A DNA stretch of 64,000 bases from Polaromonas naphthalenivorans CJ2 (GTDB lineage Bacteria > Pseudomonadota > Gammaproteobacteria > Burkholderiales > Burkholderiaceae_C), in the NCBI RefSeq assembly GCF_000015505.1, contig NC_008757.1:1-64000 (forward strand). The letters are read 5' to 3'. A program made the position numbers and the translations under genes. Below the pieces are notes generated by a model. That model was not told the DNA's origin and ran no database searches. It saw only the letters and a list, made by a program, of their open reading frames with translations. The number at the start of each line of letters is the position of its first letter. The stretch's first letter is position 1. Below, piece by piece: positions 1 through 64,000 of the stretch.

Positions 1-198
1 TGCCGAAAGGAGATCCTGCAAGATGAATCGGTCGCTGCCCAGAAAGGCTTCCAATGCACTGCGAAGTTGGGCGATGTCCTGCTGTTCTTGCAGTTCAAGG
101 CTGTAGCGTAATTCGTCGGGTGGAAGCGTCGGCGTGGGTAGGGCGGGCAGGACAGGCGCTGATTGAAGCGCCGTACGCAGTCGATTGATGGCAGTCAT
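1..198 (-). CDS. Hypothetical protein, N-terminal part (runs off window)
   Basis: An open frame reads leftward from an ATG at 198 through the window edge, giving 66 residues beginning MTAINRLRTALQSAPVLP. A GGAGG sequence lies 5-9 bases upstream, so the start is well supported. The visible part has a proline-rich stretch followed by a charged, probably helical segment. I do not recognise the family. It lies downstream of the Tn3-type tnpR in the same orientation, so it could be transposon cargo, but this is inference only. Confidence 0.45.
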   Translation of the reverse strand, partial: MTAINRLRTALQSAPVLPALPTPTLPPDELRYSLELQEQQDIAQLRSALEAFLGSDRFILQDLLSA

Positions 199-482
199 TT
201 ACCGTCCTCCGTATTAATAATTGTGTTTCGCATTCTCATCTTTCCAGCCTGAAATCGGCGTGGTTCAAACCTGGGTAACACTTTAACCGCGTTCAAATGC
301 GGATAGTTAACCCAGCCAGGTGTTCGAGCTGCGAACTGGGGTTCTAAGCCGGAACCGCCGAAAATTCCGCCGCCCGTTCAGTCGATCAACCGGCAAGCTG
401 CTTAATGCGCTCGACCAGATGCCCGGCAATACGGCGACTCATGCATGCAGGGGTCACTTCAGGAAACGGATCACAGCGTACG
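199..482. other. Intergenic stretch with a short coding-like remnant
   Basis: About 280 bases separate the left-edge gene from tnpR. On the minus strand, roughly 410-475 reads as a protein tail ending RIAGHLVERIKQLAG before a stop, with no start or RBS of its own. It may be a gene fragment, but I cannot name the family. Nothing else was seen here. Confidence 0.3.
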
Positions 483-1040
483 TTAAGCCTGCGAGGATGC
501 CGGAATCCAGCGGTACAGAGTGGGCACGGACACGCCCAGGTTCTTGGCCACGTCACGCGGCGGCACGCCGCTGGCCAGGAGTTTTTTGGCTGATGCGATC
601 TTGCTGTCGGTCATTTTCCGCTTGCGCCCGCCCTTGCGGCCCAGCTGACGAGCCACTTCCAGCCCTGCGCGGGTGCGCTCTGCTGTCAGTTCCCTCTCCA
701 TCTCGGCCAGGCTGGTCATGACGTGAAAGAAGAATCGGCCTGACGGTGTTCCTGTGTCGATGGCGTCTGTCAGGCTTTTCAAATGCACGCCCTGCCGGTG
801 CAGCTGGCCGACCAGGTCCACCAGGCGCTTGACGCTGCGGCCAAGCCGGTCGAGTTTCCACACGACCAGGGTGTCACCCTCGCGCAGCATGTCCAGCGCC
901 TTGGCCAAGCCTGGCCGCTCGGCCCGGCTGCCGCTCATCTTGTCATCAAAGAGCCTGTGGCAGCCCGCCTGGGTCAAGGCGTCCATCTGTAAGTCAAGGT
1001 GTTGATCCAGCGTAGAGACGCGCGCATAGCCGATCAGCAT
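483..1040 (-). CDS. tnpR: Tn3-family resolvase TnpR (serine recombinase)
   Basis: This 185-residue serine recombinase would resolve Tn3-type cointegrates at a res site. The N-terminal catalytic domain starts MLIGYARVSTLDQ, with the nucleophile serine at residue 9, and carries the family blocks around VVWKLDRLGRS and AEMERELTAERTRAGL. A C-terminal helix-turn-helix (VPPRDVAKNLGVSVPTLYRW) binds res. The start at 1040 is chosen because family members begin at MLIGYARVS and a GAGG lies just upstream; the longer open frame to 1175 would add unrelated residues. It diverges from the tnpA remnant at 1218, the Tn3-subgroup layout. Confidence 0.93.
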   Translation of the reverse strand: MLIGYARVSTLDQHLDLQMDALTQAGCHRLFDDKMSGSRAERPGLAKALDMLREGDTLVVWKLDRLGRSVKRLVDLVGQLHRQGVHLKSLTDAIDTGTPSGRFFFHVMTSLAEMERELTAERTRAGLEVARQLGRKGGRKRKMTDSKIASAKKLLASGVPPRDVAKNLGVSVPTLYRWIPASSQA

Positions 1041-1217
1041 GCCAGCCCTCGATTGAGTTGATTCATCTTCTCTTCCTTCTCGAAACTCGTTGTTATGGTA
1101 GGGCTTCGAGAATATAGTTTCAAGAACTGTTTCTGATAACAAAAGAGCCTTGATTCTGTGTGCGACACGAGGCACACAGCAAAGCTGCTCAAAAACCTAC
1201 GTTTCCAAGAAGACCCT
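1041..1217. promoter_or_regulatory. Probable res site and divergent tnpR/tnpA promoters
   Basis: The 177 bases between divergent tnpR and tnpA are where Tn3-subgroup elements keep their res site and both promoters. An AT-rich segment at about 1110-1140 and an inverted GTGTGCG...GGCACAC pair near 1157-1176 are visible. The exact resolvase subsites were not resolved by eye. Confidence 0.5.
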
Positions 1218-1422
1218 ATGCCCCGTCGTTCGATTCTTTCTGCCGCCGAGCGCGACAGCCTCCTTGCCCTGCCGGCTACCCAGGATGAACTCATCCGGCA
1301 CTACACGCTCAGTGAAACCGACCTGTCAATCATTCGCCTGCATCGCAAACCAGCGAACCGGCTGGGTTTCGCCGTCCAGCTTTGTTACATGCGCCATCCT
1401 GGCCTGGCCGGAGCCAACGAGT
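1218..1422 (+). pseudogene. tnpA: Tn3-family transposase TnpA, N-terminal fragment
   Basis: From the ATG at 1218 the frame reads [20 protein letters not shown] and continues with [39 protein letters not shown], the conserved start of Tn3-family transposases. Only about 68 of roughly 1000 residues remain. The frame is broken at 1422/1423 by the left inverted repeat of an IS5-family element. The sequence beyond the other end of that IS does not continue tnpA, so the rest of the gene is lost rather than merely interrupted. Confidence 0.9.
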
Positions 1423-2515
1423 GGCGTTGTTGCATAAATCCCCGTGATGGCGCGCCATCCCCCTGGCCCCCAATTTTTAGGCGATCCGGACGGAGTTCGG
1501 GCGTGCGAGCACAATCATGCGGTTGAGGATGCCCACCCGCACAGCGACTTCGGCGTCCTGCACATCCACATCGCGTGCCCACAGCCTGTCGCCCGTCAAG
1601 GTCTTGAAGCGGTACATCAGGTTCTCCACCAAGGAGCGGCAGTGGTAGCCGCTTTTGTCCTTCCAGTCCTGCTTGCCGCTTTGGGCAATGTGGTCAATGG
1701 CCGCGTTGCGCTCTGGCGCACCGGCCTGACTGGCAGGCCAGTGAACGGCGCCCTCGACGGGAGGAATGAGCGCCAGGGCGGCGCACCCGGCAATGGCCGC
1801 GCGGGCGACTTTAGTGTCGTAGGCGCCATCGCCGCCGACAATTTCTACCTGGGTCTGTGGCGGCAGTTGCGCCAGCAACTCGGGCAGCACGCTGGCGTCA
1901 TCGACGTCGCGGTGCGTCATCAACACGGCGCACACCTGAGCGGTTTTCGCGTCCAGCGCCAGGTGCACTTTGCGCCAGCTGCGCCGTTTGCTGTAGCCAT
2001 GTTGGCGTACCTTCCACTCGCCCTCGCCAAAGAGCTTCAGGCCGGTGCTGTCGACCAGCAGATGCACCGCCTCGCCCGCGTTGCGCAGCACCGGCAGGCT
2101 CACCCGCAGCGACTTGGCCCTTCGGCTCAGCGTGCTGTAGTTGGGCACCGGCAAACCCGGCAGCGCCAGGTGCTGCAGGCTGGTGGTGAAGCCTTGAAGC
2201 GCCCGCAGCGGCAGGCGGTACACCGACTTGAGCGTCAAGAGCATCTGGATCATTGCGTCGCAGTACGCCTGCGGGCGCCCGCGCTGGCCTGGCGTTTGAA
2301 GCGCTGGCGAGAACATCCTTTCGTCCATCCAGACAGTCACATTTCCCCGCTCGATCAGGCCCGCGTTGTACTCGGGCCAGTTCTTGACCCGGTAAACGCC
2401 TTTGGGCTGGCTGGGCAGGAGCGTGTCTTTTGGCATGTTCGGGGCAAAAGCACGTAGCCTACCAGCGCGCCAGCCTGCTCATTGGGGCGCCCGGGGGGAT
2501 TTATGCAACAACGCC
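1423..2515 (-). mobile_element. Complete IS5-family insertion sequence (IS903-like ends)
   Basis: A 1093-bp element bounded by perfect 21-bp inverted repeats, which begin GGCGTTGTTGCATAAATC at both tips (1423-1443 and the complement of 2495-2515). The end sequence resembles the IS903 subgroup, which normally makes 9-bp target duplications. Here the 9 bases on the left (CCAACGAGT) and right (AGCCACGAC) differ, so no target duplication is present. The single transposase gene fills most of the element. Confidence 0.9.
1477..2436 (-). CDS. IS5-family DDE transposase
   Basis: A 319-residue transposase, full length for the family and without internal stops. An N-terminal DNA-binding region is followed by the DDE core: first Asp in LLVDSTGLK, second Asp in VGGDGAYD, and the Glu in [12 protein letters not shown] with the characteristic Y-x-x-x-x-K/R spacing. 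It starts at ATG 2436 and lies wholly between the inverted repeats at 1423 and 2515. It appears intact and the element may still be mobile. Confidence 0.95.
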
Positions 2516-2736
2516 AGCCACGACGCCGAATTTTCAGGCGGCATCGAAACTTTCCGCAATCGAAATTCCCCAGCTCCCCGTTCGCTGGCGTTGTTCCCCG
2601 GATTCGGAAAAGTCTTTCCGGCTTTGAAATGACGGCATCGGAAAACTCATTTTTCGAAACATACACGGCGGCGAAAAGTCAGTTCGGCGGCGCAATCATT
2701 TTCGGCATCGAAAAACTCCCCGTGCGGCTACGGTGG
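2516..2736. repeat. Non-coding stretch with CGGCATCGRAAA-type short repeats
   Basis: No gene is visible. The motif CGGCATCGRAAA recurs at 2539, 2633 and 2703. The 15-mer CGGCATCGGAAAACT at 2633-2647 is repeated exactly at 6012-6026, and a one-mismatch copy lies at 2703-2717. The same motif family therefore brackets the gene pair at 2737-5871. Confidence 0.6.
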
Positions 2737-3492
2737 TCATCGATTGCGTCTGGAAGGAATCACGGCGCTGATTTCAGTTCCAGGCCCTCGCAGCGGTTTG
2801 AGCGTTTGGAGATTCAAAAAAGTGAAGTGGCCGGTGCGCGTCCAGCCGCCGGTGTCGATGAAAAAGACATTGCCCAGCTTCATCATTGCTGAAATGGTTC
2901 GGTGTCCATGTACCACTGCCAGGATGTTTTTGACAATGCCCGTGTAGCGGTAGTCGTGCCGATCTGCAGACCAGAGGCATCTTCCTGCCGTGCTGCCCAT
3001 TTTGGCCAGCCCTTTCAAATCGATGCCATGCATGTGCTGCCAGTCGTCAAAAGGGCAGTCAGCGTGCATCAGGCCCACGATGCCGGCCGAGGTCTTCACT
3101 TCAAGCGCGATGGGCAGGGCGGCAAGGCGTTTGCCAATGCGGTTGAGCTCGTCACTGGAAAGATCGTCGAGCCATTCGCCACCATGGAAAAGGTGGTCAA
3201 CTTCCTGAAAAGGCTCGCCCAAGGCGCGGCGCCAGGCCATCAGGTCGTGATTGCCGCAGACGGCATGAAACCACGGTTGGTCCAGCCAGGCGAGCACCTG
3301 GTGCGACTCTGGGCCGCGATCAACCAGGTCACCGACCGAAAAAAGCCGATCTACGGCAGGATCAAAGCCAATCGCATCCATGCCTTTTTGCAACGCTCTG
3401 AAGCAGCCGTGAATGTCGCCCACCGCAAAGTCGCGGCCGACCAAATTCAAACTGAAACGCGGTATCGCGATGTTTTTAAATTTGTCGTTCAT
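2737..3492 (-). CDS. PP1/lambda-type metallophosphoesterase
   Basis: A 251-residue calcineurin-like phosphatase of the bacterial PrpA/PrpB and lambda phosphatase type. The dinuclear-metal motifs are intact: GDIHG (residues 25-29), GDLVDRG, GNHD and a later VHGHR. Members dephosphorylate phosphoproteins or small phosphoesters in the cytoplasm; the substrate here is unknown. The start is the ATG at 3492, 21 bases after the stop of the upstream PLD-like gene, so the two are probably one transcript. The pairing with a nuclease-type protein is unusual and may point to a defence or stress role (inference). Confidence 0.85.
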   Translation of the reverse strand: MNDKFKNIAIPRFSLNLVGRDFAVGDIHGCFRALQKGMDAIGFDPAVDRLFSVGDLVDRGPESHQVLAWLDQPWFHAVCGNHDLMAWRRALGEPFQEVDHLFHGGEWLDDLSSDELNRIGKRLAALPIALEVKTSAGIVGLMHADCPFDDWQHMHGIDLKGLAKMGSTAGRCLWSADRHDYRYTGIVKNILAVVHGHRTISAMMKLGNVFFIDTGGWTRTGHFTFLNLQTLKPLRGPGTEISAVIPSRRNR

Positions 3493-3513
3493 TTTGAATC
3501 GCTTTAACTTGAC

Positions 3514-5871
3514 TTAATTTAGCGAAGCCATATCAAGAAGTTTTTTGGTTCTTGGCAGGACCTCTAAATTTCCAGAGTATGAGTGGTTCAATTGAATTAA
3601 ACAACAAGTCTCAGTGTCATCACCACTTGCTTTTAATATCGATAAAGTAAATGGATTGGTTTCATTTTTAAATATTCTTTCGACTTCTTTAATTCTTATA
3701 TTTGTTCTATCTGATATTTTTTTAAATACTTCGATTTCGGTTTCAAGAGGTAGCTGATTTCCGTATAGCTGTACAAGAAAGAGAAGCGATTCAAAAACTT
3801 GATCTGCTCTGTCTAATCTGGCGTAAGCCTCTTTAATGGCCTTGACGGTACCATCGTCTAAATATGCCTGTCTCTCTGCCAAAGTCTTTTGCTTGGCTTC
3901 ATCTTCCTTGGCAAGTGCAGTTCTTCTGAGTGCATTCTCCCTTTTGATTGCGGCAGACTTTCTTTGGGGGTCACACTGAGCAAGTGCCTTGTAGCCGACC
4001 GTTCTTGCAAAGAATCCCCGGTTGTATTTAAGGAGAATTAATCCGTTTTTCTTATTTAAAAGATTCCTTTTTAAAACCTCTGCCGATTTTTTCATGAATT
4101 TATAGGTTTTTGGGTATTCATTCATATCTGCATCTAAGTTTAATTCAACCTTGCAACATATGTTCATTTTTTCCAAACCTATAGTAATATAAAAAAGCCT
4201 GGTTTTATTTATATTCCCAATTAATACTTGCTCAATAAATTCTTTATCTTCTCGATAATGAGCGTAAACATACATCACAAAGGCTTTTATGCTTTTGAAG
4301 TTAAAAAAGCCTGTGCTTGGCTCAAGTATTTTTGCAAGGTGAAGATACAACTCGTCGATGCGATCGGCTTCTGATGAAAATATTGGTTCGATTGCCCAAA
4401 TCAAAGCCGTGTGATCGGATGGTCGTATTATTCGAATAGCCTTGCTTTGGAGTGACTCAGAATGAGGCTCAGGAGGCGCAAAGTTGGCAGGATCTGGCTT
4501 TACGCTGCGCGCGGCGGCCAGCACCGGTGCATCATCGTTTTCCATTGCATGGCTGGGTGACTCGGGCTTTACGGCTATTTTCTTGTTTATCACGAAAGGC
4601 CACGACTCGATGGGTTGGACTGCAGCAGGGGCATCGTCCGATTCCTTGGCGGCGCTGATGCGCAGGGCTGTGTTGTCAGCGGCCGATCGGCTGAGGCATT
4701 TCGTCCAGTTCTTGTAGGCTTTGGAAAAAAGCTGAAATCTGCGTGACCATATGAAATCACTTTTTAGTGCGTACCGCACAGGCGAATTTCCGGTGTCCTT
4801 CCGCGGCTGCAGCAATCCAGACTCGACCAGGCTGCTGATCAGGAGGCGCTGGCGTGCTTCTCGCAAGCCGGTCGCCTTTTGCAACTGCGCACTGCTTGGA
4901 AGCAGCCTGGCTTCATCGAAGGCCAGCGCCAGGATGAGACTCGACAAATACTCGTCATAGGGCTTTTGCTGCAGCTTTAACTGCTCGGGCGTGGACTGCA
5001 CAAACACACCGTTTATGAACAGGAGTCTGTTCAAGGTGTCTGCTGCGAAGATGGAACGCGGGTGGTTGGCACAAAATAACAGCAATGCGAAGTAAAGATC
5101 GCGCTGCGCGACACTGACGCTCTGTCGATGTGCTGCCTGCACAAAAGCTTGAAACCCAAAACCCTTGACCACCAGCGTGTCCACAAGCGAAATCACCACA
5201 CCTGGATCGTAAATATCAAAAGTAGCCACCGGCGCGGGCACCTTCTGCTGCTGCTTGACCGGCTTCGCGGTGATGATTGCCACAGGACCGACTCCCAGGT
5301 TGGGACGGTTGGTAAGGCGAGCTGCAACTCGTTGGCCTGCGGATGACAAAGACTTCTTTGGGGGCCCAGCCGCAGCTGTTAGTGCCTGCTGGTCAAGCCA
5401 ATCGGCAAATTCGGTGATCTCGGCAGTGTCGGGAGGCTCCGTCTGCGTCCAGACGCCATCAAACCAGTCGTTGAGTTCCGTAACCAGTCGGGGATCTTCG
5501 AGCAGCACGCCCATTTCGGTTCGGTTCAGGATGCCCGTGATGGTCAGGTTGGCCGATCCCAAGTAGGCCAGCGTGGGAGAGATGACTGTTTTGGCATGAA
5601 TGGCCGAGCAGTGGTGGATTTTTTCCAGATTGGCATGTATGAATGGCAGCGTCCGCGCTCGCTCGGAACTCGACAAAAACGACAGCCAAGCCTCGATGTC
5701 GGACACAAGCGTCCAGCCGATGCTGGCTTCGATGATGCGTTGCAGGTAGCGCAGCCCGATGTACGGGCTGACGATCTTGATGATGCTGCCTTGAGCCACT
5801 TGCAACACGGCATCGTCAAAGGGGGAGGAATTAGCATCGCTGCCGTTGGAGTGATAAAGCAGCGATGTCAA
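3514..5871 (-). CDS. Large protein with N-terminal phospholipase D-like domain
   Basis: A 785-residue protein. Residues 1-140 form a PLD-like half-site with the HKD signature: H92 and K94 in IHAKTVISPT, then GSAN at 105-108. PLD-family domains of this kind occur in nucleases and helicase-linked proteins. The remaining ~640 residues are charged and helical, and I do not recognise them. GC content falls visibly in the last third (about 3520-4350), unlike its neighbours, suggesting foreign or composite origin. The start is TTG at 5871 preceded by AAGGG; no nearby in-frame ATG competes. It heads a two-gene unit with the metallophosphatase. Confidence 0.7.
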   Translation of the reverse strand: MTSLLYHSNGSDANSSPFDDAVLQVAQGSIIKIVSPYIGLRYLQRIIEASIGWTLVSDIEAWLSFLSSSERARTLPFIHANLEKIHHCSAIHAKTVISPTLAYLGSANLTITGILNRTEMGVLLEDPRLVTELNDWFDGVWTQTEPPDTAEITEFADWLDQQALTAAAGPPKKSLSSAGQRVAARLTNRPNLGVGPVAIITAKPVKQQQKVPAPVATFDIYDPGVVISLVDTLVVKGFGFQAFVQAAHRQSVSVAQRDLYFALLLFCANHPRSIFAADTLNRLLFINGVFVQSTPEQLKLQQKPYDEYLSSLILALAFDEARLLPSSAQLQKATGLREARQRLLISSLVESGLLQPRKDTGNSPVRYALKSDFIWSRRFQLFSKAYKNWTKCLSRSAADNTALRISAAKESDDAPAAVQPIESWPFVINKKIAVKPESPSHAMENDDAPVLAAARSVKPDPANFAPPEPHSESLQSKAIRIIRPSDHTALIWAIEPIFSSEADRIDELYLHLAKILEPSTGFFNFKSIKAFVMYVYAHYREDKEFIEQVLIGNINKTRLFYITIGLEKMNICCKVELNLDADMNEYPKTYKFMKKSAEVLKRNLLNKKNGLILLKYNRGFFARTVGYKALAQCDPQRKSAAIKRENALRRTALAKEDEAKQKTLAERQAYLDDGTVKAIKEAYARLDRADQVFESLLFLVQLYGNQLPLETEIEVFKKISDRTNIRIKEVERIFKNETNPFTLSILKASGDDTETCCLIQLNHSYSGNLEVLPRTKKLLDMASLN

Positions 5872-6103
5872 TTTGGCCCTTGTTATTTTTTAAGATTTAT
5901 CGGCATCGTGCCACGGCGGCGGCGTTAAAGTTTTTCGGCGGCGAAATTCATACGAGAACGAAGATTTCCGTCATCGACTTCTTCCCCAGGGCTGGTTCGT
6001 CATCGAATGAGCGGCATCGGAAAACTGCATTGTTCGGGGCCGAATTGGGATTTTGCATGCGCGGTTTGGGTTCGATTTCGAGAAGATGCATTTCCCCAAC
6101 TGA
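5872..6103. repeat. Non-coding stretch with further CGGCATCG-type repeats
   Basis: A gene-free gap that would hold the promoter for the PLD-like gene. It contains CGGCATCG at 5901 and the exact 15-mer CGGCATCGGAAAACT at 6012-6026, matching 2633-2647. The repeats give this gap the same texture as 2516-2736. Confidence 0.55.
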
Positions 6104-7399
6104 TCATCTGGGGTGTTGTCGACGCCGACCCTTTCGCCTCTGCAGTTCAATTTCATCCATCGCTTCGTCGATCTGATTTGGATACTCAGCCAGTTCGGTG
6201 GCCAGGTCAAAGGCGAGCGCGAATTGTCCAATATGTCCAGCAGGCACCCCGTTGTCTCGCAGCCGCTGCTGCCAGTGGCTTGCAACGTGAACAGCGGCAT
6301 CGCCCAGCCACGTGGCGGCCTCCCGCGGATCAAAGCCAAAGTGCGGGCAGGCGTCCAACAGGTTGAGTACCGAGCATTCTTGCGAACCATCAGGCGCAAC
6401 GCTCAGCGCCAATACGCGGATAAAGGTCGGCAAAGGGGTGATGTCAAAGGCCTTGGACAGGCGCCATCCCCTCCCCTCATGGATCAGGCCATGATTGCGC
6501 GGGTGATCGTCCCCGTTGCCCACCAGGGCGTTGTAGGCCATGCGCCGCCACAACTCCTGCAGATCGATTTGGAGGGCAGCCTTATCCGCAATCCAGCGAC
6601 GCATTTGTTCGGCCAACACAAGGTATGAGCGCCTGGCGTCACCAGGCGTGGTATTCGCTTCAAGTCCAAGCACGGTGTGGGCGCTGGCAAAAAGATGTCG
6701 TTGCGGCTGGACCGGATCTCCGCAGCGGTCAAACCGCTCGACGAGGAAAACCTCACGGCCTTCGTGTTGCTCCAACAAAATCCTTGGTACCTGAATGTCG
6801 AGTTCTTCAGCCATTTGCATAACAACAAATTCCCTGGCGGGAAGATGCGGAACATCGCCGCGGTCCTGCAGCTTGGCAAGCCACAGCCGCCCGTCGTGCT
6901 GCAGCGTGACTTTGGGGCGCTCGCCGCCCGCGCTGGTCATGCCGTCGTCCAGGAGGCGCCGGATGGCCCGGCTCGATGGCGCAGACTCCTCTAGGTCGTT
7001 GATGTGCTCGATCAGTTCGCTTAGCAGCCTGGGGCGCCATTGAAGTTTGCGCTCGATGTCTTGGCAGACTTCGATTGCCCCTACGCCATCAGGAGGGCCC
7101 AATTCAAGCAGTTCCAGGGAACTCAGATTGCGTTCATGTCTGGCATTGAGACGATCGGCGCCGTAGCCTGCCGGCATCGCATCGATGATCACTCGTGGAA
7201 GGCCATGATTCCTGAGAATGGGAATCCCGGCAGCCCTGCGCGTAAACCTCAGCTCCATCGGGTCGAGCGGCCTCGCATCGGCCATTTCCATGTAAGCGTC
7301 GTGATACTGAAACTGTCCACGACCGGCATCTGCAGCCAAAGTACCCGCCAGGGTGGGCTCTGAGGAGCCTGGCAACCAGGTCCAGACGGGCGTCTTCAT
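6104..7399 (-). CDS. hipA: HipA-family serine/threonine kinase toxin
   Basis: A 431-residue HipA-type kinase. HipA toxins phosphorylate aminoacyl-tRNA synthetases and cause growth arrest. The kinase core is visible: a catalytic-loop block VGNGDDHPRNHG, followed by the metal-binding AFDITP that replaces DFG. Around SAGGERPKVTLQ lies the glycine/lysine nucleotide loop. Its start overlaps the hipB stop by four bases (ATGA), so the genes are translationally coupled. The N-terminal subdomain is of normal size and the gene looks intact. Confidence 0.88.
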   Translation of the reverse strand: MKTPVWTWLPGSSEPTLAGTLAADAGRGQFQYHDAYMEMADARPLDPMELRFTRRAAGIPILRNHGLPRVIIDAMPAGYGADRLNARHERNLSSLELLELGPPDGVGAIEVCQDIERKLQWRPRLLSELIEHINDLEESAPSSRAIRRLLDDGMTSAGGERPKVTLQHDGRLWLAKLQDRGDVPHLPAREFVVMQMAEELDIQVPRILLEQHEGREVFLVERFDRCGDPVQPQRHLFASAHTVLGLEANTTPGDARRSYLVLAEQMRRWIADKAALQIDLQELWRRMAYNALVGNGDDHPRNHGLIHEGRGWRLSKAFDITPLPTFIRVLALSVAPDGSQECSVLNLLDACPHFGFDPREAATWLGDAAVHVASHWQQRLRDNGVPAGHIGQFALAFDLATELAEYPNQIDEAMDEIELQRRKGRRRQHPR

Positions 7400-7692
7400 T
7401 TCCTGCTTCCCAAGCGACTCGTTGCAAACTGCGTGAGTGCTGGGTCTCTCTGCGGCTCGACCAGGTGGTCAAGCTCAGACAAGAGATCCATGGCATCGAG
7501 CACGCGCGCGAGCGCTCCAATGGACACCCCCGGGCGACCCTTTTCAAGCGCCACGATCGAGTTCGCGCCCACGCCCGCAAGGAAGGCCAGATCACGCTGA
7601 TTCATCGCTCTGGCACGGCGTGCGAGGGCAATGCGCTCGCCAAGTGCGACGAGTTTATTGCCTGGAAGAATGGGAAATGGTGCAGTGCTCAT
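7396..7692 (-). CDS. hipB: HipB-like antitoxin, XRE-family repressor
   Basis: A 98-residue protein with a central helix-turn-helix (MNQRDLAFLAGVGANSIVALEKGRPGVSIGALARVL). It is the expected antitoxin and autorepressor for the HipA kinase encoded immediately downstream with a four-base overlap. The ATG at 7690-7692 lies inside the left arm of a large dyad, so binding there would block transcription start of the operon. Confidence 0.88.
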   Translation of the reverse strand: MSTAPFPILPGNKLVALGERIALARRARAMNQRDLAFLAGVGANSIVALEKGRPGVSIGALARVLDAMDLLSELDHLVEPQRDPALTQFATSRLGSRK

Positions 7693-7741
7693 TACCCGAA
7701 TCGTAATCTGAAATTTTATTTTAGATTGCTATTCGGGTAAT
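7691..7741. promoter_or_regulatory. Nested dyad at the hipBA promoter (probable HipB operator)
   Basis: A perfect 11-bp inverted repeat, ATTACCCGAAT at 7691-7701 and ATTCGGGTAAT at 7731-7741, surrounds a second pair, AATCT (7705-7709) and AGATT (7723-7727). Both pairs share the same centre at 7716 and the middle is AT-rich. Its position over the hipB start codon and promoter fits a two-dimer autoregulatory operator. Confidence 0.7.
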
Positions 7742-7752
7742 TTATTGCTCAT

Positions 7753-8041
7753 TCATGTACTTTGTGGTTTATTTTCGATTTCGTCCAGCACCCGGCGAGC
7801 TTCCGTGTGCGCGACCATCGGCTGCAATGTGTTGAGCACTTTGCTGATCAAGGGGTCGTGGGTCGGACCCTTGGCTTCGAGGTGGTCGCGCAGCGCTTTG
7901 GCAGTTGTGGGGTCGGCCAACACCCTGTCGGCAGCGATCGACAGCGGCGTGCGAGGGAAGGGGTCTGAGGTGCAGTTGGCTACTTCAATTGCGCCAATTA
8001 ACCGGTTTTCCGTTCCACTGCACCTCGAACCCCTGTCACTC
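7753..8041 (-). pseudogene. Coding-like remnant without a start codon
   Basis: The minus strand reads open for about 95 codons and ends at a TGA at 7753-7755. The final ~65 residues, from PLSIAADRVLADPTTAKALRDH to EIENKPQST, have the composition of a real helical protein tail. There is no ATG, GTG or TTG start at a plausible place and an in-frame stop lies just upstream. I take it as the 3' end of a lost gene of unknown family. A 10-bp inverted pair (GAGGTGCAGT at 7967, ACTGCACCTC at 8017) sits in its upstream part. Confidence 0.35.
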
Positions 8042-8207
8042 CCTTATCAAATCAGAGGGTAGAATCCATTCCGCACCCGGTAGGTGCTAGCCGTCCGCAA
8101 TATGGCAAAGCTCAATGCACTACCAAGCCCAAAGTAGGGTTAGACCAGACTTTAATTTTTTAAGCTTCACGGTGCGGACCACTGAAGACGCAACATCTGG
8201 AACCCAA

Positions 8208-8825
8208 ATGAAAATCTCATTCGCAGACACCCTGTGTCTCAAACGCGAAGCCAAGAAACTTGGCCACAAATTTCCCGAAAAATCGTATTCCCATTTGCGT
8301 TCACTGGCCGCACAACAGCTGTTTGGCGTGCGCAGTGTTCACGAGTTCAACAGGCTCAGGAAACAGACGGTTGAGCAGCACCTCGTGCTGTCCGATGGCA
8401 TGGCCACCTGTGCTTTTTGCGGTTTACAGTTCTATCCTAATGTGCCGGAAGACAGCAAGACACACCAGGCAAAGCATGATGCTTTTGAAGAGGCAACCAC
8501 CGTCTTGAACTACACGCCTAAGTTTTACGCTCAGCGCGAAGCCAATAAAAAGCATGGGTACGCCCTTTTGAGTGATACAGACCCAGAAACACAGGTCAGC
8601 GGTGCTTTAGAAGTCCTGCGATCATGGTTCGATCGATCTCTTGATGCTGCGATCGGAGAATCTTCTTATTGGAAGCGACATCCCAAATTTGAGGAATACG
8701 TTGGTTTCATGCTTGGCGCCACTCCACCTTTCCCTGCCCATGTGGTTGCATCGCTTGAAAAGCAGTATGGGCGAATCGATGGCGTCATCGAGAAAGGTCA
8801 TTCCTACTGGTATCCGCCAAAGTAA
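8208..8825 (+). CDS. Hypothetical protein with a C2H2-like zinc-binding motif
   Basis: A 205-residue protein from the ATG at 8208 (MKISFADTLCLKREAKKLGH). I prefer this start to the open frame back to 8115, because the extra residues look like non-coding sequence; the RBS is weak. Near residues 65-90 a CAFCGLQF...HQAKH segment has the spacing of a Cys2His2 zinc site. The rest is mixed helix and unrecognised. It stands alone between hipBA and transposase remnants, so nothing in the context gives a function. Confidence 0.6.
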   Translation: MKISFADTLCLKREAKKLGHKFPEKSYSHLRSLAAQQLFGVRSVHEFNRLRKQTVEQHLVLSDGMATCAFCGLQFYPNVPEDSKTHQAKHDAFEEATTVLNYTPKFYAQREANKKHGYALLSDTDPETQVSGALEVLRSWFDRSLDAAIGESSYWKRHPKFEEYVGFMLGATPPFPAHVVASLEKQYGRIDGVIEKGHSYWYPPK

Positions 8826-8941
8826 TAGTGTGTCAGATGAAGGTTGGAGTTTTGTCCCGTTCCATAGCCTTAACACTCACGGCCGCCTTGACTTTTAGGA
8901 TGCTGAGGTCGATCCGGAGCGCGTTGGCATCTAGTGTCGCG

Positions 8942-9302
8942 TCACGAGCAAGTAGTCGGGTAAAGCCGTTTGAGCTTGACGCGCGCATCCTTGGTCGTGA
9001 ATTGCCAGTTGACTTTGGCCTGAAGGTTGTCGCGGCGAGCCTGCCAGGCAGCGACTTCGCTGATGACAGTCTCAATGCTGTCAATGCTGTCAATGCGCCG
9101 GTCCAGGCACTGGCTGACCATGACGTTGATCTAAATTTCTGCCATGTTCAGCCAGCTGCCGTGCCTGGGGGTGTAGACGAACTCGAAGCGATCCCACAGC
9201 GCCTTGGCCTGCTCGGGGGCAAACGCCTCGTACAGTGAGCCCGGCGTGTGCGTGTTCAGATTGTCCATCACCAGCGTGATGCGCTCCGCATCGGGGTAGC
9301 TC
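8942..9302 (-). pseudogene. IS630-family transposase, C-terminal remnant
   Basis: The minus-strand frame carries the DDE-domain tail typical of IS630-family transposases: [20 protein letters not shown], then [18 protein letters not shown]. After an in-frame TAG at about 9132 it continues in the same frame with QCLDRRI...WQARRDNLQAKVNWQF and ends at 8942. The N-terminal half is absent and the left part abuts another transposase fragment, so this is a dead relic. Confidence 0.8.
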
Positions 9303-9329
9303 GTGGTGCGCAACGAAGGGTACATGCAC

Positions 9330-9764
9330 CTGAACACGAGCATAGAGACGAGCGAGTTCTGCTGCGATTCCATCGCACACTGGTGGGAACAGCACGGCAG
9401 CAAGCACTACCCTGATGCTAGGGGCCTGTTGCTGCTGTGCGATGGGGGCGGCACCAACGCGTCGAATCGCCATGTGTTCAAGGAGGCGTTGCAGAACTTG
9501 GCTGATCGGCTTGGACTGTAGATCCGCATCGCGCACTACCCGCCATATTGCTCAAAACACAACCCGATCGAGCACCGCCTGTTTGCCCATGTGACGCGTG
9601 CCTGCCAGGGCGTCACGTTTCACACGGTGGACATCGCCCGGCAATTCATGGCAAAGACCAAAACGACCACTGGGCTGAAGGTGACGGTCGAGGTGCTCGG
9701 CGGGGTTTACATCAAAGGCAAAAAAGTCGCGGCAGACTTTCTGGATGCGTATCGCTTTCGATGA
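9330..9764 (+). pseudogene. ISAzo13-family transposase, C-terminal remnant
   Basis: The plus-strand frame reads [39 protein letters not shown], then (after an in-frame TAG at 9519-9521) IRIAHYPPYCSKHNPIEHRL and KTTTGLKVTVEVL, ending with TGA at 9762-9764. These blocks are typical of ISAzo13-family DDE transposases. The N-terminal two thirds are missing and replaced by the IS630 remnant on the opposite strand at about 9300-9330. Confidence 0.78.
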
Positions 9765-9782
9765 GTATCTGCCCCGCTGGAA

Positions 9783-10319
9783 TTACCGTGCTGTCCCGGC
9801 CGGTGGCTGATCTCGGGAAGTTATTTTTAGCCACATCCTAAACGCCGCAGCTTTCTCAATGTGAGCGTTTTCAGGGAGCCGCGTACTGGGTACGTCATAC
9901 GGTATGAAGTGCGTGATTGCTTCGAGCACCTGGTCTGTGAAGCTTTCGCCCTTCCAGTCGCCCGCAATCATCCACCCCAGTTCGAGATCCAAAACGCCAA
10001 GCACCGCGACCTCTGCTTCGTCGTCCGGATCGTGCGAGCGTAAGCGCAACCAGGCCATATCCACGTCTTCTGGCGGCACGCCAGCAATCCATGGCGATAG
10101 GGCAGGCTGATTTGCCTTGCTAGCCAACTGAACCGAGCATGTAATCATGTGAGCGTTGCGCAGGTCAAGCGCAACCAGCCGCGCCAATGTTGACATGGCC
10201 AGCTCCGATTTCAATGCGACTTCAAGGATGTGACGGATCTGTGCAAGGGTGTTTTGCTGGTTAAAACCGTCCGACGCAACAACGGACTTGGCCAGTTGTT
10301 CGATGGTGACTAGCTGCAT
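9783..10319 (-). CDS. Hypothetical cytoplasmic protein
   Basis: A 178-residue acidic protein, MQLVTIEQLAKSVV..., without signal peptide or membrane segments. GGAG precedes the ATG at 10319. A region around DMAWLRLRSHDPDDEAEVAVLGVLDLELGWMIAGDW alternates charged and hydrophobic residues as in a beta-rich domain. I do not recognise the family. It lies downstream of a possible small ORF at 10330-10482. Confidence 0.55.
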   Translation of the reverse strand: MQLVTIEQLAKSVVASDGFNQQNTLAQIRHILEVALKSELAMSTLARLVALDLRNAHMITCSVQLASKANQPALSPWIAGVPPEDVDMAWLRLRSHDPDDEAEVAVLGVLDLELGWMIAGDWKGESFTDQVLEAITHFIPYDVPSTRLPENAHIEKAAAFRMWLKITSRDQPPAGTAR

Positions 10320-10329
10320 AAATTCTCCA

Positions 10330-10482
10330 TTATTTCCTTGCCTCTACAGGCTGGGACATCGCACGCAAATGGCCCAATTCCATGGGATTTGAACCGCTTG
10401 CAGCCGTCCGGGTTTTTTCTGCCCGGCCACATCGGCAAGCACCAAGACGCCACATCCATTGCGTTTCATCGCCATCACCCAT
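10330..10482 (-). CDS. Possible small ORF (50 aa) upstream of the 9783-10319 gene
   Basis: A 50-codon frame from ATG 10482 to TAA 10330 reads MGDGDETQWMWRLGACRCGR and so on, ending 10 bases before the next gene's start. No convincing RBS was seen. Its placement would suit a leader or co-expressed peptide, but the composition does not clearly separate it from chance. Confidence 0.2.
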   Translation of the reverse strand: MGDGDETQWMWRLGACRCGRAEKTRTAASGSNPMELGHLRAMSQPVEARK

Positions 10483-10763
10483 CTTGTAGGTCCACGATCA
10501 CAACGGCATGATCAGAATCACTAATGCGCGGTGCAGTAGCCATAAAGGTTCCTTGGAGAACGGTTAAAGGTTGAGCATGGATGCTACCGTTAACTTACCG
10601 AAAGCCTTGCCTTGGGCAAATCAAAAATTTTGAATACTTGCTTTTGTCTAGGCTTATTTGAGCGAAATTGGGTAGGGTCAGACGGGATGATTCGTACATC
10701 CGCCAAAAACCAAGGTCGACGCGGCTTATCCAAATGAGCGACATTTAACTCCACAACATCCGC
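10483..10763. other. Gene-free upstream region of the lipoprotein gene
   Basis: No coding frame is supported here. It probably contains the promoter for the lipoprotein gene, since an AT-rich segment lies at about 10615-10665, but no -35/-10 pair stands out. Confidence 0.35.
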
Positions 10764-11669
10764 ATGAACTACAAATTTTCGTCACCTTTATTGATAGCCT
10801 TGATTGCATCAGCATGTCTAGCGGCATGTGGCGGTGGGGACCTTCCGCCTGGCAGTGGTTCTCCAGCAGCTATCCCCGCGCCTGCGTCAACCGTATCACT
10901 GACACCATCGCCGGAGCTACCGCCCGGACAAACGGCTATCGATGCGTCGAGCTGCTTCAACCCGGCCCTCTATGTAGAAGGCGCAAGCATTGCCATCACC
11001 ACCAAAGCAACATTCGGCGCCACAGATACGGTCCAAATAAAGACTGACACAACAATGGGTGGCTCGGTTACTTACCTAGGCATTCAGGTCAAGCAGTTAA
11101 CGGAAGTGCAAACTTCAATGCCCGATGCACCTGTTTCCGCCTCGGGTCAAATTACAAAAACGACAGTAGCGACGCGTTACTTGACTGCCGATGCAACTGC
11201 CAAGAACACCCGCGACTATGGTTTCAGTTCGAAATCGACCCCCCTCGATCCCTCGGTAGGGGCGACAGTCGTTGACACGACCTACACGCCGTTTATGGAA
11301 ACACGCTATGCCCTGCAATTCGGGCGAAGCTTTCAACAAACCTTCACCGACGACAGCAAGATCACGAATCCGGATGGGACCAAAACATCGAGTGCAAAAA
11401 GTGTGGTCAAAACAATTCTCTATGCCGGCATAGAAGATGTGAAAGTAGCAGCGGGTACCTTTAAGGCATGCAAGTTCCAGGAATCAGGAACGACAAGTGA
11501 TTTGACCACAAGCACTCAGTCAGTGATCCCAATGAAAACTATCTGGTACGGCGTCAAAAATGGATTGATTCTCAAGTCCATGATGGACACTCCAGTCGGC
11601 AAATCCTATCGGACAGACACCGTTGAATTGCAATCGGCATCAATCAACGGCGTAGTCGTCAAGCCCTGA
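10764..11669 (+). CDS. Putative outer-membrane lipoprotein
   Basis: A 301-residue exported lipoprotein. The N-terminus is a lipoprotein signal peptide with a hydrophobic stretch (LLIALIASA) and a lipobox LAAC whose cysteine is residue 22, followed by a glycine/proline-rich linker (residues 23-55). The mature part is threonine/serine-rich with beta-strand periodicity and two cysteines, and ends VVVKP. I do not recognise a named domain. A strong intrinsic terminator follows at 11717-11742, so it is probably a single-gene transcript. Confidence 0.75.
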   Translation: MNYKFSSPLLIALIASACLAACGGGDLPPGSGSPAAIPAPASTVSLTPSPELPPGQTAIDASSCFNPALYVEGASIAITTKATFGATDTVQIKTDTTMGGSVTYLGIQVKQLTEVQTSMPDAPVSASGQITKTTVATRYLTADATAKNTRDYGFSSKSTPLDPSVGATVVDTTYTPFMETRYALQFGRSFQQTFTDDSKITNPDGTKTSSAKSVVKTILYAGIEDVKVAAGTFKACKFQESGTTSDLTTSTQSVIPMKTIWYGVKNGLILKSMMDTPVGKSYRTDTVELQSASINGVVVKP

Positions 11670-11716
11670 AATTTTTTATTTGAGTTTCATTCCCCGGTGG
11701 CTAAAAGCCACTTTAT

Positions 11717-11742
11717 GGCCCGCTTAGTGCGGGCCTTTTTTT
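11717..11742 (+). terminator. Intrinsic terminator after the lipoprotein gene
   Basis: The stem GGCCCGC / GCGGGCC with a five-base loop (TTAGT) is followed directly by seven Ts, a textbook rho-independent terminator for the plus strand. Confidence 0.9.
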
Positions 11743-11756
11743 AAATACCGCAGAAC

Positions 11757-12239
11757 GTGACAATAAGAAAATCAGACATCCGAGAATTAAATAAACTTAT
11801 CACCCACCTGATCACAGATTATTCAATCCTCATTGCGATTGAAAATAGGGATGGGTGCTTAATCAGGATATTTGATAATCCAATCACGCTCACACTAATC
11901 CTTGCACGTTCCGAAGCATTACAGTTTAATTCCATTCATGCAACTGTATTCAGAACTAGAGAAGCATTCATGGCAGTGAGACTCGCGGTGAATCGTCTTG
12001 AAAGACGCTTTCGTCGTGTCGAAAGTGAACACATGGTAGAGGGCGATATCAAAAGCGTTGTGAACGAGATTGACTATGCCCTTGCCGTCTATGCCGATCA
12101 GCTCGATAAAGTGAACATCAGAACTGATCAAAAACGCTGGCACAGCAAAGCTCCCAGAACCAGCCTGGTCCGCACCCAACTGGCCCACACAGGTCAGAAA
12201 CCAATCCCTGTGCAGTGGCTGAATCAATGCGACAGATAG
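11757..12239 (+). CDS. Hypothetical protein, GTG start
   Basis: A 160-residue frame beginning at GTG 11757 (MTIRKSDIRELNKLITHLIT). It is helical and charged, with an arginine-rich segment (LAVNRLERRFRRVESEHMVEGD) in the middle and no signal or membrane segment. No clear RBS is visible and it starts 15 bases after a terminator, so the true start may be the internal ATG near residue 72. Its lower GC than the surrounding ICE genes suggests a different origin. Confidence 0.4.
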   Translation: MTIRKSDIRELNKLITHLITDYSILIAIENRDGCLIRIFDNPITLTLILARSEALQFNSIHATVFRTREAFMAVRLAVNRLERRFRRVESEHMVEGDIKSVVNEIDYALAVYADQLDKVNIRTDQKRWHSKAPRTSLVRTQLAHTGQKPIPVQWLNQCDR

Positions 12240-12370
12240 CTGGAAGGTTGGAGAAAAATACGGTAGCGAGCCTCAAAAGCCATCATCATTTGAGAACAAA
12301 AAGCAAGCAGCAAACGAAGAATTGAATAAGGATAAACCCGCGCATGAGGAATGAAGGGAGGGAAAATAAC

Positions 12371-12402
12371 GGTACAGGCGGCCTAATTAGGCCGCCTGTA
12401 CC
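12371..12402. repeat. Perfect 32-bp palindrome
   Basis: The arms GGTACAGGCGGCCTAA (12371-12386) and TTAGGCCGCCTGTACC (12387-12402) are exact complements with no spacer. Read on the minus strand it is followed by GTTATTTTCC, so it might end minus-strand transcription, but the T-run is poor. Confidence 0.75.
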
Positions 12403-12450
12403 CAGACTTAGCGGCTTTGGCTAAATTCAAAATAACAAAAAGGTCGAAAT

Positions 12451-12690
12451 ATGATTGCCGAAACCAAAATAGTCGGTGTGCTGAGTGCGTATCTTTTTAT
12501 GGGCGTGAACGGGTACTACTTCATGAAAATCGACAAAAAAGCAGCCCGCGAAGATCAGCTCCGTATTTCCGAGGCTGCGCTGATAGCCATTGGATTCATG
12601 TGCGGCTGGCTCGGTTTTTTTATTTCATGCTGTGATCAGCACCGAATTTGGCTGATCTACGCTGAGGCCCGCCACAGCGAGTTTTCCTAG
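12451..12690 (+). pseudogene. DUF1294-like small membrane protein, 3' end apparently replaced
   Basis: The 79-codon frame starts MIAETKIVGVLSAYLFMGVN. It contains blocks resembling DUF1294 membrane proteins: NGYYFMKIDKKAAREDQLRISE followed by a hydrophobic helix ALIAIGFMCGWLGFFIS. DUF1294 members then continue with a conserved RHKT-type segment, but here the sequence changes to CDQHRIWLIYAEARHSEFS. The switch falls at about 12630, just before the integrase gene. I infer that insertion of the element removed the native 3' end; a divergent intact protein remains possible. Confidence 0.5.
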
Positions 12691-12801
12691 GGATCAAGTG
12701 GATTCACCATACCCCGGTGCTTTCCACAACCCGATCCGGTTTCCATCCGCTTGGCTCCCAGCCGACACCTGGAAACTGGCTCATTCCTCCTAGGAGTCAG
12801 C

Positions 12802-14004
12802 ATGGCCAAAATCAAACTCACCAAGTCCGCTATAGACGCGGCACAACCCCAGGCGCAGCCCGTCGAACTGCGCGATACCCTGGTGCCCGGCTTCATGTGT
12901 AAGGTTACACCTGCAGGCCGCAAGGTGTTCATGCTCCAGTACCGGACCAATGCCGGGGAGCGGCGCAAGCCCGCCATCGGCCTGTACGGAGAGCTGACCG
13001 TCGAGCAGGCCCGCTCGCTGGCGCAGACCTGGCTGGCCGAGGTCCGCCGGGGCGGCGACCCCGGCGGCGACAAGGCTGAGGCGCGCAAGGCACCGACCGT
13101 CAAGGAACTGTGCGGACGCTTCATGTCGGACTACTCCAAGGTTCGCAACAAGCCGAGCACGCAGAAAGGCTACCAGGGCAACATCGACCGCAACATCATC
13201 CCTATTCTGGGCCGCATGAAGGTCCAGGACGTCAAGCGCCCGGACGTTGCGACGATGATGAAGAAGCTGGAGTCCACGCCGATGGAGGCCAACCACACGC
13301 TCGCCGTCATGCGAAAAATGTTCAACATGGCCGAAATCTGGGGCTTGCGGACGGATGGCACGAACCCGTGCCGGCACATCCCCCAATACCCTCAAGGCAA
13401 GACCACCCGGCTCATCACCGACGAGGAAATGGGCAAGTTGTTCAGGCATCTGGACAAGGTGGAGGCCGAAAGCAGCGAACCACCCATCGTCACGCTGGCC
13501 ATCCGCTTGCAGTTCGAGTTCGCGGCGCGCCGCTCCGAAATCCTGTTGCTGGAGTGGACCTGGGTCGATCTGGAGAACCGGCGCGTGGCCTGGCCTGACA
13601 GCAAGACCGGCGGCATGTCCAAACCGATGAGCGAGGAAGCGCACCGCCTGCTCTCGACGGTGCCCAGGCACGAAGGCTCACTCTATGTGCTGCCGTCGCT
13701 GCGCGATCCGCTCAAGCACATGACGAACGGGGAGCATTACAACGGCTGGAGCCGCATCCTGAAGGCTGCTGGTGTGCAGCACGTCGGCACACATGGTATC
13801 CGGCACCGTTCGGCCACCGACATCGCCAATTCGGGCATCCCGGTCAAGGTCGGCATGGTGCTGACCGCGCACAAGACGGTGGCGATGTTCATGCGCTACA
13901 TCCACACCGAGGATGCGCCGGTGCGTCAGGCGGCCGAACTGGTGGCGAACCGGCGCAAGACGGTGGTGGCGGGCACGATTGCCACACCAGTCGATGTATC
14001 TTGA
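12802..14004 (+). CDS. int: Tyrosine recombinase/integrase (DUF4102 type)
   Basis: A 400-residue phage/ICE integrase. Residues 1-90 form the DUF4102-type arm-binding domain (LTKSAIDAAQP...TLVPGFMCKV), followed by a core-binding SAM-like region and the catalytic domain. Catalytic residues are visible: Arg in FAARRSEILLLEW, the His-x-x-Arg box in GTHGIRHRS, a later His in LTAHKT, and the nucleophile Tyr in FMRYIH. The start is the ATG at 12802 because AGGAG lies seven bases upstream; the frame back to 12751 lacks an RBS. It lies at the left boundary of the conjugative element and probably drives its integration and excision. Confidence 0.92.
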   Translation: MAKIKLTKSAIDAAQPQAQPVELRDTLVPGFMCKVTPAGRKVFMLQYRTNAGERRKPAIGLYGELTVEQARSLAQTWLAEVRRGGDPGGDKAEARKAPTVKELCGRFMSDYSKVRNKPSTQKGYQGNIDRNIIPILGRMKVQDVKRPDVATMMKKLESTPMEANHTLAVMRKMFNMAEIWGLRTDGTNPCRHIPQYPQGKTTRLITDEEMGKLFRHLDKVEAESSEPPIVTLAIRLQFEFAARRSEILLLEWTWVDLENRRVAWPDSKTGGMSKPMSEEAHRLLSTVPRHEGSLYVLPSLRDPLKHMTNGEHYNGWSRILKAAGVQHVGTHGIRHRSATDIANSGIPVKVGMVLTAHKTVAMFMRYIHTEDAPVRQAAELVANRRKTVVAGTIATPVDVS

Positions 14005-14027
14005 CAGTCATTCGTTTATAGACGAAA

Positions 14028-14369
14028 ATGGCAGCATACGAGATTGAGCATTACCTGACTCTCGGTGAGCAGAAGGACTTCTACATCGAATGGCTGAAGC
14101 GGTTACGCGACGGTCAAGCCAAGGTTGCGGTGGCACGGCGCGTCATTCGCATCGAGCAAGGCAACTTTGGCGATCACAAGTTCTGTCGCAAGGGCGTGTG
14201 GGAGTTGCGCATCGATGCGGGGCCGGGCTACCGGGTGTACTACGCCTTGTCGGGCCGGCGTGTGGTGTTGTTGCTGTGCGGCGGCGACAAGAAGACTCAG
14301 GACGCGGACATCGCTCGGGCGGTGGATTACTGGCAAGACTGGCAACGGAGAACAGATGATGAGAAGTAG
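14028..14369 (+). CDS. RelE/HigB-type toxin (addiction module killer family)
   Basis: A 113-residue toxin of the RelE/ParE superfamily, HI1419/Gp49-like branch. The signature blocks are RLRDGQAKVAVARRVIRIEQGNFGDHKFCRKGVWELRID, GPGYRVYY and LLLCGGDKKTQDADIARA. Members usually cleave mRNA on the ribosome. The gene starts 23 bases after the integrase stop and overlaps the antitoxin gene by 14 bases. Toxin-first order is normal for this branch. It probably stabilises the integrated element. Confidence 0.88.
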   Translation: MAAYEIEHYLTLGEQKDFYIEWLKRLRDGQAKVAVARRVIRIEQGNFGDHKFCRKGVWELRIDAGPGYRVYYALSGRRVVLLLCGGDKKTQDADIARAVDYWQDWQRRTDDEK

Positions 14370-14679
14370 ACCCCATGACGATGCGATGGCCGAGTTGTAC
14401 CGAAACGACCCCGCGTTCGCGCTGGAAGTGGTCAACGGCATTCTGGAAGATGGCGACCAGGCCGAACTGCTGATCGTGCTGCGTCAAATGGCCGAGGCCT
14501 TCGGCGGCGTTCAGGCGGTGGCCGAACAGGCGCACCTGAATCCGACGCAGCTTTATCGCACGCTCTCCCCGAAGGGCAATCCGGCACTTAACAGCTTGCG
14601 GGCAATCCTCAAGGCGATGGGTCTGCGGCTGGCGGTGCAGCCGTTGGCTGCACCCGCCGTGCCAGCGCATGCCACCTGA
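14356..14679 (+). CDS. HTH antitoxin partner (HI1420/HigA-like)
   Basis: A 107-residue protein from the ATG at 14356 (preceded by GGAG; an adjacent ATG at 14359 is also possible). A helix-turn-helix covers FGGVQAVAEQAHLNPTQLYRTLSPKGNPALNSLRAILKAMGL, the pattern of the addiction-module antidote family paired with HI1419-type toxins. It should neutralise the preceding toxin and repress the pair. The open frame extending back to 14125 is a shadow of the toxin gene. Confidence 0.87.
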   Translation: MMRSRPHDDAMAELYRNDPAFALEVVNGILEDGDQAELLIVLRQMAEAFGGVQAVAEQAHLNPTQLYRTLSPKGNPALNSLRAILKAMGLRLAVQPLAAPAVPAHAT

Positions 14680-15182
14680 ATGTGGCATTGATGTCGGTCT
14701 GCGACAACTGACGGCCACGGAGACGATAACGCCTGGTGGTGGCTTCGGATCAGTCCCTGGGTTGCGCACCTAGCCAGCGCTCCATGACGAAAATAACCAC
14801 CGTGTGTGATGCATGGACTGCCAGCCGGGCCTCAGACGCCACGATCTGCGGCGGCTCAATGCCGCGTCCATGAAACGACCACGCTCGCGCGTTGCTAAGC
14901 ACATTCAAACGCCTGGCTCACTGATGACGCCGAAATCACGTGTAATTCGAGGTCCCCTGGAGTTCGATCCTGGCCGGCATCGAACTGATGCATATGATTC
15001 GCAAAGGCCAGTTCATGCTGAAGCGTGAAGGCATGTCGTTTGCCGACCAGTTCTACGCATTCGCAGGACACTTCCGTCTGACGTAAGAAGTCGCTGGCGC
15101 AACCCGGTACCACTTTGCCTTGCACCCGCTAACGCGATACAACCGCACCGGACGCCCGGACCGGGCGGCGGTCACTGAACGG
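14680..15182. other. Gene-poor junction region with an IS6-family relic
   Basis: Apart from the transposase tail at 14970-15086, no gene is supported. The segment separates the integrase/toxin-antitoxin block from the biphenyl operon and probably records an IS-mediated joining of the two. Confidence 0.4.
14970..15086 (+). pseudogene. IS6-family transposase, extreme C-terminal remnant
   Basis: Thirty-eight codons read LAGIELMHMIRKGQFMLKRE...FADQFYAFAGHFRLT and end in TAA at 15084. The block GIELMHMIRKGQ is characteristic of the C-terminus of IS6-family (IS26-like) transposases. Everything upstream is missing, so this is a scar. Confidence 0.7.
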
Positions 15183-15839
15183 TCAAAACTGCTTGCGAAG
15201 CGACAGGAAAGTCACCACCGGATCCAGTTTGACATCGGCACGAACCGGCGCGCCACCGGCAGTCCCCGTGGCCTTGACTTTCAAAAACAGCTTCTGAACC
15301 GAGAAGCCGATGCTGTAGCCATCCGACAGGGGCCAGTCCGCGCCGATCGTTAGTGCCGTACCGAGCCCATCGTCAACCTTGAGGTTCTGCACGGCGCCAT
15401 CTTTGGTGCTGAAAACCCTCAGATAGGTCAGACCGCCGCCGAAAAACGGTCGGATCGGCCCCAGCATGCCTGGCGAATACGTCATTGTCAAAATGGCCGG
15501 GCCACCTTTGACACTGCCCAATTTTCCCAACGGGCTCAAGGTTCCAGCGCCGCCGAAATCGGTTTCCACCGGCGAACCGACATCCAGCCGGGCCGTCCAG
15601 TTGGGCGTTACGGCGTATCCGATTTCCACGCCCAGCACGGTGTCGCTGCCCACCGTCACCGCGCCACCCGGCACCGGGTTGCCAGCGAACGAGACATCCG
15701 CCGAGGGGTGGAACTTCAGGTGGACGGCTCCGACGCCAATGGACCATGGCGACGGGGAGTTGGTGAAGGCTTGTGCATGGACGCCGGCCGACAGAGTCGC
15801 TACGGCAAAACAGGTCAGCGTGGAAGCGATAATTTTCAT
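15183..15839 (-). CDS. OmpW/AlkL-family outer-membrane protein
   Basis: A 218-residue beta-barrel precursor. A signal peptide (about residues 1-22, ending VHAQA) precedes alternating beta strands, the glycine-rich IRPFFGGGLTYLRVF block and a C-terminal LSLRKQF whose last Phe is the usual assembly signal. OmpW-family porins, such as AlkL in alkane and NahQ/DoxH-type proteins in naphthalene operons, admit hydrophobic substrates. It lies 146 bases downstream of bphD in the same direction, so a role in biphenyl uptake is likely but inferred. Confidence 0.82.
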   Translation of the reverse strand: MKIIASTLTCFAVATLSAGVHAQAFTNSPSPWSIGVGAVHLKFHPSADVSFAGNPVPGGAVTVGSDTVLGVEIGYAVTPNWTARLDVGSPVETDFGGAGTLSPLGKLGSVKGGPAILTMTYSPGMLGPIRPFFGGGLTYLRVFSTKDGAVQNLKVDDGLGTALTIGADWPLSDGYSIGFSVQKLFLKVKATGTAGGAPVRADVKLDPVVTFLSLRKQF

Positions 15840-15985
15840 GATTTTGTCTCCTTATATTTTTAAAAAACGAACTTCAATTGTCCAAAATGGACGCTTTTGT
15901 CTCTTCTGAATCCCGCCGCTTCATTTCGGCCTGATGCGTACCCCGTACCGACACGCAGGACAACAAAAAGCGGCGCTCTTGCCCC

Positions 15986-17957
<1,972 letters not shown>

Positions 17958-17974
17958 GGGGTTCTCCTTCGGGT

Positions 17975-18889
17975 TCAGGCGTGGACGGGCTTGAGCGTGA
18001 GCCGGCCGGCGAGGATTTCCTCGGCGAACATCTCGGCGGTGCGGGCCGCAGCGGCGGTCATGATGTCGAGGTTGCCGGCGTACTTGGGCAGGTAGTCGCC
18101 CAGGCCTTCGACTTCAAGGAAGACGGAGACGCGCTTGCCATCAAACACCGGGCCGTTGACCAGTTTGTAGCCGGGCACGTACTTTTGCACCTCTTGGATC
18201 ATGGCGTGGATGGATTCGGTGATCTTGGCCTGGTCGGGTTCGCTCTCCAGCAGGCAATGCACGGTGTCGCGCATGATCAAGGGCGGCTCGGCCGGGTTGA
18301 GGATGATGATGGCCTTGCCCTTCTTCGCGCCGCCCACTTTCTCGACCGCGCTGGCGGTGGTGCGGGTGAATTCGTCGATGTTCTTGCGCGTGCCGGGTCC
18401 GGCCGATTTGCTCGAGACGGTGGCGATGATTTCGCCGTAAGCGACGGGCTGCACGCGGCTGACGGCTGCGACCATGGGAATGGTTGCCTGGCCACCGCAG
18501 GTGACCATGTTGACGTTCATCTCGCCTTTGCCGACGTGTTCGATCAGGTTGACCGGTGGCACGCAGAACGGGCCGATGGCCGCCGGTGTCAAGTCGATCA
18601 TCAGGGCGCCCTGGGCGTTGACCTTGCGGCTGTTCTCGGCATGGACGTAGGCGCTGGTGGCGTCGAAGACGATCTGCACGCCGTCGGCCTGCATGTGGGG
18701 AATCAGGCCGTCGACACCGTCAGCGGTGGTCTTGATACCCATTTCGCGGGCCCGCTTCAAGCCGTCGGATTCGGGGTCGATGCCGACCATCCAGACCGGC
18801 TCGAGCACCGCGCTGCGCTGCAGCTTGGCCAGCAGGTCGGTGCCGATGTTGCCGGGGCCGATCAGGGCGCATTTGATTTTTTTCGTCAT
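17975..18889 (-). CDS. bphJ: Acylating acetaldehyde dehydrogenase BphJ
   Basis: A 304-residue NAD-dependent, CoA-acylating acetaldehyde dehydrogenase (DmpF family). It turns the acetaldehyde released by BphI into acetyl-CoA. The Rossmann loop [10 protein letters not shown] is at residues 11-20 and the catalytic cysteine is C131 in VTCGGQAT. Length and motifs are normal. It lies between bphH (20-base gap) and bphI (17-base gap), consistent with the complexed BphI-BphJ pair. Confidence 0.95.
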
Positions 18890-18909
18890 GTTCGAAATTT
18901 CCAGGAAAG

Positions 18910-19692
18910 TCAGTGAAAACGCACCGAGCAGCCGCCGATGCCGCCGATGGTGACGCGGAAGTGGTCGCCCGCTTTGGCCGGGAACATGGCGGCCAGTGCG
19001 CCGGAGAGGATTACTTCGCCGGCCTTGAGGCCGATGCCCAGGCGGCCCAGGGTGTTGGCCAGCCAGGCCACGGCATTGACCGGCGAGCCCAGCGCGGCGG
19101 CGCCGGCGCCGGTGGCGATGATCTCGCCGTTTTTCTCCAGCACCATGCCGCAGGTCATCAGGTCGAGCTTGCGCGGGTCCATGGCGGTGCTGCCGAGCAC
19201 GAACATGCCGCAGGAGGCGTTGTCGGCGATGGTGTCCTGGATCTTGATTTTCCAGTCGCGGATGCGCGAGTCGACGATCTCGAAGCAGGGCATGACGAAG
19301 TCGGTGGCGGCCAGCACGTCGGCGTTGGTGACGCCGGGACCCATGAGGTCTTTTTTCAGGACGAAGGCGATTTCGCCTTCGGCCTTGGGCTGGATCAGGG
19401 AAGACATGGCGATGCTGCCGCCGTCGCTGACGATCATGCCGTCGAGCATGTAGCCAAAGTCGGGCTGGTAGACGCCCAGCATGTTCATCACGGCCGCGCT
19501 GGTGACGCCGATTTTCTTGCCCACGATGCGCTCGCCGGCCTGCAGGCGGCGCGAGATCATGCGCTGCTGGATGTGGTAGGCGTGCTCGATGGTGATGTCG
19601 GGGTGGCGAGTCGTCAGCGGCTCGACCACGGTTTGGGTGGTCATAGCGTGGTACAGCTCGTCGCCCAGGGTTTCGATCAGTTCAGGGGTCAT
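18910..19692 (-). CDS. bphH: 2-hydroxypenta-2,4-dienoate hydratase BphH
   Basis: A 260-residue hydratase of the MhpD/DmpE (fumarylacetoacetate hydrolase-like) family. It adds water to 2-hydroxypenta-2,4-dienoate to form 4-hydroxy-2-oxovalerate. Family blocks include [17 protein letters not shown], the metal-binding [13 protein letters not shown] and [15 protein letters not shown]. It starts 87 bases after bphK and leads the lower-pathway trio H-J-I. Confidence 0.94.
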
Positions 19693-19779
19693 GTCGGTTC
19701 GGGTTTTCCAGAAATAGTTGGCGCATGCTTTGGGCGGCAGTGCGCAGAGCGGGCCGCCTCAGCGGCCCTGGGAGACTGT

Positions 19780-20391
19780 TCAGTCCTTGACCAAGCCTTC
19801 GGCGCGCAGTGCTGCCTGCACCGCTTCGCGGCCCCCGACACGGCCCATGAAGGCCTGCAGCGCGGGCCAGGGCGACAGATCCAGGTTGACATAGGCGCCC
19901 CAACTGAGCACGACAAACAGGTAAATGTCAGCCACGCTCAATGAATCGCCGAGCAGGTACGGTGCATCCTCAAACCGCGTGGCAACCACGCCAAGACGGG
20001 CGGCAATGGCTTGCCGCACCGCGTTCCTCCAGTCCTCGCTGGCGGCAGGGTTGAACAGCGGGCTGAAATTCTTGTGAAGTTCGGTCGAGATGAAGTTCAG
20101 CCACTGCTGCAAGTGGTAGCGCTCAAAGCTGCCATTGGCCGGCGCCAGCAGCTTGCCGGGCACCTGATCGGCCACGTATTGCAAGATGGCCGGGCCTTCG
20201 GTCAGCGTGCGGCCGTCGTCAAGCTGCAGGCAGGGCACGTAGCCCGCAGGGTTGATTTCGAGGTAGTTCTGTCCGGAGGCGGTCTTCTTGCTCGCCAGAT
20301 CGACTTGTACCAGCTCGAAGTTCAGGCCCGCCTCGCGCAAGGCGATGTGCGGGGACAGGGAACAGGCACCGGGGCTGTAGTAAAGCTTCAT
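19780..20391 (-). CDS. bphK: Glutathione S-transferase BphK
   Basis: A 203-residue beta-class glutathione transferase. The thioredoxin-like N-terminal domain begins MKLYYSPGACSLSPHIALRE, with the active cysteine C10, and the helical C-terminal domain carries LGDSLSVADIYLF. BphK of LB400 dehalogenates chlorinated HOPDA intermediates, which helps when chlorobiphenyls are degraded. Its presence between bphC and bphH is diagnostic of the LB400/KF707 gene order. It is not strictly required for growth on biphenyl in strains studied. Confidence 0.94.
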   Translation of the reverse strand: MKLYYSPGACSLSPHIALREAGLNFELVQVDLASKKTASGQNYLEINPAGYVPCLQLDDGRTLTEGPAILQYVADQVPGKLLAPANGSFERYHLQQWLNFISTELHKNFSPLFNPAASEDWRNAVRQAIAARLGVVATRFEDAPYLLGDSLSVADIYLFVVLSWGAYVNLDLSPWPALQAFMGRVGGREAVQAALRAEGLVKD

Positions 20392-20422
20392 TCAAAAACT
20401 CCTGTATGGGTCAGCTTGTTGT

Positions 20423-21301
20423 TCATGCTTTGTTGCGCACCGACTTGTGGCCCCACATGCTCGGGCTGTCGTGCCGTGCCACCACCCAGGAGCGGTCAAT
20501 GGTGCGGGCGGCCCAGCCGTACTCGACCTCGACTCCGGACGGGGTCGCTGCATAGAACGACACCATATGGTCGTTGGTGTGGCAGCCCAGCGTGGAGGTG
20601 ATCAAGCCGTCAGCGTCAAGCCGGTCAAACGCAAAACCGACGTCATTGAGCGACGAGACTTCGAGCATGAAGTGGTGAATGCGCTTGGGCAGCGGAAAAG
20701 CTGCGATCGCGAGGGTGTGGTGGCGTTCGTTACAGTGCAGAAAATACGCCGGCACCGTGACGTCTGGACCCATTTTCATGTCGATGACGTCCGACAACTG
20801 GAAGCCGAGCACCTGGGTGTAGAACGCCAGCGCCTTCTCCGAATCCGGTACGCAACGCACGAAGTGCCCCAGCCCCTGTTCGCCGGTCAGGAAACCCGAC
20901 ACCGCCGCGCCGGGCATGAACGGTTTTTCGAAGACCTCGCTGGCGCCATAATAAATTTCCAGTGGCAGACCAAACGGATCGGCAAACGAAATCAAGCCCA
21001 TCACGCCGCGCCGCTTGGCCAGTTCGACATCACCCGTGACCACTTCGATTCCGGCCTGCCGCAGTTTTTCTGTCATCTGCGTCAGACCCGCCGCATCGGC
21101 CACCTCGTAGCCAGCGTAGGCCAAATCGTCTGCCTCGCCCTGCTGGACGGCAATCCGCCAGGCGCGCGAATCGATGCGGAACAAGGCACCGTCATCGGTG
21201 ACACCCGCGTCCATCAAGCCCAATTTTTGCGTCAGAAATGAACGCCAGGCGGACACGTCCTTGACCGCAAACCCCATATAACCCAAACTTTTAACACTCA
21301 T
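20423..21301 (-). CDS. bphC: 2,3-dihydroxybiphenyl 1,2-dioxygenase BphC
   Basis: A 292-residue two-domain extradiol dioxygenase that opens the ring of 2,3-dihydroxybiphenyl to HOPDA. The iron ligands fall at the classical positions: His146 in GLGHFVRCVPD, His210 in RIHHFMLE and Glu260 in SGVEVEYGW. The N-terminal vicinal-oxygen-chelate domain is complete. It starts 10 bases downstream of bphB, which suggests tight co-expression. Confidence 0.95.
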   Translation of the reverse strand: MSVKSLGYMGFAVKDVSAWRSFLTQKLGLMDAGVTDDGALFRIDSRAWRIAVQQGEADDLAYAGYEVADAAGLTQMTEKLRQAGIEVVTGDVELAKRRGVMGLISFADPFGLPLEIYYGASEVFEKPFMPGAAVSGFLTGEQGLGHFVRCVPDSEKALAFYTQVLGFQLSDVIDMKMGPDVTVPAYFLHCNERHHTLAIAAFPLPKRIHHFMLEVSSLNDVGFAFDRLDADGLITSTLGCHTNDHMVSFYAATPSGVEVEYGWAARTIDRSWVVARHDSPSMWGHKSVRNKA

Positions 21302-21311
21302 TTTTGTCTCC

Positions 21312-22175
<864 letters not shown>

Positions 22176-22184
22176 TCACGCGCA

Positions 22185-23743
<1,559 letters not shown>

Positions 23744-23848
23744 TTATCTTCTCTTCAATCTGACTCAAATGATCCGGCTTGTGCCGGACGCACTGCGCGG
23801 CATCCTTGCCGGGGCACTTGACCTTGAATTTTTCTATAGGGAACCGCA

Positions 23849-24256
23849 CTAACGCTCCAAACGGGCGGCGCGCCAGACGCGAAGCCCCCATACGATCCAG
23901 GCCGCATGCACCACCAGCAACGCCAGCCAAAAACCCAGCGCCATGCGGCCCCATGCCATGCTGTAAAAATCCCAGAGCGCCGTGACCACTTCCGTGGCGA
24001 TGACGAGCGGGACAAGCGCCAGGTAGCGCTGCGGATCACGCGCCCCCCACAGGGCGACGACGCCAATCGCCCCCAACTGCAGGCCGACAACGAACCAGGC
24101 ATCCTGCAGCAACTTGAACATCGGCAGGCCAACATCCATCTCCACCCCCGGATACATCATGTCGAACAGCCCCAGTGCCCTGAAAGGAAGCGTGCCAACG
24201 AGGTTGAGCAGGTAAAAAACGCCCACGGCGAGCAGAAATGTTCGAGCTTGTCTCAT
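23849..24256 (-). CDS. BphX-like membrane protein (the operon's orf between bphE and bphF)
   Basis: A 135-residue integral membrane protein with four hydrophobic segments (about residues 5-22, 45-70, 78-98 and 104-125). Its position between bphE and bphF matches the small orf of the LB400 and KF707 operons, and its sequence character fits the BphX-like family. Its function in biphenyl metabolism is not established. The gap to bphF (111 bases) is larger than most in the operon. Confidence 0.8.
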   Translation of the reverse strand: MRQARTFLLAVGVFYLLNLVGTLPFRALGLFDMMYPGVEMDVGLPMFKLLQDAWFVVGLQLGAIGVVALWGARDPQRYLALVPLVIATEVVTALWDFYSMAWGRMALGFWLALLVVHAAWIVWGLRVWRAARLER

Positions 24257-24294
24257 GGCAGCGTCCTCGGTTCAGGTGGGCTCCGGCTTCTTGC

Positions 24295-24861
24295 TCAGAA
24301 GAACATGCTCAGGTTGTTCGCCAGCAGCGTGCTCTGGTCGAGCAGGATGGTGCGCTTGGCGATCTTGAAGCCCAGGCCGTTGTCGGCACGGCGCAGGACG
24401 TCCCGGCGCTCGCCCGCGAAAATGTCGACCTGGCGCTCCAGACGATTGCGGTACAGGATGAAGGCCGAACTCACTTCGAAGGTGTTGGGCTCAGCCGCCT
24501 CCCGAACCATGACATTGGAGACCAGGTGGCGTGTACGGGAAGGCGGGTTCTCCGCCCAACCCAGCTCCGAGGTCACCTTGCGGATGCGCCCGTACATGGT
24601 TTCATGGGTTTCGTCGAAATGGGCGAAATCTTGGTCGCCGGAATACTCGAGTTCGCTCTCCTGGAGCCTGCGGTTGGTGCGCAACGGCATGAAGTAGCGG
24701 ATGTCTTTTTCCAGCAGAGCGAACCAGGCCTCGTAGGCCCGGTGGTCAAGCAACTGCGCTTCGCGGTAGTAAAACTGCTCGATCTCGTTCTGCAACTCAA
24801 GGCCAACGGCTTTGCTTGGCCATTCGAATGCTTTGAACAAATTGGTGGATGGGGTTGTCAT
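24295..24861 (-). CDS. bphE: Biphenyl dioxygenase small (beta) subunit BphE (BphA2)
   Basis: A 188-residue ring-hydroxylating dioxygenase beta subunit of the NTF2-like fold. Typical blocks are [36 protein letters not shown] and the C-terminal [24 protein letters not shown]. It forms the alpha3-beta3 hexamer with BphA and is mainly structural. It is separated from bphA by a 120-base gap. Confidence 0.95.
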
Positions 24862-24981
24862 GACTGTTTATCTCCAGGTGAATATCAGGGGCCGGAACAC
24901 CGGCGCGTTGTCTGCACGCGCACGTCCGGCCCCCGTGATGAAGTTTTCATCCGATTGAAAGATTCAACGATTGCGTCCCTA

Positions 24982-26443
<1,462 letters not shown>

Positions 26444-27178
26444 TCACCGCAACAACCCGAATTGCTGAACCACCGATATCGATGACTCAATGTGCGCCCG
26501 CAACAACGCGGTGCAGCGCTCGGCATCACGCGCGAGTGCGCTGTCACGAAGTGCCTGGTGCTCCTCATGGACATTCCTGGCAGGTGGGTTATGCACAGAT
26601 GTCAATCGGCGGTAGCGTTCCATTTGCAAATACAGGATGGACAGGAACCGCCGGGTCCAGCAGGACGGACAGGCTGAGATCAGGGCTTCGTGAAAGTCGC
26701 GGTTGTCTCGCTCCCACTCATTGAACAGGTGAACCGGGTCGCGCATCGTGCGCTCTTCAATCAACGACAGTCGGTGAAACGAACTGACGACCCGCGTCTC
26801 CCATTCGGCGTCGCCATTCAGAATGCTTTGGCGCAGCGCTTCGCACTCGAGCGCGATCCGCGTGGTGGCCAGATCCCGCATGTCACCCAAGGACATCGGG
26901 GTTACGTGGAACCCGCGCTGGGCCTGCGTCTGCACCAGGCCTTCGGCCACCAGCAGGGAAAGTGCCTCCCGCACGGTCCCGCCGCTGACCCCATAACGCG
27001 ACTTGAGATCTTCGATGCCGAGTCTGGCACCCGCAGCGAGCTGCCCCTCCACGATGTCCGCCCGCAACCGCTGACACGCCGACTCAATCAGACTTCGCGC
27101 ATTCGCGCGGGGCACCGGCGCATCCGCAAATGACTTGTCGCCTCCCATGGTGAGGCGGTTTGAAGTTCTCGTACTCAT
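26444..27178 (-). CDS. bphR1: GntR-family regulator BphR1 (Orf0)
   Basis: A 244-residue FadR-type GntR regulator. The winged helix (ADIVEGQLAAGARLGIEDLKSRYGVSGGTVREALSLLVAEGLV) is N-terminal, and a helical FCD ligand-binding domain follows. In KF707 the homologous Orf0/BphR1 lies directly upstream of bphA in the same direction and activates the operon in response to pathway intermediates; the same layout holds here. I use the ATG at 27178 (MSTRTSNRL); an ATG at 27148 and the longer frame to 27223 are alternatives, none with a strong RBS. Confidence 0.88.
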   Translation of the reverse strand: MSTRTSNRLTMGGDKSFADAPVPRANARSLIESACQRLRADIVEGQLAAGARLGIEDLKSRYGVSGGTVREALSLLVAEGLVQTQAQRGFHVTPMSLGDMRDLATTRIALECEALRQSILNGDAEWETRVVSSFHRLSLIEERTMRDPVHLFNEWERDNRDFHEALISACPSCWTRRFLSILYLQMERYRRLTSVHNPPARNVHEEHQALRDSALARDAERCTALLRAHIESSISVVQQFGLLR

Positions 27179-27259
27179 TGTAGTTTTCACTTGGTCATTA
27201 CAGAAGATTCCGCCACACTTCAATACGGACCGATTCAGGGCTCAGTAGCGTGCGGATTG

Positions 27260-27991
27260 TTAGATGTCGATATTGTAATCTACTATCGACATTTTTGCTA
27301 TAGGCGCTGACCCGATGTGCGTGCGATAAGCGCCAACACCATCAACGATTGATGCCAGGCCTTGCAAAATCCTTTTCTGATCGTCCTGCAAGGTATGGTC
27401 AACGTTGAGGCCAAGATGCTGCTGCACGACTTTCCAGAGTGGGCCAATTGTCTGCTTCGCCGGCATTTCCAGCCGATTTATTTCGATATAGGTCTTGCAC
27501 AGCGCTTCGATGATGGCGCTGGATGCCGTGATCGCCGCATGAGGGTCGCGGTCAATCTGTGAAATTGCGCGACCAAACTCTGCTTCAATGGACGCAAAGT
27601 CCCGGGCCTTGAAATAGTCAGCGAGTGTCTTGGCGGCCGGACTCGATCCCGCCAACGTAATGAAGCCATTGGTCTGATACGACAACTGGTTCGTGGCCAA
27701 ACTCGCTCTGATGCGTTCTTGATCCGCGCCGACGTGGGGCCATAGGTCGGATACCTCTTGATCCATGAATCGCTGAATGAGCTGACCGAGAACCTGCAGC
27801 GCATCGATGCTTGAATCGTCGTTGCAGCGCTTGAGCCAGATACTGCACTTGGCTTCGAGGTTCCCTTCCGGTGGATCTCCTGGCGCACCGCTCTCCCTCA
27901 GAAGGGAATTCAGTTTGGAGTGACTGTAGTAGGCCGCAGCAATGACCGGGGCAACTGCGCCGATGACCGAATTTGGAATCTTGTTGTTCAA
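27260..27991 (-). CDS. Abortive-infection-like protein with disrupted C-terminus
   Basis: A 243-residue protein whose C-terminal part resembles the Abi_C (abortive infection C-terminal) domain: DPHAAITASSAIIEALCKTYIE, then LWKVVQQHLGLNV and GLASIVDGVGAYRTHIGSA. Family members continue with an SAHG-type active-site motif, but here the sequence turns to PIAKMSIVDYNIDI and stops. I infer that the end was lost when the biphenyl segment joined at about 27305. It may have been a phage-defence gene of the ICE and may now be inactive. Confidence 0.6.
   Translation of the reverse strand: MNNKIPNSVIGAVAPVIAAAYYSHSKLNSLLRESGAPGDPPEGNLEAKCSIWLKRCNDDSSIDALQVLGQLIQRFMDQEVSDLWPHVGADQERIRASLATNQLSYQTNGFITLAGSSPAAKTLADYFKARDFASIEAEFGRAISQIDRDPHAAITASSAIIEALCKTYIEINRLEMPAKQTIGPLWKVVQQHLGLNVDHTLQDDQKRILQGLASIVDGVGAYRTHIGSAPIAKMSIVDYNIDI
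27264..27292 (+). terminator. AT-rich stem-loop at the bph/ICE junction
   Basis: ATGTCGATA (27264-27272) and TATCGACAT (27284-27292) form a perfect 9-bp stem with an 11-base loop, followed by TTTT on the plus strand. It overlaps the last codons of the minus-strand Abi-like gene. Terminator or regulator-binding site are both possible. Confidence 0.45.
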
Positions 27992-28049
27992 GGTGTGCTC
28001 CCTCTGGATTGAGACGAAATACCTCCAGTTTCGCGCAATCCGGGCATCT

Positions 28050-28160
28050 CGGCGTTCCGCCGCCGGGCTCGCGGGCGTTGCCCCATGCCTCGTGTCGAGT
28101 CATGGCCATCCGGCTTTGATCCCTGATGCCTCCGGCCGTCTCTGCGTTCCCTGCCTGCGC
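28050..28160. repeat. Leader repeat R2, copy 1
   Basis: A segment of about 110 bases beginning GGCGTTCCGCCGCCGGGCTC recurs with high similarity at 30280-30391 (beginning GGCGTTCCGCCGTCGGGCTC). It has no coding character. Copy 1 runs directly into the longer repeat R1, whereas copy 2 stands without R1 upstream of radC. Confidence 0.8.
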
Positions 28161-28627
28161 GCTGCGCTTTCCCTCCAGGGGATCGGCTTGACAGCCCATC
28201 CCCGCCGCACTCTGTTTGGCGCCCCTCGAAGACTGCCGAACAGGCTACGCCTGATCGGCCAACAGACATCCAGCTAGGCGTGCCCTTTGCACGCAGGGGC
28301 GCTTGCCGCGCGGCGTTGGTTTCAGCGCATCCCTGGCCCATCGGCCGCTGTTCGTCTTTCCCCAAGTTCATCGCTTTCTCCCGCGACCGTAGCCAGCGGT
28401 GCCTGGCTGTCAAGGCGCGCAGGGCCGAGTCCTCGCCGCTGGCTGTGGGCCGCACCAACCCTGCGCTTGCTTCCTTGACAGCCAGTCCCTCGCTGGCCCG
28501 GTCTTTCGCGGGCGATGAACTCAGGAAAGACGGCGGCAAACAGGGACCGGCCCAGGTCTCTGCGCCGAACCCACCAAAGCCACAACGGGCTCCGAATCTT
28601 GGAATCCGGTCAGCTTTGAAACCACAG
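28155..28627 (+). repeat. Long leader repeat R1, copy 1 (upstream of DUF932)
   Basis: A 473-base non-coding sequence ending 22 bases before the DUF932 start codon is repeated almost unchanged at 31144-31618 before the parB-like gene. Internal complementary arms are present, for example CTGGCTGTCAAGG (28403-28415) with CCTTGACAGCCAG (28473-28485), and GTCTTTC (28501) with GAAAGAC (28525). It fills most of the 658-base gap and contains no credible gene. Confidence 0.85.
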
Positions 28628-28649
28628 CTTCAATTTTTGGAGAAAGACC

Positions 28650-29477
28650 ATGCAACTCAGTTCCCGTTTCGCTTCCCGCTCCCCGGTACTACGCGCCGAT
28701 CACCCGCTATCGGATGACCAAATCCGCACCGTGGCTCCGTCCATCTTTGCAGAAGACAAGCACGCAAGCCGCTCCGACCGTTATCGTTACATCGCAACCG
28801 GCGCGGTGTTGTCCGAACTGCGCAAGGAAGGATTCCAACCCTTCATGGTGTGCCAGACCCGTGTACGTGATGAAGGCAAGCGCGAGCACACAAAACATAT
28901 GGTCAGGCTCAGGCATGCCGACCAGATCAATGGCGCGGAGGCCAACGAAATCATTCTGCTGAACTCACACGATGGCACCAGCAGTTATCAAATGATGGCG
29001 GGCTTGCTGAGATTTGTCTGTAAGAACGGCCTGGTCTGCGGTGACGTGGTGGCCGATGTCCGCATCCCCCACAAGGGTGACGTGATCGGCCATGTGATCG
29101 AGGGTGCATATGACGTACTGGACGGCTTCGACCTTGTGCGCGAACGCCGCGACGAGATGCGCGCCATTACGCTGGACCGGGGCGAAGCCGAGGTATTCGC
29201 CCATGCGGCGCTGTCCCTCAAGTACGACGACCCGACGGCACCCGCGCCCATCACCGAATCGCAGCTATTGATGCCGCGCCGCCGCGATGACGACCGGCCC
29301 GACTTGTGGAGCGCCTATAACCGCGTGCAGGAGAATTTGACGCAAGGCGGATTACATGGACGCACCGCCACCGGGCGCAAGCACAGCACCCGGCCCATTC
29401 AAGGCATTGACCAGAACGTCAAGATCAACCGGGCATTGTGGATGCTGGCCGAAGGCATGAAGCGGCTCAAGGCTTGA
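28650..29477 (+). CDS. DUF932 domain protein
   Basis: A 275-residue member of the DUF932 family, common on plasmids, ICEs and phages. Family blocks are VRLRHADQ...EIILLNSHDGTSSYQMMAGLLRFVCKNGLVCGD and the C-terminal RALWMLAEGMK. Biochemical function is not established; it is usually encoded among early-expressed maintenance or antirestriction genes. The ATG at 28650 follows GGAGAAAGACC. It is the first gene of the plus-strand ICE core and has its own long leader. Confidence 0.88.
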   Translation: MQLSSRFASRSPVLRADHPLSDDQIRTVAPSIFAEDKHASRSDRYRYIATGAVLSELRKEGFQPFMVCQTRVRDEGKREHTKHMVRLRHADQINGAEANEIILLNSHDGTSSYQMMAGLLRFVCKNGLVCGDVVADVRIPHKGDVIGHVIEGAYDVLDGFDLVRERRDEMRAITLDRGEAEVFAHAALSLKYDDPTAPAPITESQLLMPRRRDDDRPDLWSAYNRVQENLTQGGLHGRTATGRKHSTRPIQGIDQNVKINRALWMLAEGMKRLKA

Positions 29478-30154
29478 CCGGCTGAATCAGCGAGGGGGCG
29501 CAATGCCCCCTCGATACCGTAGGCACACGGCACAGCAAAACGGCGGCCAGGCCAGGCCGCCGCGCGCCCATCCGTTCCGTCTGGGCGCGCGGCGGCGGCG
29601 GTCGCTATGCGACCGCTCGATGGCTGTAGGTGTTCGCCATCATCGGCAAAGGCATTCATGGCAGTGCTCTCGTGTCATCGCGTCCAACGATGCGAGATCA
29701 TCCTTCTCTGAGCCTCTTGTTGGCCACCTTCACTTGTCGACAAATTCCGGCCATTCCCGAGCCTCCAAATGTCAGTTTTATGGCGTTCAACAATTTCAAG
29801 AACACCCAATTCAAGTCGTTAAGATCGAGCAATTGACCGACTACTTCCCTTTGATTGCCTATGTCCTCACCCCCGGTGCTCAAAGGTTCCATTGTTCGGG
29901 ATACGTTGAATCAATCGTCTTCGAGCAACAATTCGTCCCACTACCGTTTTTGTTCCGGGCAATGCCAAGCTGACCGTCCGACGGGAGGTGGTGTCGAAAT
30001 CTCTGCCGGTAATTGGCGTTGTGGGGTATGTTGGGCAAGGTTTTATTCACGATTGCGCAAAAGTATTTGAGATCATCTCAGACCACCTACAATCCAATTT
30101 GGTGTTTTGCACCTCCCGTGTCACCTCCCTGCACGGGACGCGTTTACGCGTTTC

Positions 30155-30180
30155 AAACCCGGCCTGCGTCGGGTTTTTTT
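30155..30180 (+). terminator. Intrinsic terminator in the DUF932-radC interval
   Basis: AAACCCG and CGGGTTT form a stem with an eight-base loop, ending in a run of seven Ts (30174-30180). It suggests that a plus-strand transcript from the DUF932 leader or an unannotated RNA ends here. Confidence 0.8.
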
Positions 30181-30279
30181 TCGCTCTTCAATCGTCAATG
30201 GTGGCTGATGCAATGGCGTATGAGTTGGGAGTGCTATGGAGCTTCAACGGTCTGTTCAGCGACACCAAAACGTGTGTCC

Positions 30280-30391
30280 CGGCGTTCCGCCGTCGGGCTC
30301 GCGGGCGTTGCCCCGCGCCTCGTTCCGAGTCGCGGCCATGCGGCTTTGATCCCTGACACCTTCGTCCGTCTCTGCGTTCCCGGCCTGCGCG
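30280..30391. repeat. Leader repeat R2, copy 2 (upstream of radC)
   Basis: This copy matches 28050-28160 with scattered substitutions and small indels and then diverges, because repeat R1 is not present here. It lies about 200 bases before the radC start. Confidence 0.8.
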
Positions 30392-30552
30392 CTTCGCTTG
30401 CCCAAGGGCAATGGAGTGTGGTGGTGGGGTGGCCTTGCTGTTCCCTTCAACGTACCACGCTGTTCTCGCTGTCAAGGTCTGCGCGCACTGTGTGCGCTTG
30501 CGTCCTGGCGGCCGTCTGTGAACCCTGACAACTGCGCTACAGCGTGCTGGGG

Positions 30553-30586
30553 CCGGTCTCGGGCAATTCCGCCCGCTACAGACCGG
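30553..30586 (+). promoter_or_regulatory. Hairpin over the radC ribosome-binding region
   Basis: CCGGTCT and AGACCGG enclose a second stem (CGGGC / GCCCG). The last bases of the outer arm merge into the GGAG-like sequence ten bases before the radC ATG, so folding would hide the ribosome-binding site. Confidence 0.6.
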
Positions 30587-30594
30587 AGCAGACC

Positions 30595-31101
30595 ATGTCG
30601 CAACTTTCTCTTTCCCTCGATTCTTCCCTTCTCGTTCGCGATGTCGCGGGCGACTACCGTCCGGCCAATGCCGACGAGGTGCTGCAGGCCGCGCAGCGGC
30701 TACTGGGTGCGCAACTGCGCGGGCGTGAGGTTCTGACTTCGCCGCAGGCGGTGCGCGACTTCCTGCGCGTCAAACTGGGTGGTTTGGAGCACGAGGTGTT
30801 CGCTGTACTGATGCTCGATGCGCAGAACCGCCTGATCGAATACGTCGAGCTGTTCCGGGGCACGGTGAGTCAGGCATCGGTGTATCCGCGCGAGGTGGTC
30901 AAGGAATCGCTTGCGCTCAATGCGGCGGCAGTGATTTTTTGCCATAACCATCCATCGGGTGTCGCCGAGCCGTCGCGGGCGGACGAGGTATTGACGCAGA
31001 CGCTGAAAACCGCGTTATCGCTGGTGGACGTGCGGGTGTTGGATCACTTAATCGTGGCGGGCAATGAAATCATGAGTTTTGCGGAACGTGGGCTGCTGTA
31101 G
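30595..31101 (+). CDS. radC: RadC-family (JAMM/MPN) protein
   Basis: A 168-residue RadC-domain protein. The JAMM-type metal motif is intact: IFCHNHPSGVAEPSRADE supplies the His-x-His-Pro and downstream Ser/Asp ligands. Mobile-element RadC proteins are common, but their role is still unsettled despite the DNA-repair name. The start is the ATG at 30595 (MSQLSLSL); upstream residues in the open frame belong to the leader. A strong hairpin at 30553-30586 ends at the ribosome-binding site. An intrinsic terminator follows immediately. Confidence 0.9.
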   Translation: MSQLSLSLDSSLLVRDVAGDYRPANADEVLQAAQRLLGAQLRGREVLTSPQAVRDFLRVKLGGLEHEVFAVLMLDAQNRLIEYVELFRGTVSQASVYPREVVKESLALNAAAVIFCHNHPSGVAEPSRADEVLTQTLKTALSLVDVRVLDHLIVAGNEIMSFAERGLL

Positions 31102-31105
31102 CCCG

Positions 31106-31126
31106 AGGGGGCATCGCCCCCTTTTT
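31106..31126 (+). terminator. Intrinsic terminator after radC
   Basis: AGGGGGC and GCCCCCT with a three-base loop are followed by a run of Ts to 31126, five bases after the radC stop. Confidence 0.9.
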
Positions 31127-31143
31127 GCTTCGCTCGTATACGG

Positions 31144-31618
31144 CTGCGCGCTGCGCTTGCCCTCCAGGGGATCGGCTGGTCAGCCCATCCCCGCCGCACT
31201 CTGTTTGGCGCCCCTGCAATGCCGCCGAACAGGTTATACCTGATCGGCCAACAGCCATCCATCTAGGTGTGCCGCTGGCACACAGGGGCGCTCGCCGCGC
31301 TGCGTTGGTTTCAGCGCATCCCTTGGCCCATCGACCGCTGTTCGTCCTTCCCCAAGTTCATCGCTTTCTCCCGCGACCGTAGCCATCAGTGCCCGGCCGT
31401 CAAGGCGCGCAGGGCCGTGTCCTCGCCTGCGGCTGCGGGCCGCACCAACCCTGCGCTTCTTCCTTGACAGCCTGTCCCTTGCTGGCCCGGTTTTTCGCGG
31501 GCGATGAACTCAGGAAAGACGGCGGCAAACAGGGACCGGCCCAGGGTCTCTGCGCCGAACCCAACCAAAGCCACAACGGGCTCCGAATCTTGGAATCCGG
31601 TCAGCTTTGAAACCACAG
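31144..31618 (+). repeat. Long leader repeat R1, copy 2 (upstream of the parB-like gene)
   Basis: This 475-base copy matches 28155-28627 along its whole length with scattered substitutions. The internal stems are largely kept: GGCCGTCAAGG (31395) with CCTTGACAGCC (31462) contains one change that is a wobble on the minus strand, and GTTTTTC (31490) with GAAAGAC (31514) contains a wobble on the plus strand. It occupies most of the 617-base gap before the parB-like gene. Confidence 0.85.
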
Positions 31619-31718
31619 GAGAGTGCGCATGCAGATACCGACACCGTGAATCGACAGCGAGTTTTGTTCTTCCATTTTTTGTTTTCTTTCGTCCCGACAC
31701 GGGACAGGAGCTATCACC

Positions 31719-33758
31719 ATGAACACCGTTACCCATCAAGAAGTCCAAGCCCTTGAAGCCGCTGCGCCCTCGCAAAACATGCTGCTGGTGCCGCTATCGC
31801 AGCTTCGCCCATCCAAGCGCAATGTGCGCAAGACCTTGGGCGCTTCCATCACCGAACTGGCCACCAGCGTTGAGCGCGTAGGCCTGCTGCAAAACCTGAC
31901 CGTGACTCTTGCCAGCGATGGCGAGCATTACGAAGTGGTGGCCGGTGGCCGTCGCCTTGCGGCATTGAAATTGCTGGCTAAGAAACGGCGCATTGCCAAG
32001 GATTACGCGGTGCCTTGCCTGCTGGTGGCCGATGCCTCGGCCCGCACTGCCAGCCTGACCGAGAACGTGCAGCGCGAAGCCATGCACCCCGCCGACCAGT
32101 TCGAGGCGTTCGCCGACTTGATCGCGGAAGGCCGACCCATCGAAGACATCGCCGCAGACTTTGGCGTGACCCCGCTGGTGGTGCAGCGCCGCTTGAAGCT
32201 GGCGAATGTCTCGCCGCGCTTGATGGCCGACTACCGGGCCGATACCGTGAACCTTGACCAGTTGATGGCATTGGCGATCACCGACGACCACGCCGCACAG
32301 GAAGCCGCGTTCTACGATGCGCCGAACTGGCAGCGCAACCCGACCGCCTTGCGCGAACGACTGACCGAGCGGGAAATCGACGCCCATCGCCATCCGCTGG
32401 TGCGCTTTGTCGGGCTGGAAGCCTACGAGGCCGCAGGTGGTGGCATCCGGCGCGACCTGTTCGCGGATGCTGACCAAGGTATCTATTTGACCGATGCGGC
32501 ATTGATCGACCGGCTGGCGCAAGACAAGCTGGCAGGCATTGCCGACGAGGTGCGCCGCGAGGGTTGGGCGTGGGTGGAGGCGGTGCCCGCCGCCACCTAT
32601 GCCGACCTGCAAGCCTTCCAGCGTGCGCCGAAGGAACGGCGCAAGCCCAATGCCCGCGAGGCCAAGCGCATCGCCAAGCTGCAAGCGAAGGTACTGGAAG
32701 TCGGGGAAGCCTTGGATGCCGCCCTTGAGGCCGAGGATGAAGAGAAGGCCGAGGCCTTGCAGGAAGAAGGCGAACGCCTGGGTGAGCAACTGGAGGCGCT
32801 AGAAGCCGAATTGCTGGCCTATGGCTCGACTGTTCGCGCTGCTGCTGGTGCCATCGTCACCCTTGATCGGCAGGGCGAGCCTGTCATTCATCGCGGTCTG
32901 CTGCGCGATGCCGAGGCCAAGGCGTTGCGCACGCTGGCGAGGGTGCAAGGCGGTATCGACTCGGAAGACACCGAGGACGAGGACAGCCCCGAGCCGAAGA
33001 AGGCCGGAATCTCCGAGAAACTGGCACGCCGTTTGAGCGCCCACCGCACTGCGGCACTGCAAATCGAACTGGCGCGCAATCCGCAGGCATCGCTGGCCGC
33101 GCTGGTGCATGGCATGGTGCAGCGGGTCTTGCAGGACGCCCATGCGGTAGAGCTGCCCATCGGCATCAGCATCCGTCCACAGGACAGACTGGAAGGCTAC
33201 GCCCCGGACTGGCCGCAATCGCCTGCCGCTGTCGCCTTGCGGGAACTACAGCAGGCATGCGGTGAGAAGCTGCCGGAGGACGATGCCGAACTGTTCGCGG
33301 TGCTGCTGGCACTGTCGCAGGATGAACTGGTGCGGCTGCTGGCGGTGTGCGTGGCATCGACCGTGGATGTAGTTTCTTCGCGGGAACACGATGCGTCGGG
33401 TAAGGTGTTGGCTCAGGCGGTCGGGTTGGACATGGCGGCATGGTGGAAGCCGACTGCCGAGGGGTATTTCTCCCACGTCTCCAAGGCGGTGATTCTGGAA
33501 GCTGTGCAGCAGTTTGCACCCGGAAATGTCAGCCGACTGGCGAAGCTCAAGAAGGCCGACATTGCCAGCGAGGCCGAGCGGCTGGCCGAGGGAACGGGCT
33601 GGATGCCTGCCATGTTCAAGAGCGAGGACAGCACTAGCGCGGCGCAGGACGACGCGCAGCAGGAAAGTTCGCAGAACGCGACGAACGACACGCCAGAGGA
33701 AGCTGCGCAGGAGGCTGTCATCGAGATGGAGGCAGTGGCCGAGGCGCTGGCTGCGTAA
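31719..33758 (+). CDS. Large ParB/Spo0J-like protein
   Basis: A 679-residue ParB-superfamily protein, about twice the size of classical ParB. The N-terminal ParB/sulfiredoxin fold has VPLSQLRPSKRNVRK, the nucleotide-binding box GGRRLAALK and TENVQREAMHP. A helix-turn-helix follows (IEDIAADFGVTPLVVQRRLKL). Residues ~300-370 form an acidic coiled coil (LEVGEALDAALEAEDEEKAEAL), and the C-terminal third is unrecognised. Such long ParB-like proteins are typical of Tn4371-type ICEs. It is far from parA here, so a direct ParA partnership is uncertain. Confidence 0.88.
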   Translation: MNTVTHQEVQALEAAAPSQNMLLVPLSQLRPSKRNVRKTLGASITELATSVERVGLLQNLTVTLASDGEHYEVVAGGRRLAALKLLAKKRRIAKDYAVPCLLVADASARTASLTENVQREAMHPADQFEAFADLIAEGRPIEDIAADFGVTPLVVQRRLKLANVSPRLMADYRADTVNLDQLMALAITDDHAAQEAAFYDAPNWQRNPTALRERLTEREIDAHRHPLVRFVGLEAYEAAGGGIRRDLFADADQGIYLTDAALIDRLAQDKLAGIADEVRREGWAWVEAVPAATYADLQAFQRAPKERRKPNAREAKRIAKLQAKVLEVGEALDAALEAEDEEKAEALQEEGERLGEQLEALEAELLAYGSTVRAAAGAIVTLDRQGEPVIHRGLLRDAEAKALRTLARVQGGIDSEDTEDEDSPEPKKAGISEKLARRLSAHRTAALQIELARNPQASLAALVHGMVQRVLQDAHAVELPIGISIRPQDRLEGYAPDWPQSPAAVALRELQQACGEKLPEDDAELFAVLLALSQDELVRLLAVCVASTVDVVSSREHDASGKVLAQAVGLDMAAWWKPTAEGYFSHVSKAVILEAVQQFAPGNVSRLAKLKKADIASEAERLAEGTGWMPAMFKSEDSTSAAQDDAQQESSQNATNDTPEEAAQEAVIEMEAVAEALAA

Positions 33759-33776
33759 GGTAGCAATGACAAATGG

Positions 33777-33799
33777 CCCCGGCGCAAAATGCGCCGGGG
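33777..33799 (+). terminator. Terminator-like hairpin after the parB-like gene
   Basis: CCCCGGCGC and GCGCCGGGG enclose an AAAAT loop and are followed by TATTTTC. A second GC-rich stem (GGGCGCGGCA / TGCCGCGCCC) lies about 20 bases further on. Confidence 0.75.
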
Positions 33800-34522
33800 T
33801 ATTTTCTTGAAAAATCGGGCGCGGCAAGTGTGCCGCGCCCGGTCTAACAGCCGACAAGCCCCCCCAAAAAACCAAAAGCGCGCCCCGCCGTCATGGCGGG
33901 GCGCCGAATCGACAGGCACTCCGGCCCATGCCGGGCCTGCGCGTGCGATGCACTTGCCCAGGTAGAGCCCCCGCCGCAGCGGGCGGGGGCTGGGGTGCGC
34001 TGCACCTTGCTGCTGCCGGTTGTGCAAATGCGCGCCGTCCATGATGCTGACGGTTGGCCGTCAGTTACATCACGAAGGACGGTTCACCGACACGCCGCAC
34101 AGCCTTGCCATGAAGATTTCACGCCACGCTTCAACCCGTTTGCCGTCTGATACCGGGAGCGTTCCCGCCAGTCGTTCCCAGCCAGACCTTACCGACATCA
34201 AGGCGCATGCCGGCGCTGCCTTCCTGCGGGAATGCCGAGTTAGCCATCGCTCCATTCGGGCCAGTTCGACCCCTGCGTCCTTGGCTTGTCGTGAATCCTG
34301 GCAAGGGCACGGCTTACGCCTCGGGCTTCATGGCTGCAACCGTCTGGCCCAAACAATTTCCCTGGCGCTGTGCGCCTTCCTCGCGCAACAAATTCTTTGG
34401 GCCTCCCGGTCCTCCACGCTGTTGCGGCCGCTATGCGGTGCGGCCAGCCCGTCCCTCGCCGGGCGGATCACCGACAAGGACGCGATGGGCGCGATCTTGC
34501 AACCCCGAAAGGAAACTTCATC
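33800..34522. other. Long leader upstream of the DUF736 gene
   Basis: About 720 bases without a supported gene. Several GC hairpins are present and the last ~25 bases carry the DUF736 RBS. It does not share repeat R1 or R2, but it is the third long untranslated leader in the ICE core. Confidence 0.45.
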
Positions 34523-34831
34523 ATGGCTAACATCGGCACCTTCACCGCAGACAAAGACGGCTTCACCGGCACGCTTCGCACCCTGACGCTCAACGTCAAG
34601 GTCAAATTCATCCAGAACGACAAGACCAGCGAGAACGCTCCCGACTACCGCATCCAGGCAGCCAACGGGCTGGAAGTCGGCGCAGCATGGAAGAAAATCA
34701 GCCAGGCCGAGCGGCCTTACCTGTCGGCGAGCCTGGACGATCCTTCGTTCCCGGCCACCGTCTACGCCCGCCTCATCGAAGGCGAGGACGGCACGCACAA
34801 CCTGATCTGGTCGCGCAGCAAGGGCGACTGA
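34523..34831 (+). CDS. DUF736 family protein
   Basis: A 102-residue protein beginning MANIGTFTADKDGFTGTLRTLTLNVKVKF, the classical DUF736 opening, and ending DGTHNLIWSRSKGD. The family is small, beta-rich, and almost confined to conjugative elements of proteobacteria; its function is unknown. AAAGGAA precedes the ATG at 34523. Confidence 0.93.
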   Translation: MANIGTFTADKDGFTGTLRTLTLNVKVKFIQNDKTSENAPDYRIQAANGLEVGAAWKKISQAERPYLSASLDDPSFPATVYARLIEGEDGTHNLIWSRSKGD

Positions 34832-34877
34832 CGCCGCCCTTGCGCCCCGCCCATCGTGGCGGGGCATTCCCTGACGG

Positions 34878-35174
34878 TCAGTGCTCCGGCTCGGAAGCAG
34901 TCAGACGGCTTTCCGTCGCCGTCATCAAGTCGGCCGAACTGCAACCCAGCGCCCGTGCGATCTTGAGAATGATCGCCAGCGTGGGCATGTGTTCGCCGCG
35001 CTCAATCTTGCCCATGTGCGAGCGTTCGATGCCCGCCAGGTGGGCGAGCGTCTCCTGGGCAACCCCTTGCTCTGTTCTCAGCGCGCGCACCGCGGCGCCG
35101 AAGGCTTGTGCCGGTTCGGCCTCGAATGTGGTGGCGCCGGCCGGGCGGCCACGCTGGATTGATCGCTTCTGCAT
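34878..35174 (-). CDS. XRE-family transcriptional regulator
   Basis: A 98-residue repressor-like protein. An arginine-rich N-terminus (MQKRSIQRGRP) precedes a Cro/C1-type HTH: FGAAVRALRTEQGVAQETLAHLAGIERSHMGKIERGEHMPTLAIILKIARALG. It reads opposite to all other core genes and diverges from the DUF2958 gene. The shared upstream interval contains degenerate direct repeats that may be its binding sites. It is a candidate regulator of ICE maintenance or transfer genes. Confidence 0.88.
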   Translation of the reverse strand: MQKRSIQRGRPAGATTFEAEPAQAFGAAVRALRTEQGVAQETLAHLAGIERSHMGKIERGEHMPTLAIILKIARALGCSSADLMTATESRLTASEPEH

Positions 35175-35278
35175 GCACAGAAGCGTCGATTAACAGCACA
35201 ATTAAAACCACGTTATCTTTAACTCATTGGCTATTTCGGCCTACCATGTTGGATAGCGGCCTCTCGCTCTTTATTGCG

Positions 35279-35411
35279 CTTTTGCGCTTCTGCGTAAAGC
35301 CGGATTCGTGTTTCTGTGCTTCCGTGGATTCGTTGACTTCCATCTGTACGCTTTTGCGATCTTCCGTAAATCCTTATTGGCACATCCGAGGCTTTCTGTG
35401 CATCCAGCAAT
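35279..35411. repeat. Degenerate ~20-bp direct repeats between XRE gene and DUF2958 gene
   Basis: Four related segments lie in the same orientation: CTTTTGCGCTTCTGCGTAAA (35279), TTTCTGTGCTTCCGTGGATT (35311), CTTTTGCGATCTTCCGTAAA (35351) and CTTTCTGTGCATCCAGCAAT (35392), spaced 32, 40 and 41 bases. They fill the gene-free 440-base gap between the divergent genes and could be regulator or partition-protein binding sites. Confidence 0.5.
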
Positions 35412-35616
35412 ACGGTTTCGTGCGTCATCGGCTTTGTGGGCATCCTGGCCGCTCTCAGGTTCACCCCGCAGCGGAAAAGTGCGCGAGTCTGGCGCACGCC
35501 GCTTGCCGTCAACCCCGGCCCGCACCGGACCGTGTTGGGGTATGACGGCTGCGCTTGGCACGTGCGCCCCAGTCGCCTTGCTCCGCCGTGGAGTGAACCC
35601 TTTGAAGGAAGCGACC

Positions 35617-35967
35617 ATGACCCAATCTCTTATCACCGACGAACAACGCGCCCAACTGCTCGCCAATAGCCGAGCCAGTGCCGAAGGCCAGGACATTGAC
35701 CCGACGCCCGTCGTCAAGCTGTTCACCCCGGACGCGCACGCGACCTGGCTGCTCACCGAACTCGATCCCGAGGATGGCGATACGGCCTTTGGCCTGTGCG
35801 ATGTCGGAATCGGCATGCCCGAGCTGGGCAACGTGCGGATATCCGAGCTGGCGTCCATCGTCGGACCGTTGAAGCTGCCCATCGAGCGGGATCTGTATTT
35901 CGTTGCGCAGCGCACACTGTCAGACTATGCGCGGCTCGCCCGCATCAACGGTTCGATCATCGACTGA
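35617..35967 (+). CDS. DUF2958 family protein
   Basis: A 116-residue protein with the DUF2958 blocks LITDEQRAQLLANSRA, PVVKLFTPDAHATWLLTELDPEDGDTAFGLCDVGIGMPELGNV and LPIERDLYF. The family is typical of ICEs and plasmids, with no established activity. The ATG at 35617 follows GAAGGAAGCG. The upstream open frame back to 35308 runs through the repeat region and is not taken as coding. Confidence 0.9.
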   Translation: MTQSLITDEQRAQLLANSRASAEGQDIDPTPVVKLFTPDAHATWLLTELDPEDGDTAFGLCDVGIGMPELGNVRISELASIVGPLKLPIERDLYFVAQRTLSDYARLARINGSIID

Positions 35968-36328
35968 TAGAACCGCATGGCCCGCTGCGGCGGGCCATCC
36001 AGGCGCTGCCGCCTCCGGCGTACTGTGTCTATTTCGGTCTCAGTTCAGACCCTGATCGCATCAATCCAGACTATGCACCGCAGCGGTGCAAACACGACCC
36101 AAACAGTCACGATGCCTGGTGAGCCTTGCGGCACCGTGTTCGGATACTGCGCACCATTTCCGGTTGCGCAGCCGTCGCATTCGGACACCCCCTGCAACGC
36201 TTCGGAGTCCATTGGGCTTGACACTGCCAGTTTATTAAATGCCCCATGACGTTTTGACGATGACTCCATAGCTTCGTAGCACCGATGCCCGTGGCGACTG
36301 TTCCTGCTATCCGACAGGAGGTTGCGCC
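35968..36328. promoter_or_regulatory. Interval upstream of the DUF2285 gene with a 17-bp palindrome
   Basis: A gene-free stretch of 361 bases. A GC hairpin follows the DUF2958 stop (about 35977-35996). At 36074-36090, TGCACCGC and GCGGTGCA form a perfect palindrome around a single A, a candidate operator for the replication/transfer operon that begins at 36329. Confidence 0.5.
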
Positions 36329-37126
36329 ATGGCAGAGTTGAGTTCCGATCATTGGCGTCCGAGCGCCGCGTATCTCTATGTCCTGCACCTGGACGGCCCG
36401 GCCTTGGCCTGGGAATACCTGCGGCGCGACCTGGACTACCGGCGCGACTGGCTACGCCGTCAGCGCCACCCCGAGGTGGCGCAGCGCTGGGGCCTGCGCC
36501 TGCTGGAAGATCCCGGCCAGGATGCGCGGGACGCGCACCCGGCCTGGTTCCCCGACCACGATACCGTGGTGCAGCTCTATCCCGATGCTGATCCGCCACC
36601 CAATGCCGGCCTCTTCGAATTCTGGCGCATTCCCGGCCACAAGCAACTGATCCATGACGGCCGGCGCCTGGTGCTGATCGTTCGGCAACCGGGCTGCTGC
36701 CTGCGTATGGCGCTCGCGCCCGCGCTGGAGGACGGCATGGCTTACGTCTACGCCATCCGCGCCTGCCAAGCTCCTTGCGTCCGCTATCGCGCGCTGGCGG
36801 GCGAACTGAACAAGCTGCAGGAGGCCAGCAACACCACGCCTGCGGGAGTGGTCAAACCGCGTCCATCCCCGTCGTCATTGCTGGAACTACACACCCTACA
36901 GGCGCTCGACGGCACCCTGGCGGGTGCGTCTTTGCGCACGGTGGCCGACGTGCTGTTCGGCCCCGATGCCGTGGCCGAGGGCTGGCACGCTGATGGCGAT
37001 CTGCGCGCCCGCGTGCGCCGCTTGGTGCAACGCGGGAAAAAGCTGATGCGCGGCGGCTATCGCCGCCTCGCACAGCTTCCGCCGCTTGAGCAGGGACGTT
37101 TTGCATCGGACGCAAAACGTCCCTGA
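36329..37126 (+). CDS. DUF2285 domain protein
   Basis: A 265-residue protein of the DUF2285 group, with an N-terminal segment (DHWRPSAAYLYVLHLDGPALAWEYLRRDLDYRRDW) seen in many ICE and plasmid proteins, and a C-terminal region (RTVADVLFGPDAVAEGWHADGDLRARVRRLVQRGKKLMRGGYRRL) that looks like a DNA-binding winged helix. GGAGG lies just upstream. It precedes the AlpA-like HTH and repA genes and may regulate them. Confidence 0.88.
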   Translation: MAELSSDHWRPSAAYLYVLHLDGPALAWEYLRRDLDYRRDWLRRQRHPEVAQRWGLRLLEDPGQDARDAHPAWFPDHDTVVQLYPDADPPPNAGLFEFWRIPGHKQLIHDGRRLVLIVRQPGCCLRMALAPALEDGMAYVYAIRACQAPCVRYRALAGELNKLQEASNTTPAGVVKPRPSPSSLLELHTLQALDGTLAGASLRTVADVLFGPDAVAEGWHADGDLRARVRRLVQRGKKLMRGGYRRLAQLPPLEQGRFASDAKRP

Positions 37127-37210
37127 GCAGAACGCCGCGCTTTCTTGAGACTGGCCTCCATCCGGTCACGCTCTTGTGGCCGGCGATCCTGACCGATGGA
37201 GGTTCACACC

Positions 37211-37513
37211 ATGAGACCAGTCCCCTTGCGGCCCGCTGCCGCACCCGCTGCCACGCAGCAACCCGCACAGCCTGTGCGCTACCTGACCAACGACGAGGCC
37301 GCCGAGTTCCTGCGGCTGTCGCCGCGCACATTGGAAAAACAGCGCGTGATCGGCGGCGGGCCGCGCTTCCGCAAGTTCGGTCGACGTGTCATGTACGCGG
37401 TGGCCGACCTCGAAACCTGGGCGGATGCCCGTAGCTTCGAGGCCACTTCCGACCCCGAATACGCCGAGCGCCACTCTGGCGACAGCCGCGATGGTCAGCA
37501 TGGTCGCCGCTGA
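37211..37513 (+). CDS. AlpA/excisionase-like helix-turn-helix protein
   Basis: A 100-residue protein with a MerR-type HTH typical of AlpA and Xis proteins: YLTNDEAAEFLRLSPRTLEKQRVIGGGPRFRKFGRRVMYAVADLETWA. It is preceded by a GGAGG and starts at ATG 37211. Members act as excisionases or regulators in mobile elements. It sits between the DUF2285 gene and repA in the conserved ICE order. Confidence 0.9.
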   Translation: MRPVPLRPAAAPAATQQPAQPVRYLTNDEAAEFLRLSPRTLEKQRVIGGGPRFRKFGRRVMYAVADLETWADARSFEATSDPEYAERHSGDSRDGQHGRR

Positions 37514-37536
37514 CCTTAGGCAAGCCAGGCACGCCG

Positions 37537-38400
37537 GTGACGCTCGCCATGTCCAGCCCATCGCTGCTGCCAGCGCAGACTATGCAGCAGCACGAACAGC
37601 TCGACCTGTTTCGCGCGCTGCCGGGCGACATGGCGCCGCGCGACGCCCAGGACTTGATGGCCTATCCGTTCTTCTCGCTAGCCAAGTCGCGGCGTATTGC
37701 GCCGATCGACTTTCGTTCCGGCGGCGTAACCGTGCGCGTGGAAGGCACGGCCGAGCATGGCATCGCCACGATCTGGGATGCCGATATCCTGATCTGGGCC
37801 GCCAGCCAGATCGTGGAAGCGCGGGATGCTGGCATTCGCAGTTCGCGCCGGATGCAAGCCACTCCCTACGAGATCCTGCGCTTCATCGGGCGCGGTACGT
37901 CGCTGCACGACTACCAGCGCCTGAAGGCGGCGCTGGACCGCTTGCAGTCCACCAGCGTGGCGACTTCGATCCGGGAAACAACAGGCAGACGCCTGCACCG
38001 CTTCTCGTGGATCAACGAGTGGAAGGAGCGGGCCGACAGCAAGGGGGTTCCGCTGGGCCTCGAATTGATTCTGCCGGACTGGTTCTATGCCGGCGTGCTG
38101 GACGAAGCCCTGGTACTGACCATCGACCCGGCGTATTTCAAGCTCACGGGCGGTATCGAGCGCTGGCTGTACCGCCTGGTGCGCAAACACGGTGGCAAAC
38201 AGCCCGGTGGCTGGCAGTTCGACTTCCCGCACCTGCACCGCAAATCGGGCAGCTCGGCACGCTTCTCGGACTTCGCCTACGACCTGCGTGCCTTGGTGGC
38301 ACGGCAGTCGTTGCCGGGTTACACCCTGAGCATCGAGCGATTGCCGGGAGAGCCGGAAATCCTGGCTTTCCGGCCCGTGCCGCAAACGGCACGGGGATAA
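37537..38400 (+). CDS. repA: Replication initiator protein RepA
   Basis: A 287-residue plasmid-type initiator of the replication initiator protein A family. Recognisable blocks are PFFSLAKSRRIAPIDFRSGGVTVRVEG, GTSLHDYQRLKAALDRLQSTSV and ERWLYRLVRKHGGKQPGGWQFDFPHLHRKSGSSARFSDFAYDLRAL. The start is GTG 37537 or, four codons later, ATG 37549. Three iteron-like repeats and an AT-rich tract directly downstream form a likely origin, so the excised element probably can replicate. Confidence 0.9.
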   Translation: MTLAMSSPSLLPAQTMQQHEQLDLFRALPGDMAPRDAQDLMAYPFFSLAKSRRIAPIDFRSGGVTVRVEGTAEHGIATIWDADILIWAASQIVEARDAGIRSSRRMQATPYEILRFIGRGTSLHDYQRLKAALDRLQSTSVATSIRETTGRRLHRFSWINEWKERADSKGVPLGLELILPDWFYAGVLDEALVLTIDPAYFKLTGGIERWLYRLVRKHGGKQPGGWQFDFPHLHRKSGSSARFSDFAYDLRALVARQSLPGYTLSIERLPGEPEILAFRPVPQTARG

Positions 38401-38423
38401 GTCGTGGACAACCTGTGAATGAC

Positions 38424-38484
38424 CTCGTGCTATCAGGCGCAAGGTGGCTCGTGCTATCGGGAGTACGTCTCTCGTGCTATCAGG
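38424..38484 (+). repeat. Iteron-like direct repeats (candidate oriV)
   Basis: Three copies of CTCGTGCTATCRGG lie at 38424-38437, 38448-38461 and 38471-38484, spaced 24 and 23 bases (about two helical turns). The second and third are extended by AGTACG. The first starts 24 bases after the repA stop. Confidence 0.8.
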
Positions 38485-38531
38485 AGTACGAATCGCCCGC
38501 AAAGCCAGTAACGGCGCGGGTTCCCGCCTCC

Positions 38532-38570
38532 CTTAACTTACCTAACTTAAAACCTCTAACTTTTAATAAG
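38532..38570. other. AT-rich tract, probable DNA unwinding element
   Basis: Next to the iterons is an AT-rich stretch with the motif TTAACTTA / CTAACTTA / CTAACTTT three times in a row, unlike the GC-rich surroundings. This is the usual arrangement of a melting region beside iterons. Confidence 0.65.
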
Positions 38571-38650
38571 AGCGTGCCGGTTCGGTGGATAAGTGCTGAA
38601 ACCGGCTTTGAACCCCGCTTTCAAAACCGTTTGCCAGCAGGAGCAAGGCC

Positions 38651-39289
38651 ATGATCATCGCCTTGCTCAACCAAAAAGGCGGGGTCGGCAAGACCACGCT
38701 CGCCACCCACATCGCCGGTGAACTAGCGATGCAGGGCAAGCAAGTCATCCTGCTGGATGCCGATCCGCAAGGGTCATCCCTGGATTGGACACAACGGCGC
38801 AGCCAGCAAGGGCTGCCCAGATTGTTCAGCGCAGTCGGCTTGGCAAGGGAAACCCTGCACCAGGAAGCGCCAGAACTGGCCAGGCGCTGCGATCACATCG
38901 TTATTGATGGTCCACCCAGAATCGCCGCACTCGCGCGCTCCGCGCTGCTGGCGGCCGACTGCGTGCTGATCCCGGTGCAACCCAGTCCTTACGACGTTTG
39001 GGCCAGCGCCGAGATGGTGGCGTTGATCCGCGAGGCCCAGGTCTTCAGGCCAACGCTGCGCGCGGCCTTCGTCATCAACCGGCGGGTCAGTACCACGGTC
39101 ATCGGGCGCGAGGCGCGCAACTCGCTCGCCGATCAACCGCTGCCAGCACTGCGTGCGGAGATTCGCCAGCGTATCGTCTTTGCCGACAGCGTGGCCGCTG
39201 GTCGGCTTGCACGCGAACTGGTGCCGGACAGCGCTGCCGCGCGTGAGATCACTGCGTTGGTTGATGAGCTGCTGCGGTGGTCGCCATGA
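38651..39289 (+). CDS. parA: ParA-family partition ATPase
   Basis: A 212-residue small ParA. The deviant Walker A box QKGGVGKTTLA (K9 to T16), the Walker A' region LLDADPQGSSLDW and the Walker B-like IVIDGPP are intact. Small ParA proteins lack an N-terminal HTH, so repression is normally done by a partner. The start is ATG 38651 after CAGGAGCAAGGCC. It begins an uninterrupted ATGA-overlapping chain of genes to traF. Confidence 0.93.
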   Translation: MIIALLNQKGGVGKTTLATHIAGELAMQGKQVILLDADPQGSSLDWTQRRSQQGLPRLFSAVGLARETLHQEAPELARRCDHIVIDGPPRIAALARSALLAADCVLIPVQPSPYDVWASAEMVALIREAQVFRPTLRAAFVINRRVSTTVIGREARNSLADQPLPALRAEIRQRIVFADSVAAGRLARELVPDSAAAREITALVDELLRWSP

Positions 39290-39528
39290 CCAGCAAGCGC
39301 ATCGCCATCGGCGCACGTCCACCGGCGAATCCGCAAGCCGAAGCCTGGATTCGCCAGGGTGAAGGTGCAGACATCAACAAGGGCGATCTCTACACCGCGC
39401 GCCTGACCCTCGACGTGACGCCCGCGCTACGCGCTCGCATCAAGGTCTCAGCTTTCACCCAAGGCACCACGGTGGCCGAACTGCTGCGCGCCTTGCTGGA
39501 ACATGAGTTCCCGGAGAAGACACCATGA
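39286..39528 (+). CDS. Small partition partner (ribbon-helix-helix-like)
   Basis: An 80-residue basic protein overlapping parA by four bases (ATGA). The C-terminal half, YTARLTLDVTPALRARIKVSAFTQGTTVAELLRALLEHEFPE, fits a strand followed by two helices, as in ribbon-helix-helix ParG/StbC-type DNA-binding partners of small ParA proteins. I infer this from position and pattern; the sequence match is weak. Confidence 0.65.
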   Translation: MTSKRIAIGARPPANPQAEAWIRQGEGADINKGDLYTARLTLDVTPALRARIKVSAFTQGTTVAELLRALLEHEFPEKTP

Positions 39529-40070
39529 ATACAAACACGCAGGTCCAACCAACAACAAGCGCGGCTGCGCCACCGCCATCGCTGCCCGCACTTACCGGCC
39601 AAGTCGGCAATGTGCCGCTGACCCGCGTGGCACTCGCTTACGTGGACAAGCGCATCAACCTCTATCTGCGCTTCGGCAACCCGGCGCGCACTATCCAGCT
39701 CGACCGCTGGCGGCGCAGCGCGGTGTTCCTGCCGGCGTTCATCTTCTGCCGCATCCGCTGGGAGTCCAACGACTACGGTACGACCCGCTGGCAGCTCATG
39801 GTGATGCAGGCCTGCACGCCGCTGGACGCAGTGCAGCGCATTCCCGGCATACACCCCGGCGCGCGCATCCTGCTGCACGCCGAAGGTGAACGACAGGTGC
39901 AGGCCGTGCTGCCATTGATAGACGCCATCGAAGCACTGGGTATCGCCCCCATCGACGTGTCGCCAGCGTACTGGCGCACGCTGGGCAACCGTCTCTCCGC
40001 ACACCTGGCGCTGCCGCAATACACCGCCGAGCGGCATGCCGCCTGGCTCGCCGGGAAGGAATTGCAATGA
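39525..40070 (+). CDS. DUF2840 family protein
   Basis: A 181-residue protein of the DUF2840 family, found between parA and traF in Tn4371-type ICEs. Family blocks are VPLTRVALAYVDKRINLYLRFGNPARTIQLDRWRRSAVFLPAFIFCRIRWESNDYGT and the C-terminal LGIAPIDVSPAYWRTLGNRLSAHL. It overlaps both neighbours by ATGA. Its function is unknown, but the strict gene order suggests a role in partition or conjugative transfer. Confidence 0.9.
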   Translation: MNTNTQVQPTTSAAAPPPSLPALTGQVGNVPLTRVALAYVDKRINLYLRFGNPARTIQLDRWRRSAVFLPAFIFCRIRWESNDYGTTRWQLMVMQACTPLDAVQRIPGIHPGARILLHAEGERQVQAVLPLIDAIEALGIAPIDVSPAYWRTLGNRLSAHLALPQYTAERHAAWLAGKELQ

Positions 40071-40618
40071 CTGCCAAACCTCGCTCGCGTCTGTGCGCTC
40101 ACCTTGTGTTGGCAGTGCTGTCCACTTGCGGCCTTGCTGCGATGGCCTGGGCATCCTTTGCGATGCCTTCGGCACATGTCGTCTACAACCCGTCCAACAG
40201 TGTGCCGGTCGGCTGGTATCGCATCGAATCGGTCACTTCGCCAGCCGACTCGCTGCACGTCGGCAGCATCGTGCTGGCCCGGCTTCCGGCAGAAGCGGCC
40301 GCACTGGCTGCGCAGCGTGGCTACCTGCCGCCACACATTCCGCTGCTCAAACGTATCGGTGCGGTTGCTCCTCAAGACGTTTGCATCGTCAATGGTGTTG
40401 TGCGCATTGACGGCGTGCCGGTGGCCGCCGTGTTGCGCACCGACCGGATGGGGCGTCCGCTGCTTTCCTGGCAGCAGTGTCGGGCGCTTGCCGAAGGTGA
40501 ACTGTTTCTGCTCAGTGTCACCAATCCGGCGTCGTTCGACAGCCGGTATTTCGGGCCGATTGCTGCATCCGCCGTGATCGGTACGGCGCAGTCGGTCTAC
40601 CTGGAGAAGCAACCATGA
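40067..40618 (+). CDS. traF: TraF-type S26 signal peptidase
   Basis: A 183-residue membrane-anchored protease of the TraF/LepB (S26C) family. An N-terminal hydrophobic helix (residues 10-32) precedes the catalytic serine S45 in YNPSNSVPVGWY and the general-base lysine K95 in PLLKRIGAV. In RP4, TraF matures the conjugative pilin and cyclises it. It overlaps DUF2840 by ATGA. Confidence 0.92.
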   Translation: MTAKPRSRLCAHLVLAVLSTCGLAAMAWASFAMPSAHVVYNPSNSVPVGWYRIESVTSPADSLHVGSIVLARLPAEAAALAAQRGYLPPHIPLLKRIGAVAPQDVCIVNGVVRIDGVPVAAVLRTDRMGRPLLSWQQCRALAEGELFLLSVTNPASFDSRYFGPIAASAVIGTAQSVYLEKQP

Positions 40619-41132
40619 AATCGACCGGCTGCATGCAGACTGACCGAGGATCTTTACGGCCTCGCTTTTGCGTTGACGTGCTATCGGACTTGTCGTTGCC
40701 GATGCTGGCACAACCTCATTGTGCGTGCAGCTTGAATGCATTTGCACCGCGCTTTGCCCTGCATCCGTTGCTGCGTTTGAGGAACAGTTCTTCGCACGCT
40801 TTCGCGCACGTTTGCGTGCGCCCCAACGTGCAGATGGCTTGCCCCGAGCGCGCCATGCCGCAGGCATGGTTGGCGCTCGTCGGCTGGCAGGCTGCGCGGG
40901 ACGCAGCGCCGCCGGGGCACCGCAGACCCGTGCCGTCAGGCAGGGGGAAGGTGCAGGGCAAGATTGAAGGGTCCGGCACGCTGCCGGCCCATAAGCGAGT
41001 CTGCACGTGGGGTTGGCGCGGCACGCGCTATTTGGCGGCACCGTGCCGTCAAGTTCGCCAAAGCCTTGTGGGCATTGGCGAAACCGCGTGCATGGCACGC
41101 CCTGGTCGGATGGCCGTGGCTGGAGTATCCGC
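40619..41132. other. Interval between traF and relaxase, candidate oriT
   Basis: A 173-codon frame (40615-41136) overlaps both neighbours by ATGA, but its cysteine- and serine-rich composition does not resemble a real protein. I therefore leave the interval unannotated as coding. A GC-rich inverted repeat, CCGGCA-CGC-TGCCGG at 40973-40987, lies 145 bases before the relaxase start. Relaxase genes of this kind often have oriT next to them, so a nic site here is plausible but not demonstrated. Confidence 0.35.
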
Positions 41133-43094
41133 ATGAGCAGGCGCGGCAACTCGGATGGTGAAGACCGTTTTAGCATCCGGCCCGGCGCACCCAAGCAGCG
41201 CGGCCAAGCCTTCGTCTCGCAGGTGCTGCGGCAGGCCAGCAAGGGGGCCAACTCGACTGGCCGCAAACCGGGAAAGACACCCGGATCACGTCTGGGGCGG
41301 GGCCATGTGGCTGCGCGCTTCACCGGGCAGTCGCTATCTGCGACCTCTCGGCGTGCCACCGTCAAGGTGCGGCTGGTCTACCTCAAGCAGGCCGGTGCGC
41401 GTTCAACCATCACGCACCTGCGCTACATCGAGCGCGAAGGCGTCGGCCGCGAGCAGGACGCCGGCAAGGCCTATGGGCCAATGACCGATGAAGCGGACTT
41501 GCCGGCTTTCGAGGAACGTGGCCGGGAAGTTCGGCACCAGTTCCGCTTGATCGTCTCGCCCGAGGATGCCGAACAGCTCGATGACCTGCGCACCTACACG
41601 CGCCACCTGATGGGCCGTATGGAGGCCGATCTGGGCAGCCGGCTGGACTGGGTGGCGGTGAACCACTGGAACACCGACAACCCGCACACGCACATCGTAT
41701 TGCACGGCAAGGATGACACGGGCAAGGACCTCATCATTTCGCAGGCCTACATCACCCGCGGCATGCGCGAGCGCGCTGCGGAGCTGTCCACCGAATGGCT
41801 GGGGCCGCGCATCGAACTGGAGATCCAGCGCACACTGGTGCGGGAGGTCGATCAGGAGCGGTGGACCAGCTTGGACCGCACGCTGCAACGCGAGGCAAAG
41901 GATGGGCTGAACCATGTGGATCAGCCGGCCAGCGATCCGAATCTGCGACAGCAGCGCGTGCTACTGGTGGGTCGTTTGCAGCGGCTGCAACGCATGGGGT
42001 TGGCGAGCGAGCAACAGCCCGGCGTCTGGGTGGTTCACGCCGATGCCGAACCCGTGCTGCGAGCGATGGGCGAACGCGGCGACATCATCCGCACCATGCA
42101 GCGGGCCATGGGAGGTGCGCAGCGCGACCTGGCCGTGTTTCAGCCAGGCCAAGATAGCCGTTCCGTTATCGGCCGGGTAGCCGGTAAAGGGCTTGCGGAC
42201 GAGCTGTACGACAAGGGCTATCTGGTAGTCGATGGCATCGACGGCAAGGCGCACTATGTGGCGTTGCCTGCCAAGATGGAGCTGGCGCAGTACCCGGTCG
42301 GCACCATAGTCGAAGCACGCGGTTCAGTCGAATTCCGGGCGGCTGATAAGAACATTGTCGCGCTGGCAGTCGATGGCCTCTACCGTACCGATCATCACCT
42401 CGCCGTTGCCAAGGCGCAGGCCACGTCCGGACGCGATCCGCACGAGGTGATCGATGCACATGTTCGGCGGCTGGAGGCACTGCGTCGGGCTGGCATTGTC
42501 GAGCGCATCGCCGAGGGCGTCTGGCGCGTGCCAGTGGAACTGCCTGAGCAAGGTCGGCAATACGACATGCAGCGACTGGGTGGCGTGTCAGTGGAGTTAC
42601 GTTCGCATCTGCCCATTGAACGACAGGCTTTTGTGATCGGTGCGACATGGTTAGATCAGCAATTGATCGGCGGAGCCAGCGGCATCGCCGACAACGGTTT
42701 CGGCGGAGAGGTACGCAATGCGTTACGGCAGCGAGCCAACTTCCTGATCGATCAGGGACTGGCTGAACGACGCGGGCAGCGGCTAATCCTCGCCCGCAAC
42801 CTGCTGGCGACACTGCGCGGCAGGGAGGTGGAGGCTGCGGGCGGGCGCATCGCGGCCGAAACCGGCCTGGCGCATCGGCCGGTGGCCGATGGCGAGCGCA
42901 TCACCGGCGTCTACCGGCGCAGCGTCCAACTCGCCAGCGGCCGCTTCGCGATGCTTGATGACGGCATAGGCTTCAGCCTGGTGCCGTGGAAGCCAGTGAT
43001 CGAGCAACGGCTGGGGCAGACTTTGACCGCCGTAGTGCGTGGTGGCGGGGTGTCGTGGGAGTTCGGGCGGCAACGCGGGCCGTCAATCGGCTGA
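41133..43094 (+). CDS. DUF3363 relaxase (conjugative DNA nickase)
   Basis: A 653-residue relaxase of the Tn4371-type ICE group. The catalytic histidine cluster is H178, H185 and H187 in NHWNTDNPHTHIVLHG, the metal-binding motif of MOB relaxases. The N-terminus is basic and disordered (residues 1-75), and the C-terminal DUF3363 region ends GFSLVPWKPVIEQRLGQTL...VSWEFGRQRGPSIG. It should nick oriT and pilot the strand. The start at 41133 (MSRRGNSDGE) overlaps the upstream frame's stop. A divergent copy of its last ~48 codons recurs at 58166. Confidence 0.93.
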   Translation: MSRRGNSDGEDRFSIRPGAPKQRGQAFVSQVLRQASKGANSTGRKPGKTPGSRLGRGHVAARFTGQSLSATSRRATVKVRLVYLKQAGARSTITHLRYIEREGVGREQDAGKAYGPMTDEADLPAFEERGREVRHQFRLIVSPEDAEQLDDLRTYTRHLMGRMEADLGSRLDWVAVNHWNTDNPHTHIVLHGKDDTGKDLIISQAYITRGMRERAAELSTEWLGPRIELEIQRTLVREVDQERWTSLDRTLQREAKDGLNHVDQPASDPNLRQQRVLLVGRLQRLQRMGLASEQQPGVWVVHADAEPVLRAMGERGDIIRTMQRAMGGAQRDLAVFQPGQDSRSVIGRVAGKGLADELYDKGYLVVDGIDGKAHYVALPAKMELAQYPVGTIVEARGSVEFRAADKNIVALAVDGLYRTDHHLAVAKAQATSGRDPHEVIDAHVRRLEALRRAGIVERIAEGVWRVPVELPEQGRQYDMQRLGGVSVELRSHLPIERQAFVIGATWLDQQLIGGASGIADNGFGGEVRNALRQRANFLIDQGLAERRGQRLILARNLLATLRGREVEAAGGRIAAETGLAHRPVADGERITGVYRRSVQLASGRFAMLDDGIGFSLVPWKPVIEQRLGQTLTAVVRGGGVSWEFGRQRGPSIG

Positions 43095-43225
43095 GATGGT
43101 TCGGCTTTGCGTCTCTCAAGCCACAACCCAAGGCGAAACCGGCTGGCATTGGGATGCCAGCTCATCCACTACGACGCGCGCCTTGGTCGACAAATGCCGG
43201 GTTTGCAGCCACGAGGCGCGAATCG

Positions 43226-43254
43226 AAAGGGCCAGAGTTCTCTCTGGCCCTTTT
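43226..43254 (+). terminator. Intrinsic terminator after the relaxase gene
   Basis: AAAGGGCCAGAG and CTCTGGCCCTTT form a 12-bp stem with a four-base loop, ending TTTT. It separates the ICE core from the cargo operon. Confidence 0.9.
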
Positions 43255-43408
43255 CACGTTTGCTGTAGCACAAGCACTGACGCAGGTTTCCGGTGACAAG
43301 TTTGACCCAGAATTTAATTGACGCTGGCAACAAAGCGTCGACTCGCGGACTTTGCGACGCGCACTCATCCGAAAATTCACTTGCAAGGTGCCAATGGCGA
43401 TGTTCTAA

Positions 43409-43422
43409 TAAACGTTCGTTTA
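43409..43422. promoter_or_regulatory. TetR-type operator upstream of the cargo regulator
   Basis: TAAACG-TT-CGTTTA is a compact inverted repeat 32 bases before the TetR start codon, in an AT-rich interval that probably contains the promoter. Its form is typical of TetR-family autoregulatory sites. Confidence 0.65.
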
Positions 43423-43454
43423 GTTTCAGAATCGCCCGACTCAGGAGGAATTCG

Positions 43455-44072
43455 ATGGCTGAGAAAGCCCCCAAGAAGAAAAAGATGCGCGAAGAGGTGC
43501 TGGAACGGTCGGTTCCGCTCTTCGCAACGGTCGGATTTGACGGGGTTTCGATGCGTGATATCGCGGCTGCCGTGGGTGTGACGCCTGCCGCCCTCTACCA
43601 CCACTTTTCGGACAAGGAGCAGCTCTATCTGGATGCGGTCGGCTATGCCTTCGAAGAAAAGGTGGGGCCCTTGAAGACACTCCTGGACGGTGGAGGAAAT
43701 CCCTGGGAGCGGATCGAGGCATTCATCACGCGGCTTGCGAACCTACTCGCCGCCGAGCGGGACTTTCTACGCCTGATGCAATGGGTGCTGCTGGACAGCG
43801 ATGAACGGCGCCAACGTAGCCTGGTGGACTGCGTTTTTAGAGACCTGTTCAACGCACTGCGCGATTTCGCCGCAGAACTCGCTCCGGGCCATGACGCCCA
43901 TCGGCTTGCCGTTTCGATAATCGGCTTGGTGCTCTATCCCTTTGAAACCCAGTCGGTGCGACGTTTCCTGCCGGGCTACACCCACCAGCAGGAAGACCCC
44001 GAGGCCATTGCGCGGCATATCGTCGGCTTGCTACGCAACGGTCTCGGCGGAATCAACGAGGAAAATCCATAA
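43455..44072 (+). CDS. TetR-family regulator of the cargo module
   Basis: A 205-residue TetR repressor. The basic N-terminus MAEKAPKKKKMREEVLERSVPLFA leads into the HTH FDGVSMRDIAAAVGVTPAALYHHFSDKEQLY, followed by a ligand-binding helical domain. AGGAGG lies seven bases before the ATG at 43455; upstream frame residues are not coding. It is the first gene of the cargo and reads in the same direction as the envelope/efflux genes, so it probably controls them and itself through the operator at 43409. Confidence 0.9.
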   Translation: MAEKAPKKKKMREEVLERSVPLFATVGFDGVSMRDIAAAVGVTPAALYHHFSDKEQLYLDAVGYAFEEKVGPLKTLLDGGGNPWERIEAFITRLANLLAAERDFLRLMQWVLLDSDERRQRSLVDCVFRDLFNALRDFAAELAPGHDAHRLAVSIIGLVLYPFETQSVRRFLPGYTHQQEDPEAIARHIVGLLRNGLGGINEENP

Positions 44073-44141
44073 CAACGCCCTGTCTAGGGCAAACGTGCGG
44101 AGCAGACGTACCCTGCTCTATAACTGCAAGGAGAAGAAGCG

Positions 44142-44729
44142 ATGAAACTACAAAAATGGTTAGTCCTGTCGGTACTGGTGATCGGCGCAAGTGCACAGGC
44201 GGCGGAAGACCCCGCGGCAAAGCCGGTCGAGCCGGCCAAGGTGTCCGTGCTGCAGAAAGCGGAGGAAGGTGCGAAGAAGGCGGCCGAGGAAGCCAAAGAG
44301 GCGACGCGCAAAGCCGCAGAAGCCGCCAAGCTGGCTGTAGATAAGGCTGAGCAGGCCGTCAGTGAAGCCTCGCAGAAAACCGCGGAAGCTGCCCGGCAGG
44401 CGGCACGGGATGCTGATGAAGCCGCCAAGCTGGCTGTACGCAAGACCGCAGAAGCCACTCGAAAAGCAACCGCAGCCACCAAGGAAGCCGCGCAGAAGGC
44501 CGAGGAAGCCGCTAAAAAAGCAGCCGTAGCCACCAAGGAAGCTGCACAGAAAGCCGAAGAAGCCGCCAAAAAGGCGGCCAAATCTGGCAAAGAGGCTGCG
44601 CAGAAAGCGGCCGAAGCCACGCGGGACGCCGCACAGAAAACCACTGAAGCCACCCGAGAGGCTGCCGACAAGGCGCTTGAGGCAACCAAGGAAACGGCTC
44701 GGAACGTCAAAGATGCCGTGACGAAGTAA
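44142..44729 (+). CDS. Exported LEA-like alanine/lysine-rich repeat protein
   Basis: A 195-residue protein with a cleavable signal peptide (MKLQKWLVLSVLVIGASAQA) followed by ~150 residues of 11-residue repeats of the type AxKAxEAAKKA, like group 3 late-embryogenesis-abundant proteins and phasins. Such amphipathic helices fold on membranes or protect proteins during stress. It should act in the periplasm. AAGGAG precedes the start and an intrinsic terminator follows, so it may be expressed separately from the rest. Confidence 0.8.
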   Translation: MKLQKWLVLSVLVIGASAQAAEDPAAKPVEPAKVSVLQKAEEGAKKAAEEAKEATRKAAEAAKLAVDKAEQAVSEASQKTAEAARQAARDADEAAKLAVRKTAEATRKATAATKEAAQKAEEAAKKAAVATKEAAQKAEEAAKKAAKSGKEAAQKAAEATRDAAQKTTEATREAADKALEATKETARNVKDAVTK

Positions 44730-44732
44730 CCC

Positions 44733-44764
44733 TTATCGGGCAGGCTGCTTGCCCGATAAATTTT
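44733..44764 (+). terminator. Intrinsic terminator after the first LEA-like gene
   Basis: TTATCGGGCA (44733-44742) and TGCCCGATAA (44750-44759) form a perfect 10-bp stem with a seven-base loop, followed by ATTTT. Confidence 0.88.
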
Positions 44765-44816
44765 CACAGCGTTGCGCTTTCATTTTTTATTTTTATCACT
44801 GATCGAGAGGTATGCC

Positions 44817-45263
44817 ATGTCTAAATCCAACACACCCAGTTCCACGACCAAAGACAAACTGATTGCCGACATAAAGCAGATTGTCGCCGATGCCGATGCG
44901 CTCTTGCAGGCTACTACCGATCAAGCCAGCGAGAAGGTCGCCGACTTGCGCATCGGCCTTCGGAAAAACCTGAAGACGGCCCAAGGCCGACTTGCCGAGT
45001 TCGAGGCCACCGCCGTCGACAAAACCACGGAAGCCATCCGGGAGGCACTGCAAAAAATCTCGGAAGCGGCCAATCAAGCGACTGTAGCCACCATGGAAGC
45101 GGCGCAGAAGGCCGAGGAAGCGGCCAAAAAAGTGGCGGGGTCCGGTAAAGACGCGGCCCAGCACGCCGCAGAAGCCGCCAGGGATGCAGCCCAGAAAGCA
45201 GTTGCCGCCACCAGGGAGGCCGCCAACAAGGCACTGGATGCAATGCAGGATTGGATGCGATGA
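44817..45263 (+). CDS. DUF883/LEA-like protein with frameshifted C-terminus
   Basis: A 148-residue protein without signal peptide. The N-terminal ~55 residues (TTKDKLIADIKQIVADADALLQATTDQASEKVADLRIGLRKNL) resemble ElaB/YqjD/DUF883 ribosome- or membrane-associated proteins. The rest carries LEA-like repeats close to those of its upstream neighbour (ATMEAAQKAEEAAKKVAGSGKDAAQHAAEAA). The frame ends MQDWMR at 45263, but the next frame from an overlapping ATG at 45260 reads MTEMARKAKDTINK, matching the expected family end. I infer a frameshift near 45250. GAGAGG supports the start at 44817. Confidence 0.75.
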   Translation: MSKSNTPSSTTKDKLIADIKQIVADADALLQATTDQASEKVADLRIGLRKNLKTAQGRLAEFEATAVDKTTEAIREALQKISEAANQATVATMEAAQKAEEAAKKVAGSGKDAAQHAAEAARDAAQKAVAATREAANKALDAMQDWMR

Positions 45264-45475
45264 CGGAAATGGCCCGGAAGGCCAAAGACACCATCAACAA
45301 GTAGCTCTTGGCACGCACGACCTGGTCGCATCGGCGGACGGGTCGTGGAAGGCCCGCGCCTAGGCGACGCGATGAGGTAACAGCTATCGCAGCCACCAGG
45401 GCTGCTGGTATTTTTATGCGCGGCACCGCCATGACACCCGGTTGTTCAGGTCATCACTTCAGGAGGATCACTATC

Positions 45476-46177
45476 ATGCAAAACGAAACAGGCAACAATA
45501 TTGGCGGCAGTAACGATGCAGTGATGCTCGAAGCTGAAGTGCGTAGCGCCGTCGAGCAGGGTCACGATGTGCAGGAAATGGTGCGGCAGCTCACCTTGCG
45601 CAAGATCAGTGCGCGCTCGCTCGATATCGAATCCCTGCGACAGATCGCGCGTGCCGTGCTGAGCGGCGCGCGGGCCGGCGCACAAAAGGAGTTGCAGCAG
45701 TCAGCGGCACAAACCGAAATCATGCGGACACGCCTCAAACAGGCCGTCGCTGGGCTGGACGCGGCGTTGGCGCAGTTTGCCGAAGCCTCCAAACTGGCGG
45801 TGGAAGAAGCGGCGGTCCGGGCGCAGACATTTTCCCGTGAGGACCTCGCCCGTGCGCGCACCGACCTGGAAAGCCTGGAGGCGATGTTCCTGGAAACCCT
45901 GCAAAGCTCGGCCTCGGGTGCCAAGGATGCCGCAGGAGAAATCCTGTCCGATCTGGCGAGGCACGCCCGCCTCTATGGCTCCGCCGTGCGCGCACAGTTG
46001 AAGGAAACCCTGGCCGTCATCACGCACCAGCTTGGCACGGCGGGACGCACTCAGGTTGTTGCCGGCTTGCATCTGGCACAAGCCACTTCCGACCTGCTGC
46101 GCCAAATCGCTGCCGGCGTGCTCACCGGCCTGGCCGATCACGTCAAACCCGGCCATTCCCAAGGCAAGGGCAACTGA
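45476..46177 (+). CDS. Helical protein of unknown function (possibly DUF6781)
   Basis: A 233-residue soluble protein, almost entirely helical. The N-terminal part, EAEVRSAVEQGHDVQEMVRQLTLRKISARSLDIESLRQIARAVLSGARAGAQ, is followed by long amphipathic helices rich in Ala, Glu and Gln. It resembles proteins annotated DUF6781, but I am not certain. AGGAGG lies nine bases before the ATG at 45476. Its stop overlaps the start of the UbiB-like gene (TGATG), tying it to the operon. Confidence 0.7.
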   Translation: MQNETGNNIGGSNDAVMLEAEVRSAVEQGHDVQEMVRQLTLRKISARSLDIESLRQIARAVLSGARAGAQKELQQSAAQTEIMRTRLKQAVAGLDAALAQFAEASKLAVEEAAVRAQTFSREDLARARTDLESLEAMFLETLQSSASGAKDAAGEILSDLARHARLYGSAVRAQLKETLAVITHQLGTAGRTQVVAGLHLAQATSDLLRQIAAGVLTGLADHVKPGHSQGKGN

Positions 46178-47925
46178 TGCTGTGGCAGGCCCTGACCGCA
46201 GTGCGCGACATCGGCCGCCTGCATGACATCACCTCGATCCTGATCCGCTACGGCTTTGGCGACATGGTGCGCCGGATGGGACTGGCCAATGCCCTGGAGC
46301 GGGCCGGGCGGGCGCTGCACTGGAACGAAGCGCAGGAACTGGCTCATCTCGACCCGCCCGCCCGGGTGCGGCGCGCGCTGGAGGAATTGGGGCCGACCTT
46401 CGTCAAGCTAGGCCAGGTGCTTGCCACCCGCATCGACCTGTTCGAGCCAGAATGGATCGCCGAATTCGGCAAGCTACAGGACAGCGCACCCGCTGCCTCC
46501 TACGCCGGGATACGTCAGCAGCTCACCGAAGACCTGGGCGCACCGCCCGAGGAGGTGTTCGCCGCCTTCGACCCCGAGCCGCTGGCGGCCGCCTCCGTCG
46601 CACAGGTGCACCGCGCCCGCCTCGAAGACGGCAGCGAGGTGGTAGTCAAAGTACGTCGGCCAGGCATCCGGCCGATCATCGAAGCCGACCTGCGCTGGCT
46701 CGCCAGACTGGCGAAACTCGCTGAGGGGGAAAGTCCGGAACTGCGCGCCTTTCGCCCGCAGGAAGTGGTGCGCCAGTTTAGCCAGTCGCTGCGGCGCGAA
46801 CTCGATTTCGCTGGCGAATGCCGCAATGCCGAGCACATCGCGGAGAATTTTGCCGGCTATACCGACAAAGACGAGCCCACCGGCGACGCCTCTGCCGAAG
46901 CTGCGCCTGAACCGCCTCCGGCGCTCCCAATCATCATCATCCCCCGCGTCTATTGGCAATGGACCGGCGAACGGGTGTGCGTGCAGGAATTCATAGCCGG
47001 CATTTCCGGGCGCAAGCTTGCCACCGTCGACGAGGCCGGCCTCGACCGCAAGGTCCTCGCCCGCCGGGGCGCGCACGCAGTGTTGAAGATGATCGTCGAG
47101 GACGGCTTCTTCCACGCCGACCCGCACCCCGGCAACGTGTTTTACCTGCCCGGCAACCGCATCGCCTTCATCGACTTCGGCATGGTCGGGCGGCTCACCG
47201 AGGTGCGCCGCGACCAGTTGACCGGCCTGCTGCTGGGGCTGGTCAAGCACGAGCCGCGCCGCGTCGCCGACGTGATGCTCGACTGGACCGGCGACGGCGC
47301 CATGGATGAGGACGGCCTGCTTGTGGAAATCCAGACTTTTGTGCAGCAGTACCACGGCGTGGCGCTCAAGCAGCTCCGGCTCGGTGCCATGCTCTCCGAC
47401 TTGGTGGCCATTTTGCGTCAGCACCAGCTGGCCTTGCCGCCCGATCTGAGTCTGCTGATCAAGGCCTTCATCTCGCTCGAAGGCATGGGCCGCGAGCTCG
47501 ACCCCGACTTCGACATGGCCGGCGAGGCGATGCCTTTGCTGGAACAGGCGCTACGGGCACGTTATGCACCCACTGCGCTCCTCCAACGCGGCTGGCGAGG
47601 GGTCAGCGAAGCGCTTTCCCTGGTGGCCGGCCTGCCCCAGGATATCTCCCGGCTGTTGCGCGCCGCCCGGCGCGGCCGGCTGGAAATCCACATTGACATC
47701 ACGCACCTCAAGCGTGTCGGCAACCAGCTTGACAGCGCCGCCAACCGGCTGGTGGTCGGCATCGTCGTCGCCGCCCTCATCATCGGTTCCTCCATCGTCA
47801 TGACGGTGCCCGGCGGTCCTACCTTGCTGGGGCTACCCTTCTTCGGCCTGCTCGGCTTCGTCGGCGCCGTCATCGGCAGCCTCTGGCTGCTGCTTTCGAT
47901 CTGGCGTAGCGGGGGCAAGGAATGA
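46177..47925 (+). CDS. UbiB/ADCK (ABC1) family atypical kinase
   Basis: A 582-residue UbiB-family protein. The family-specific KxGQ motif (K77-L-G-Q80 in LGPTFVKLGQVLATR), the alanine-rich loop AAASVAQVHRA (137-147), the lysine in VVVKVRRPG, the catalytic HADPHPGN (313-320) and IDFGMVG are all intact. Two C-terminal hydrophobic helices (from about residue 525) anchor it in the membrane. Chromosomal UbiB supports ubiquinone biosynthesis; the family binds isoprenoid lipids. On this element it sits with lipid enzymes, so it may serve membrane lipids or quinones under stress. The start overlaps the upstream stop, and the end overlaps the next start (ATGA). Confidence 0.9.
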   Translation: MLWQALTAVRDIGRLHDITSILIRYGFGDMVRRMGLANALERAGRALHWNEAQELAHLDPPARVRRALEELGPTFVKLGQVLATRIDLFEPEWIAEFGKLQDSAPAASYAGIRQQLTEDLGAPPEEVFAAFDPEPLAAASVAQVHRARLEDGSEVVVKVRRPGIRPIIEADLRWLARLAKLAEGESPELRAFRPQEVVRQFSQSLRRELDFAGECRNAEHIAENFAGYTDKDEPTGDASAEAAPEPPPALPIIIIPRVYWQWTGERVCVQEFIAGISGRKLATVDEAGLDRKVLARRGAHAVLKMIVEDGFFHADPHPGNVFYLPGNRIAFIDFGMVGRLTEVRRDQLTGLLLGLVKHEPRRVADVMLDWTGDGAMDEDGLLVEIQTFVQQYHGVALKQLRLGAMLSDLVAILRQHQLALPPDLSLLIKAFISLEGMGRELDPDFDMAGEAMPLLEQALRARYAPTALLQRGWRGVSEALSLVAGLPQDISRLLRAARRGRLEIHIDITHLKRVGNQLDSAANRLVVGIVVAALIIGSSIVMTVPGGPTLLGLPFFGLLGFVGAVIGSLWLLLSIWRSGGKE

Positions 47926-50582
47926 GCGGATCGCAGACAGCGCAGGGGTTCGGTGCTGACCCGCTCATCGCGCTGGCGCTGGCGGCCGCGTTCACCCTGT
48001 TGGTCGCCCTGGCATGGCTTGCGCTGGTGCGGCAACGCAGCCGGGCGCGGCACCCGGCTTCGGACGTGCCAGCAGCGAGCGATGTCGGAGCCGCCCCGCC
48101 CAGAAAGATCGTCATCTTCTACTCGTCCATCGGCCACGGCCACATCAGCGCCGCGCAGGCCATCCAGGAGGAGATCGGCCGGCTGGCGCCGGGCGCGCGC
48201 GTGATCCTGCAGGACATCCGCGAGTTCATGCATCCGCTCTGGCGCTGGGTGGACGAGCGGCTCTACTGGTTCATCGCCGGCAATCTCCCGGAAAGCTTCG
48301 ACGCGCTGTTCCATGCCCTGCAGGCGCGTGGCAACCGGGTGCCCTCGCTGGCATGGCTGTCCAACGACTACCCGGAAGACCAGGTGCGCGCCTTCCTGGA
48401 GGCGCAGGCGCCCGACGCGATCCTTGCCACGCATTACGGATCGGCGCAGGTGCTCGGAACCTTGCGCGAGCGCGGGCTGCTGGCGCAGGTGAACATCGGC
48501 TGGCTGCACACGGACTTCTTCGAAGGCTATTTCCCGCGCATCTCGAAACGGATCGACCGCACCTTTCTCGCCCATCCCGAGCTGGAAGCGCGCTGGCTGG
48601 CCGCCGGCGTGGCACCCGACAAGGTCACCACCAGCGGCATGCCGGTGCGCGTTGCGGCCGCCGACGGCAGAACCCGGGAGATGGCGCTCACGGCGCTGGG
48701 TCTCGCCCCGGATGCGCCCACCGTGCTCATCACCTCGGGCAAGGAGGGGGTCGGCGACTACGCGCTTGTGGTGGAGAGCCTGGCCCGCCACCACCAAGGC
48801 CCGCTGCAGATCATCGCCGTCTGCGGCGCCAACGCGCGCCAGCAGGCGCTGCTGAATGTGTTGCGGATGGCGCTGCAAAAACGCCTGCCGGAGCCGGTGG
48901 CGCTGAAGGTCTGCGGCCTGGTGCCGCACGCCGACCTGCTGGCCTGGATGCGCGCGGCCGACCTGTTGATCACCAAGGCCGGGGGCATGACGCCGGCCGA
49001 GGCCTTCGCCGTGGGCACGCCGACGATCCTGCTGGACGTGGTGAGCGGCCATGAGCGCGAAAACGCCGCCTTGTTCGTCCGGCTGGGGGTGGCCGAGCTG
49101 GCCGACACCCTGGCGCAGGCGGGCGAGCTGGCGGCCGCCGTGCTGGCCGACCCGCAGCGGCAGGCGGCGATGCGCCACGCCCAGCACGCCTTTCACGACA
49201 GTGCCGACCTCGGGCGCATCGCCCGCTTCGCGCTCGACCCGGCCCTGCCCGCGCCGGGTATGACGCCGGACTTCGGCGCCGAGCACGGTAGTGCCGTCAC
49301 CGACATCGACGCGGCGCTGGCGCGGCTCCAGGCCGAGGCGCCCTGCGACATCGAGCTGCTGCTGTCCTACTCGACCGCCCAAACACCGCAGCGCGTGGTG
49401 CTGGAAAACCCGTTCGGGCACATTGCCATCCGCGTCGACAACACCGTCTACAGCGCCAACTATGTGGCCGTGCCGGGACACGACCCGAACCTGTTGCAGC
49501 ACGTGACGCTGGCCGATTACCTGTACGGCGTGCAGCCGCCGTCGCCGTCGCAGGTGCACACCAACACCTACGGCATGGCCTACGGCCGCGAGACGCTGGG
49601 CTTGCGGGTGGCGGGCGTGGCGGCAGAGCGCAAGGCGGCGATGGTGGCCGAGGCGCACCGGATCGAAGATGAGTTTGGGCAAGGCCGCCTGCTGTGGGAT
49701 CGCAGCGAGTTCAATTGCGCCGACGTGGTGGTGCGCATCCTGCGTGCGGGCGGCTACGACCGCTCGCCACCGCTGGGGCGGCGGTGGCTGCCGGTCATGC
49801 CGCTGGACATTTTCGAGGAAGCCCGGCAGACCTGCGAGGAAGACGCGTCCTTGTACATGGAACTGGTGGCCTACCGGCAGATACCGGGCGCCAACGCGGC
49901 CTATCGCTTCTCGCGTTTTCCGCTCTCGCTCGGGCAACCGCTGCGCTCGGTGGCGCGGGCGCTGCGCGAGGCGCCGCAAGAACCCCTCGAAGCGGCCGCG
50001 ACCAAACAGCTGACCGGTTATTTCGGCGACCACCAGCTTTATTTCGAGGATCTGCGCGGCCACGGGGCTGGCGCCCTGGCCGACGATCCGGCGCATTTCA
50101 GCCGCGTGCAGCGCAGCTTGGCCGACGCCCTGGCGACCGACCTGCGGCGCTTGCTGGCGGCCCAAGCCAGACGGCCCCTGCGCGAGATCGGGCGTCTGGG
50201 TGAGCTTGATGGCGCCCAGGACATCCGGCGCCTGCTGGAGCGCAGCCTGGCGCTGGCGCGCATCGCCACCGAACGGGCCGACGAGGTGCTGCAAGACCGG
50301 GGGGCGCGGCGCATGCGGGCGCTGTTTACCGAACTCGTGGACGGGTACGGCCGGATCGGCGCCTGGCACCTGCGGCGCCAGGAGATCGAGGCCTATCTCA
50401 AGCGCTTCCAGGTCTTCGAAGCCGCCGTGGGGCGTGAATTCCCTGCCCGCCATGGCGCGCGGCTCGCGCGGGCCACGACGCTCCGGCGCTCACTGCGGTA
50501 CGGTATCCGGCGTCTGTGCCGGCGCGTCGGTGGGCGGCACCGGCCCACGGGTCATGGGCCGGACAAGGGGGCAAGCCAATGA
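47922..50582 (+). CDS. MGDG-synthase-like glycosyltransferase fused to a papain-like (permuted NlpC/LRAT-type) domain
   Basis: An 886-residue fusion. An N-terminal transmembrane helix (residues 14-36) precedes an MGDG-synthase-type glycosyltransferase: KIVIFYSSIGHGHISAAQAI and GWLHTDFFEGYF in the N-terminal half, ITSGKEGVGDYAL and ITKAGGMTPAEAFAVGTPTIL in the GT28-like C-terminal half. A second domain (about 470-630) has a His in PFGHIAIRVDNTVYSANY and a Cys in FNCADVVVRIL, the order of permuted NlpC/P60, YiiX and LRAT-type enzymes. Residues beyond ~650 are helical and unassigned. It may make a glycolipid and cut or transfer an acyl or peptide group; this is inference. ATGA overlaps join both neighbours. 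Confidence 0.8.
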   Translation: MSGSQTAQGFGADPLIALALAAAFTLLVALAWLALVRQRSRARHPASDVPAASDVGAAPPRKIVIFYSSIGHGHISAAQAIQEEIGRLAPGARVILQDIREFMHPLWRWVDERLYWFIAGNLPESFDALFHALQARGNRVPSLAWLSNDYPEDQVRAFLEAQAPDAILATHYGSAQVLGTLRERGLLAQVNIGWLHTDFFEGYFPRISKRIDRTFLAHPELEARWLAAGVAPDKVTTSGMPVRVAAADGRTREMALTALGLAPDAPTVLITSGKEGVGDYALVVESLARHHQGPLQIIAVCGANARQQALLNVLRMALQKRLPEPVALKVCGLVPHADLLAWMRAADLLITKAGGMTPAEAFAVGTPTILLDVVSGHERENAALFVRLGVAELADTLAQAGELAAAVLADPQRQAAMRHAQHAFHDSADLGRIARFALDPALPAPGMTPDFGAEHGSAVTDIDAALARLQAEAPCDIELLLSYSTAQTPQRVVLENPFGHIAIRVDNTVYSANYVAVPGHDPNLLQHVTLADYLYGVQPPSPSQVHTNTYGMAYGRETLGLRVAGVAAERKAAMVAEAHRIEDEFGQGRLLWDRSEFNCADVVVRILRAGGYDRSPPLGRRWLPVMPLDIFEEARQTCEEDASLYMELVAYRQIPGANAAYRFSRFPLSLGQPLRSVARALREAPQEPLEAAATKQLTGYFGDHQLYFEDLRGHGAGALADDPAHFSRVQRSLADALATDLRRLLAAQARRPLREIGRLGELDGAQDIRRLLERSLALARIATERADEVLQDRGARRMRALFTELVDGYGRIGAWHLRRQEIEAYLKRFQVFEAAVGREFPARHGARLARATTLRRSLRYGIRRLCRRVGGRHRPTGHGPDKGASQ

Positions 50583-51550
50583 ACGAACCACAAACCAGCA
50601 AAGCCCCGGCGGCAAGCCTGACGCCGCCCAAGCGGCCCCGGATCGGCCTGGCGCTGGGCAGCGGTTCGGCGCGCGGTCTGGCGCACGTCGGCGTGCTGCG
50701 CGCCTTGAAAGAGGCCAACATCGAGATCGACCTGGTGGCCGGCACCAGCATGGGGGCGGTCATTGGCGCTGTCTTTGCCTCGGGCAAGATTGACGGCCTG
50801 AGCGCCAGACTGCGCAATCTCGACTGGCCGGGCATCGTCGCCCTGCTCGACCCGGTGTTTCCCCGCTCGGGGCTGATCGACGGCCAGCGGGTCGCCGAAT
50901 TCGTGCGCGCCCATGTGCCAAGCGCCCATATCGAGGGCCTGTTGCTGCCCTTTGCCGCGGTGGCCACCGACCTCATGACGGGAGAAGAAGTGGTGACCAC
51001 GGCAGGCGACCTGACCGAAGCGGTGCGTGCCAGCATCGCCGTGCCCGGCATCTTTACCCCGGTGCGCAGCAACGGCCGCATCCTGGTCGATGGCGGGCTG
51101 GTCAATCCGGTGCCGGTGAGCGTGGCGCGCGCCATGGGGGCCGACCTGGTCATCGCGGTCGACCTCAACCACGACATCGTGGCGGGCCGGCTGTCCCACC
51201 CCGCCGCCCACGCCAATGGCAACGGCCATGGCCCCATCATGGCGCGCCTGCTGGAGAGCCTGCGGGCCATCAATAGCCCGGTGCTGGCGCAGTTCGAGGC
51301 CTGGCTGCACAAGCCCACTCTGGAGCCGCTACCAGGCATTTTCGAGGTGCTGCTCGCTTCGATCTACATCATGCAGGCGCGCGTCACCGAAGCCGACCTG
51401 CGGCAAACCCAACCCGACCTCCTGATCCAGCCGCCGCTGGGCGCGGTGCGCTTCATGGAGTTCGACCGCGCCGAAGAAATCATCGACATCGGCTACCGCA
51501 GCGCGGCCGAGCAACTGGCCCGCTGGACAAGAACGCCAACCCATGACTGA
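50579..51550 (+). CDS. Patatin-like phospholipase (RssA type)
   Basis: A 323-residue patatin. The oxyanion-hole motif GSGSARGLAH begins at residue 27, the nucleophile is Ser57 in GTSMG, and the dyad aspartate is D171 in LVDGGLVNP. Patatins are acyl hydrolases acting on membrane phospholipids or related acyl esters. The start at 50579 overlaps the preceding stop (ATGA). Position between the glycosyltransferase and the prenyl-synthase-like protein supports a lipid-remodelling role. Confidence 0.9.
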   Translation: MNEPQTSKAPAASLTPPKRPRIGLALGSGSARGLAHVGVLRALKEANIEIDLVAGTSMGAVIGAVFASGKIDGLSARLRNLDWPGIVALLDPVFPRSGLIDGQRVAEFVRAHVPSAHIEGLLLPFAAVATDLMTGEEVVTTAGDLTEAVRASIAVPGIFTPVRSNGRILVDGGLVNPVPVSVARAMGADLVIAVDLNHDIVAGRLSHPAAHANGNGHGPIMARLLESLRAINSPVLAQFEAWLHKPTLEPLPGIFEVLLASIYIMQARVTEADLRQTQPDLLIQPPLGAVRFMEFDRAEEIIDIGYRSAAEQLARWTRTPTHD

Positions 51551-52352
51551 CACGCATCCCATGAACTTCCCCGAGACCGTGATCGCCGGCGTCCACGCCG
51601 CCGTGGCGAGCACCCTGACCTGCGAGGCCGTGCCGGTCCGCGGCGCCTTGCGCCTGTTGCTGTTAGGCCAAAATACCCCTATCCGGGCACTGGTGACCTG
51701 CAGCCTCCATGCAGGGCAGCCTGGCATCGACGCCGGCACGGCGCTGGACCTGATCCACATCGGCCTGCAGCAGTTGCATGCCCACGTTGACGCGACGACC
51801 GGCGCGTCCGCGCTACTGGGCACCGGCGCCACCGTGCTGGCGGGTGACTACCTGACCACCGGGGCTTTTCGCTTGCTGGTGCGCTGCGCTGACCTGCAGG
51901 TCCTGGCCCTGGTTTCCGATGCGGTCAACCGGGCTTCGGAACTGGAGGCCACCCAACTGGGCCTGGATCCAGACGCCCGAGACGATCCGTCGCGGCTGTT
52001 GCAGACCCGGCAACAACTGGCGGCACCGCTGGGTGAGGCGGCCGGCGCCACAGGCGCCACCCTCGCGGGCTACCCGGAGCCGCTCGCCGGCACGGCCCGG
52101 CGTTACGGCCAATACCTTGTTTCAAGCCACGTTTTGCAACAGGAAGCCGATGCCATGGACATCTCCGAGGCACGCACGGCCCTGCAGGACGCCGCGCTCG
52201 ATCTGTGCCGCCAGGCAAGGCGGGAAGCGCGGACCATCGCGGCGGCCACAGGCAATGGGCGCCCGCTCGAACTGGCTGAACTGATCGCGGCCAGCCTTGG
52301 CGCCAAGGCATCGGCATGCAAACCCAAAACTATTACCTCGACATCATCATGA
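51543..52352 (+). CDS. Degenerate polyprenyl-synthase-like protein
   Basis: A 269-residue all-helical protein. Segments align by eye with trans-isoprenyl diphosphate synthases: LDLIHIGLQQLHAHVD at the place of the first helix pair, GTGATVLAGDYLTTGAFRLL resembling the conserved AVLAGDxLL helix, and YGQYLVSSHVLQQEADAMD in place of the second aspartate-rich helix. The DDxxD motifs themselves are missing, so prenyl transfer activity is unlikely. It could be a structural or isoprenoid-binding partner for the UbiB-like kinase. It overlaps the patatin gene by eight bases and the next gene by ATGA. Confidence 0.55.
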   Translation: MTDTHPMNFPETVIAGVHAAVASTLTCEAVPVRGALRLLLLGQNTPIRALVTCSLHAGQPGIDAGTALDLIHIGLQQLHAHVDATTGASALLGTGATVLAGDYLTTGAFRLLVRCADLQVLALVSDAVNRASELEATQLGLDPDARDDPSRLLQTRQQLAAPLGEAAGATGATLAGYPEPLAGTARRYGQYLVSSHVLQQEADAMDISEARTALQDAALDLCRQARREARTIAAATGNGRPLELAELIAASLGAKASACKPKTITSTSS

Positions 52353-53449
52353 AAGACCCTCTTGTGAAAAAAAGAAAAAACCTCCTCCTCTACTTGGCGC
52401 CGCTGGCGCTGGCCGCACTCCTGGGTGCTTGCGGCAAAGCGCCGGAGGCCCCTGCCGCATCAAATACGACCAGCCGCCCCCTGCCGGTCATGACCGCGTC
52501 CGCCGGGGCGCCGCTCGAATACACGGCGGTCGGCTCGGTGGTGTCGGACCAGCGCGTCGAGGTCGCCTCACGGCTGAGCGGCTATATCCGCGACATGCTG
52601 GTGCAGGAGGGTGACCGGGTGCGGCGCGGGCAGTTGCTGACCCGCCTTGACGCATCGGATGTGGAAGGCGGCATCCGCCAGGGCCAGGCGGCGGGCGGCG
52701 CGGCAGAGGCGGCGCTGCGCGATGCGCAGATTGACCTGGAGCGCTTCCAGCGTTTGTTCGAGCGCGGCAGCGTCTCGGACAACGAATTGCGCAAGGTGCG
52801 CCTGAAATTCGAGGCCGCGCGCGAGGCCCGTAACCAGGCGCGCGCCGGTCTCGACACGGCGCTGGCCCAGCGCGCCTACGCCGAAATCACCAGCCCGGTG
52901 GACGGCGTGGTGGTGGCGCGCCACAAACGAACGGGCGACCTCGCCCTGCCCGGCATGCCGCTGCTGACCCTGGAGTCGGGCCGCGGCCTGTTGTTCGAGA
53001 CCTTCGTGGCGGAGGGCCAAGTCGCCGCCATCGCGGCCGGCCAGCCGGTGCAAGTCAACATCGACGGCGTGCCCGCGGCGCTCAAGGGCACGGTGAGCCG
53101 GGTGGTGCGCTCGGGCGACCCGGTCTCGCGCAGCTACCAGGTCAAGATCACCCTGCCCGAGACGGCGGGGCTGATGCCCGGCATGTTCGGGCGTGCGGCG
53201 TTCGGGCTCGGTGCGAGCCAGGCGCCATTGGTGCCCAGACAGGCGTTGGTCGAGCGCGGCGGGCTCACCGGTGTCTTCGTGGTTGATGCCGAAGGCCGGG
53301 CACGCTTTCGCTGGCTGCGCATAGCCCGCGAGTGGCCCGATCAGGTCGAGGTGAGTGCTGGTCTGGCCGCCGATGAGCGCTTCGTGGCAGCGGCTACACC
53401 GGCCCTGCGCGAGGGCGACCGCGTCACCGCCGCGAAGGAGGCGCAATGA
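52349..53449 (+). CDS. RND efflux periplasmic adaptor (lipoprotein)
   Basis: A 366-residue membrane fusion protein. A lipoprotein signal peptide (MKDPLVKKRKNLLLYLAPLA, lipobox LGAC with Cys28) precedes the HlyD/AcrA-type layout: barrel-sandwich half (VASRLSGYIRDMLVQEGDRVRRGQLLTRLD), a helical hairpin, the second half (YAEITSPVDGVVVARHKRTGDLA) and a beta-barrel domain. I start at ATG 52349, which overlaps the preceding stop as ATGA; an ATG at 52316 would add residues before the signal peptide. It links the RND pump to the outer-membrane channel. Confidence 0.92.
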   Translation: MKDPLVKKRKNLLLYLAPLALAALLGACGKAPEAPAASNTTSRPLPVMTASAGAPLEYTAVGSVVSDQRVEVASRLSGYIRDMLVQEGDRVRRGQLLTRLDASDVEGGIRQGQAAGGAAEAALRDAQIDLERFQRLFERGSVSDNELRKVRLKFEAAREARNQARAGLDTALAQRAYAEITSPVDGVVVARHKRTGDLALPGMPLLTLESGRGLLFETFVAEGQVAAIAAGQPVQVNIDGVPAALKGTVSRVVRSGDPVSRSYQVKITLPETAGLMPGMFGRAAFGLGASQAPLVPRQALVERGGLTGVFVVDAEGRARFRWLRIAREWPDQVEVSAGLAADERFVAAATPALREGDRVTAAKEAQ

Positions 53450-56400
53450 GCCAGCACAAGCTCAACAGCGCCGGCCGCCTGGCGAATCTCTTTGTCACCT
53501 CCAAGCTGACCATTTTGTTCATGCTGGCCTGCATCCTGCTGGGGCTGCTGGCCGTGACGCTGACCCCGCGCGAGGAAAACCCCCAGATCGTGGTGCCCGG
53601 CGCCCAGGTATGGGTGACACTGCCCGGCGCCTCTGCCGAGGAGGTGGAGGAACTGGTGATCCGCCCGCTGGAGGGCATCGTCAAGCAGATTGCCGGCGTT
53701 GATCACACGTATGCGACCGCCATGAATTCGATGGGCGTGTTGATGGTGCAGTTCAAGGTCGGCGAGGACAAGGAAAAATCGCTGGTCAAACTCTACGACC
53801 GGGTGCTGGGGCAGCGCGAGCGCCTGCCTGCGGGCGCGGGCGAGCCGCTGATTCGCAGCGTGGATGTGGACGACGTGCCCATTGTCACCGTCACGCTGGC
53901 CTCCGAGATCTACGACGATTACGCCCTGAAGCGTCTGGCCGACCGCCTGATGGAAGGACTGCGCAGCCTGGACAAGGTCTCTGCCATTTCCGTCAAGGGC
54001 GGGCGCGACCGGGAACTGCGCATCGAGCTGGACCCGCAGCGTCTGCAAGCCTTCGGCGTCACGCTGGACCAGGTGCATGCCACCCTGCGCGCAAGCAATG
54101 TTGCCGCGCCCCTGGGAACGGTGGTGCAACAGGGCCAAAACCGCCAGGTGTTCCTGGACGGCTTTCTCAGCTCGGCGCAAGACCTCAAGCGCGTGATCGT
54201 GGGCAGCCATGCCGGGCGCCCGATCTATCTGGGCGATGTGGCACAGGTCGTCGACGGCCCGCCGCAAGAGCGCACGCACCTGAGCCGTCTTGCATTTGGC
54301 CCGGCCGATGCGCGCTTTGGCAAGACGCAGCAGGCGGAGATGCCGGCCGTCACGCTGGCAGTGGCCAAGAAAGCCGGTAGCAACGCCGTCTTTGTTGCCA
54401 ACGATGTGCTTGAGCGCATCGATCGGATGAAGGCCCAATTCGTACCGGCAGGGGTCGAACTGGTCGTCACCCGCAACGACGGCGAGAAGGCGGATGCCGC
54501 CGTGTCCGGGCTGATCGAGCACCTGGGTATCGCGGTGCTGGCCGTGTTCCTGGTGACTGCTGCGTTCCTGGGTCTCAAGGAGGCACTGATCGTGGGCGTG
54601 ACCGTGCCGCTGATCCTGGCCCTGACTCTGGGCGCTGCCTATCTCTTTGGCCTGTCCATCAACCGCGTTTCGCTGTTCGCGCTCATCCTGTCTCTGGGGC
54701 TGCTGGTCGATGGCGCGATTGTCGTGATCGAAAACATCCACCGCAACTACAGCCGTCTTGGCAAGCAGGACAAACGGCTGGTCACGGTGCAGGCCACCAA
54801 CGAAATCGGCAACCCCACCAACCTGGCGACGCTGGCGGTCATGCTGGTGTTCGGCTCGCTGCTGGTGGTCAGCGGCATGCCGGGGCAGTATTTCTACCCC
54901 GTCGCTTTCAACGTGCCGGTCGCCATGGCGGCCTCGCTCTTGGTGGCCTACGCGGTGGTGCCCTGGGCCGCCAACCGCTGGCTCAAGCCCGGTGAAGGGC
55001 ACGATCTGGAAGACCACGATACCCAGGACCGCCTGCATCGTTTCTACCGTCATGTGATGTCGCCGCTGGTGGATCGCTCGCGCAGCCGCTGGCTTGCGTT
55101 CCTGTTGGCGGGATTGGCCATTGCCGTATCGCTGTTGCAACCGGCCTGGCAGTTCGTGCGCCCGTCCGGTTTGGGCGGGCCGCAGTCCTGGTTCGGCGTC
55201 GAGCTGGCCATGATGCCCAAGGACGACAAGAACACCTTCAACATCACCTTGGACATGCCCGCGACCGCGCCGGTGGAGGCGACTGATCGGTTCGCGCGCG
55301 AAGTCGGTGCGCTGCTGCGCGAGAACGCCTACGTTCGCAACTACCAGAGCTGGATCGGCGAGGCCGGCGTGATCGACTTCAATGGCTTGCTGCGTGGTTC
55401 CGGCAATAAGCAAGGGGCACACGTCGCCGAGATCCGCGTCAACCTGCTGAACAAGGCTGATCGAAGTAAGACCTCGATAGCCATCGTGCGCGAATTGCGG
55501 CCCACACTGCAGGCTATGGCCGCGCGTTACCCCGGCAGTACGGTGCAGTTGGTCGAGGACCCGCCCGGGCCGCCGGTGCGCGCCACCGTGCTGGCCGAAA
55601 TCTACGGCAAGGACTTGCAACAACTGCGCACGCTGTCCGCGCAGGTCAAGGCGGCCTTCCAGCAGACGCGCGACATGGTGGAGGTGACCGACTCCGAGGC
55701 CCAGGACGTCCACCAGTACCGCCTGACGGTGGACCGGGAAAAGGCCGCGCTGTCCGGGCTGAGCGTGGCCGAAGTAGCCGTCGCGCTGCGTCGCCTGATC
55801 GACGGCGAGGAAATGGGTCGGGCCCGCATCGCCGGCGAGAAGAACCCCGTGCCCATCCGCTTGCAGATTCCCCGGCGCCACCAGATCGACCCCGCGCTGC
55901 TGGCACGCGTGTCTGTGACCAACCGGCAGGGCCAGCGGGTGCCGCTGTCCGAGGTGGTGCAAGTCGTCCCCGGCTCAGTCGACCGGGCGATTTCGCACAA
56001 GGATGGCGAACGCGTCACCTACGTCGGCGGCGAACTGGAATCCACCGCCCCTGTGTACGCCGTGCTTGACCTTGACCGGCGACTGGACGGCTTGCTGCTC
56101 GCCGATGGCAGCCGCCTCACCACCGGCAACCTGCGCCTGAACCCGGTCGCGCCCGACACCCTGGAGGGCCCCCGCCTGCTGTGGGACGGCGAACTGCGCA
56201 TGACGCTGGACACCTACCGCGACATGCTGGGCGCGCTGGGCCTGGCGCTCACCTTCATCTTTCTGGTGCTGGTGGCTTATTACCGGTCGTTCAGCCTGCC
56301 GCTGGTTGCCATGGCGGCGATCCCGCTGGGACTGGCCGGCATCTTTCCGGGGCACTGGCTCATGGGCCCGCCCTTCACCGCCACCTCCATGATCGGCATC

Positions 56401-56727
56401 ATCGCCCTGGCTGGCGTGGTGGTGCGCAACTCGCTGCTCATCATCGACTTCGTGCTGGACTACCGGCGCCAGGGCATGGACTTGCGCGAGGCCATCCTCG
56501 AAGCTGGGGCGGTGCGCCTGCGGCCCATCCTGCTCACCGCTTTGGCCATCGTGCTGGGCAGCGCCGTGATGCTGAGCGACCCGGTGTTCGGCGGGCTGGC
56601 AATCTCGCTGATTTTTGGCACGCTGGCATCCACCGTGCTCACCCTGATCGTTGTGCCGCTGTTGCTGTATCTGCTGCTGCGCTACAAGGACCAGAACGAA
56701 GCAAGCCTGAAAAAAGGAACCCCATGA
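53446..56727 (+). CDS. RND-family efflux transporter
   Basis: A 1093-residue AcrB-type inner-membrane pump with two sets of transmembrane helices and large periplasmic loops. Family blocks include EENPQIVVPGAQVWVTLPGASAEEVEELV at the start and LGLLVDGAIVVIENIHRN in helix 4, which retains a single Asp where AcrB has two. The later GDGELRMTLDTYRDMLGALGLA and RLRPILLTALAIVLGS are also seen. The single proton-relay Asp and EENP start place it with the less studied export/efflux subgroup related to metal and unknown-substrate pumps. ATGA overlaps connect it to adaptor and outer-membrane genes. Confidence 0.93.
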   Translation: MSQHKLNSAGRLANLFVTSKLTILFMLACILLGLLAVTLTPREENPQIVVPGAQVWVTLPGASAEEVEELVIRPLEGIVKQIAGVDHTYATAMNSMGVLMVQFKVGEDKEKSLVKLYDRVLGQRERLPAGAGEPLIRSVDVDDVPIVTVTLASEIYDDYALKRLADRLMEGLRSLDKVSAISVKGGRDRELRIELDPQRLQAFGVTLDQVHATLRASNVAAPLGTVVQQGQNRQVFLDGFLSSAQDLKRVIVGSHAGRPIYLGDVAQVVDGPPQERTHLSRLAFGPADARFGKTQQAEMPAVTLAVAKKAGSNAVFVANDVLERIDRMKAQFVPAGVELVVTRNDGEKADAAVSGLIEHLGIAVLAVFLVTAAFLGLKEALIVGVTVPLILALTLGAAYLFGLSINRVSLFALILSLGLLVDGAIVVIENIHRNYSRLGKQDKRLVTVQATNEIGNPTNLATLAVMLVFGSLLVVSGMPGQYFYPVAFNVPVAMAASLLVAYAVVPWAANRWLKPGEGHDLEDHDTQDRLHRFYRHVMSPLVDRSRSRWLAFLLAGLAIAVSLLQPAWQFVRPSGLGGPQSWFGVELAMMPKDDKNTFNITLDMPATAPVEATDRFAREVGALLRENAYVRNYQSWIGEAGVIDFNGLLRGSGNKQGAHVAEIRVNLLNKADRSKTSIAIVRELRPTLQAMAARYPGSTVQLVEDPPGPPVRATVLAEIYGKDLQQLRTLSAQVKAAFQQTRDMVEVTDSEAQDVHQYRLTVDREKAALSGLSVAEVAVALRRLIDGEEMGRARIAGEKNPVPIRLQIPRRHQIDPALLARVSVTNRQGQRVPLSEVVQVVPGSVDRAISHKDGERVTYVGGELESTAPVYAVLDLDRRLDGLLLADGSRLTTGNLRLNPVAPDTLEGPRLLWDGELRMTLDTYRDMLGALGLALTFIFLVLVAYYRSFSLPLVAMAAIPLGLAGIFPGHWLMGPPFTATSMIGIIALAGVVVRNSLLIIDFVLDYRRQGMDLREAILEAGAVRLRPILLTALAIVLGSAVMLSDPVFGGLAISLIFGTLASTVLTLIVVPLLLYLLLRYKDQNEASLKKGTP

Positions 56728-58019
56728 ACCGCTCGATAAAAATTCGCGGCCTGTTGCCGCTGGCGGCTCTGGCCGCTGCGCTGCTTGCCGGCAACGCCGC
56801 CGCCGAGTCCCTGCAACAGGCATGGGACATTGCACTGACCGTTGACCGTGGGCTCAAAGCCTCACGCGAAAGCACCGCCGCCGCGTCCAGCCTGCTGGAT
56901 GCGGCCAAATCCGCCCGCCTGCCCAACCTGGCGCTGGAGGCGGGCTATACCGCCCTCGATAAGGCACCGGCGGCCAGGGTTGATTTTTTTGGCCAGTCGC
57001 TGCAAATGCCGCTGGCGCAAAAGGACAGCGCCGCCTACCGCGCCATGGCGACGCTTCCGCTCTACACCGGTGGTCGCATTGAGCGCGGCATTGACGCGGC
57101 CACGGCAGGCATGGATGCGGCGCGGCTGGGCGAAACCGCCGATGCACAGAACCTCAAACTGCGCGTGGCGGATGCCTATGTCAACGTGCTGCGCGCCAGC
57201 CGCATGCTGAAGGTCACTGAGAGCCACGTCGCCAGCCTGCAGGCCCATGCGCGTGACGTGGGCAACCTGCACGAGCAGGGCATGGTGGCCAAAAGCGACC
57301 TGCTCTCTGTGCAGGTGGCCCTGGCCGATGCGCGCCAGCGCCATCTGCAGGTGGCCAATGGGCTGGATCTGGCGCGCGCCGCCTACAACCGCCTGCTGGG
57401 GCGGCCGCTGGATCAGCCCGTCGCGCTCGACGACCTGTCGCCCGAGACGGCGCAAGAGCCGCTCCCCGCCCTGAGCGAGCGGGCACTGGCCCGGCGCAGC
57501 GAGCTGGCGGCACTGGCGCGTCAAATTGAAGCGATGCGCCACCAGGCCGCCGCCGTGCGCGGCGAAACCGCCCCGCAGGTCGCGCTGTCCGGCGGTTACG
57601 GCTACCAGGAGAACCGCTATCAGGTGCATCAAGGGCAATGGATGGTCACCCTGGGGGTCAAGTGGAGCCTGTTCGACGGTGGCGTGGTCAGCCACCGCGC
57701 CAATGCTGTCGAGCGCCAGGCCGCGGCATTGACGGAGCAACGCGATGAGCTGGCCTCCATCATCGCCCTGCAGGTCCGCCAGACCTGGCTGGACGTGCAA
57801 GAGACCCGCAAGCGCCTCATCGTCACCCAGTCAGCCATCGCCCAGGCCGAGGAGAACCTGCGCGTGGCGCGCGACCGCTATGCCAACGGCCTGTCCACCC
57901 ATACCGAAGTGCTCGATGCCGAGACCTTGCGCACCGGCAGCGAGGGCAACCACGCCAATGCGCTGTCTGATGCCGCACTGGCGGGGTTGCGGCTGAAGCG
58001 CGCCACGGGTGAGCTCTGA
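56724..58019 (+). CDS. TolC-family outer-membrane efflux protein
   Basis: A 431-residue outer-membrane channel precursor. The signal peptide MNRSIKIRGLLPLAALAAALLAGNAAA is followed by two outer-membrane efflux repeats (SLQQAWDIALTVDRGLKASRE... and LSERALARRSELAALARQIEAMRHQ...) with GGYGYQENRYQVHQGQWMVTLGVKWSLFDGGV, the typical second beta segment. The start at 56724 overlaps the RND stop (ATGA); the longer frame upstream is a shadow of the RND gene. It completes a tripartite pump. Confidence 0.92.
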   Translation: MNRSIKIRGLLPLAALAAALLAGNAAAESLQQAWDIALTVDRGLKASRESTAAASSLLDAAKSARLPNLALEAGYTALDKAPAARVDFFGQSLQMPLAQKDSAAYRAMATLPLYTGGRIERGIDAATAGMDAARLGETADAQNLKLRVADAYVNVLRASRMLKVTESHVASLQAHARDVGNLHEQGMVAKSDLLSVQVALADARQRHLQVANGLDLARAAYNRLLGRPLDQPVALDDLSPETAQEPLPALSERALARRSELAALARQIEAMRHQAAAVRGETAPQVALSGGYGYQENRYQVHQGQWMVTLGVKWSLFDGGVVSHRANAVERQAAALTEQRDELASIIALQVRQTWLDVQETRKRLIVTQSAIAQAEENLRVARDRYANGLSTHTEVLDAETLRTGSEGNHANALSDAALAGLRLKRATGEL

Positions 58020-58038
58020 GTCTGAGGAGATGGATACC

Positions 58039-58179
58039 ATGAAAACACCCTCAAAACGCTGGCTCGTTCCGATGACGGTGGCCCTGCTTGCTATCATGGG
58101 CCTGACCGTCTGGTGGTTTCTGCTGCGCCAGCCGCCACTGCCCGCTGGCATGATCCAGGCCAACGGTCATGCTCGATGA
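58039..58179 (+). pseudogene. HlyD-family protein, N-terminal fragment
   Basis: A GAGGAGA RBS and ATG at 58039 open a 46-codon frame, MKTPSKRWLVPMTVALLAIM..., with one membrane helix and the PPLPAGMIQANG segment that begins YbhG/HlyD-type adaptors. It is cut after about 42 residues where the sequence becomes the relaxase 3' remnant, so a second adaptor, and perhaps further ABC-transporter genes, have been lost. Confidence 0.75.
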
Positions 58180-58312
58180 CGGCATGGGGTTCAGCTTGGT
58201 GCCATGGAGGCCGGTTATTGAACAGCGACTTGGACAGCAACTCGCCGCAACGGTGCATGGAGGAGGAGTATCTTGGGAAATTGGACGACAGCGAGGGCCT
58301 TCGGTCATTTAG
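58166..58312 (+). pseudogene. Second copy of the relaxase 3' end (remnant)
   Basis: The frame VMLDDGMGFSLVPWRPVIEQ, continuing RLGQQLAATVHGGGVSWEIGRQRGPSVI and a stop, matches the last 48 codons of the DUF3363 relaxase at 42948-43094 with about ten substitutions. Nucleotide divergence shows that it came from a related ICE rather than from recent duplication. It begins exactly where the HlyD fragment ends and overlaps the end of the AraC-type gene by eight bases. Confidence 0.92.
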
Positions 58313-59342
58313 CTAATTTTTCCGCCCGTTTTGTATTCTGACCAAACCAGTCGGAGGGTGCCACACCTTCCCAACGCTTGAATGCCCGTCTGAAGTTTGC
58401 TATTTCTGTATAGCCCAGTAAATAGGCCACTTCCTTGACAGTGACTTTCTTTCTGAGCAGTTCCAATGCCATGCGGTGCCTGACTGACTCAGCGACTTCT
58501 CGGTAGGAAGTTCCTTCCTCGATTAGGCGGCGATGCAGTGTCCGAGGTGTCATGCCAAGCAACCGCGCGCAGAATGTGAGTGTTGGAAATGAAGGGCTGC
58601 GCTCAAGAATAACACCCTCCAGTCTTGCGCTCGCGCTTTTGTTACTTCGGAGTGTCTTGAACTCATCGGTACAGATGCGCACAGCTTCTGCCAGCACCAG
58701 CGCATCATGTTTTGGTACGTCTTCTTCTGCTGCCGACAGGGCAAAAGACAAGCCCGACCACTTCTGACCATACTGAACCTGACAGCCAAAAATATCTCGT
58801 GCCAGTGCAGAATGAGGTGGTTCGGGAAAGCTGAAGCCAACCCTGCTGCAGGCACTGCCATGATGAATCAAGTCATCTGCGATATTCTTGACCGCCACCA
58901 TCGCGATTTCGGTCACCGGGTTGCTTGCAGGGCCCAAACCCAATACGGGCTCGAAAAAGACCTCGAACGCCCCATTCGCCACGCGGGTCCGAATGTCGAT
59001 GACACCCGTTCTGAGGCTGACTAAACGCTCGACGATTTGCATGGCTTCCCGGATGTTGGCGCTTGCCGCAGCCGCCATACCGACAATGCCGTGACTGCCT
59101 GGAATCAAACGACAACCGGCTAGCACCCCGAAGCCTGACTCCCCTGACCGAGCGATGGCCGCGGTCACGAGTTCTCCGAGTTTCTCAATCGGAATCAAGG
59201 CCGTCGCATCGACCAGATCCCGCTCCTTGAGCTCCGAAATAGCCAGCCACGCAGCCAAATCGACGCCAAGCTCAACCGCCTGATCCGCGATTTGCCGAAG
59301 ATAAGTGACGCGTACGTTTGTGATGTGCACCGGTTGTCTCAC
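58305..59342 (-). CDS. AraC-family transcriptional regulator
   Basis: A 345-residue regulator with an N-terminal AraC_binding-like domain of the OruR/ArgR type (residues 1-200: YLRQIADQAVELGVDLAAWL, GSHGIVGMAAAASANIREAMQIVERL) and a C-terminal double HTH (LTFCARLLGMTPRTLHRRLIEEGTSYREVAESVRHRMALELLRKK..VKEVAYLLGYTEIANFRRAFKRWEGVAPSDW). It starts at GTG 59342 and diverges from the monooxygenase operon, so it is probably its activator, as AraC-type regulators are in several alkane-hydroxylase loci. Its last codons fall in the relaxase remnant, so the C-terminal tail may not be native. Confidence 0.88.
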   Translation of the reverse strand: MRQPVHITNVRVTYLRQIADQAVELGVDLAAWLAISELKERDLVDATALIPIEKLGELVTAAIARSGESGFGVLAGCRLIPGSHGIVGMAAAASANIREAMQIVERLVSLRTGVIDIRTRVANGAFEVFFEPVLGLGPASNPVTEIAMVAVKNIADDLIHHGSACSRVGFSFPEPPHSALARDIFGCQVQYGQKWSGLSFALSAAEEDVPKHDALVLAEAVRICTDEFKTLRSNKSASARLEGVILERSPSFPTLTFCARLLGMTPRTLHRRLIEEGTSYREVAESVRHRMALELLRKKVTVKEVAYLLGYTEIANFRRAFKRWEGVAPSDWFGQNTKRAEKLAK

Positions 59343-59445
59343 TCATACTATTTGTACTTGGTCACGAAAAACGCCTCGTTTTTTCGCCTTTTCGTTGGAA
59401 GAAAGAACTGCGATTGTTCCACGCGAACCCCGCATAGTGGATGCA

Positions 59446-59487
59446 CTTGTCAATACTTGTCAATAACTGACCCCCGTTTGTCAGTTT
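59446..59487. promoter_or_regulatory. Repeats in the AraC/monooxygenase intergenic region
   Basis: Two exact tandem copies of ACTTGTCAAT (59446-59455, 59456-59465) are followed at once by the inverted pair AACTGAC (59466-59472) / GTCAGTT (59481-59487). This arrangement of half-sites about 70-110 bases before the monooxygenase start suits AraC-type activation. Confidence 0.6.
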
Positions 59488-59555
59488 GAACACTCACGAC
59501 CTCAAGGGCGCGCGTGACATGCTAGAAGACTAAAAAACATTAGGAGACAACTGCG

Positions 59556-61814
59556 ATGCGTTCTTTACTCAGGCGGTCCTCACACGAGGCCGAAATCAAT
59601 GGCAAAACCATTACCGTCCAGCCCGATGAAACCCTGCTGCTGGCAGCGTTGCGGCAAGACATTCACATCCCTTCCATCTGTCGCGTCGGCGGCTGCGGTA
59701 CTTGCAAATGCAAACTCAAGGGCGGCAAGGTCGAAGAGCTGACCGAGACCGCCTACCTGCTGTCGGAAAAGGAAATCGCCGACGGCTTCATTCTGGCCTG
59801 CCAGAGCCGCCTGCGTAGTGATGTCAAGATCGAGCTGGACCAAGAAGGCGCGATCGACGGCCCTCCAGTCAAAGGCGTGGTTGTCGGCAAGCAGATGCTG
59901 ACACATGACATCGCCCGTATCGACATCCGGCTGGACCAGCCCATCCGCTACCGCGCCGGCCAGTTTGCGGAAGTTGCGCTGCCCGCACTGCCCGATTGTT
60001 CTCGTAGCTATTCTTTCTCGACTGCACCAGGCAACGACCGCCAGGTGAGCTTTACCGTGCGGCGTGTGCCTGGTGGACGCGTATCCGGGCATCTGGTCGA
60101 CAAGGCACAGGTGGGCGAGTCCCTCACGGTCCGTGGCCCCGGCGGCCAGTTCTGGATGCGCCCGGGCCAGGCTCCGGTGCTCATGGTGGCCGGCGGCAGC
60201 GGTCTGGCCCCAATTCTGGCAATGCTGGAAGACATGAAAAACCGTGGCGACCTGCGCCCCGTCACCCTCTTATTCGGCGCACGCGCCCAGCGGGACTTGT
60301 ACGCGCTGGACGAACTGGCCGCCTATTCCGCCAGTTGGCCAAACTTCCGATTCGTTCCGATTCTGTCGGAAGCAGACGCTTCACAAGCCTGGGAGGGCCG
60401 CACGGGTCTGGTGACCGAGCACATTCCAGAGCTTTTGGGCAGCGCCACCTCAGCCTACCTGTGTGGCCCACCCGCCATGATTGACTCGGCCGTCGCGGTC
60501 TTGCGAAAGCAAGGCATTACTGATGAGCACCTGCACGCGGATCGCTTTGTCGATCAGGCTCCAAAGCTGCATACCGGCTTCTATGGAACTGTCGGTTTGC
60601 CCGAGGTTGAACGCGCACCAGCAAACATACTGGACTACCTCAAATTTTTCCTGGTGCACCTGGTCGGCGTGGGAGGGGTCTTGTCCATTCTGGCTGGCGG
60701 CGTCTACACCAGTTTGGGGCTGCTGGGGCTTCTGATGTTCTACATCGGCGGCGACGCGTTGCTGGGCCGCGATACACGCACCCCGGAGTATCGGTCGCCT
60801 TGGATCCTGACCGTGCAGCTTTGGCTGGCCCTGCCGCTGCTGGCGCTCGTGATGTTCAGCTACATCTGGACCCTCTCGCCGGGAGATCCCTTGGGCTTCG
60901 GCGCCTGGATCAGCGGTCTTACCGGATACGACGTACTCGCCGCCCGGGCCGGCACGGGCTTTTGGCATCACTTGGCGGGCGGCGTGCATGCTGGCCTGAC
61001 GATCGGTCTCCTGGGTACGGTGACTGGCCATGAACTGACACACCGGACATGGGACCCTGTCTCGCTGCTCGTCGGGCGCTGGCTGCTGGCCTTCAGCTAC
61101 GACACCGGGTTTGCCATCGAGCATGTCTACGGTCACCACCGCTACGTCTCGACAGAACATGACCCCGCTACGGCCCCACGCGGACGTAACGTCTACTTCC
61201 ATGTGGTGGCCTCCACCATCAAGGGCAACATCAGCGCCTGGCGCCTCGAAACCGAGCGTCTGATGCGCAAGCACCACGAAGTCCTGTCCCCGCGCAATGC
61301 CTACATCCGCGGCGTGCTCATGAGCGTGCTGCTGGTGGCCATTGCCGGCTGGATGGCCGGCTGGTCCGGTGTGCTGGCCTTCACCGGATGCGCGCTGTTC
61401 GCAAAAGCCCTGCTTGAAATCGTGAATTACATGGAGCACTACGGCATGGTGCGCATCCCGGATCAGGCGGTGCAGCCTCGACATTCGTGGAACACCAACG
61501 CTCGCATGAGCTCCTGGGCCATGTTCAACCTCAGCCGGCATTCTCACCACCACGCACAGGGCGAGGTGCCCTATCAGGACCTGATGCCGCTGTCAGACGC
61601 GCCCATGATGATCAACGGGTACTTGGCCACCATCGTGTTCACCCTGGTTCCTCCGCTATGGCATCGCCTGATGACGCCCAAGCTCATCGAATGGGATCGG
61701 CTCTACGCCACCCCTGAGGAGCGGGCGCTCGCCCTGCGGGCCAACCAACGCAGCCACCTCAAGGCTCTGCGGGACTACGACCCGCGCCGCTGGAACACCG
61801 CCGCCGCCCACTGA
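59556..61814 (+). CDS. Self-sufficient alkane-type monooxygenase: ferredoxin-reductase-AlkB fusion
   Basis: A 752-residue single chain. Residues 12-95 are a plant-type [2Fe-2S] ferredoxin (C42, C47, C50, C82). Residues 105-335 are an FNR-type reductase with RSYSFSTAP (FAD, 150-158), VAGGSGLAPI (NAD) and CGPPAMID. From ~360 an integral-membrane di-iron hydroxylase of the AlkB/XylM type follows, with HELTHR (492-497), HVYGHH (523-528), NYMEHYG (624-630) and RHSHHH (661-666). The first two domains have the order of XylA, the reductase of xylene monooxygenase. It should hydroxylate a terminal methyl group without separate rubredoxin or reductase. AGGAG precedes the start. Confidence 0.93.
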   Translation: MRSLLRRSSHEAEINGKTITVQPDETLLLAALRQDIHIPSICRVGGCGTCKCKLKGGKVEELTETAYLLSEKEIADGFILACQSRLRSDVKIELDQEGAIDGPPVKGVVVGKQMLTHDIARIDIRLDQPIRYRAGQFAEVALPALPDCSRSYSFSTAPGNDRQVSFTVRRVPGGRVSGHLVDKAQVGESLTVRGPGGQFWMRPGQAPVLMVAGGSGLAPILAMLEDMKNRGDLRPVTLLFGARAQRDLYALDELAAYSASWPNFRFVPILSEADASQAWEGRTGLVTEHIPELLGSATSAYLCGPPAMIDSAVAVLRKQGITDEHLHADRFVDQAPKLHTGFYGTVGLPEVERAPANILDYLKFFLVHLVGVGGVLSILAGGVYTSLGLLGLLMFYIGGDALLGRDTRTPEYRSPWILTVQLWLALPLLALVMFSYIWTLSPGDPLGFGAWISGLTGYDVLAARAGTGFWHHLAGGVHAGLTIGLLGTVTGHELTHRTWDPVSLLVGRWLLAFSYDTGFAIEHVYGHHRYVSTEHDPATAPRGRNVYFHVVASTIKGNISAWRLETERLMRKHHEVLSPRNAYIRGVLMSVLLVAIAGWMAGWSGVLAFTGCALFAKALLEIVNYMEHYGMVRIPDQAVQPRHSWNTNARMSSWAMFNLSRHSHHHAQGEVPYQDLMPLSDAPMMINGYLATIVFTLVPPLWHRLMTPKLIEWDRLYATPEERALALRANQRSHLKALRDYDPRRWNTAAAH

Positions 61815-61876
61815 GCGGCCCACGGCCCCCTCATTCCTGTCAGGTCCGGGACCCCTGGTCCCGCAATGGAGATCTT

Positions 61877-63517
61877 ATGAATTTTGATTACGTCATTGTT
61901 GGCGGAGGTTCCGCCGGCGCAACACTTGCTGCAAGACTGAGCGAGGACCCCAGCACCAGCGTGTGCCTGCTGGAGGCCGGTGGCCGCGGCGACGGCATCT
62001 TGGTGCGCGCCCCGGCTGGCATGGTGGCCATGATGCCGGGCCGCGGCAAGATTAACAACTGGGTCCTGCACACCGTGCCTCAGCCCGGCCTCAATGGACG
62101 AAGGGGCTACCAGCCCCGCGGACGCGCCCTGGGCGGCTCCTCGGCGATCAACGCCATGTTGTACATCCGGGGTCAGCGGCAGGACTATGACCACTGGGCC
62201 AACCTCGGCTGCGACGGGTGGGACTGGGAATCGGTTCTGCCCTATTTCAAGAAGTCCGAAAACAACGAGCGGGGACCAGGCGCCTTCCACGGGGGCAGCG
62301 GGCCGCTGCATGTCTCGGAGCAGCGAAGCCCGCGCCCGATCACCCTCGCTTTCATTGAAGCGGCCAAGCACTGTGGTATTGCGCCTCGGGCGGATTTCAA
62401 CGATGGAGACAACGAAGGCGTAGGCCTGTACCAAGTGACGCAGTTCCACGACGCCGCTCGCCGAGGCGAGCGTTGTTCCACGGCAGCGGCCTACCTGCAC
62501 CCGCTCAGGCGACAGCGACCCAACCTCACGATCAAGACGAACACACGGGCCACCCGGATCATCTTTGAAGGCAAACGGGCCGTCGGCGTGGCCTACCGTT
62601 CAGCCGGGCGAGAGCAAGAAATTCGGGCGAAGCAAGAGGTGATCGTGGCAGCTGGTGCCTTCGGGTCTCCGCAACTTCTGCAGCTCTCGGGGGTAGGGCG
62701 TCCGGAAGACATCACCCACCATGGCATCCGCATGGTGCACGAGTTGCCAGGTGTCGGCCAGAACCTGCAGGATCACCTGGACTTCATCCACGCATTCAAG
62801 AGCAAGGACACCGACAACTTCGGCATTGGCCTGAGGGGCACGATGAACCTGCTGGGCCACATCGCCCAATGGCGCAAGGACGGTAGCGGCATGCTGGCCA
62901 CGCCCTTTGCCGAGGGGGCCACCTTCTTCAAGAGCGACCCGGGCATTGACCGACCGGATCTGCAACTGCACTTTGTGATCTCCGTCGTGGACGATCATGC
63001 GCGCAAGCTGCACGCCGGCTATGGGTTCTCGTGCCATGTCTGCTACCTGCGTCCGTACTCGCGCGGGGAGGTGTTCCTCCAGTCGCCCGATCCGTTGGAC
63101 GATCCTGGCATCGATCCCCGGTTTCTGTCGGACGAACGCGATCTCAAGGCCTTGATGCACGGCGCCAAGGTGACCCGCGAGATTCTGCTGGCACCACCAC
63201 TGAAGAAGTACCGCCACCGCGAACTGTTCGGCATGACCGATGGCATGAACGATGCGCAATGGGAGCAGCACATCCGCTCCCGTGCCGACACCATCTATCA
63301 CCCGATCGGCACCTGCAAAATGGGTGTCGACGCCATGGCGGTGGTCGACCCCGAGCTCAAGGTGCGCGGCCTGCAAGGCCTGCGCGTGGTCGACGCCTCT
63401 GTCATGCCGACGCTGGTCAGCGGCAACACCAATGCGCCCACGATCATGATCGCCGAAAGAGCGGTCGACCTCATCCGTGGTTTTGCCACACGCTATTCAA
63501 CCGCTATAAGGAACTGA
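61877..63517 (+). CDS. GMC-family alcohol dehydrogenase (AlkJ-like)
   Basis: A 546-residue FAD-dependent GMC oxidoreductase. The FAD loop VIVGGGSAGATLAARL, the GMC signature around RGRALGGSSAINAMLYIRG, a second signature GAFGSPQLLQLSGVG, and the C-terminal catalytic HPIGTCKMG and NTNAPTIMIAERA are intact. AlkJ enzymes oxidise medium-chain alcohols to aldehydes and feed electrons to the respiratory chain. It begins 62 bases after the monooxygenase, consistent with processing the hydroxylation product. It could also act on aromatic or terpenoid alcohols. Confidence 0.9.
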   Translation: MNFDYVIVGGGSAGATLAARLSEDPSTSVCLLEAGGRGDGILVRAPAGMVAMMPGRGKINNWVLHTVPQPGLNGRRGYQPRGRALGGSSAINAMLYIRGQRQDYDHWANLGCDGWDWESVLPYFKKSENNERGPGAFHGGSGPLHVSEQRSPRPITLAFIEAAKHCGIAPRADFNDGDNEGVGLYQVTQFHDAARRGERCSTAAAYLHPLRRQRPNLTIKTNTRATRIIFEGKRAVGVAYRSAGREQEIRAKQEVIVAAGAFGSPQLLQLSGVGRPEDITHHGIRMVHELPGVGQNLQDHLDFIHAFKSKDTDNFGIGLRGTMNLLGHIAQWRKDGSGMLATPFAEGATFFKSDPGIDRPDLQLHFVISVVDDHARKLHAGYGFSCHVCYLRPYSRGEVFLQSPDPLDDPGIDPRFLSDERDLKALMHGAKVTREILLAPPLKKYRHRELFGMTDGMNDAQWEQHIRSRADTIYHPIGTCKMGVDAMAVVDPELKVRGLQGLRVVDASVMPTLVSGNTNAPTIMIAERAVDLIRGFATRYSTAIRN

Positions 63518-63520
63518 AAA

Positions 63521-64000
63521 ATGCTCGGAAAAATGATGCGCGAGCCTCTGCTCGTCTCCAGCCTGATCGCTCACGCCGCCAGTTACCACGCCGACACCGA
63601 GATCGTCTCTGTGCAAACCACCGGAGGCGTCGAAAAGACGACCTGGAGCCAGGTCGAATGCAATGCACGACGCCTGTCCTCGGCATTGGCCAAGCTGGGC
63701 GTCCGGCAAGGAGACCGCTGCGCCACCATCGCCTGGAACAACCGCCGCCATCTGGAAATCTACTTTGGCGTGTCTGGCGCAGGCATGGTGTGCCACACGA
63801 TCAATCCCCGCCTGTCTTTTGAAGCGCTAACCTACATAGTCAACCATGCCGAAGACCGGGTGCTGTTTGTCGACCGGACGTTCCTGCCCATCGTAGCCAA
63901 GCTGCGCCCAGCGTTGAACACGGTCAAGCACGTCATCCTCATGGGCCCTCGCGAGACCGAGGCACAGGGCATGGTGGATGATCTGTTGTTCTATGACGAG
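63521..64000 (+). CDS. Acyl-CoA synthetase (AlkK-like), N-terminal part, runs off window
   Basis: The 160 visible residues begin MLGKMMREPLLVSSLIAHAASYHADTEIVS and contain TWSQVECNARRLSSALAKLGVRQGDRCATIAWNNRRHLEIYFGVSGAGMVCHTINPRLSFEALTYIVNHAEDRVLFVD. This is the N-terminal domain of AMP-forming medium-chain fatty acyl-CoA ligases such as AlkK. It starts three bases after the GMC stop. It would activate the fatty acid at the end of the alkane pathway; the aldehyde dehydrogenase step must lie elsewhere or downstream. Confidence 0.88.
   Translation, partial: MLGKMMREPLLVSSLIAHAASYHADTEIVSVQTTGGVEKTTWSQVECNARRLSSALAKLGVRQGDRCATIAWNNRRHLEIYFGVSGAGMVCHTINPRLSFEALTYIVNHAEDRVLFVDRTFLPIVAKLRPALNTVKHVILMGPRETEAQGMVDDLLFYDE

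Follow-up and report, generated by a model that had tools for sequence, protein, structure and literature searches.

A recurrent cluster of membrane-lipid enzyme and RND efflux genes on mobile DNA of Polaromonas naphthalenivorans CJ2, with a putative role in membrane adaptation

The window considered here is a 64,000-nucleotide stretch of Polaromonas naphthalenivorans CJ2 DNA (contig NC_008757.1, positions 1 to 64,000). Positions 43409–58019 contain an operator-like site, a TetR gene, three helical-protein genes, and seven coupled genes encoding an ABC1/UbiB kinase, a glycosyltransferase (GT)–NlpC/P60 fusion, a patatin, a prenyl-synthase-like protein, and the membrane-fusion protein (MFP), permease and outer-membrane channel of an RND pump. 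The cluster and its surroundings comprise the following features.

41007..43094, + strand: DUF3363 relaxase gene directly upstream of the cluster (DUF3363, 503 bits; RlxS relaxase, 634.6 bits)
43409..43422, no strand: operator-like inverted repeat TAAACGTTCGTTTA, with related loci likewise having the core AACGTTCGTT before TetR or the operon
43455..44072, + strand: TetR-family regulator (PF00440, 58 bits)
44142..44729, + strand: Ala/Lys-rich amphipathic helical (LEA-like) protein with a signal-peptide-like start (no Pfam family; signal peptide by eye)
44817..45263, + strand: DUF883 helical protein (PF05957, 38.3 bits)
45476..46177, + strand: DUF6781 helical protein (PF20572, 149.9 bits)
46177..47925, + strand: ABC1/UbiB atypical kinase (PF03109, 238.4 bits; KLGQ, AAAS, DPHPGN and DFG motifs)
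47922..50582, + strand: GT28/MGDG-synthase-like glycosyltransferase with a permuted NlpC/P60 (YiiX-like) domain and a helical C-terminus
50579..51550, + strand: RssA-like patatin (PF01734, 106.7 bits; GTSMG and DGG motifs)
51543..52352, + strand: polyprenyl-synthase-like protein without DDxxD (PF00348, 29.5 bits)
52349..53449, + strand: RND MFP (TIGR01730, 208.1 bits; lipobox-like LLGAC by eye)
53446..56727, + strand: RND permease (PF00873, 515.6 bits)
56724..58019, + strand: TolC-type outer-membrane channel (PF02321, 194.1 bits)
58039..58166, + strand: truncated start of a second MFP gene (82–90% DNA identity to loci L008, L001, L027 and L003)
58169..58302, + strand: 3′ end of a second DUF3363 relaxase gene (81% to L013–L015, 72% to the window's own relaxase gene)
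59556..61814, + strand: fused ferredoxin-reductase/XylM-AlkB-like monooxygenase (XylA/XylM-like)

An earlier note on this DNA had described a TetR regulator with an operator and the genes in this order, and Pfam/NCBIfam-type profile matches and the inverted repeat confirm it. The repeat at 43409–43422 is perfect (TAAACG and CGTTTA flanking TT) and is the sole such site in the window. Among the 20 loci examined, 14 have its core AACGTTCGTT precisely at the start of the operon, and none of the seven loci with gene order C has it. One motif count drew on 13 loci that had been selected for bearing the motif, and a separate test with a per-locus null is therefore the fairer one. The lipid enzymes and the pump are apparently under one common switch.

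The DUF6781/UbiB junction is TGATG, and those of UbiB/fusion, fusion/patatin, prenyl-synthase-like/MFP, MFP/permease and permease/channel are ATGA, so that TGATG/ATGA coupling, claimed earlier for the whole run, holds at six junctions; the patatin and prenyl-synthase-like genes are joined instead by an 8-base overlap (51543–51550). The majority of these overlaps are also found in relatives with the same order. Loci of order B have a 266-base gap between the fusion gene and the pump genes; the large negative gaps computed there between the prenyl-synthase-like and fusion genes are artefacts of the start-codon search, not real overlaps. A promoter scan returned 1 site (2.0 expected) and a terminator scan 20 (13.5 expected). 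The operon ends at 58019, not at 58179 as previously proposed. A second MFP gene, complete in L001 and L003, is represented at 58020–58166 by its truncated start, and the second relaxase remnant marks a recombination junction: the window copy, cut at 58166, is itself recombinant. In relatives the second MFP gene is an ABC exporter partner. Downstream of the cluster, L001 (by Pfam) and L017 (by eye) encode an MFP and a double-ABC protein, resembling a YbhFSR-type exporter; the window retains only the truncated start. A ybh cluster is described on ICEbph-salKF710 and KF716 in the available part of one report (PMC9960961).

The first of the two LEA-like proteins noted earlier is upheld as such; the second belongs to DUF883, and the additional helical protein to DUF6781. 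Hydrophobic moments relative to shuffled sequences are high for the first (z = 9.4) and lower for the DUF883 (4.9) and DUF6781 (2.9) proteins. At L021, two helical proteins have amphipathicity z values of 2.6 and 0.7, and a family search with them gave only weak below-cut-off matches, e.g., to apolipoprotein. Of 17 other loci with DUF6781, 15 have UbiB next to it, making DUF6781 the usual neighbour of this UbiB subfamily; a literature search for DUF6781 returned no relevant paper. Members of the ABC1/UbiB/COQ8 superfamily share KxGQ, an Ala-rich loop, HPGN and DFG, and the kinase has all four (KLGQ77, AAAS137, DPHPGN315, DFG333). A plain housekeeping UbiB is ruled out by a score of 445.1 bits against the NCBIfam equivalog TIGR01982 (cut-off 487.55) and by the UbiB tree, in which a long branch sets the cluster proteins, as their own clade, apart from canonical UbiB. 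Identity for five presumed housekeeping copies is 32–38%. At L061, the DUF6781–UbiB pair adjoins tatC (Pfam) and tatA/B-like genes (by eye).

The GT part of the fusion protein matches PF06925 and PF04101 above their cut-offs (45.9 and 36.3 bits) and has a GT-B fold whose best match is Arabidopsis MGD1 (TM 0.77 by target). It thus resembles the MGDG synthase/diglucosyl-diacylglycerol synthase (GT28) family, although it scores 119.2 bits against PRK13609, far under the equivalog cut-off of 500, and its extension by a permuted NlpC/P60 domain and a helical tail sets it apart. Even with E values as high as 1, no Pfam family matches residues 450–886. The structure models are of moderate confidence (pLDDT 66.7 and 72.0). 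In the fold comparison, the C-terminal domain matches permuted NlpC/P60 enzymes (YiiX, B. cereus 3kw0, TseH and RID; LRAT-like), with which it shares the order of His before Cys; unlike them, it is undetected by Pfam and joined to a glycosyltransferase. His500 and Cys599, invariant in 25 of 25 aligned fusion sequences together with several Tyr and polar residues, are candidate catalytic residues. That alignment left out L008 (gene in two pieces), L024 and L025 (both partial), and the folding alignments also L020 and L027. Foldseek gave no match to the C-terminal domain model at E <= 0.001, and its profile hit only short stretches of unrelated proteins among PDB sequences (best E 0.0013, a designed protein), none of which passes alone. 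Of the papain-like domain proposed earlier, the Cys-His character stands, supported by the invariant residues and the fold, and the family does not: a canonical papain protease is ruled out by the missing Pfam match and the permuted His/Cys order. No such fusion architecture appeared in the literature consulted.

The patatin has its GxSxG motif and DG(G/A) dyad (GTSMG55, DGG171). The prenyl-synthase-like protein had been called degenerate, and indeed DDxxD is missing from the window protein and, by eye, from 12 aligned rows (L024, identical to the window, was left out). This counts against isoprenoid synthesis and rules out an active prenyl synthase. On an Ideonella plasmid, the stretch that encodes a 246-residue relative (40%) has none of the other cluster genes.

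A full-length permease (ACR_tran 21–1077) with an MFP and a channel above their cut-offs (TIGR01730 for the MFP) constitutes a tripartite RND set. The TM4 Asp pair of AcrB/MexB is the HAE-1 proton relay; aligned to the VDD of the MexBYB chain, the permease reads Val421-Asp422-Gly423 and lacks this pair. Solvent-efflux RND operons of Pseudomonas (TtgABC, TtgDEF, TtgGHI, SrpABC) have a local repressor and are partly plasmid-borne, and the cluster resembles them in local repressor control, the RND trio and a solvent/hydrocarbon context. They are not known to include UbiB, GT–NlpC/P60 fusion, patatin or prenyl-synthase-like genes, all of which the cluster adds, and its VDG differs from the VDD of MexBYB.

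The fusion gene occurs at 25 distinct loci spread over 24 GTDB genomes, and additionally on Polaromonas JS666 plasmid 2, which rules out an assembly unique to this strain; the linkage predicted earlier recurs. A related RND pump is present at 18 of the 25 loci, a near-full UbiB at 15, and the full complement at 11, arranged in three gene orders (A, B and C). The earlier expectation that these families always accompany the trio fails at the seven loci that lack a related pump. L007, L011 and L023 have the fusion gene without other cluster genes in the DNA examined, and L006, L012 and L026 keep it but have lost the kinase part. Since the RND and UbiB trees conflict on the kinship of the gene orders, the joining of pump and lipid modules took place on more than one occasion. 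The cluster is rare: among 399 genomes sampled across the order, the window's own is the only one with it. A literature search of partly available texts found no paper naming the gene set, in agreement with the earlier view that it matches no named system.

The earlier description as ICE cargo is borne out by the upstream relaxase gene and by a DUF3363 relaxase gene beside six related loci (L013–L015, L021, L022, L025). The upstream relaxase, which we take to be a Tn4371-type marker, falls below the RlxS model cut-off (634.6 versus 850 bits), and its plasmid relatives are annotated as relaxase/mobilization nuclease and DUF3363. L017 adjoins a MobH-type ICE relaxase, and the JS666 conjugative plasmid and a Roseibium plasmid are further carriers. 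A phage-integrase-family gene lies at 12751–14004 of the window. Biphenyl and alkane cargo was also correctly recognised nearby: BphC, a Rieske ring-hydroxylating alpha subunit, a DmpG-type aldolase, and a GMC dehydrogenase gene beside the fused monooxygenase. A search of the 25 cluster genomes found close relatives of this XylMA in two besides the window's own; the counts are 3 of 25 cluster genomes versus 3 of 200 of the order (the window's own in both), so XylMA presence alone is weak evidence. PF02332 is missing from 18 of 25 cluster genomes including the window's own, in a comparison that ignores kinship. The setting resembles Tn4371-family ICEs in the DUF3363 relaxase, bph-like genes and, for some ICEs, RND pumps. 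Such pumps are accessory genes in the Congregibacter litoralis KT71 and P. aeruginosa 2192 elements, and differ from that of the cluster in being described, in the available part of that paper, as mex/oqx-related (PMC2789088). No patatin turned up in a term search of accessible portions of published ICE descriptions, nor did any lipid-enzyme genes under the terms applied to each.

The cluster, recurrent on mobile DNA and often in pollutant degraders, probably aids life with oily, membrane-damaging chemicals. The reading to which we give an even chance, judged from sequence, is a mobile TetR-controlled operon for membrane adaptation and efflux in hydrocarbon-exposed bacteria, with putative chemistry and substrate. 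Its computed basis is gene content, coupling, the recurrent operator-like site, linkage, modular reassembly, conjugation neighbours and rarity. A hydrophobic inducer would release TetR, amphipathic helical proteins would coat lipid surfaces, and the DUF6781–UbiB pair would spend ATP to open up access to membrane lipids or quinones. The glycosyltransferase may form a glyceroglycolipid and its YiiX-like Cys-His domain move or remove an acyl chain, while acyl lipids would be hydrolysed by the patatin, whose gene overlaps that of a seemingly catalytically dead partner. Jointly, the lipid enzymes would re-tune the inner membrane and the RND trio would clear the hydrophobic compound. Counted against this reading are the seven pumpless loci, the three with the fusion gene alone, the lack of an exact operator in the C-order loci, the absence of PF02332 from most cluster genomes, weak XylMA evidence, the B-order gap, the moderate pLDDT and the lack of a Foldseek match for the C-terminal domain. 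A bolder version, a mobile system of a new kind, seems doubtful: an operator-controlled membrane armour in which a bifunctional GT–acyltransferase would make an acylated glyceroglycolipid, an ATP-using UbiB paralogue and amphipathic coat proteins mobilise its lipid substrates, the patatin, guided by a dead isoprenoid-binding partner, recycle what is left over, and a matched RND pump clear hydrocarbons from the rebuilt membrane. Solvent and hydrocarbon tolerance is usually ascribed to pumps, fatty-acid changes and general stress responses; a transferable operon uniting lipid-remodelling enzymes with a pump would, if real, be a portable trait useful in bioremediation and biocatalysis. The cluster offers a testable setting for the DUF6781–UbiB pair and the glycosyltransferase–YiiX-like fusion, and a natural experiment in which identical modules were joined more than once.

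The earlier note proposed that the cluster builds or edits a glycolipid or isoprenoid-linked molecule and exports it, or adapts the envelope; the conserved linkage holds; the analysis supports no specific chemistry. One biosynthetic machine, with enzymes making an acylated (or isoprenoid-linked) glycolipid for RND export to the outer membrane or medium, is unlikely in our estimate. The enzyme and pump genes are coupled in A-order loci and close in B and C, and the GT and Cys-His domains appear intact, with invariant residues. However, the enzyme is kept without a related pump at seven of 25 loci, L006 has a double-ABC protein and an ABC-2 permease downstream in place of the pump, and a Sphingopyxis stretch has a pump of the same family with no other cluster gene found. 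Nothing tested favours building and export over membrane adaptation with efflux, and the missing DDxxD speaks against isoprenoid synthesis.

Quinone homeostasis, in which the UbiB paralogue and DUF6781 would redistribute or protect ubiquinone against hydrocarbon disturbance of the respiratory membrane, with the other genes as stress support, is improbable. The kinase motifs and the Tat neighbourhood of L061 are consistent with it, as is the altered cellular CoQ distribution caused by the yeast UbiB-family proteins Cqd1 and Cqd2, according to the available part of one study (PMC8346625); the sub-cut-off score, the separate long-branch clade and the three loci with the fusion gene but no kinase part argue otherwise. 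It is similarly improbable that unrelated cargo without common function accumulated at a hot spot downstream of conjugative relaxase genes, as the relaxase gene beside A- and C-order clusters (the window, L013–L015, L021, L022) and the recombination at 58166 might suggest, because the same set occurs in three orders with overlaps kept and the operator-like site recurrent, two trees show re-association of modules, and other elements carry the cluster (the JS666 and Roseibium plasmids and the MobH-type setting of L017).

The cluster is real, recurrent and mobile. In the window it spans 43409–58019, from an operator-like repeat through the OEP gene, and it and its flanks are composed as follows.

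6104–7399, minus strand: gene with a HipA-like C-terminal domain, in the upstream flank
Farther upstream than the relaxase gene: biphenyl-type genes
Just upstream of the cluster: relaxase gene with DUF3363, presumably Tn4371-type
43409–43422: operator-like repeat, then the TetR gene, the first features of the cluster
After TetR: genes for three helical proteins (unclassified Ala/Lys-rich, DUF883, DUF6781)
Then: ABC1/UbiB kinase (UbiB), glycosyltransferase fusion, patatin, prenyl-synthase-like protein (prenyl-like), and MFP, RND permease and OEP (the pump)
Downstream: AraC gene, fused XylA/XylM-like monooxygenase (XylMA, 59556–61814), GMC dehydrogenase gene

From DUF6781 to OEP, genes overlap at every junction. 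The earlier note described this run as coupled by TGATG or ATGA overlaps, which is accurate (TGATG once, ATGA five times) except at the patatin/prenyl-like junction, where the window has an 8-base overlap. This 8-base overlap is present in 11 of 11 loci measured, spanning three gene orders (L-numbers denote other stretches carrying cluster genes or relatives).

Order A: helical proteins–UbiB–fusion–patatin–prenyl-like–MFP–RND–OEP (window, L001, L003, L004, L005, L008, L024/L025, L027)
Order B: DUF6781–UbiB–patatin–prenyl-like–fusion–MFP–RND–OEP (L017–L020)
Order C: MFP–RND–OEP–UbiB–patatin–prenyl-like–fusion (L021, L022)

L001 has no prenyl-like gene. Order-C variants are without patatin and prenyl-like genes (L013–L015; also L012 and L026, where UbiB is only a remnant), and in L021 the fusion gene is followed by a CecR-type regulator gene and two helical proteins. 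Order-A relatives keep overlaps of 1 to 8 bases, apart from L003 (20-base gap) and L008; in order B, a gap of 266 bases separates the fusion gene from MFP.

The fusion-protein query against GTDB species genomes returned 26 loci. Because a single Zoogloea oleivorans copy, with proteins 100% identical to those of the window, is split over two contigs (L024, L025), the count is 25 distinct loci in 24 genomes; these are not 25 independent events (L012 and L026 are near-identical, as are L017–L020), and the counts are biased by the use of the fusion gene as anchor. In 18 of the 25, the fusion gene is accompanied by a related RND permease, at 58% or above (L016 is rearranged; L005 and L024 end at a contig edge), and a related pump is absent from seven (L002, L006, L007, L009, L010, L011, L023). 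UbiB is near full length in 15 loci, a remnant without the kinase part in four (L006, L010, L012, L026) and missing from six. The remnants in L006, L012 and L026 keep the N-terminus and membrane tail, with boundaries that differ between L006 and L012 (L026 was judged from match positions). UbiB, fusion, patatin, prenyl-like and pump genes occur together in 11 of 25 loci (L003, L004, L005, L008, L017–L020, L021, L022, L024/L025), a count that takes in two loci truncated where the contig stops (L005, L024) and one, L008, whose fusion gene is in two pieces. Plasmid 2 of Polaromonas JS666 carries the entire cluster in the same order as the window. The linkage that the earlier note proposed to look for recurs across genomes; the RND trio does not always go with it.

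Some pump-less loci look decayed, since patatin fragments are found in L006, L009 and L010. L007, L011 and L023 have the fusion gene alone, with no further cluster gene in the stretch examined; in L023, from a Sphingobacteriia MAG, a VTT/DedA-like gene (12406–12760) overlaps the fusion-gene end. Among 399 sampled genomes of the window's taxonomic order, the fusion protein and likewise the prenyl-like protein were found in one, the window's own, and among 61 relatives (own counted) one was positive. Contig C9 of the own genome holds another copy, which is broken (G000:C9:2650630–2659431, L038): a cluster head from TetR to the fusion gene that differs from the window copy (83–92% DNA identity), with an IS66 family transposase gene inside the fusion gene, which is truncated beyond it. 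The stretch showed no pump genes.

The window, L013–L015, L021, L022 and L025 have a DUF3363 relaxase gene next to the cluster; a MobH/PFGI-1-class ICE relaxase lies ahead of the cluster in L017 (the B-order locus tested), and L027 was typed as a conjugative plasmid. These contexts bear out the earlier view of the cluster as conjugative-element cargo. To the right (58020–58302), a second membrane-fusion-protein gene, whole in L001 and L003, is represented in the window by its start only; at 58166–58169 it gives way to a relaxase gene 3′ end, which is 81% like L013–L015 and 72% like the window's own relaxase (intact, 41007–43094). We read 58166–58169 as a probable recombination junction of two elements and the true right end of the window cluster.

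In quick trees with SH-aLRT as the sole support measure, RND places A as sister to B, and C with Roseibium and Sphingopyxis plasmid pumps, whereas UbiB places A as sister to C (support 99) and B with another Zoogloea copy. RND identity is 84% for A–B versus 58% for A–C, and UbiB identity 65% versus 73–78%; the pump and lipid modules therefore have different histories, although they sit together. They were combined more than once. Of 369 genomes searched in the class, 18 have DUF6781, and UbiB adjoins it in 15 of the 17 other than the window's (exceptions L067 and L073; in L065 UbiB is in pieces). L060 has the order TetR–MFP–RND–DUF6781–UbiB–patatin. In L061 the DUF6781–UbiB pair adjoins tatC and other tat- and hisIE-like genes, and its genome (G535) has a further, canonical-type UbiB elsewhere. 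Context was viewed for the closest three plasmid RND relatives (>50% identity) among the matches listed; on a Roseibium plasmid, UbiB (55%) and DUF6781 (34%) lie about 4 kb from RND (58%), on the opposite strand. In a Roseibium aggregatum plasmid the TetR/CerR region is present twice (L034, L037), with identical protein accessions. Plasmid pBN3 of Paraburkholderia aromaticivorans carries, close to cyclohexanecarboxylate genes, patatin (91%) and a remnant of the prenyl-like gene coding for 28 residues.

Of 20 loci tested, 11 have an exact match to the operator-like core AACGTTCGTT within about 120 bases ahead of TetR, among them L025, which is identical to the window; of the other nine, five have one mismatch before TetR and four two or more. 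The per-locus chance of exact matches is 0.000–0.018. Among these last four, the exact core stands ahead of an inserted gene in L005 and L027 and in reverse orientation in L034, giving 14 of 20 loci with it at the operon head. The inserted, alkene-reductase-type gene lies between site and TetR, as if recruited to the regulon (L005 494–1579, Oxidored_FMN; L027 14263–15339, annotated alkene reductase). One of the 14 is L016, an acidobacterial MAG with a TetR of 49% identity. The core site is missing from L006, and no C-order locus has the exact core; L021, the C-order locus inspected, has a regulator of another type. The site suggests that the cluster is co-regulated at least in orders A and B.

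The RND permease is complete, its TM4 reading VDG versus VDD in the aligned MexBYB chain, and the patatin dyad is present. The prenyl-like protein is nearest to octaprenyl diphosphate synthases, but DDxxD is missing from all 12 aligned rows, as read by eye. The best reading is membrane adaptation plus efflux in bacteria that live with hydrocarbons, and we give it about half of our confidence. A machine exporting its own product is rather unlikely. Quinone homeostasis seems improbable: UbiB retains kinase motifs, yet scores under the equivalog cut-off and forms a clade separate from five presumed housekeeping copies (32–38% identical). Mere accretion of genes, set beside both the separate module histories and the shared overlap, is to us just as improbable. 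A literature search on the combined component names found no description of the set, which is weak evidence of novelty as subscription literature was thinly covered.

As to adaptation to hydrocarbons, PF02332 (phenol/toluene monooxygenase family) exceeds its cut-off in 7 of 25 cluster genomes (own and the 24 from the query) versus 9 of 200 order genomes (10 of 200 at E ≤ 0.001), with a Fisher p of 0.0005 that ignores kinship; four of the seven positives are Zoogloea or Aromatoleum. Close XylMA is found in 3 of 25 cluster genomes (own, and those of L021 and L022 at 81%) and, at the same threshold, in 3 of 200 of the order sample (own and two at 56–60%), so bare presence says little; it is more telling that XylMA adjoins clusters of unlike order in the window and L021. 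Record titles name diesel, oil, toluene or aromatics for 6 of the 24 genomes (L002, L004, L017, L018, L020, L023).
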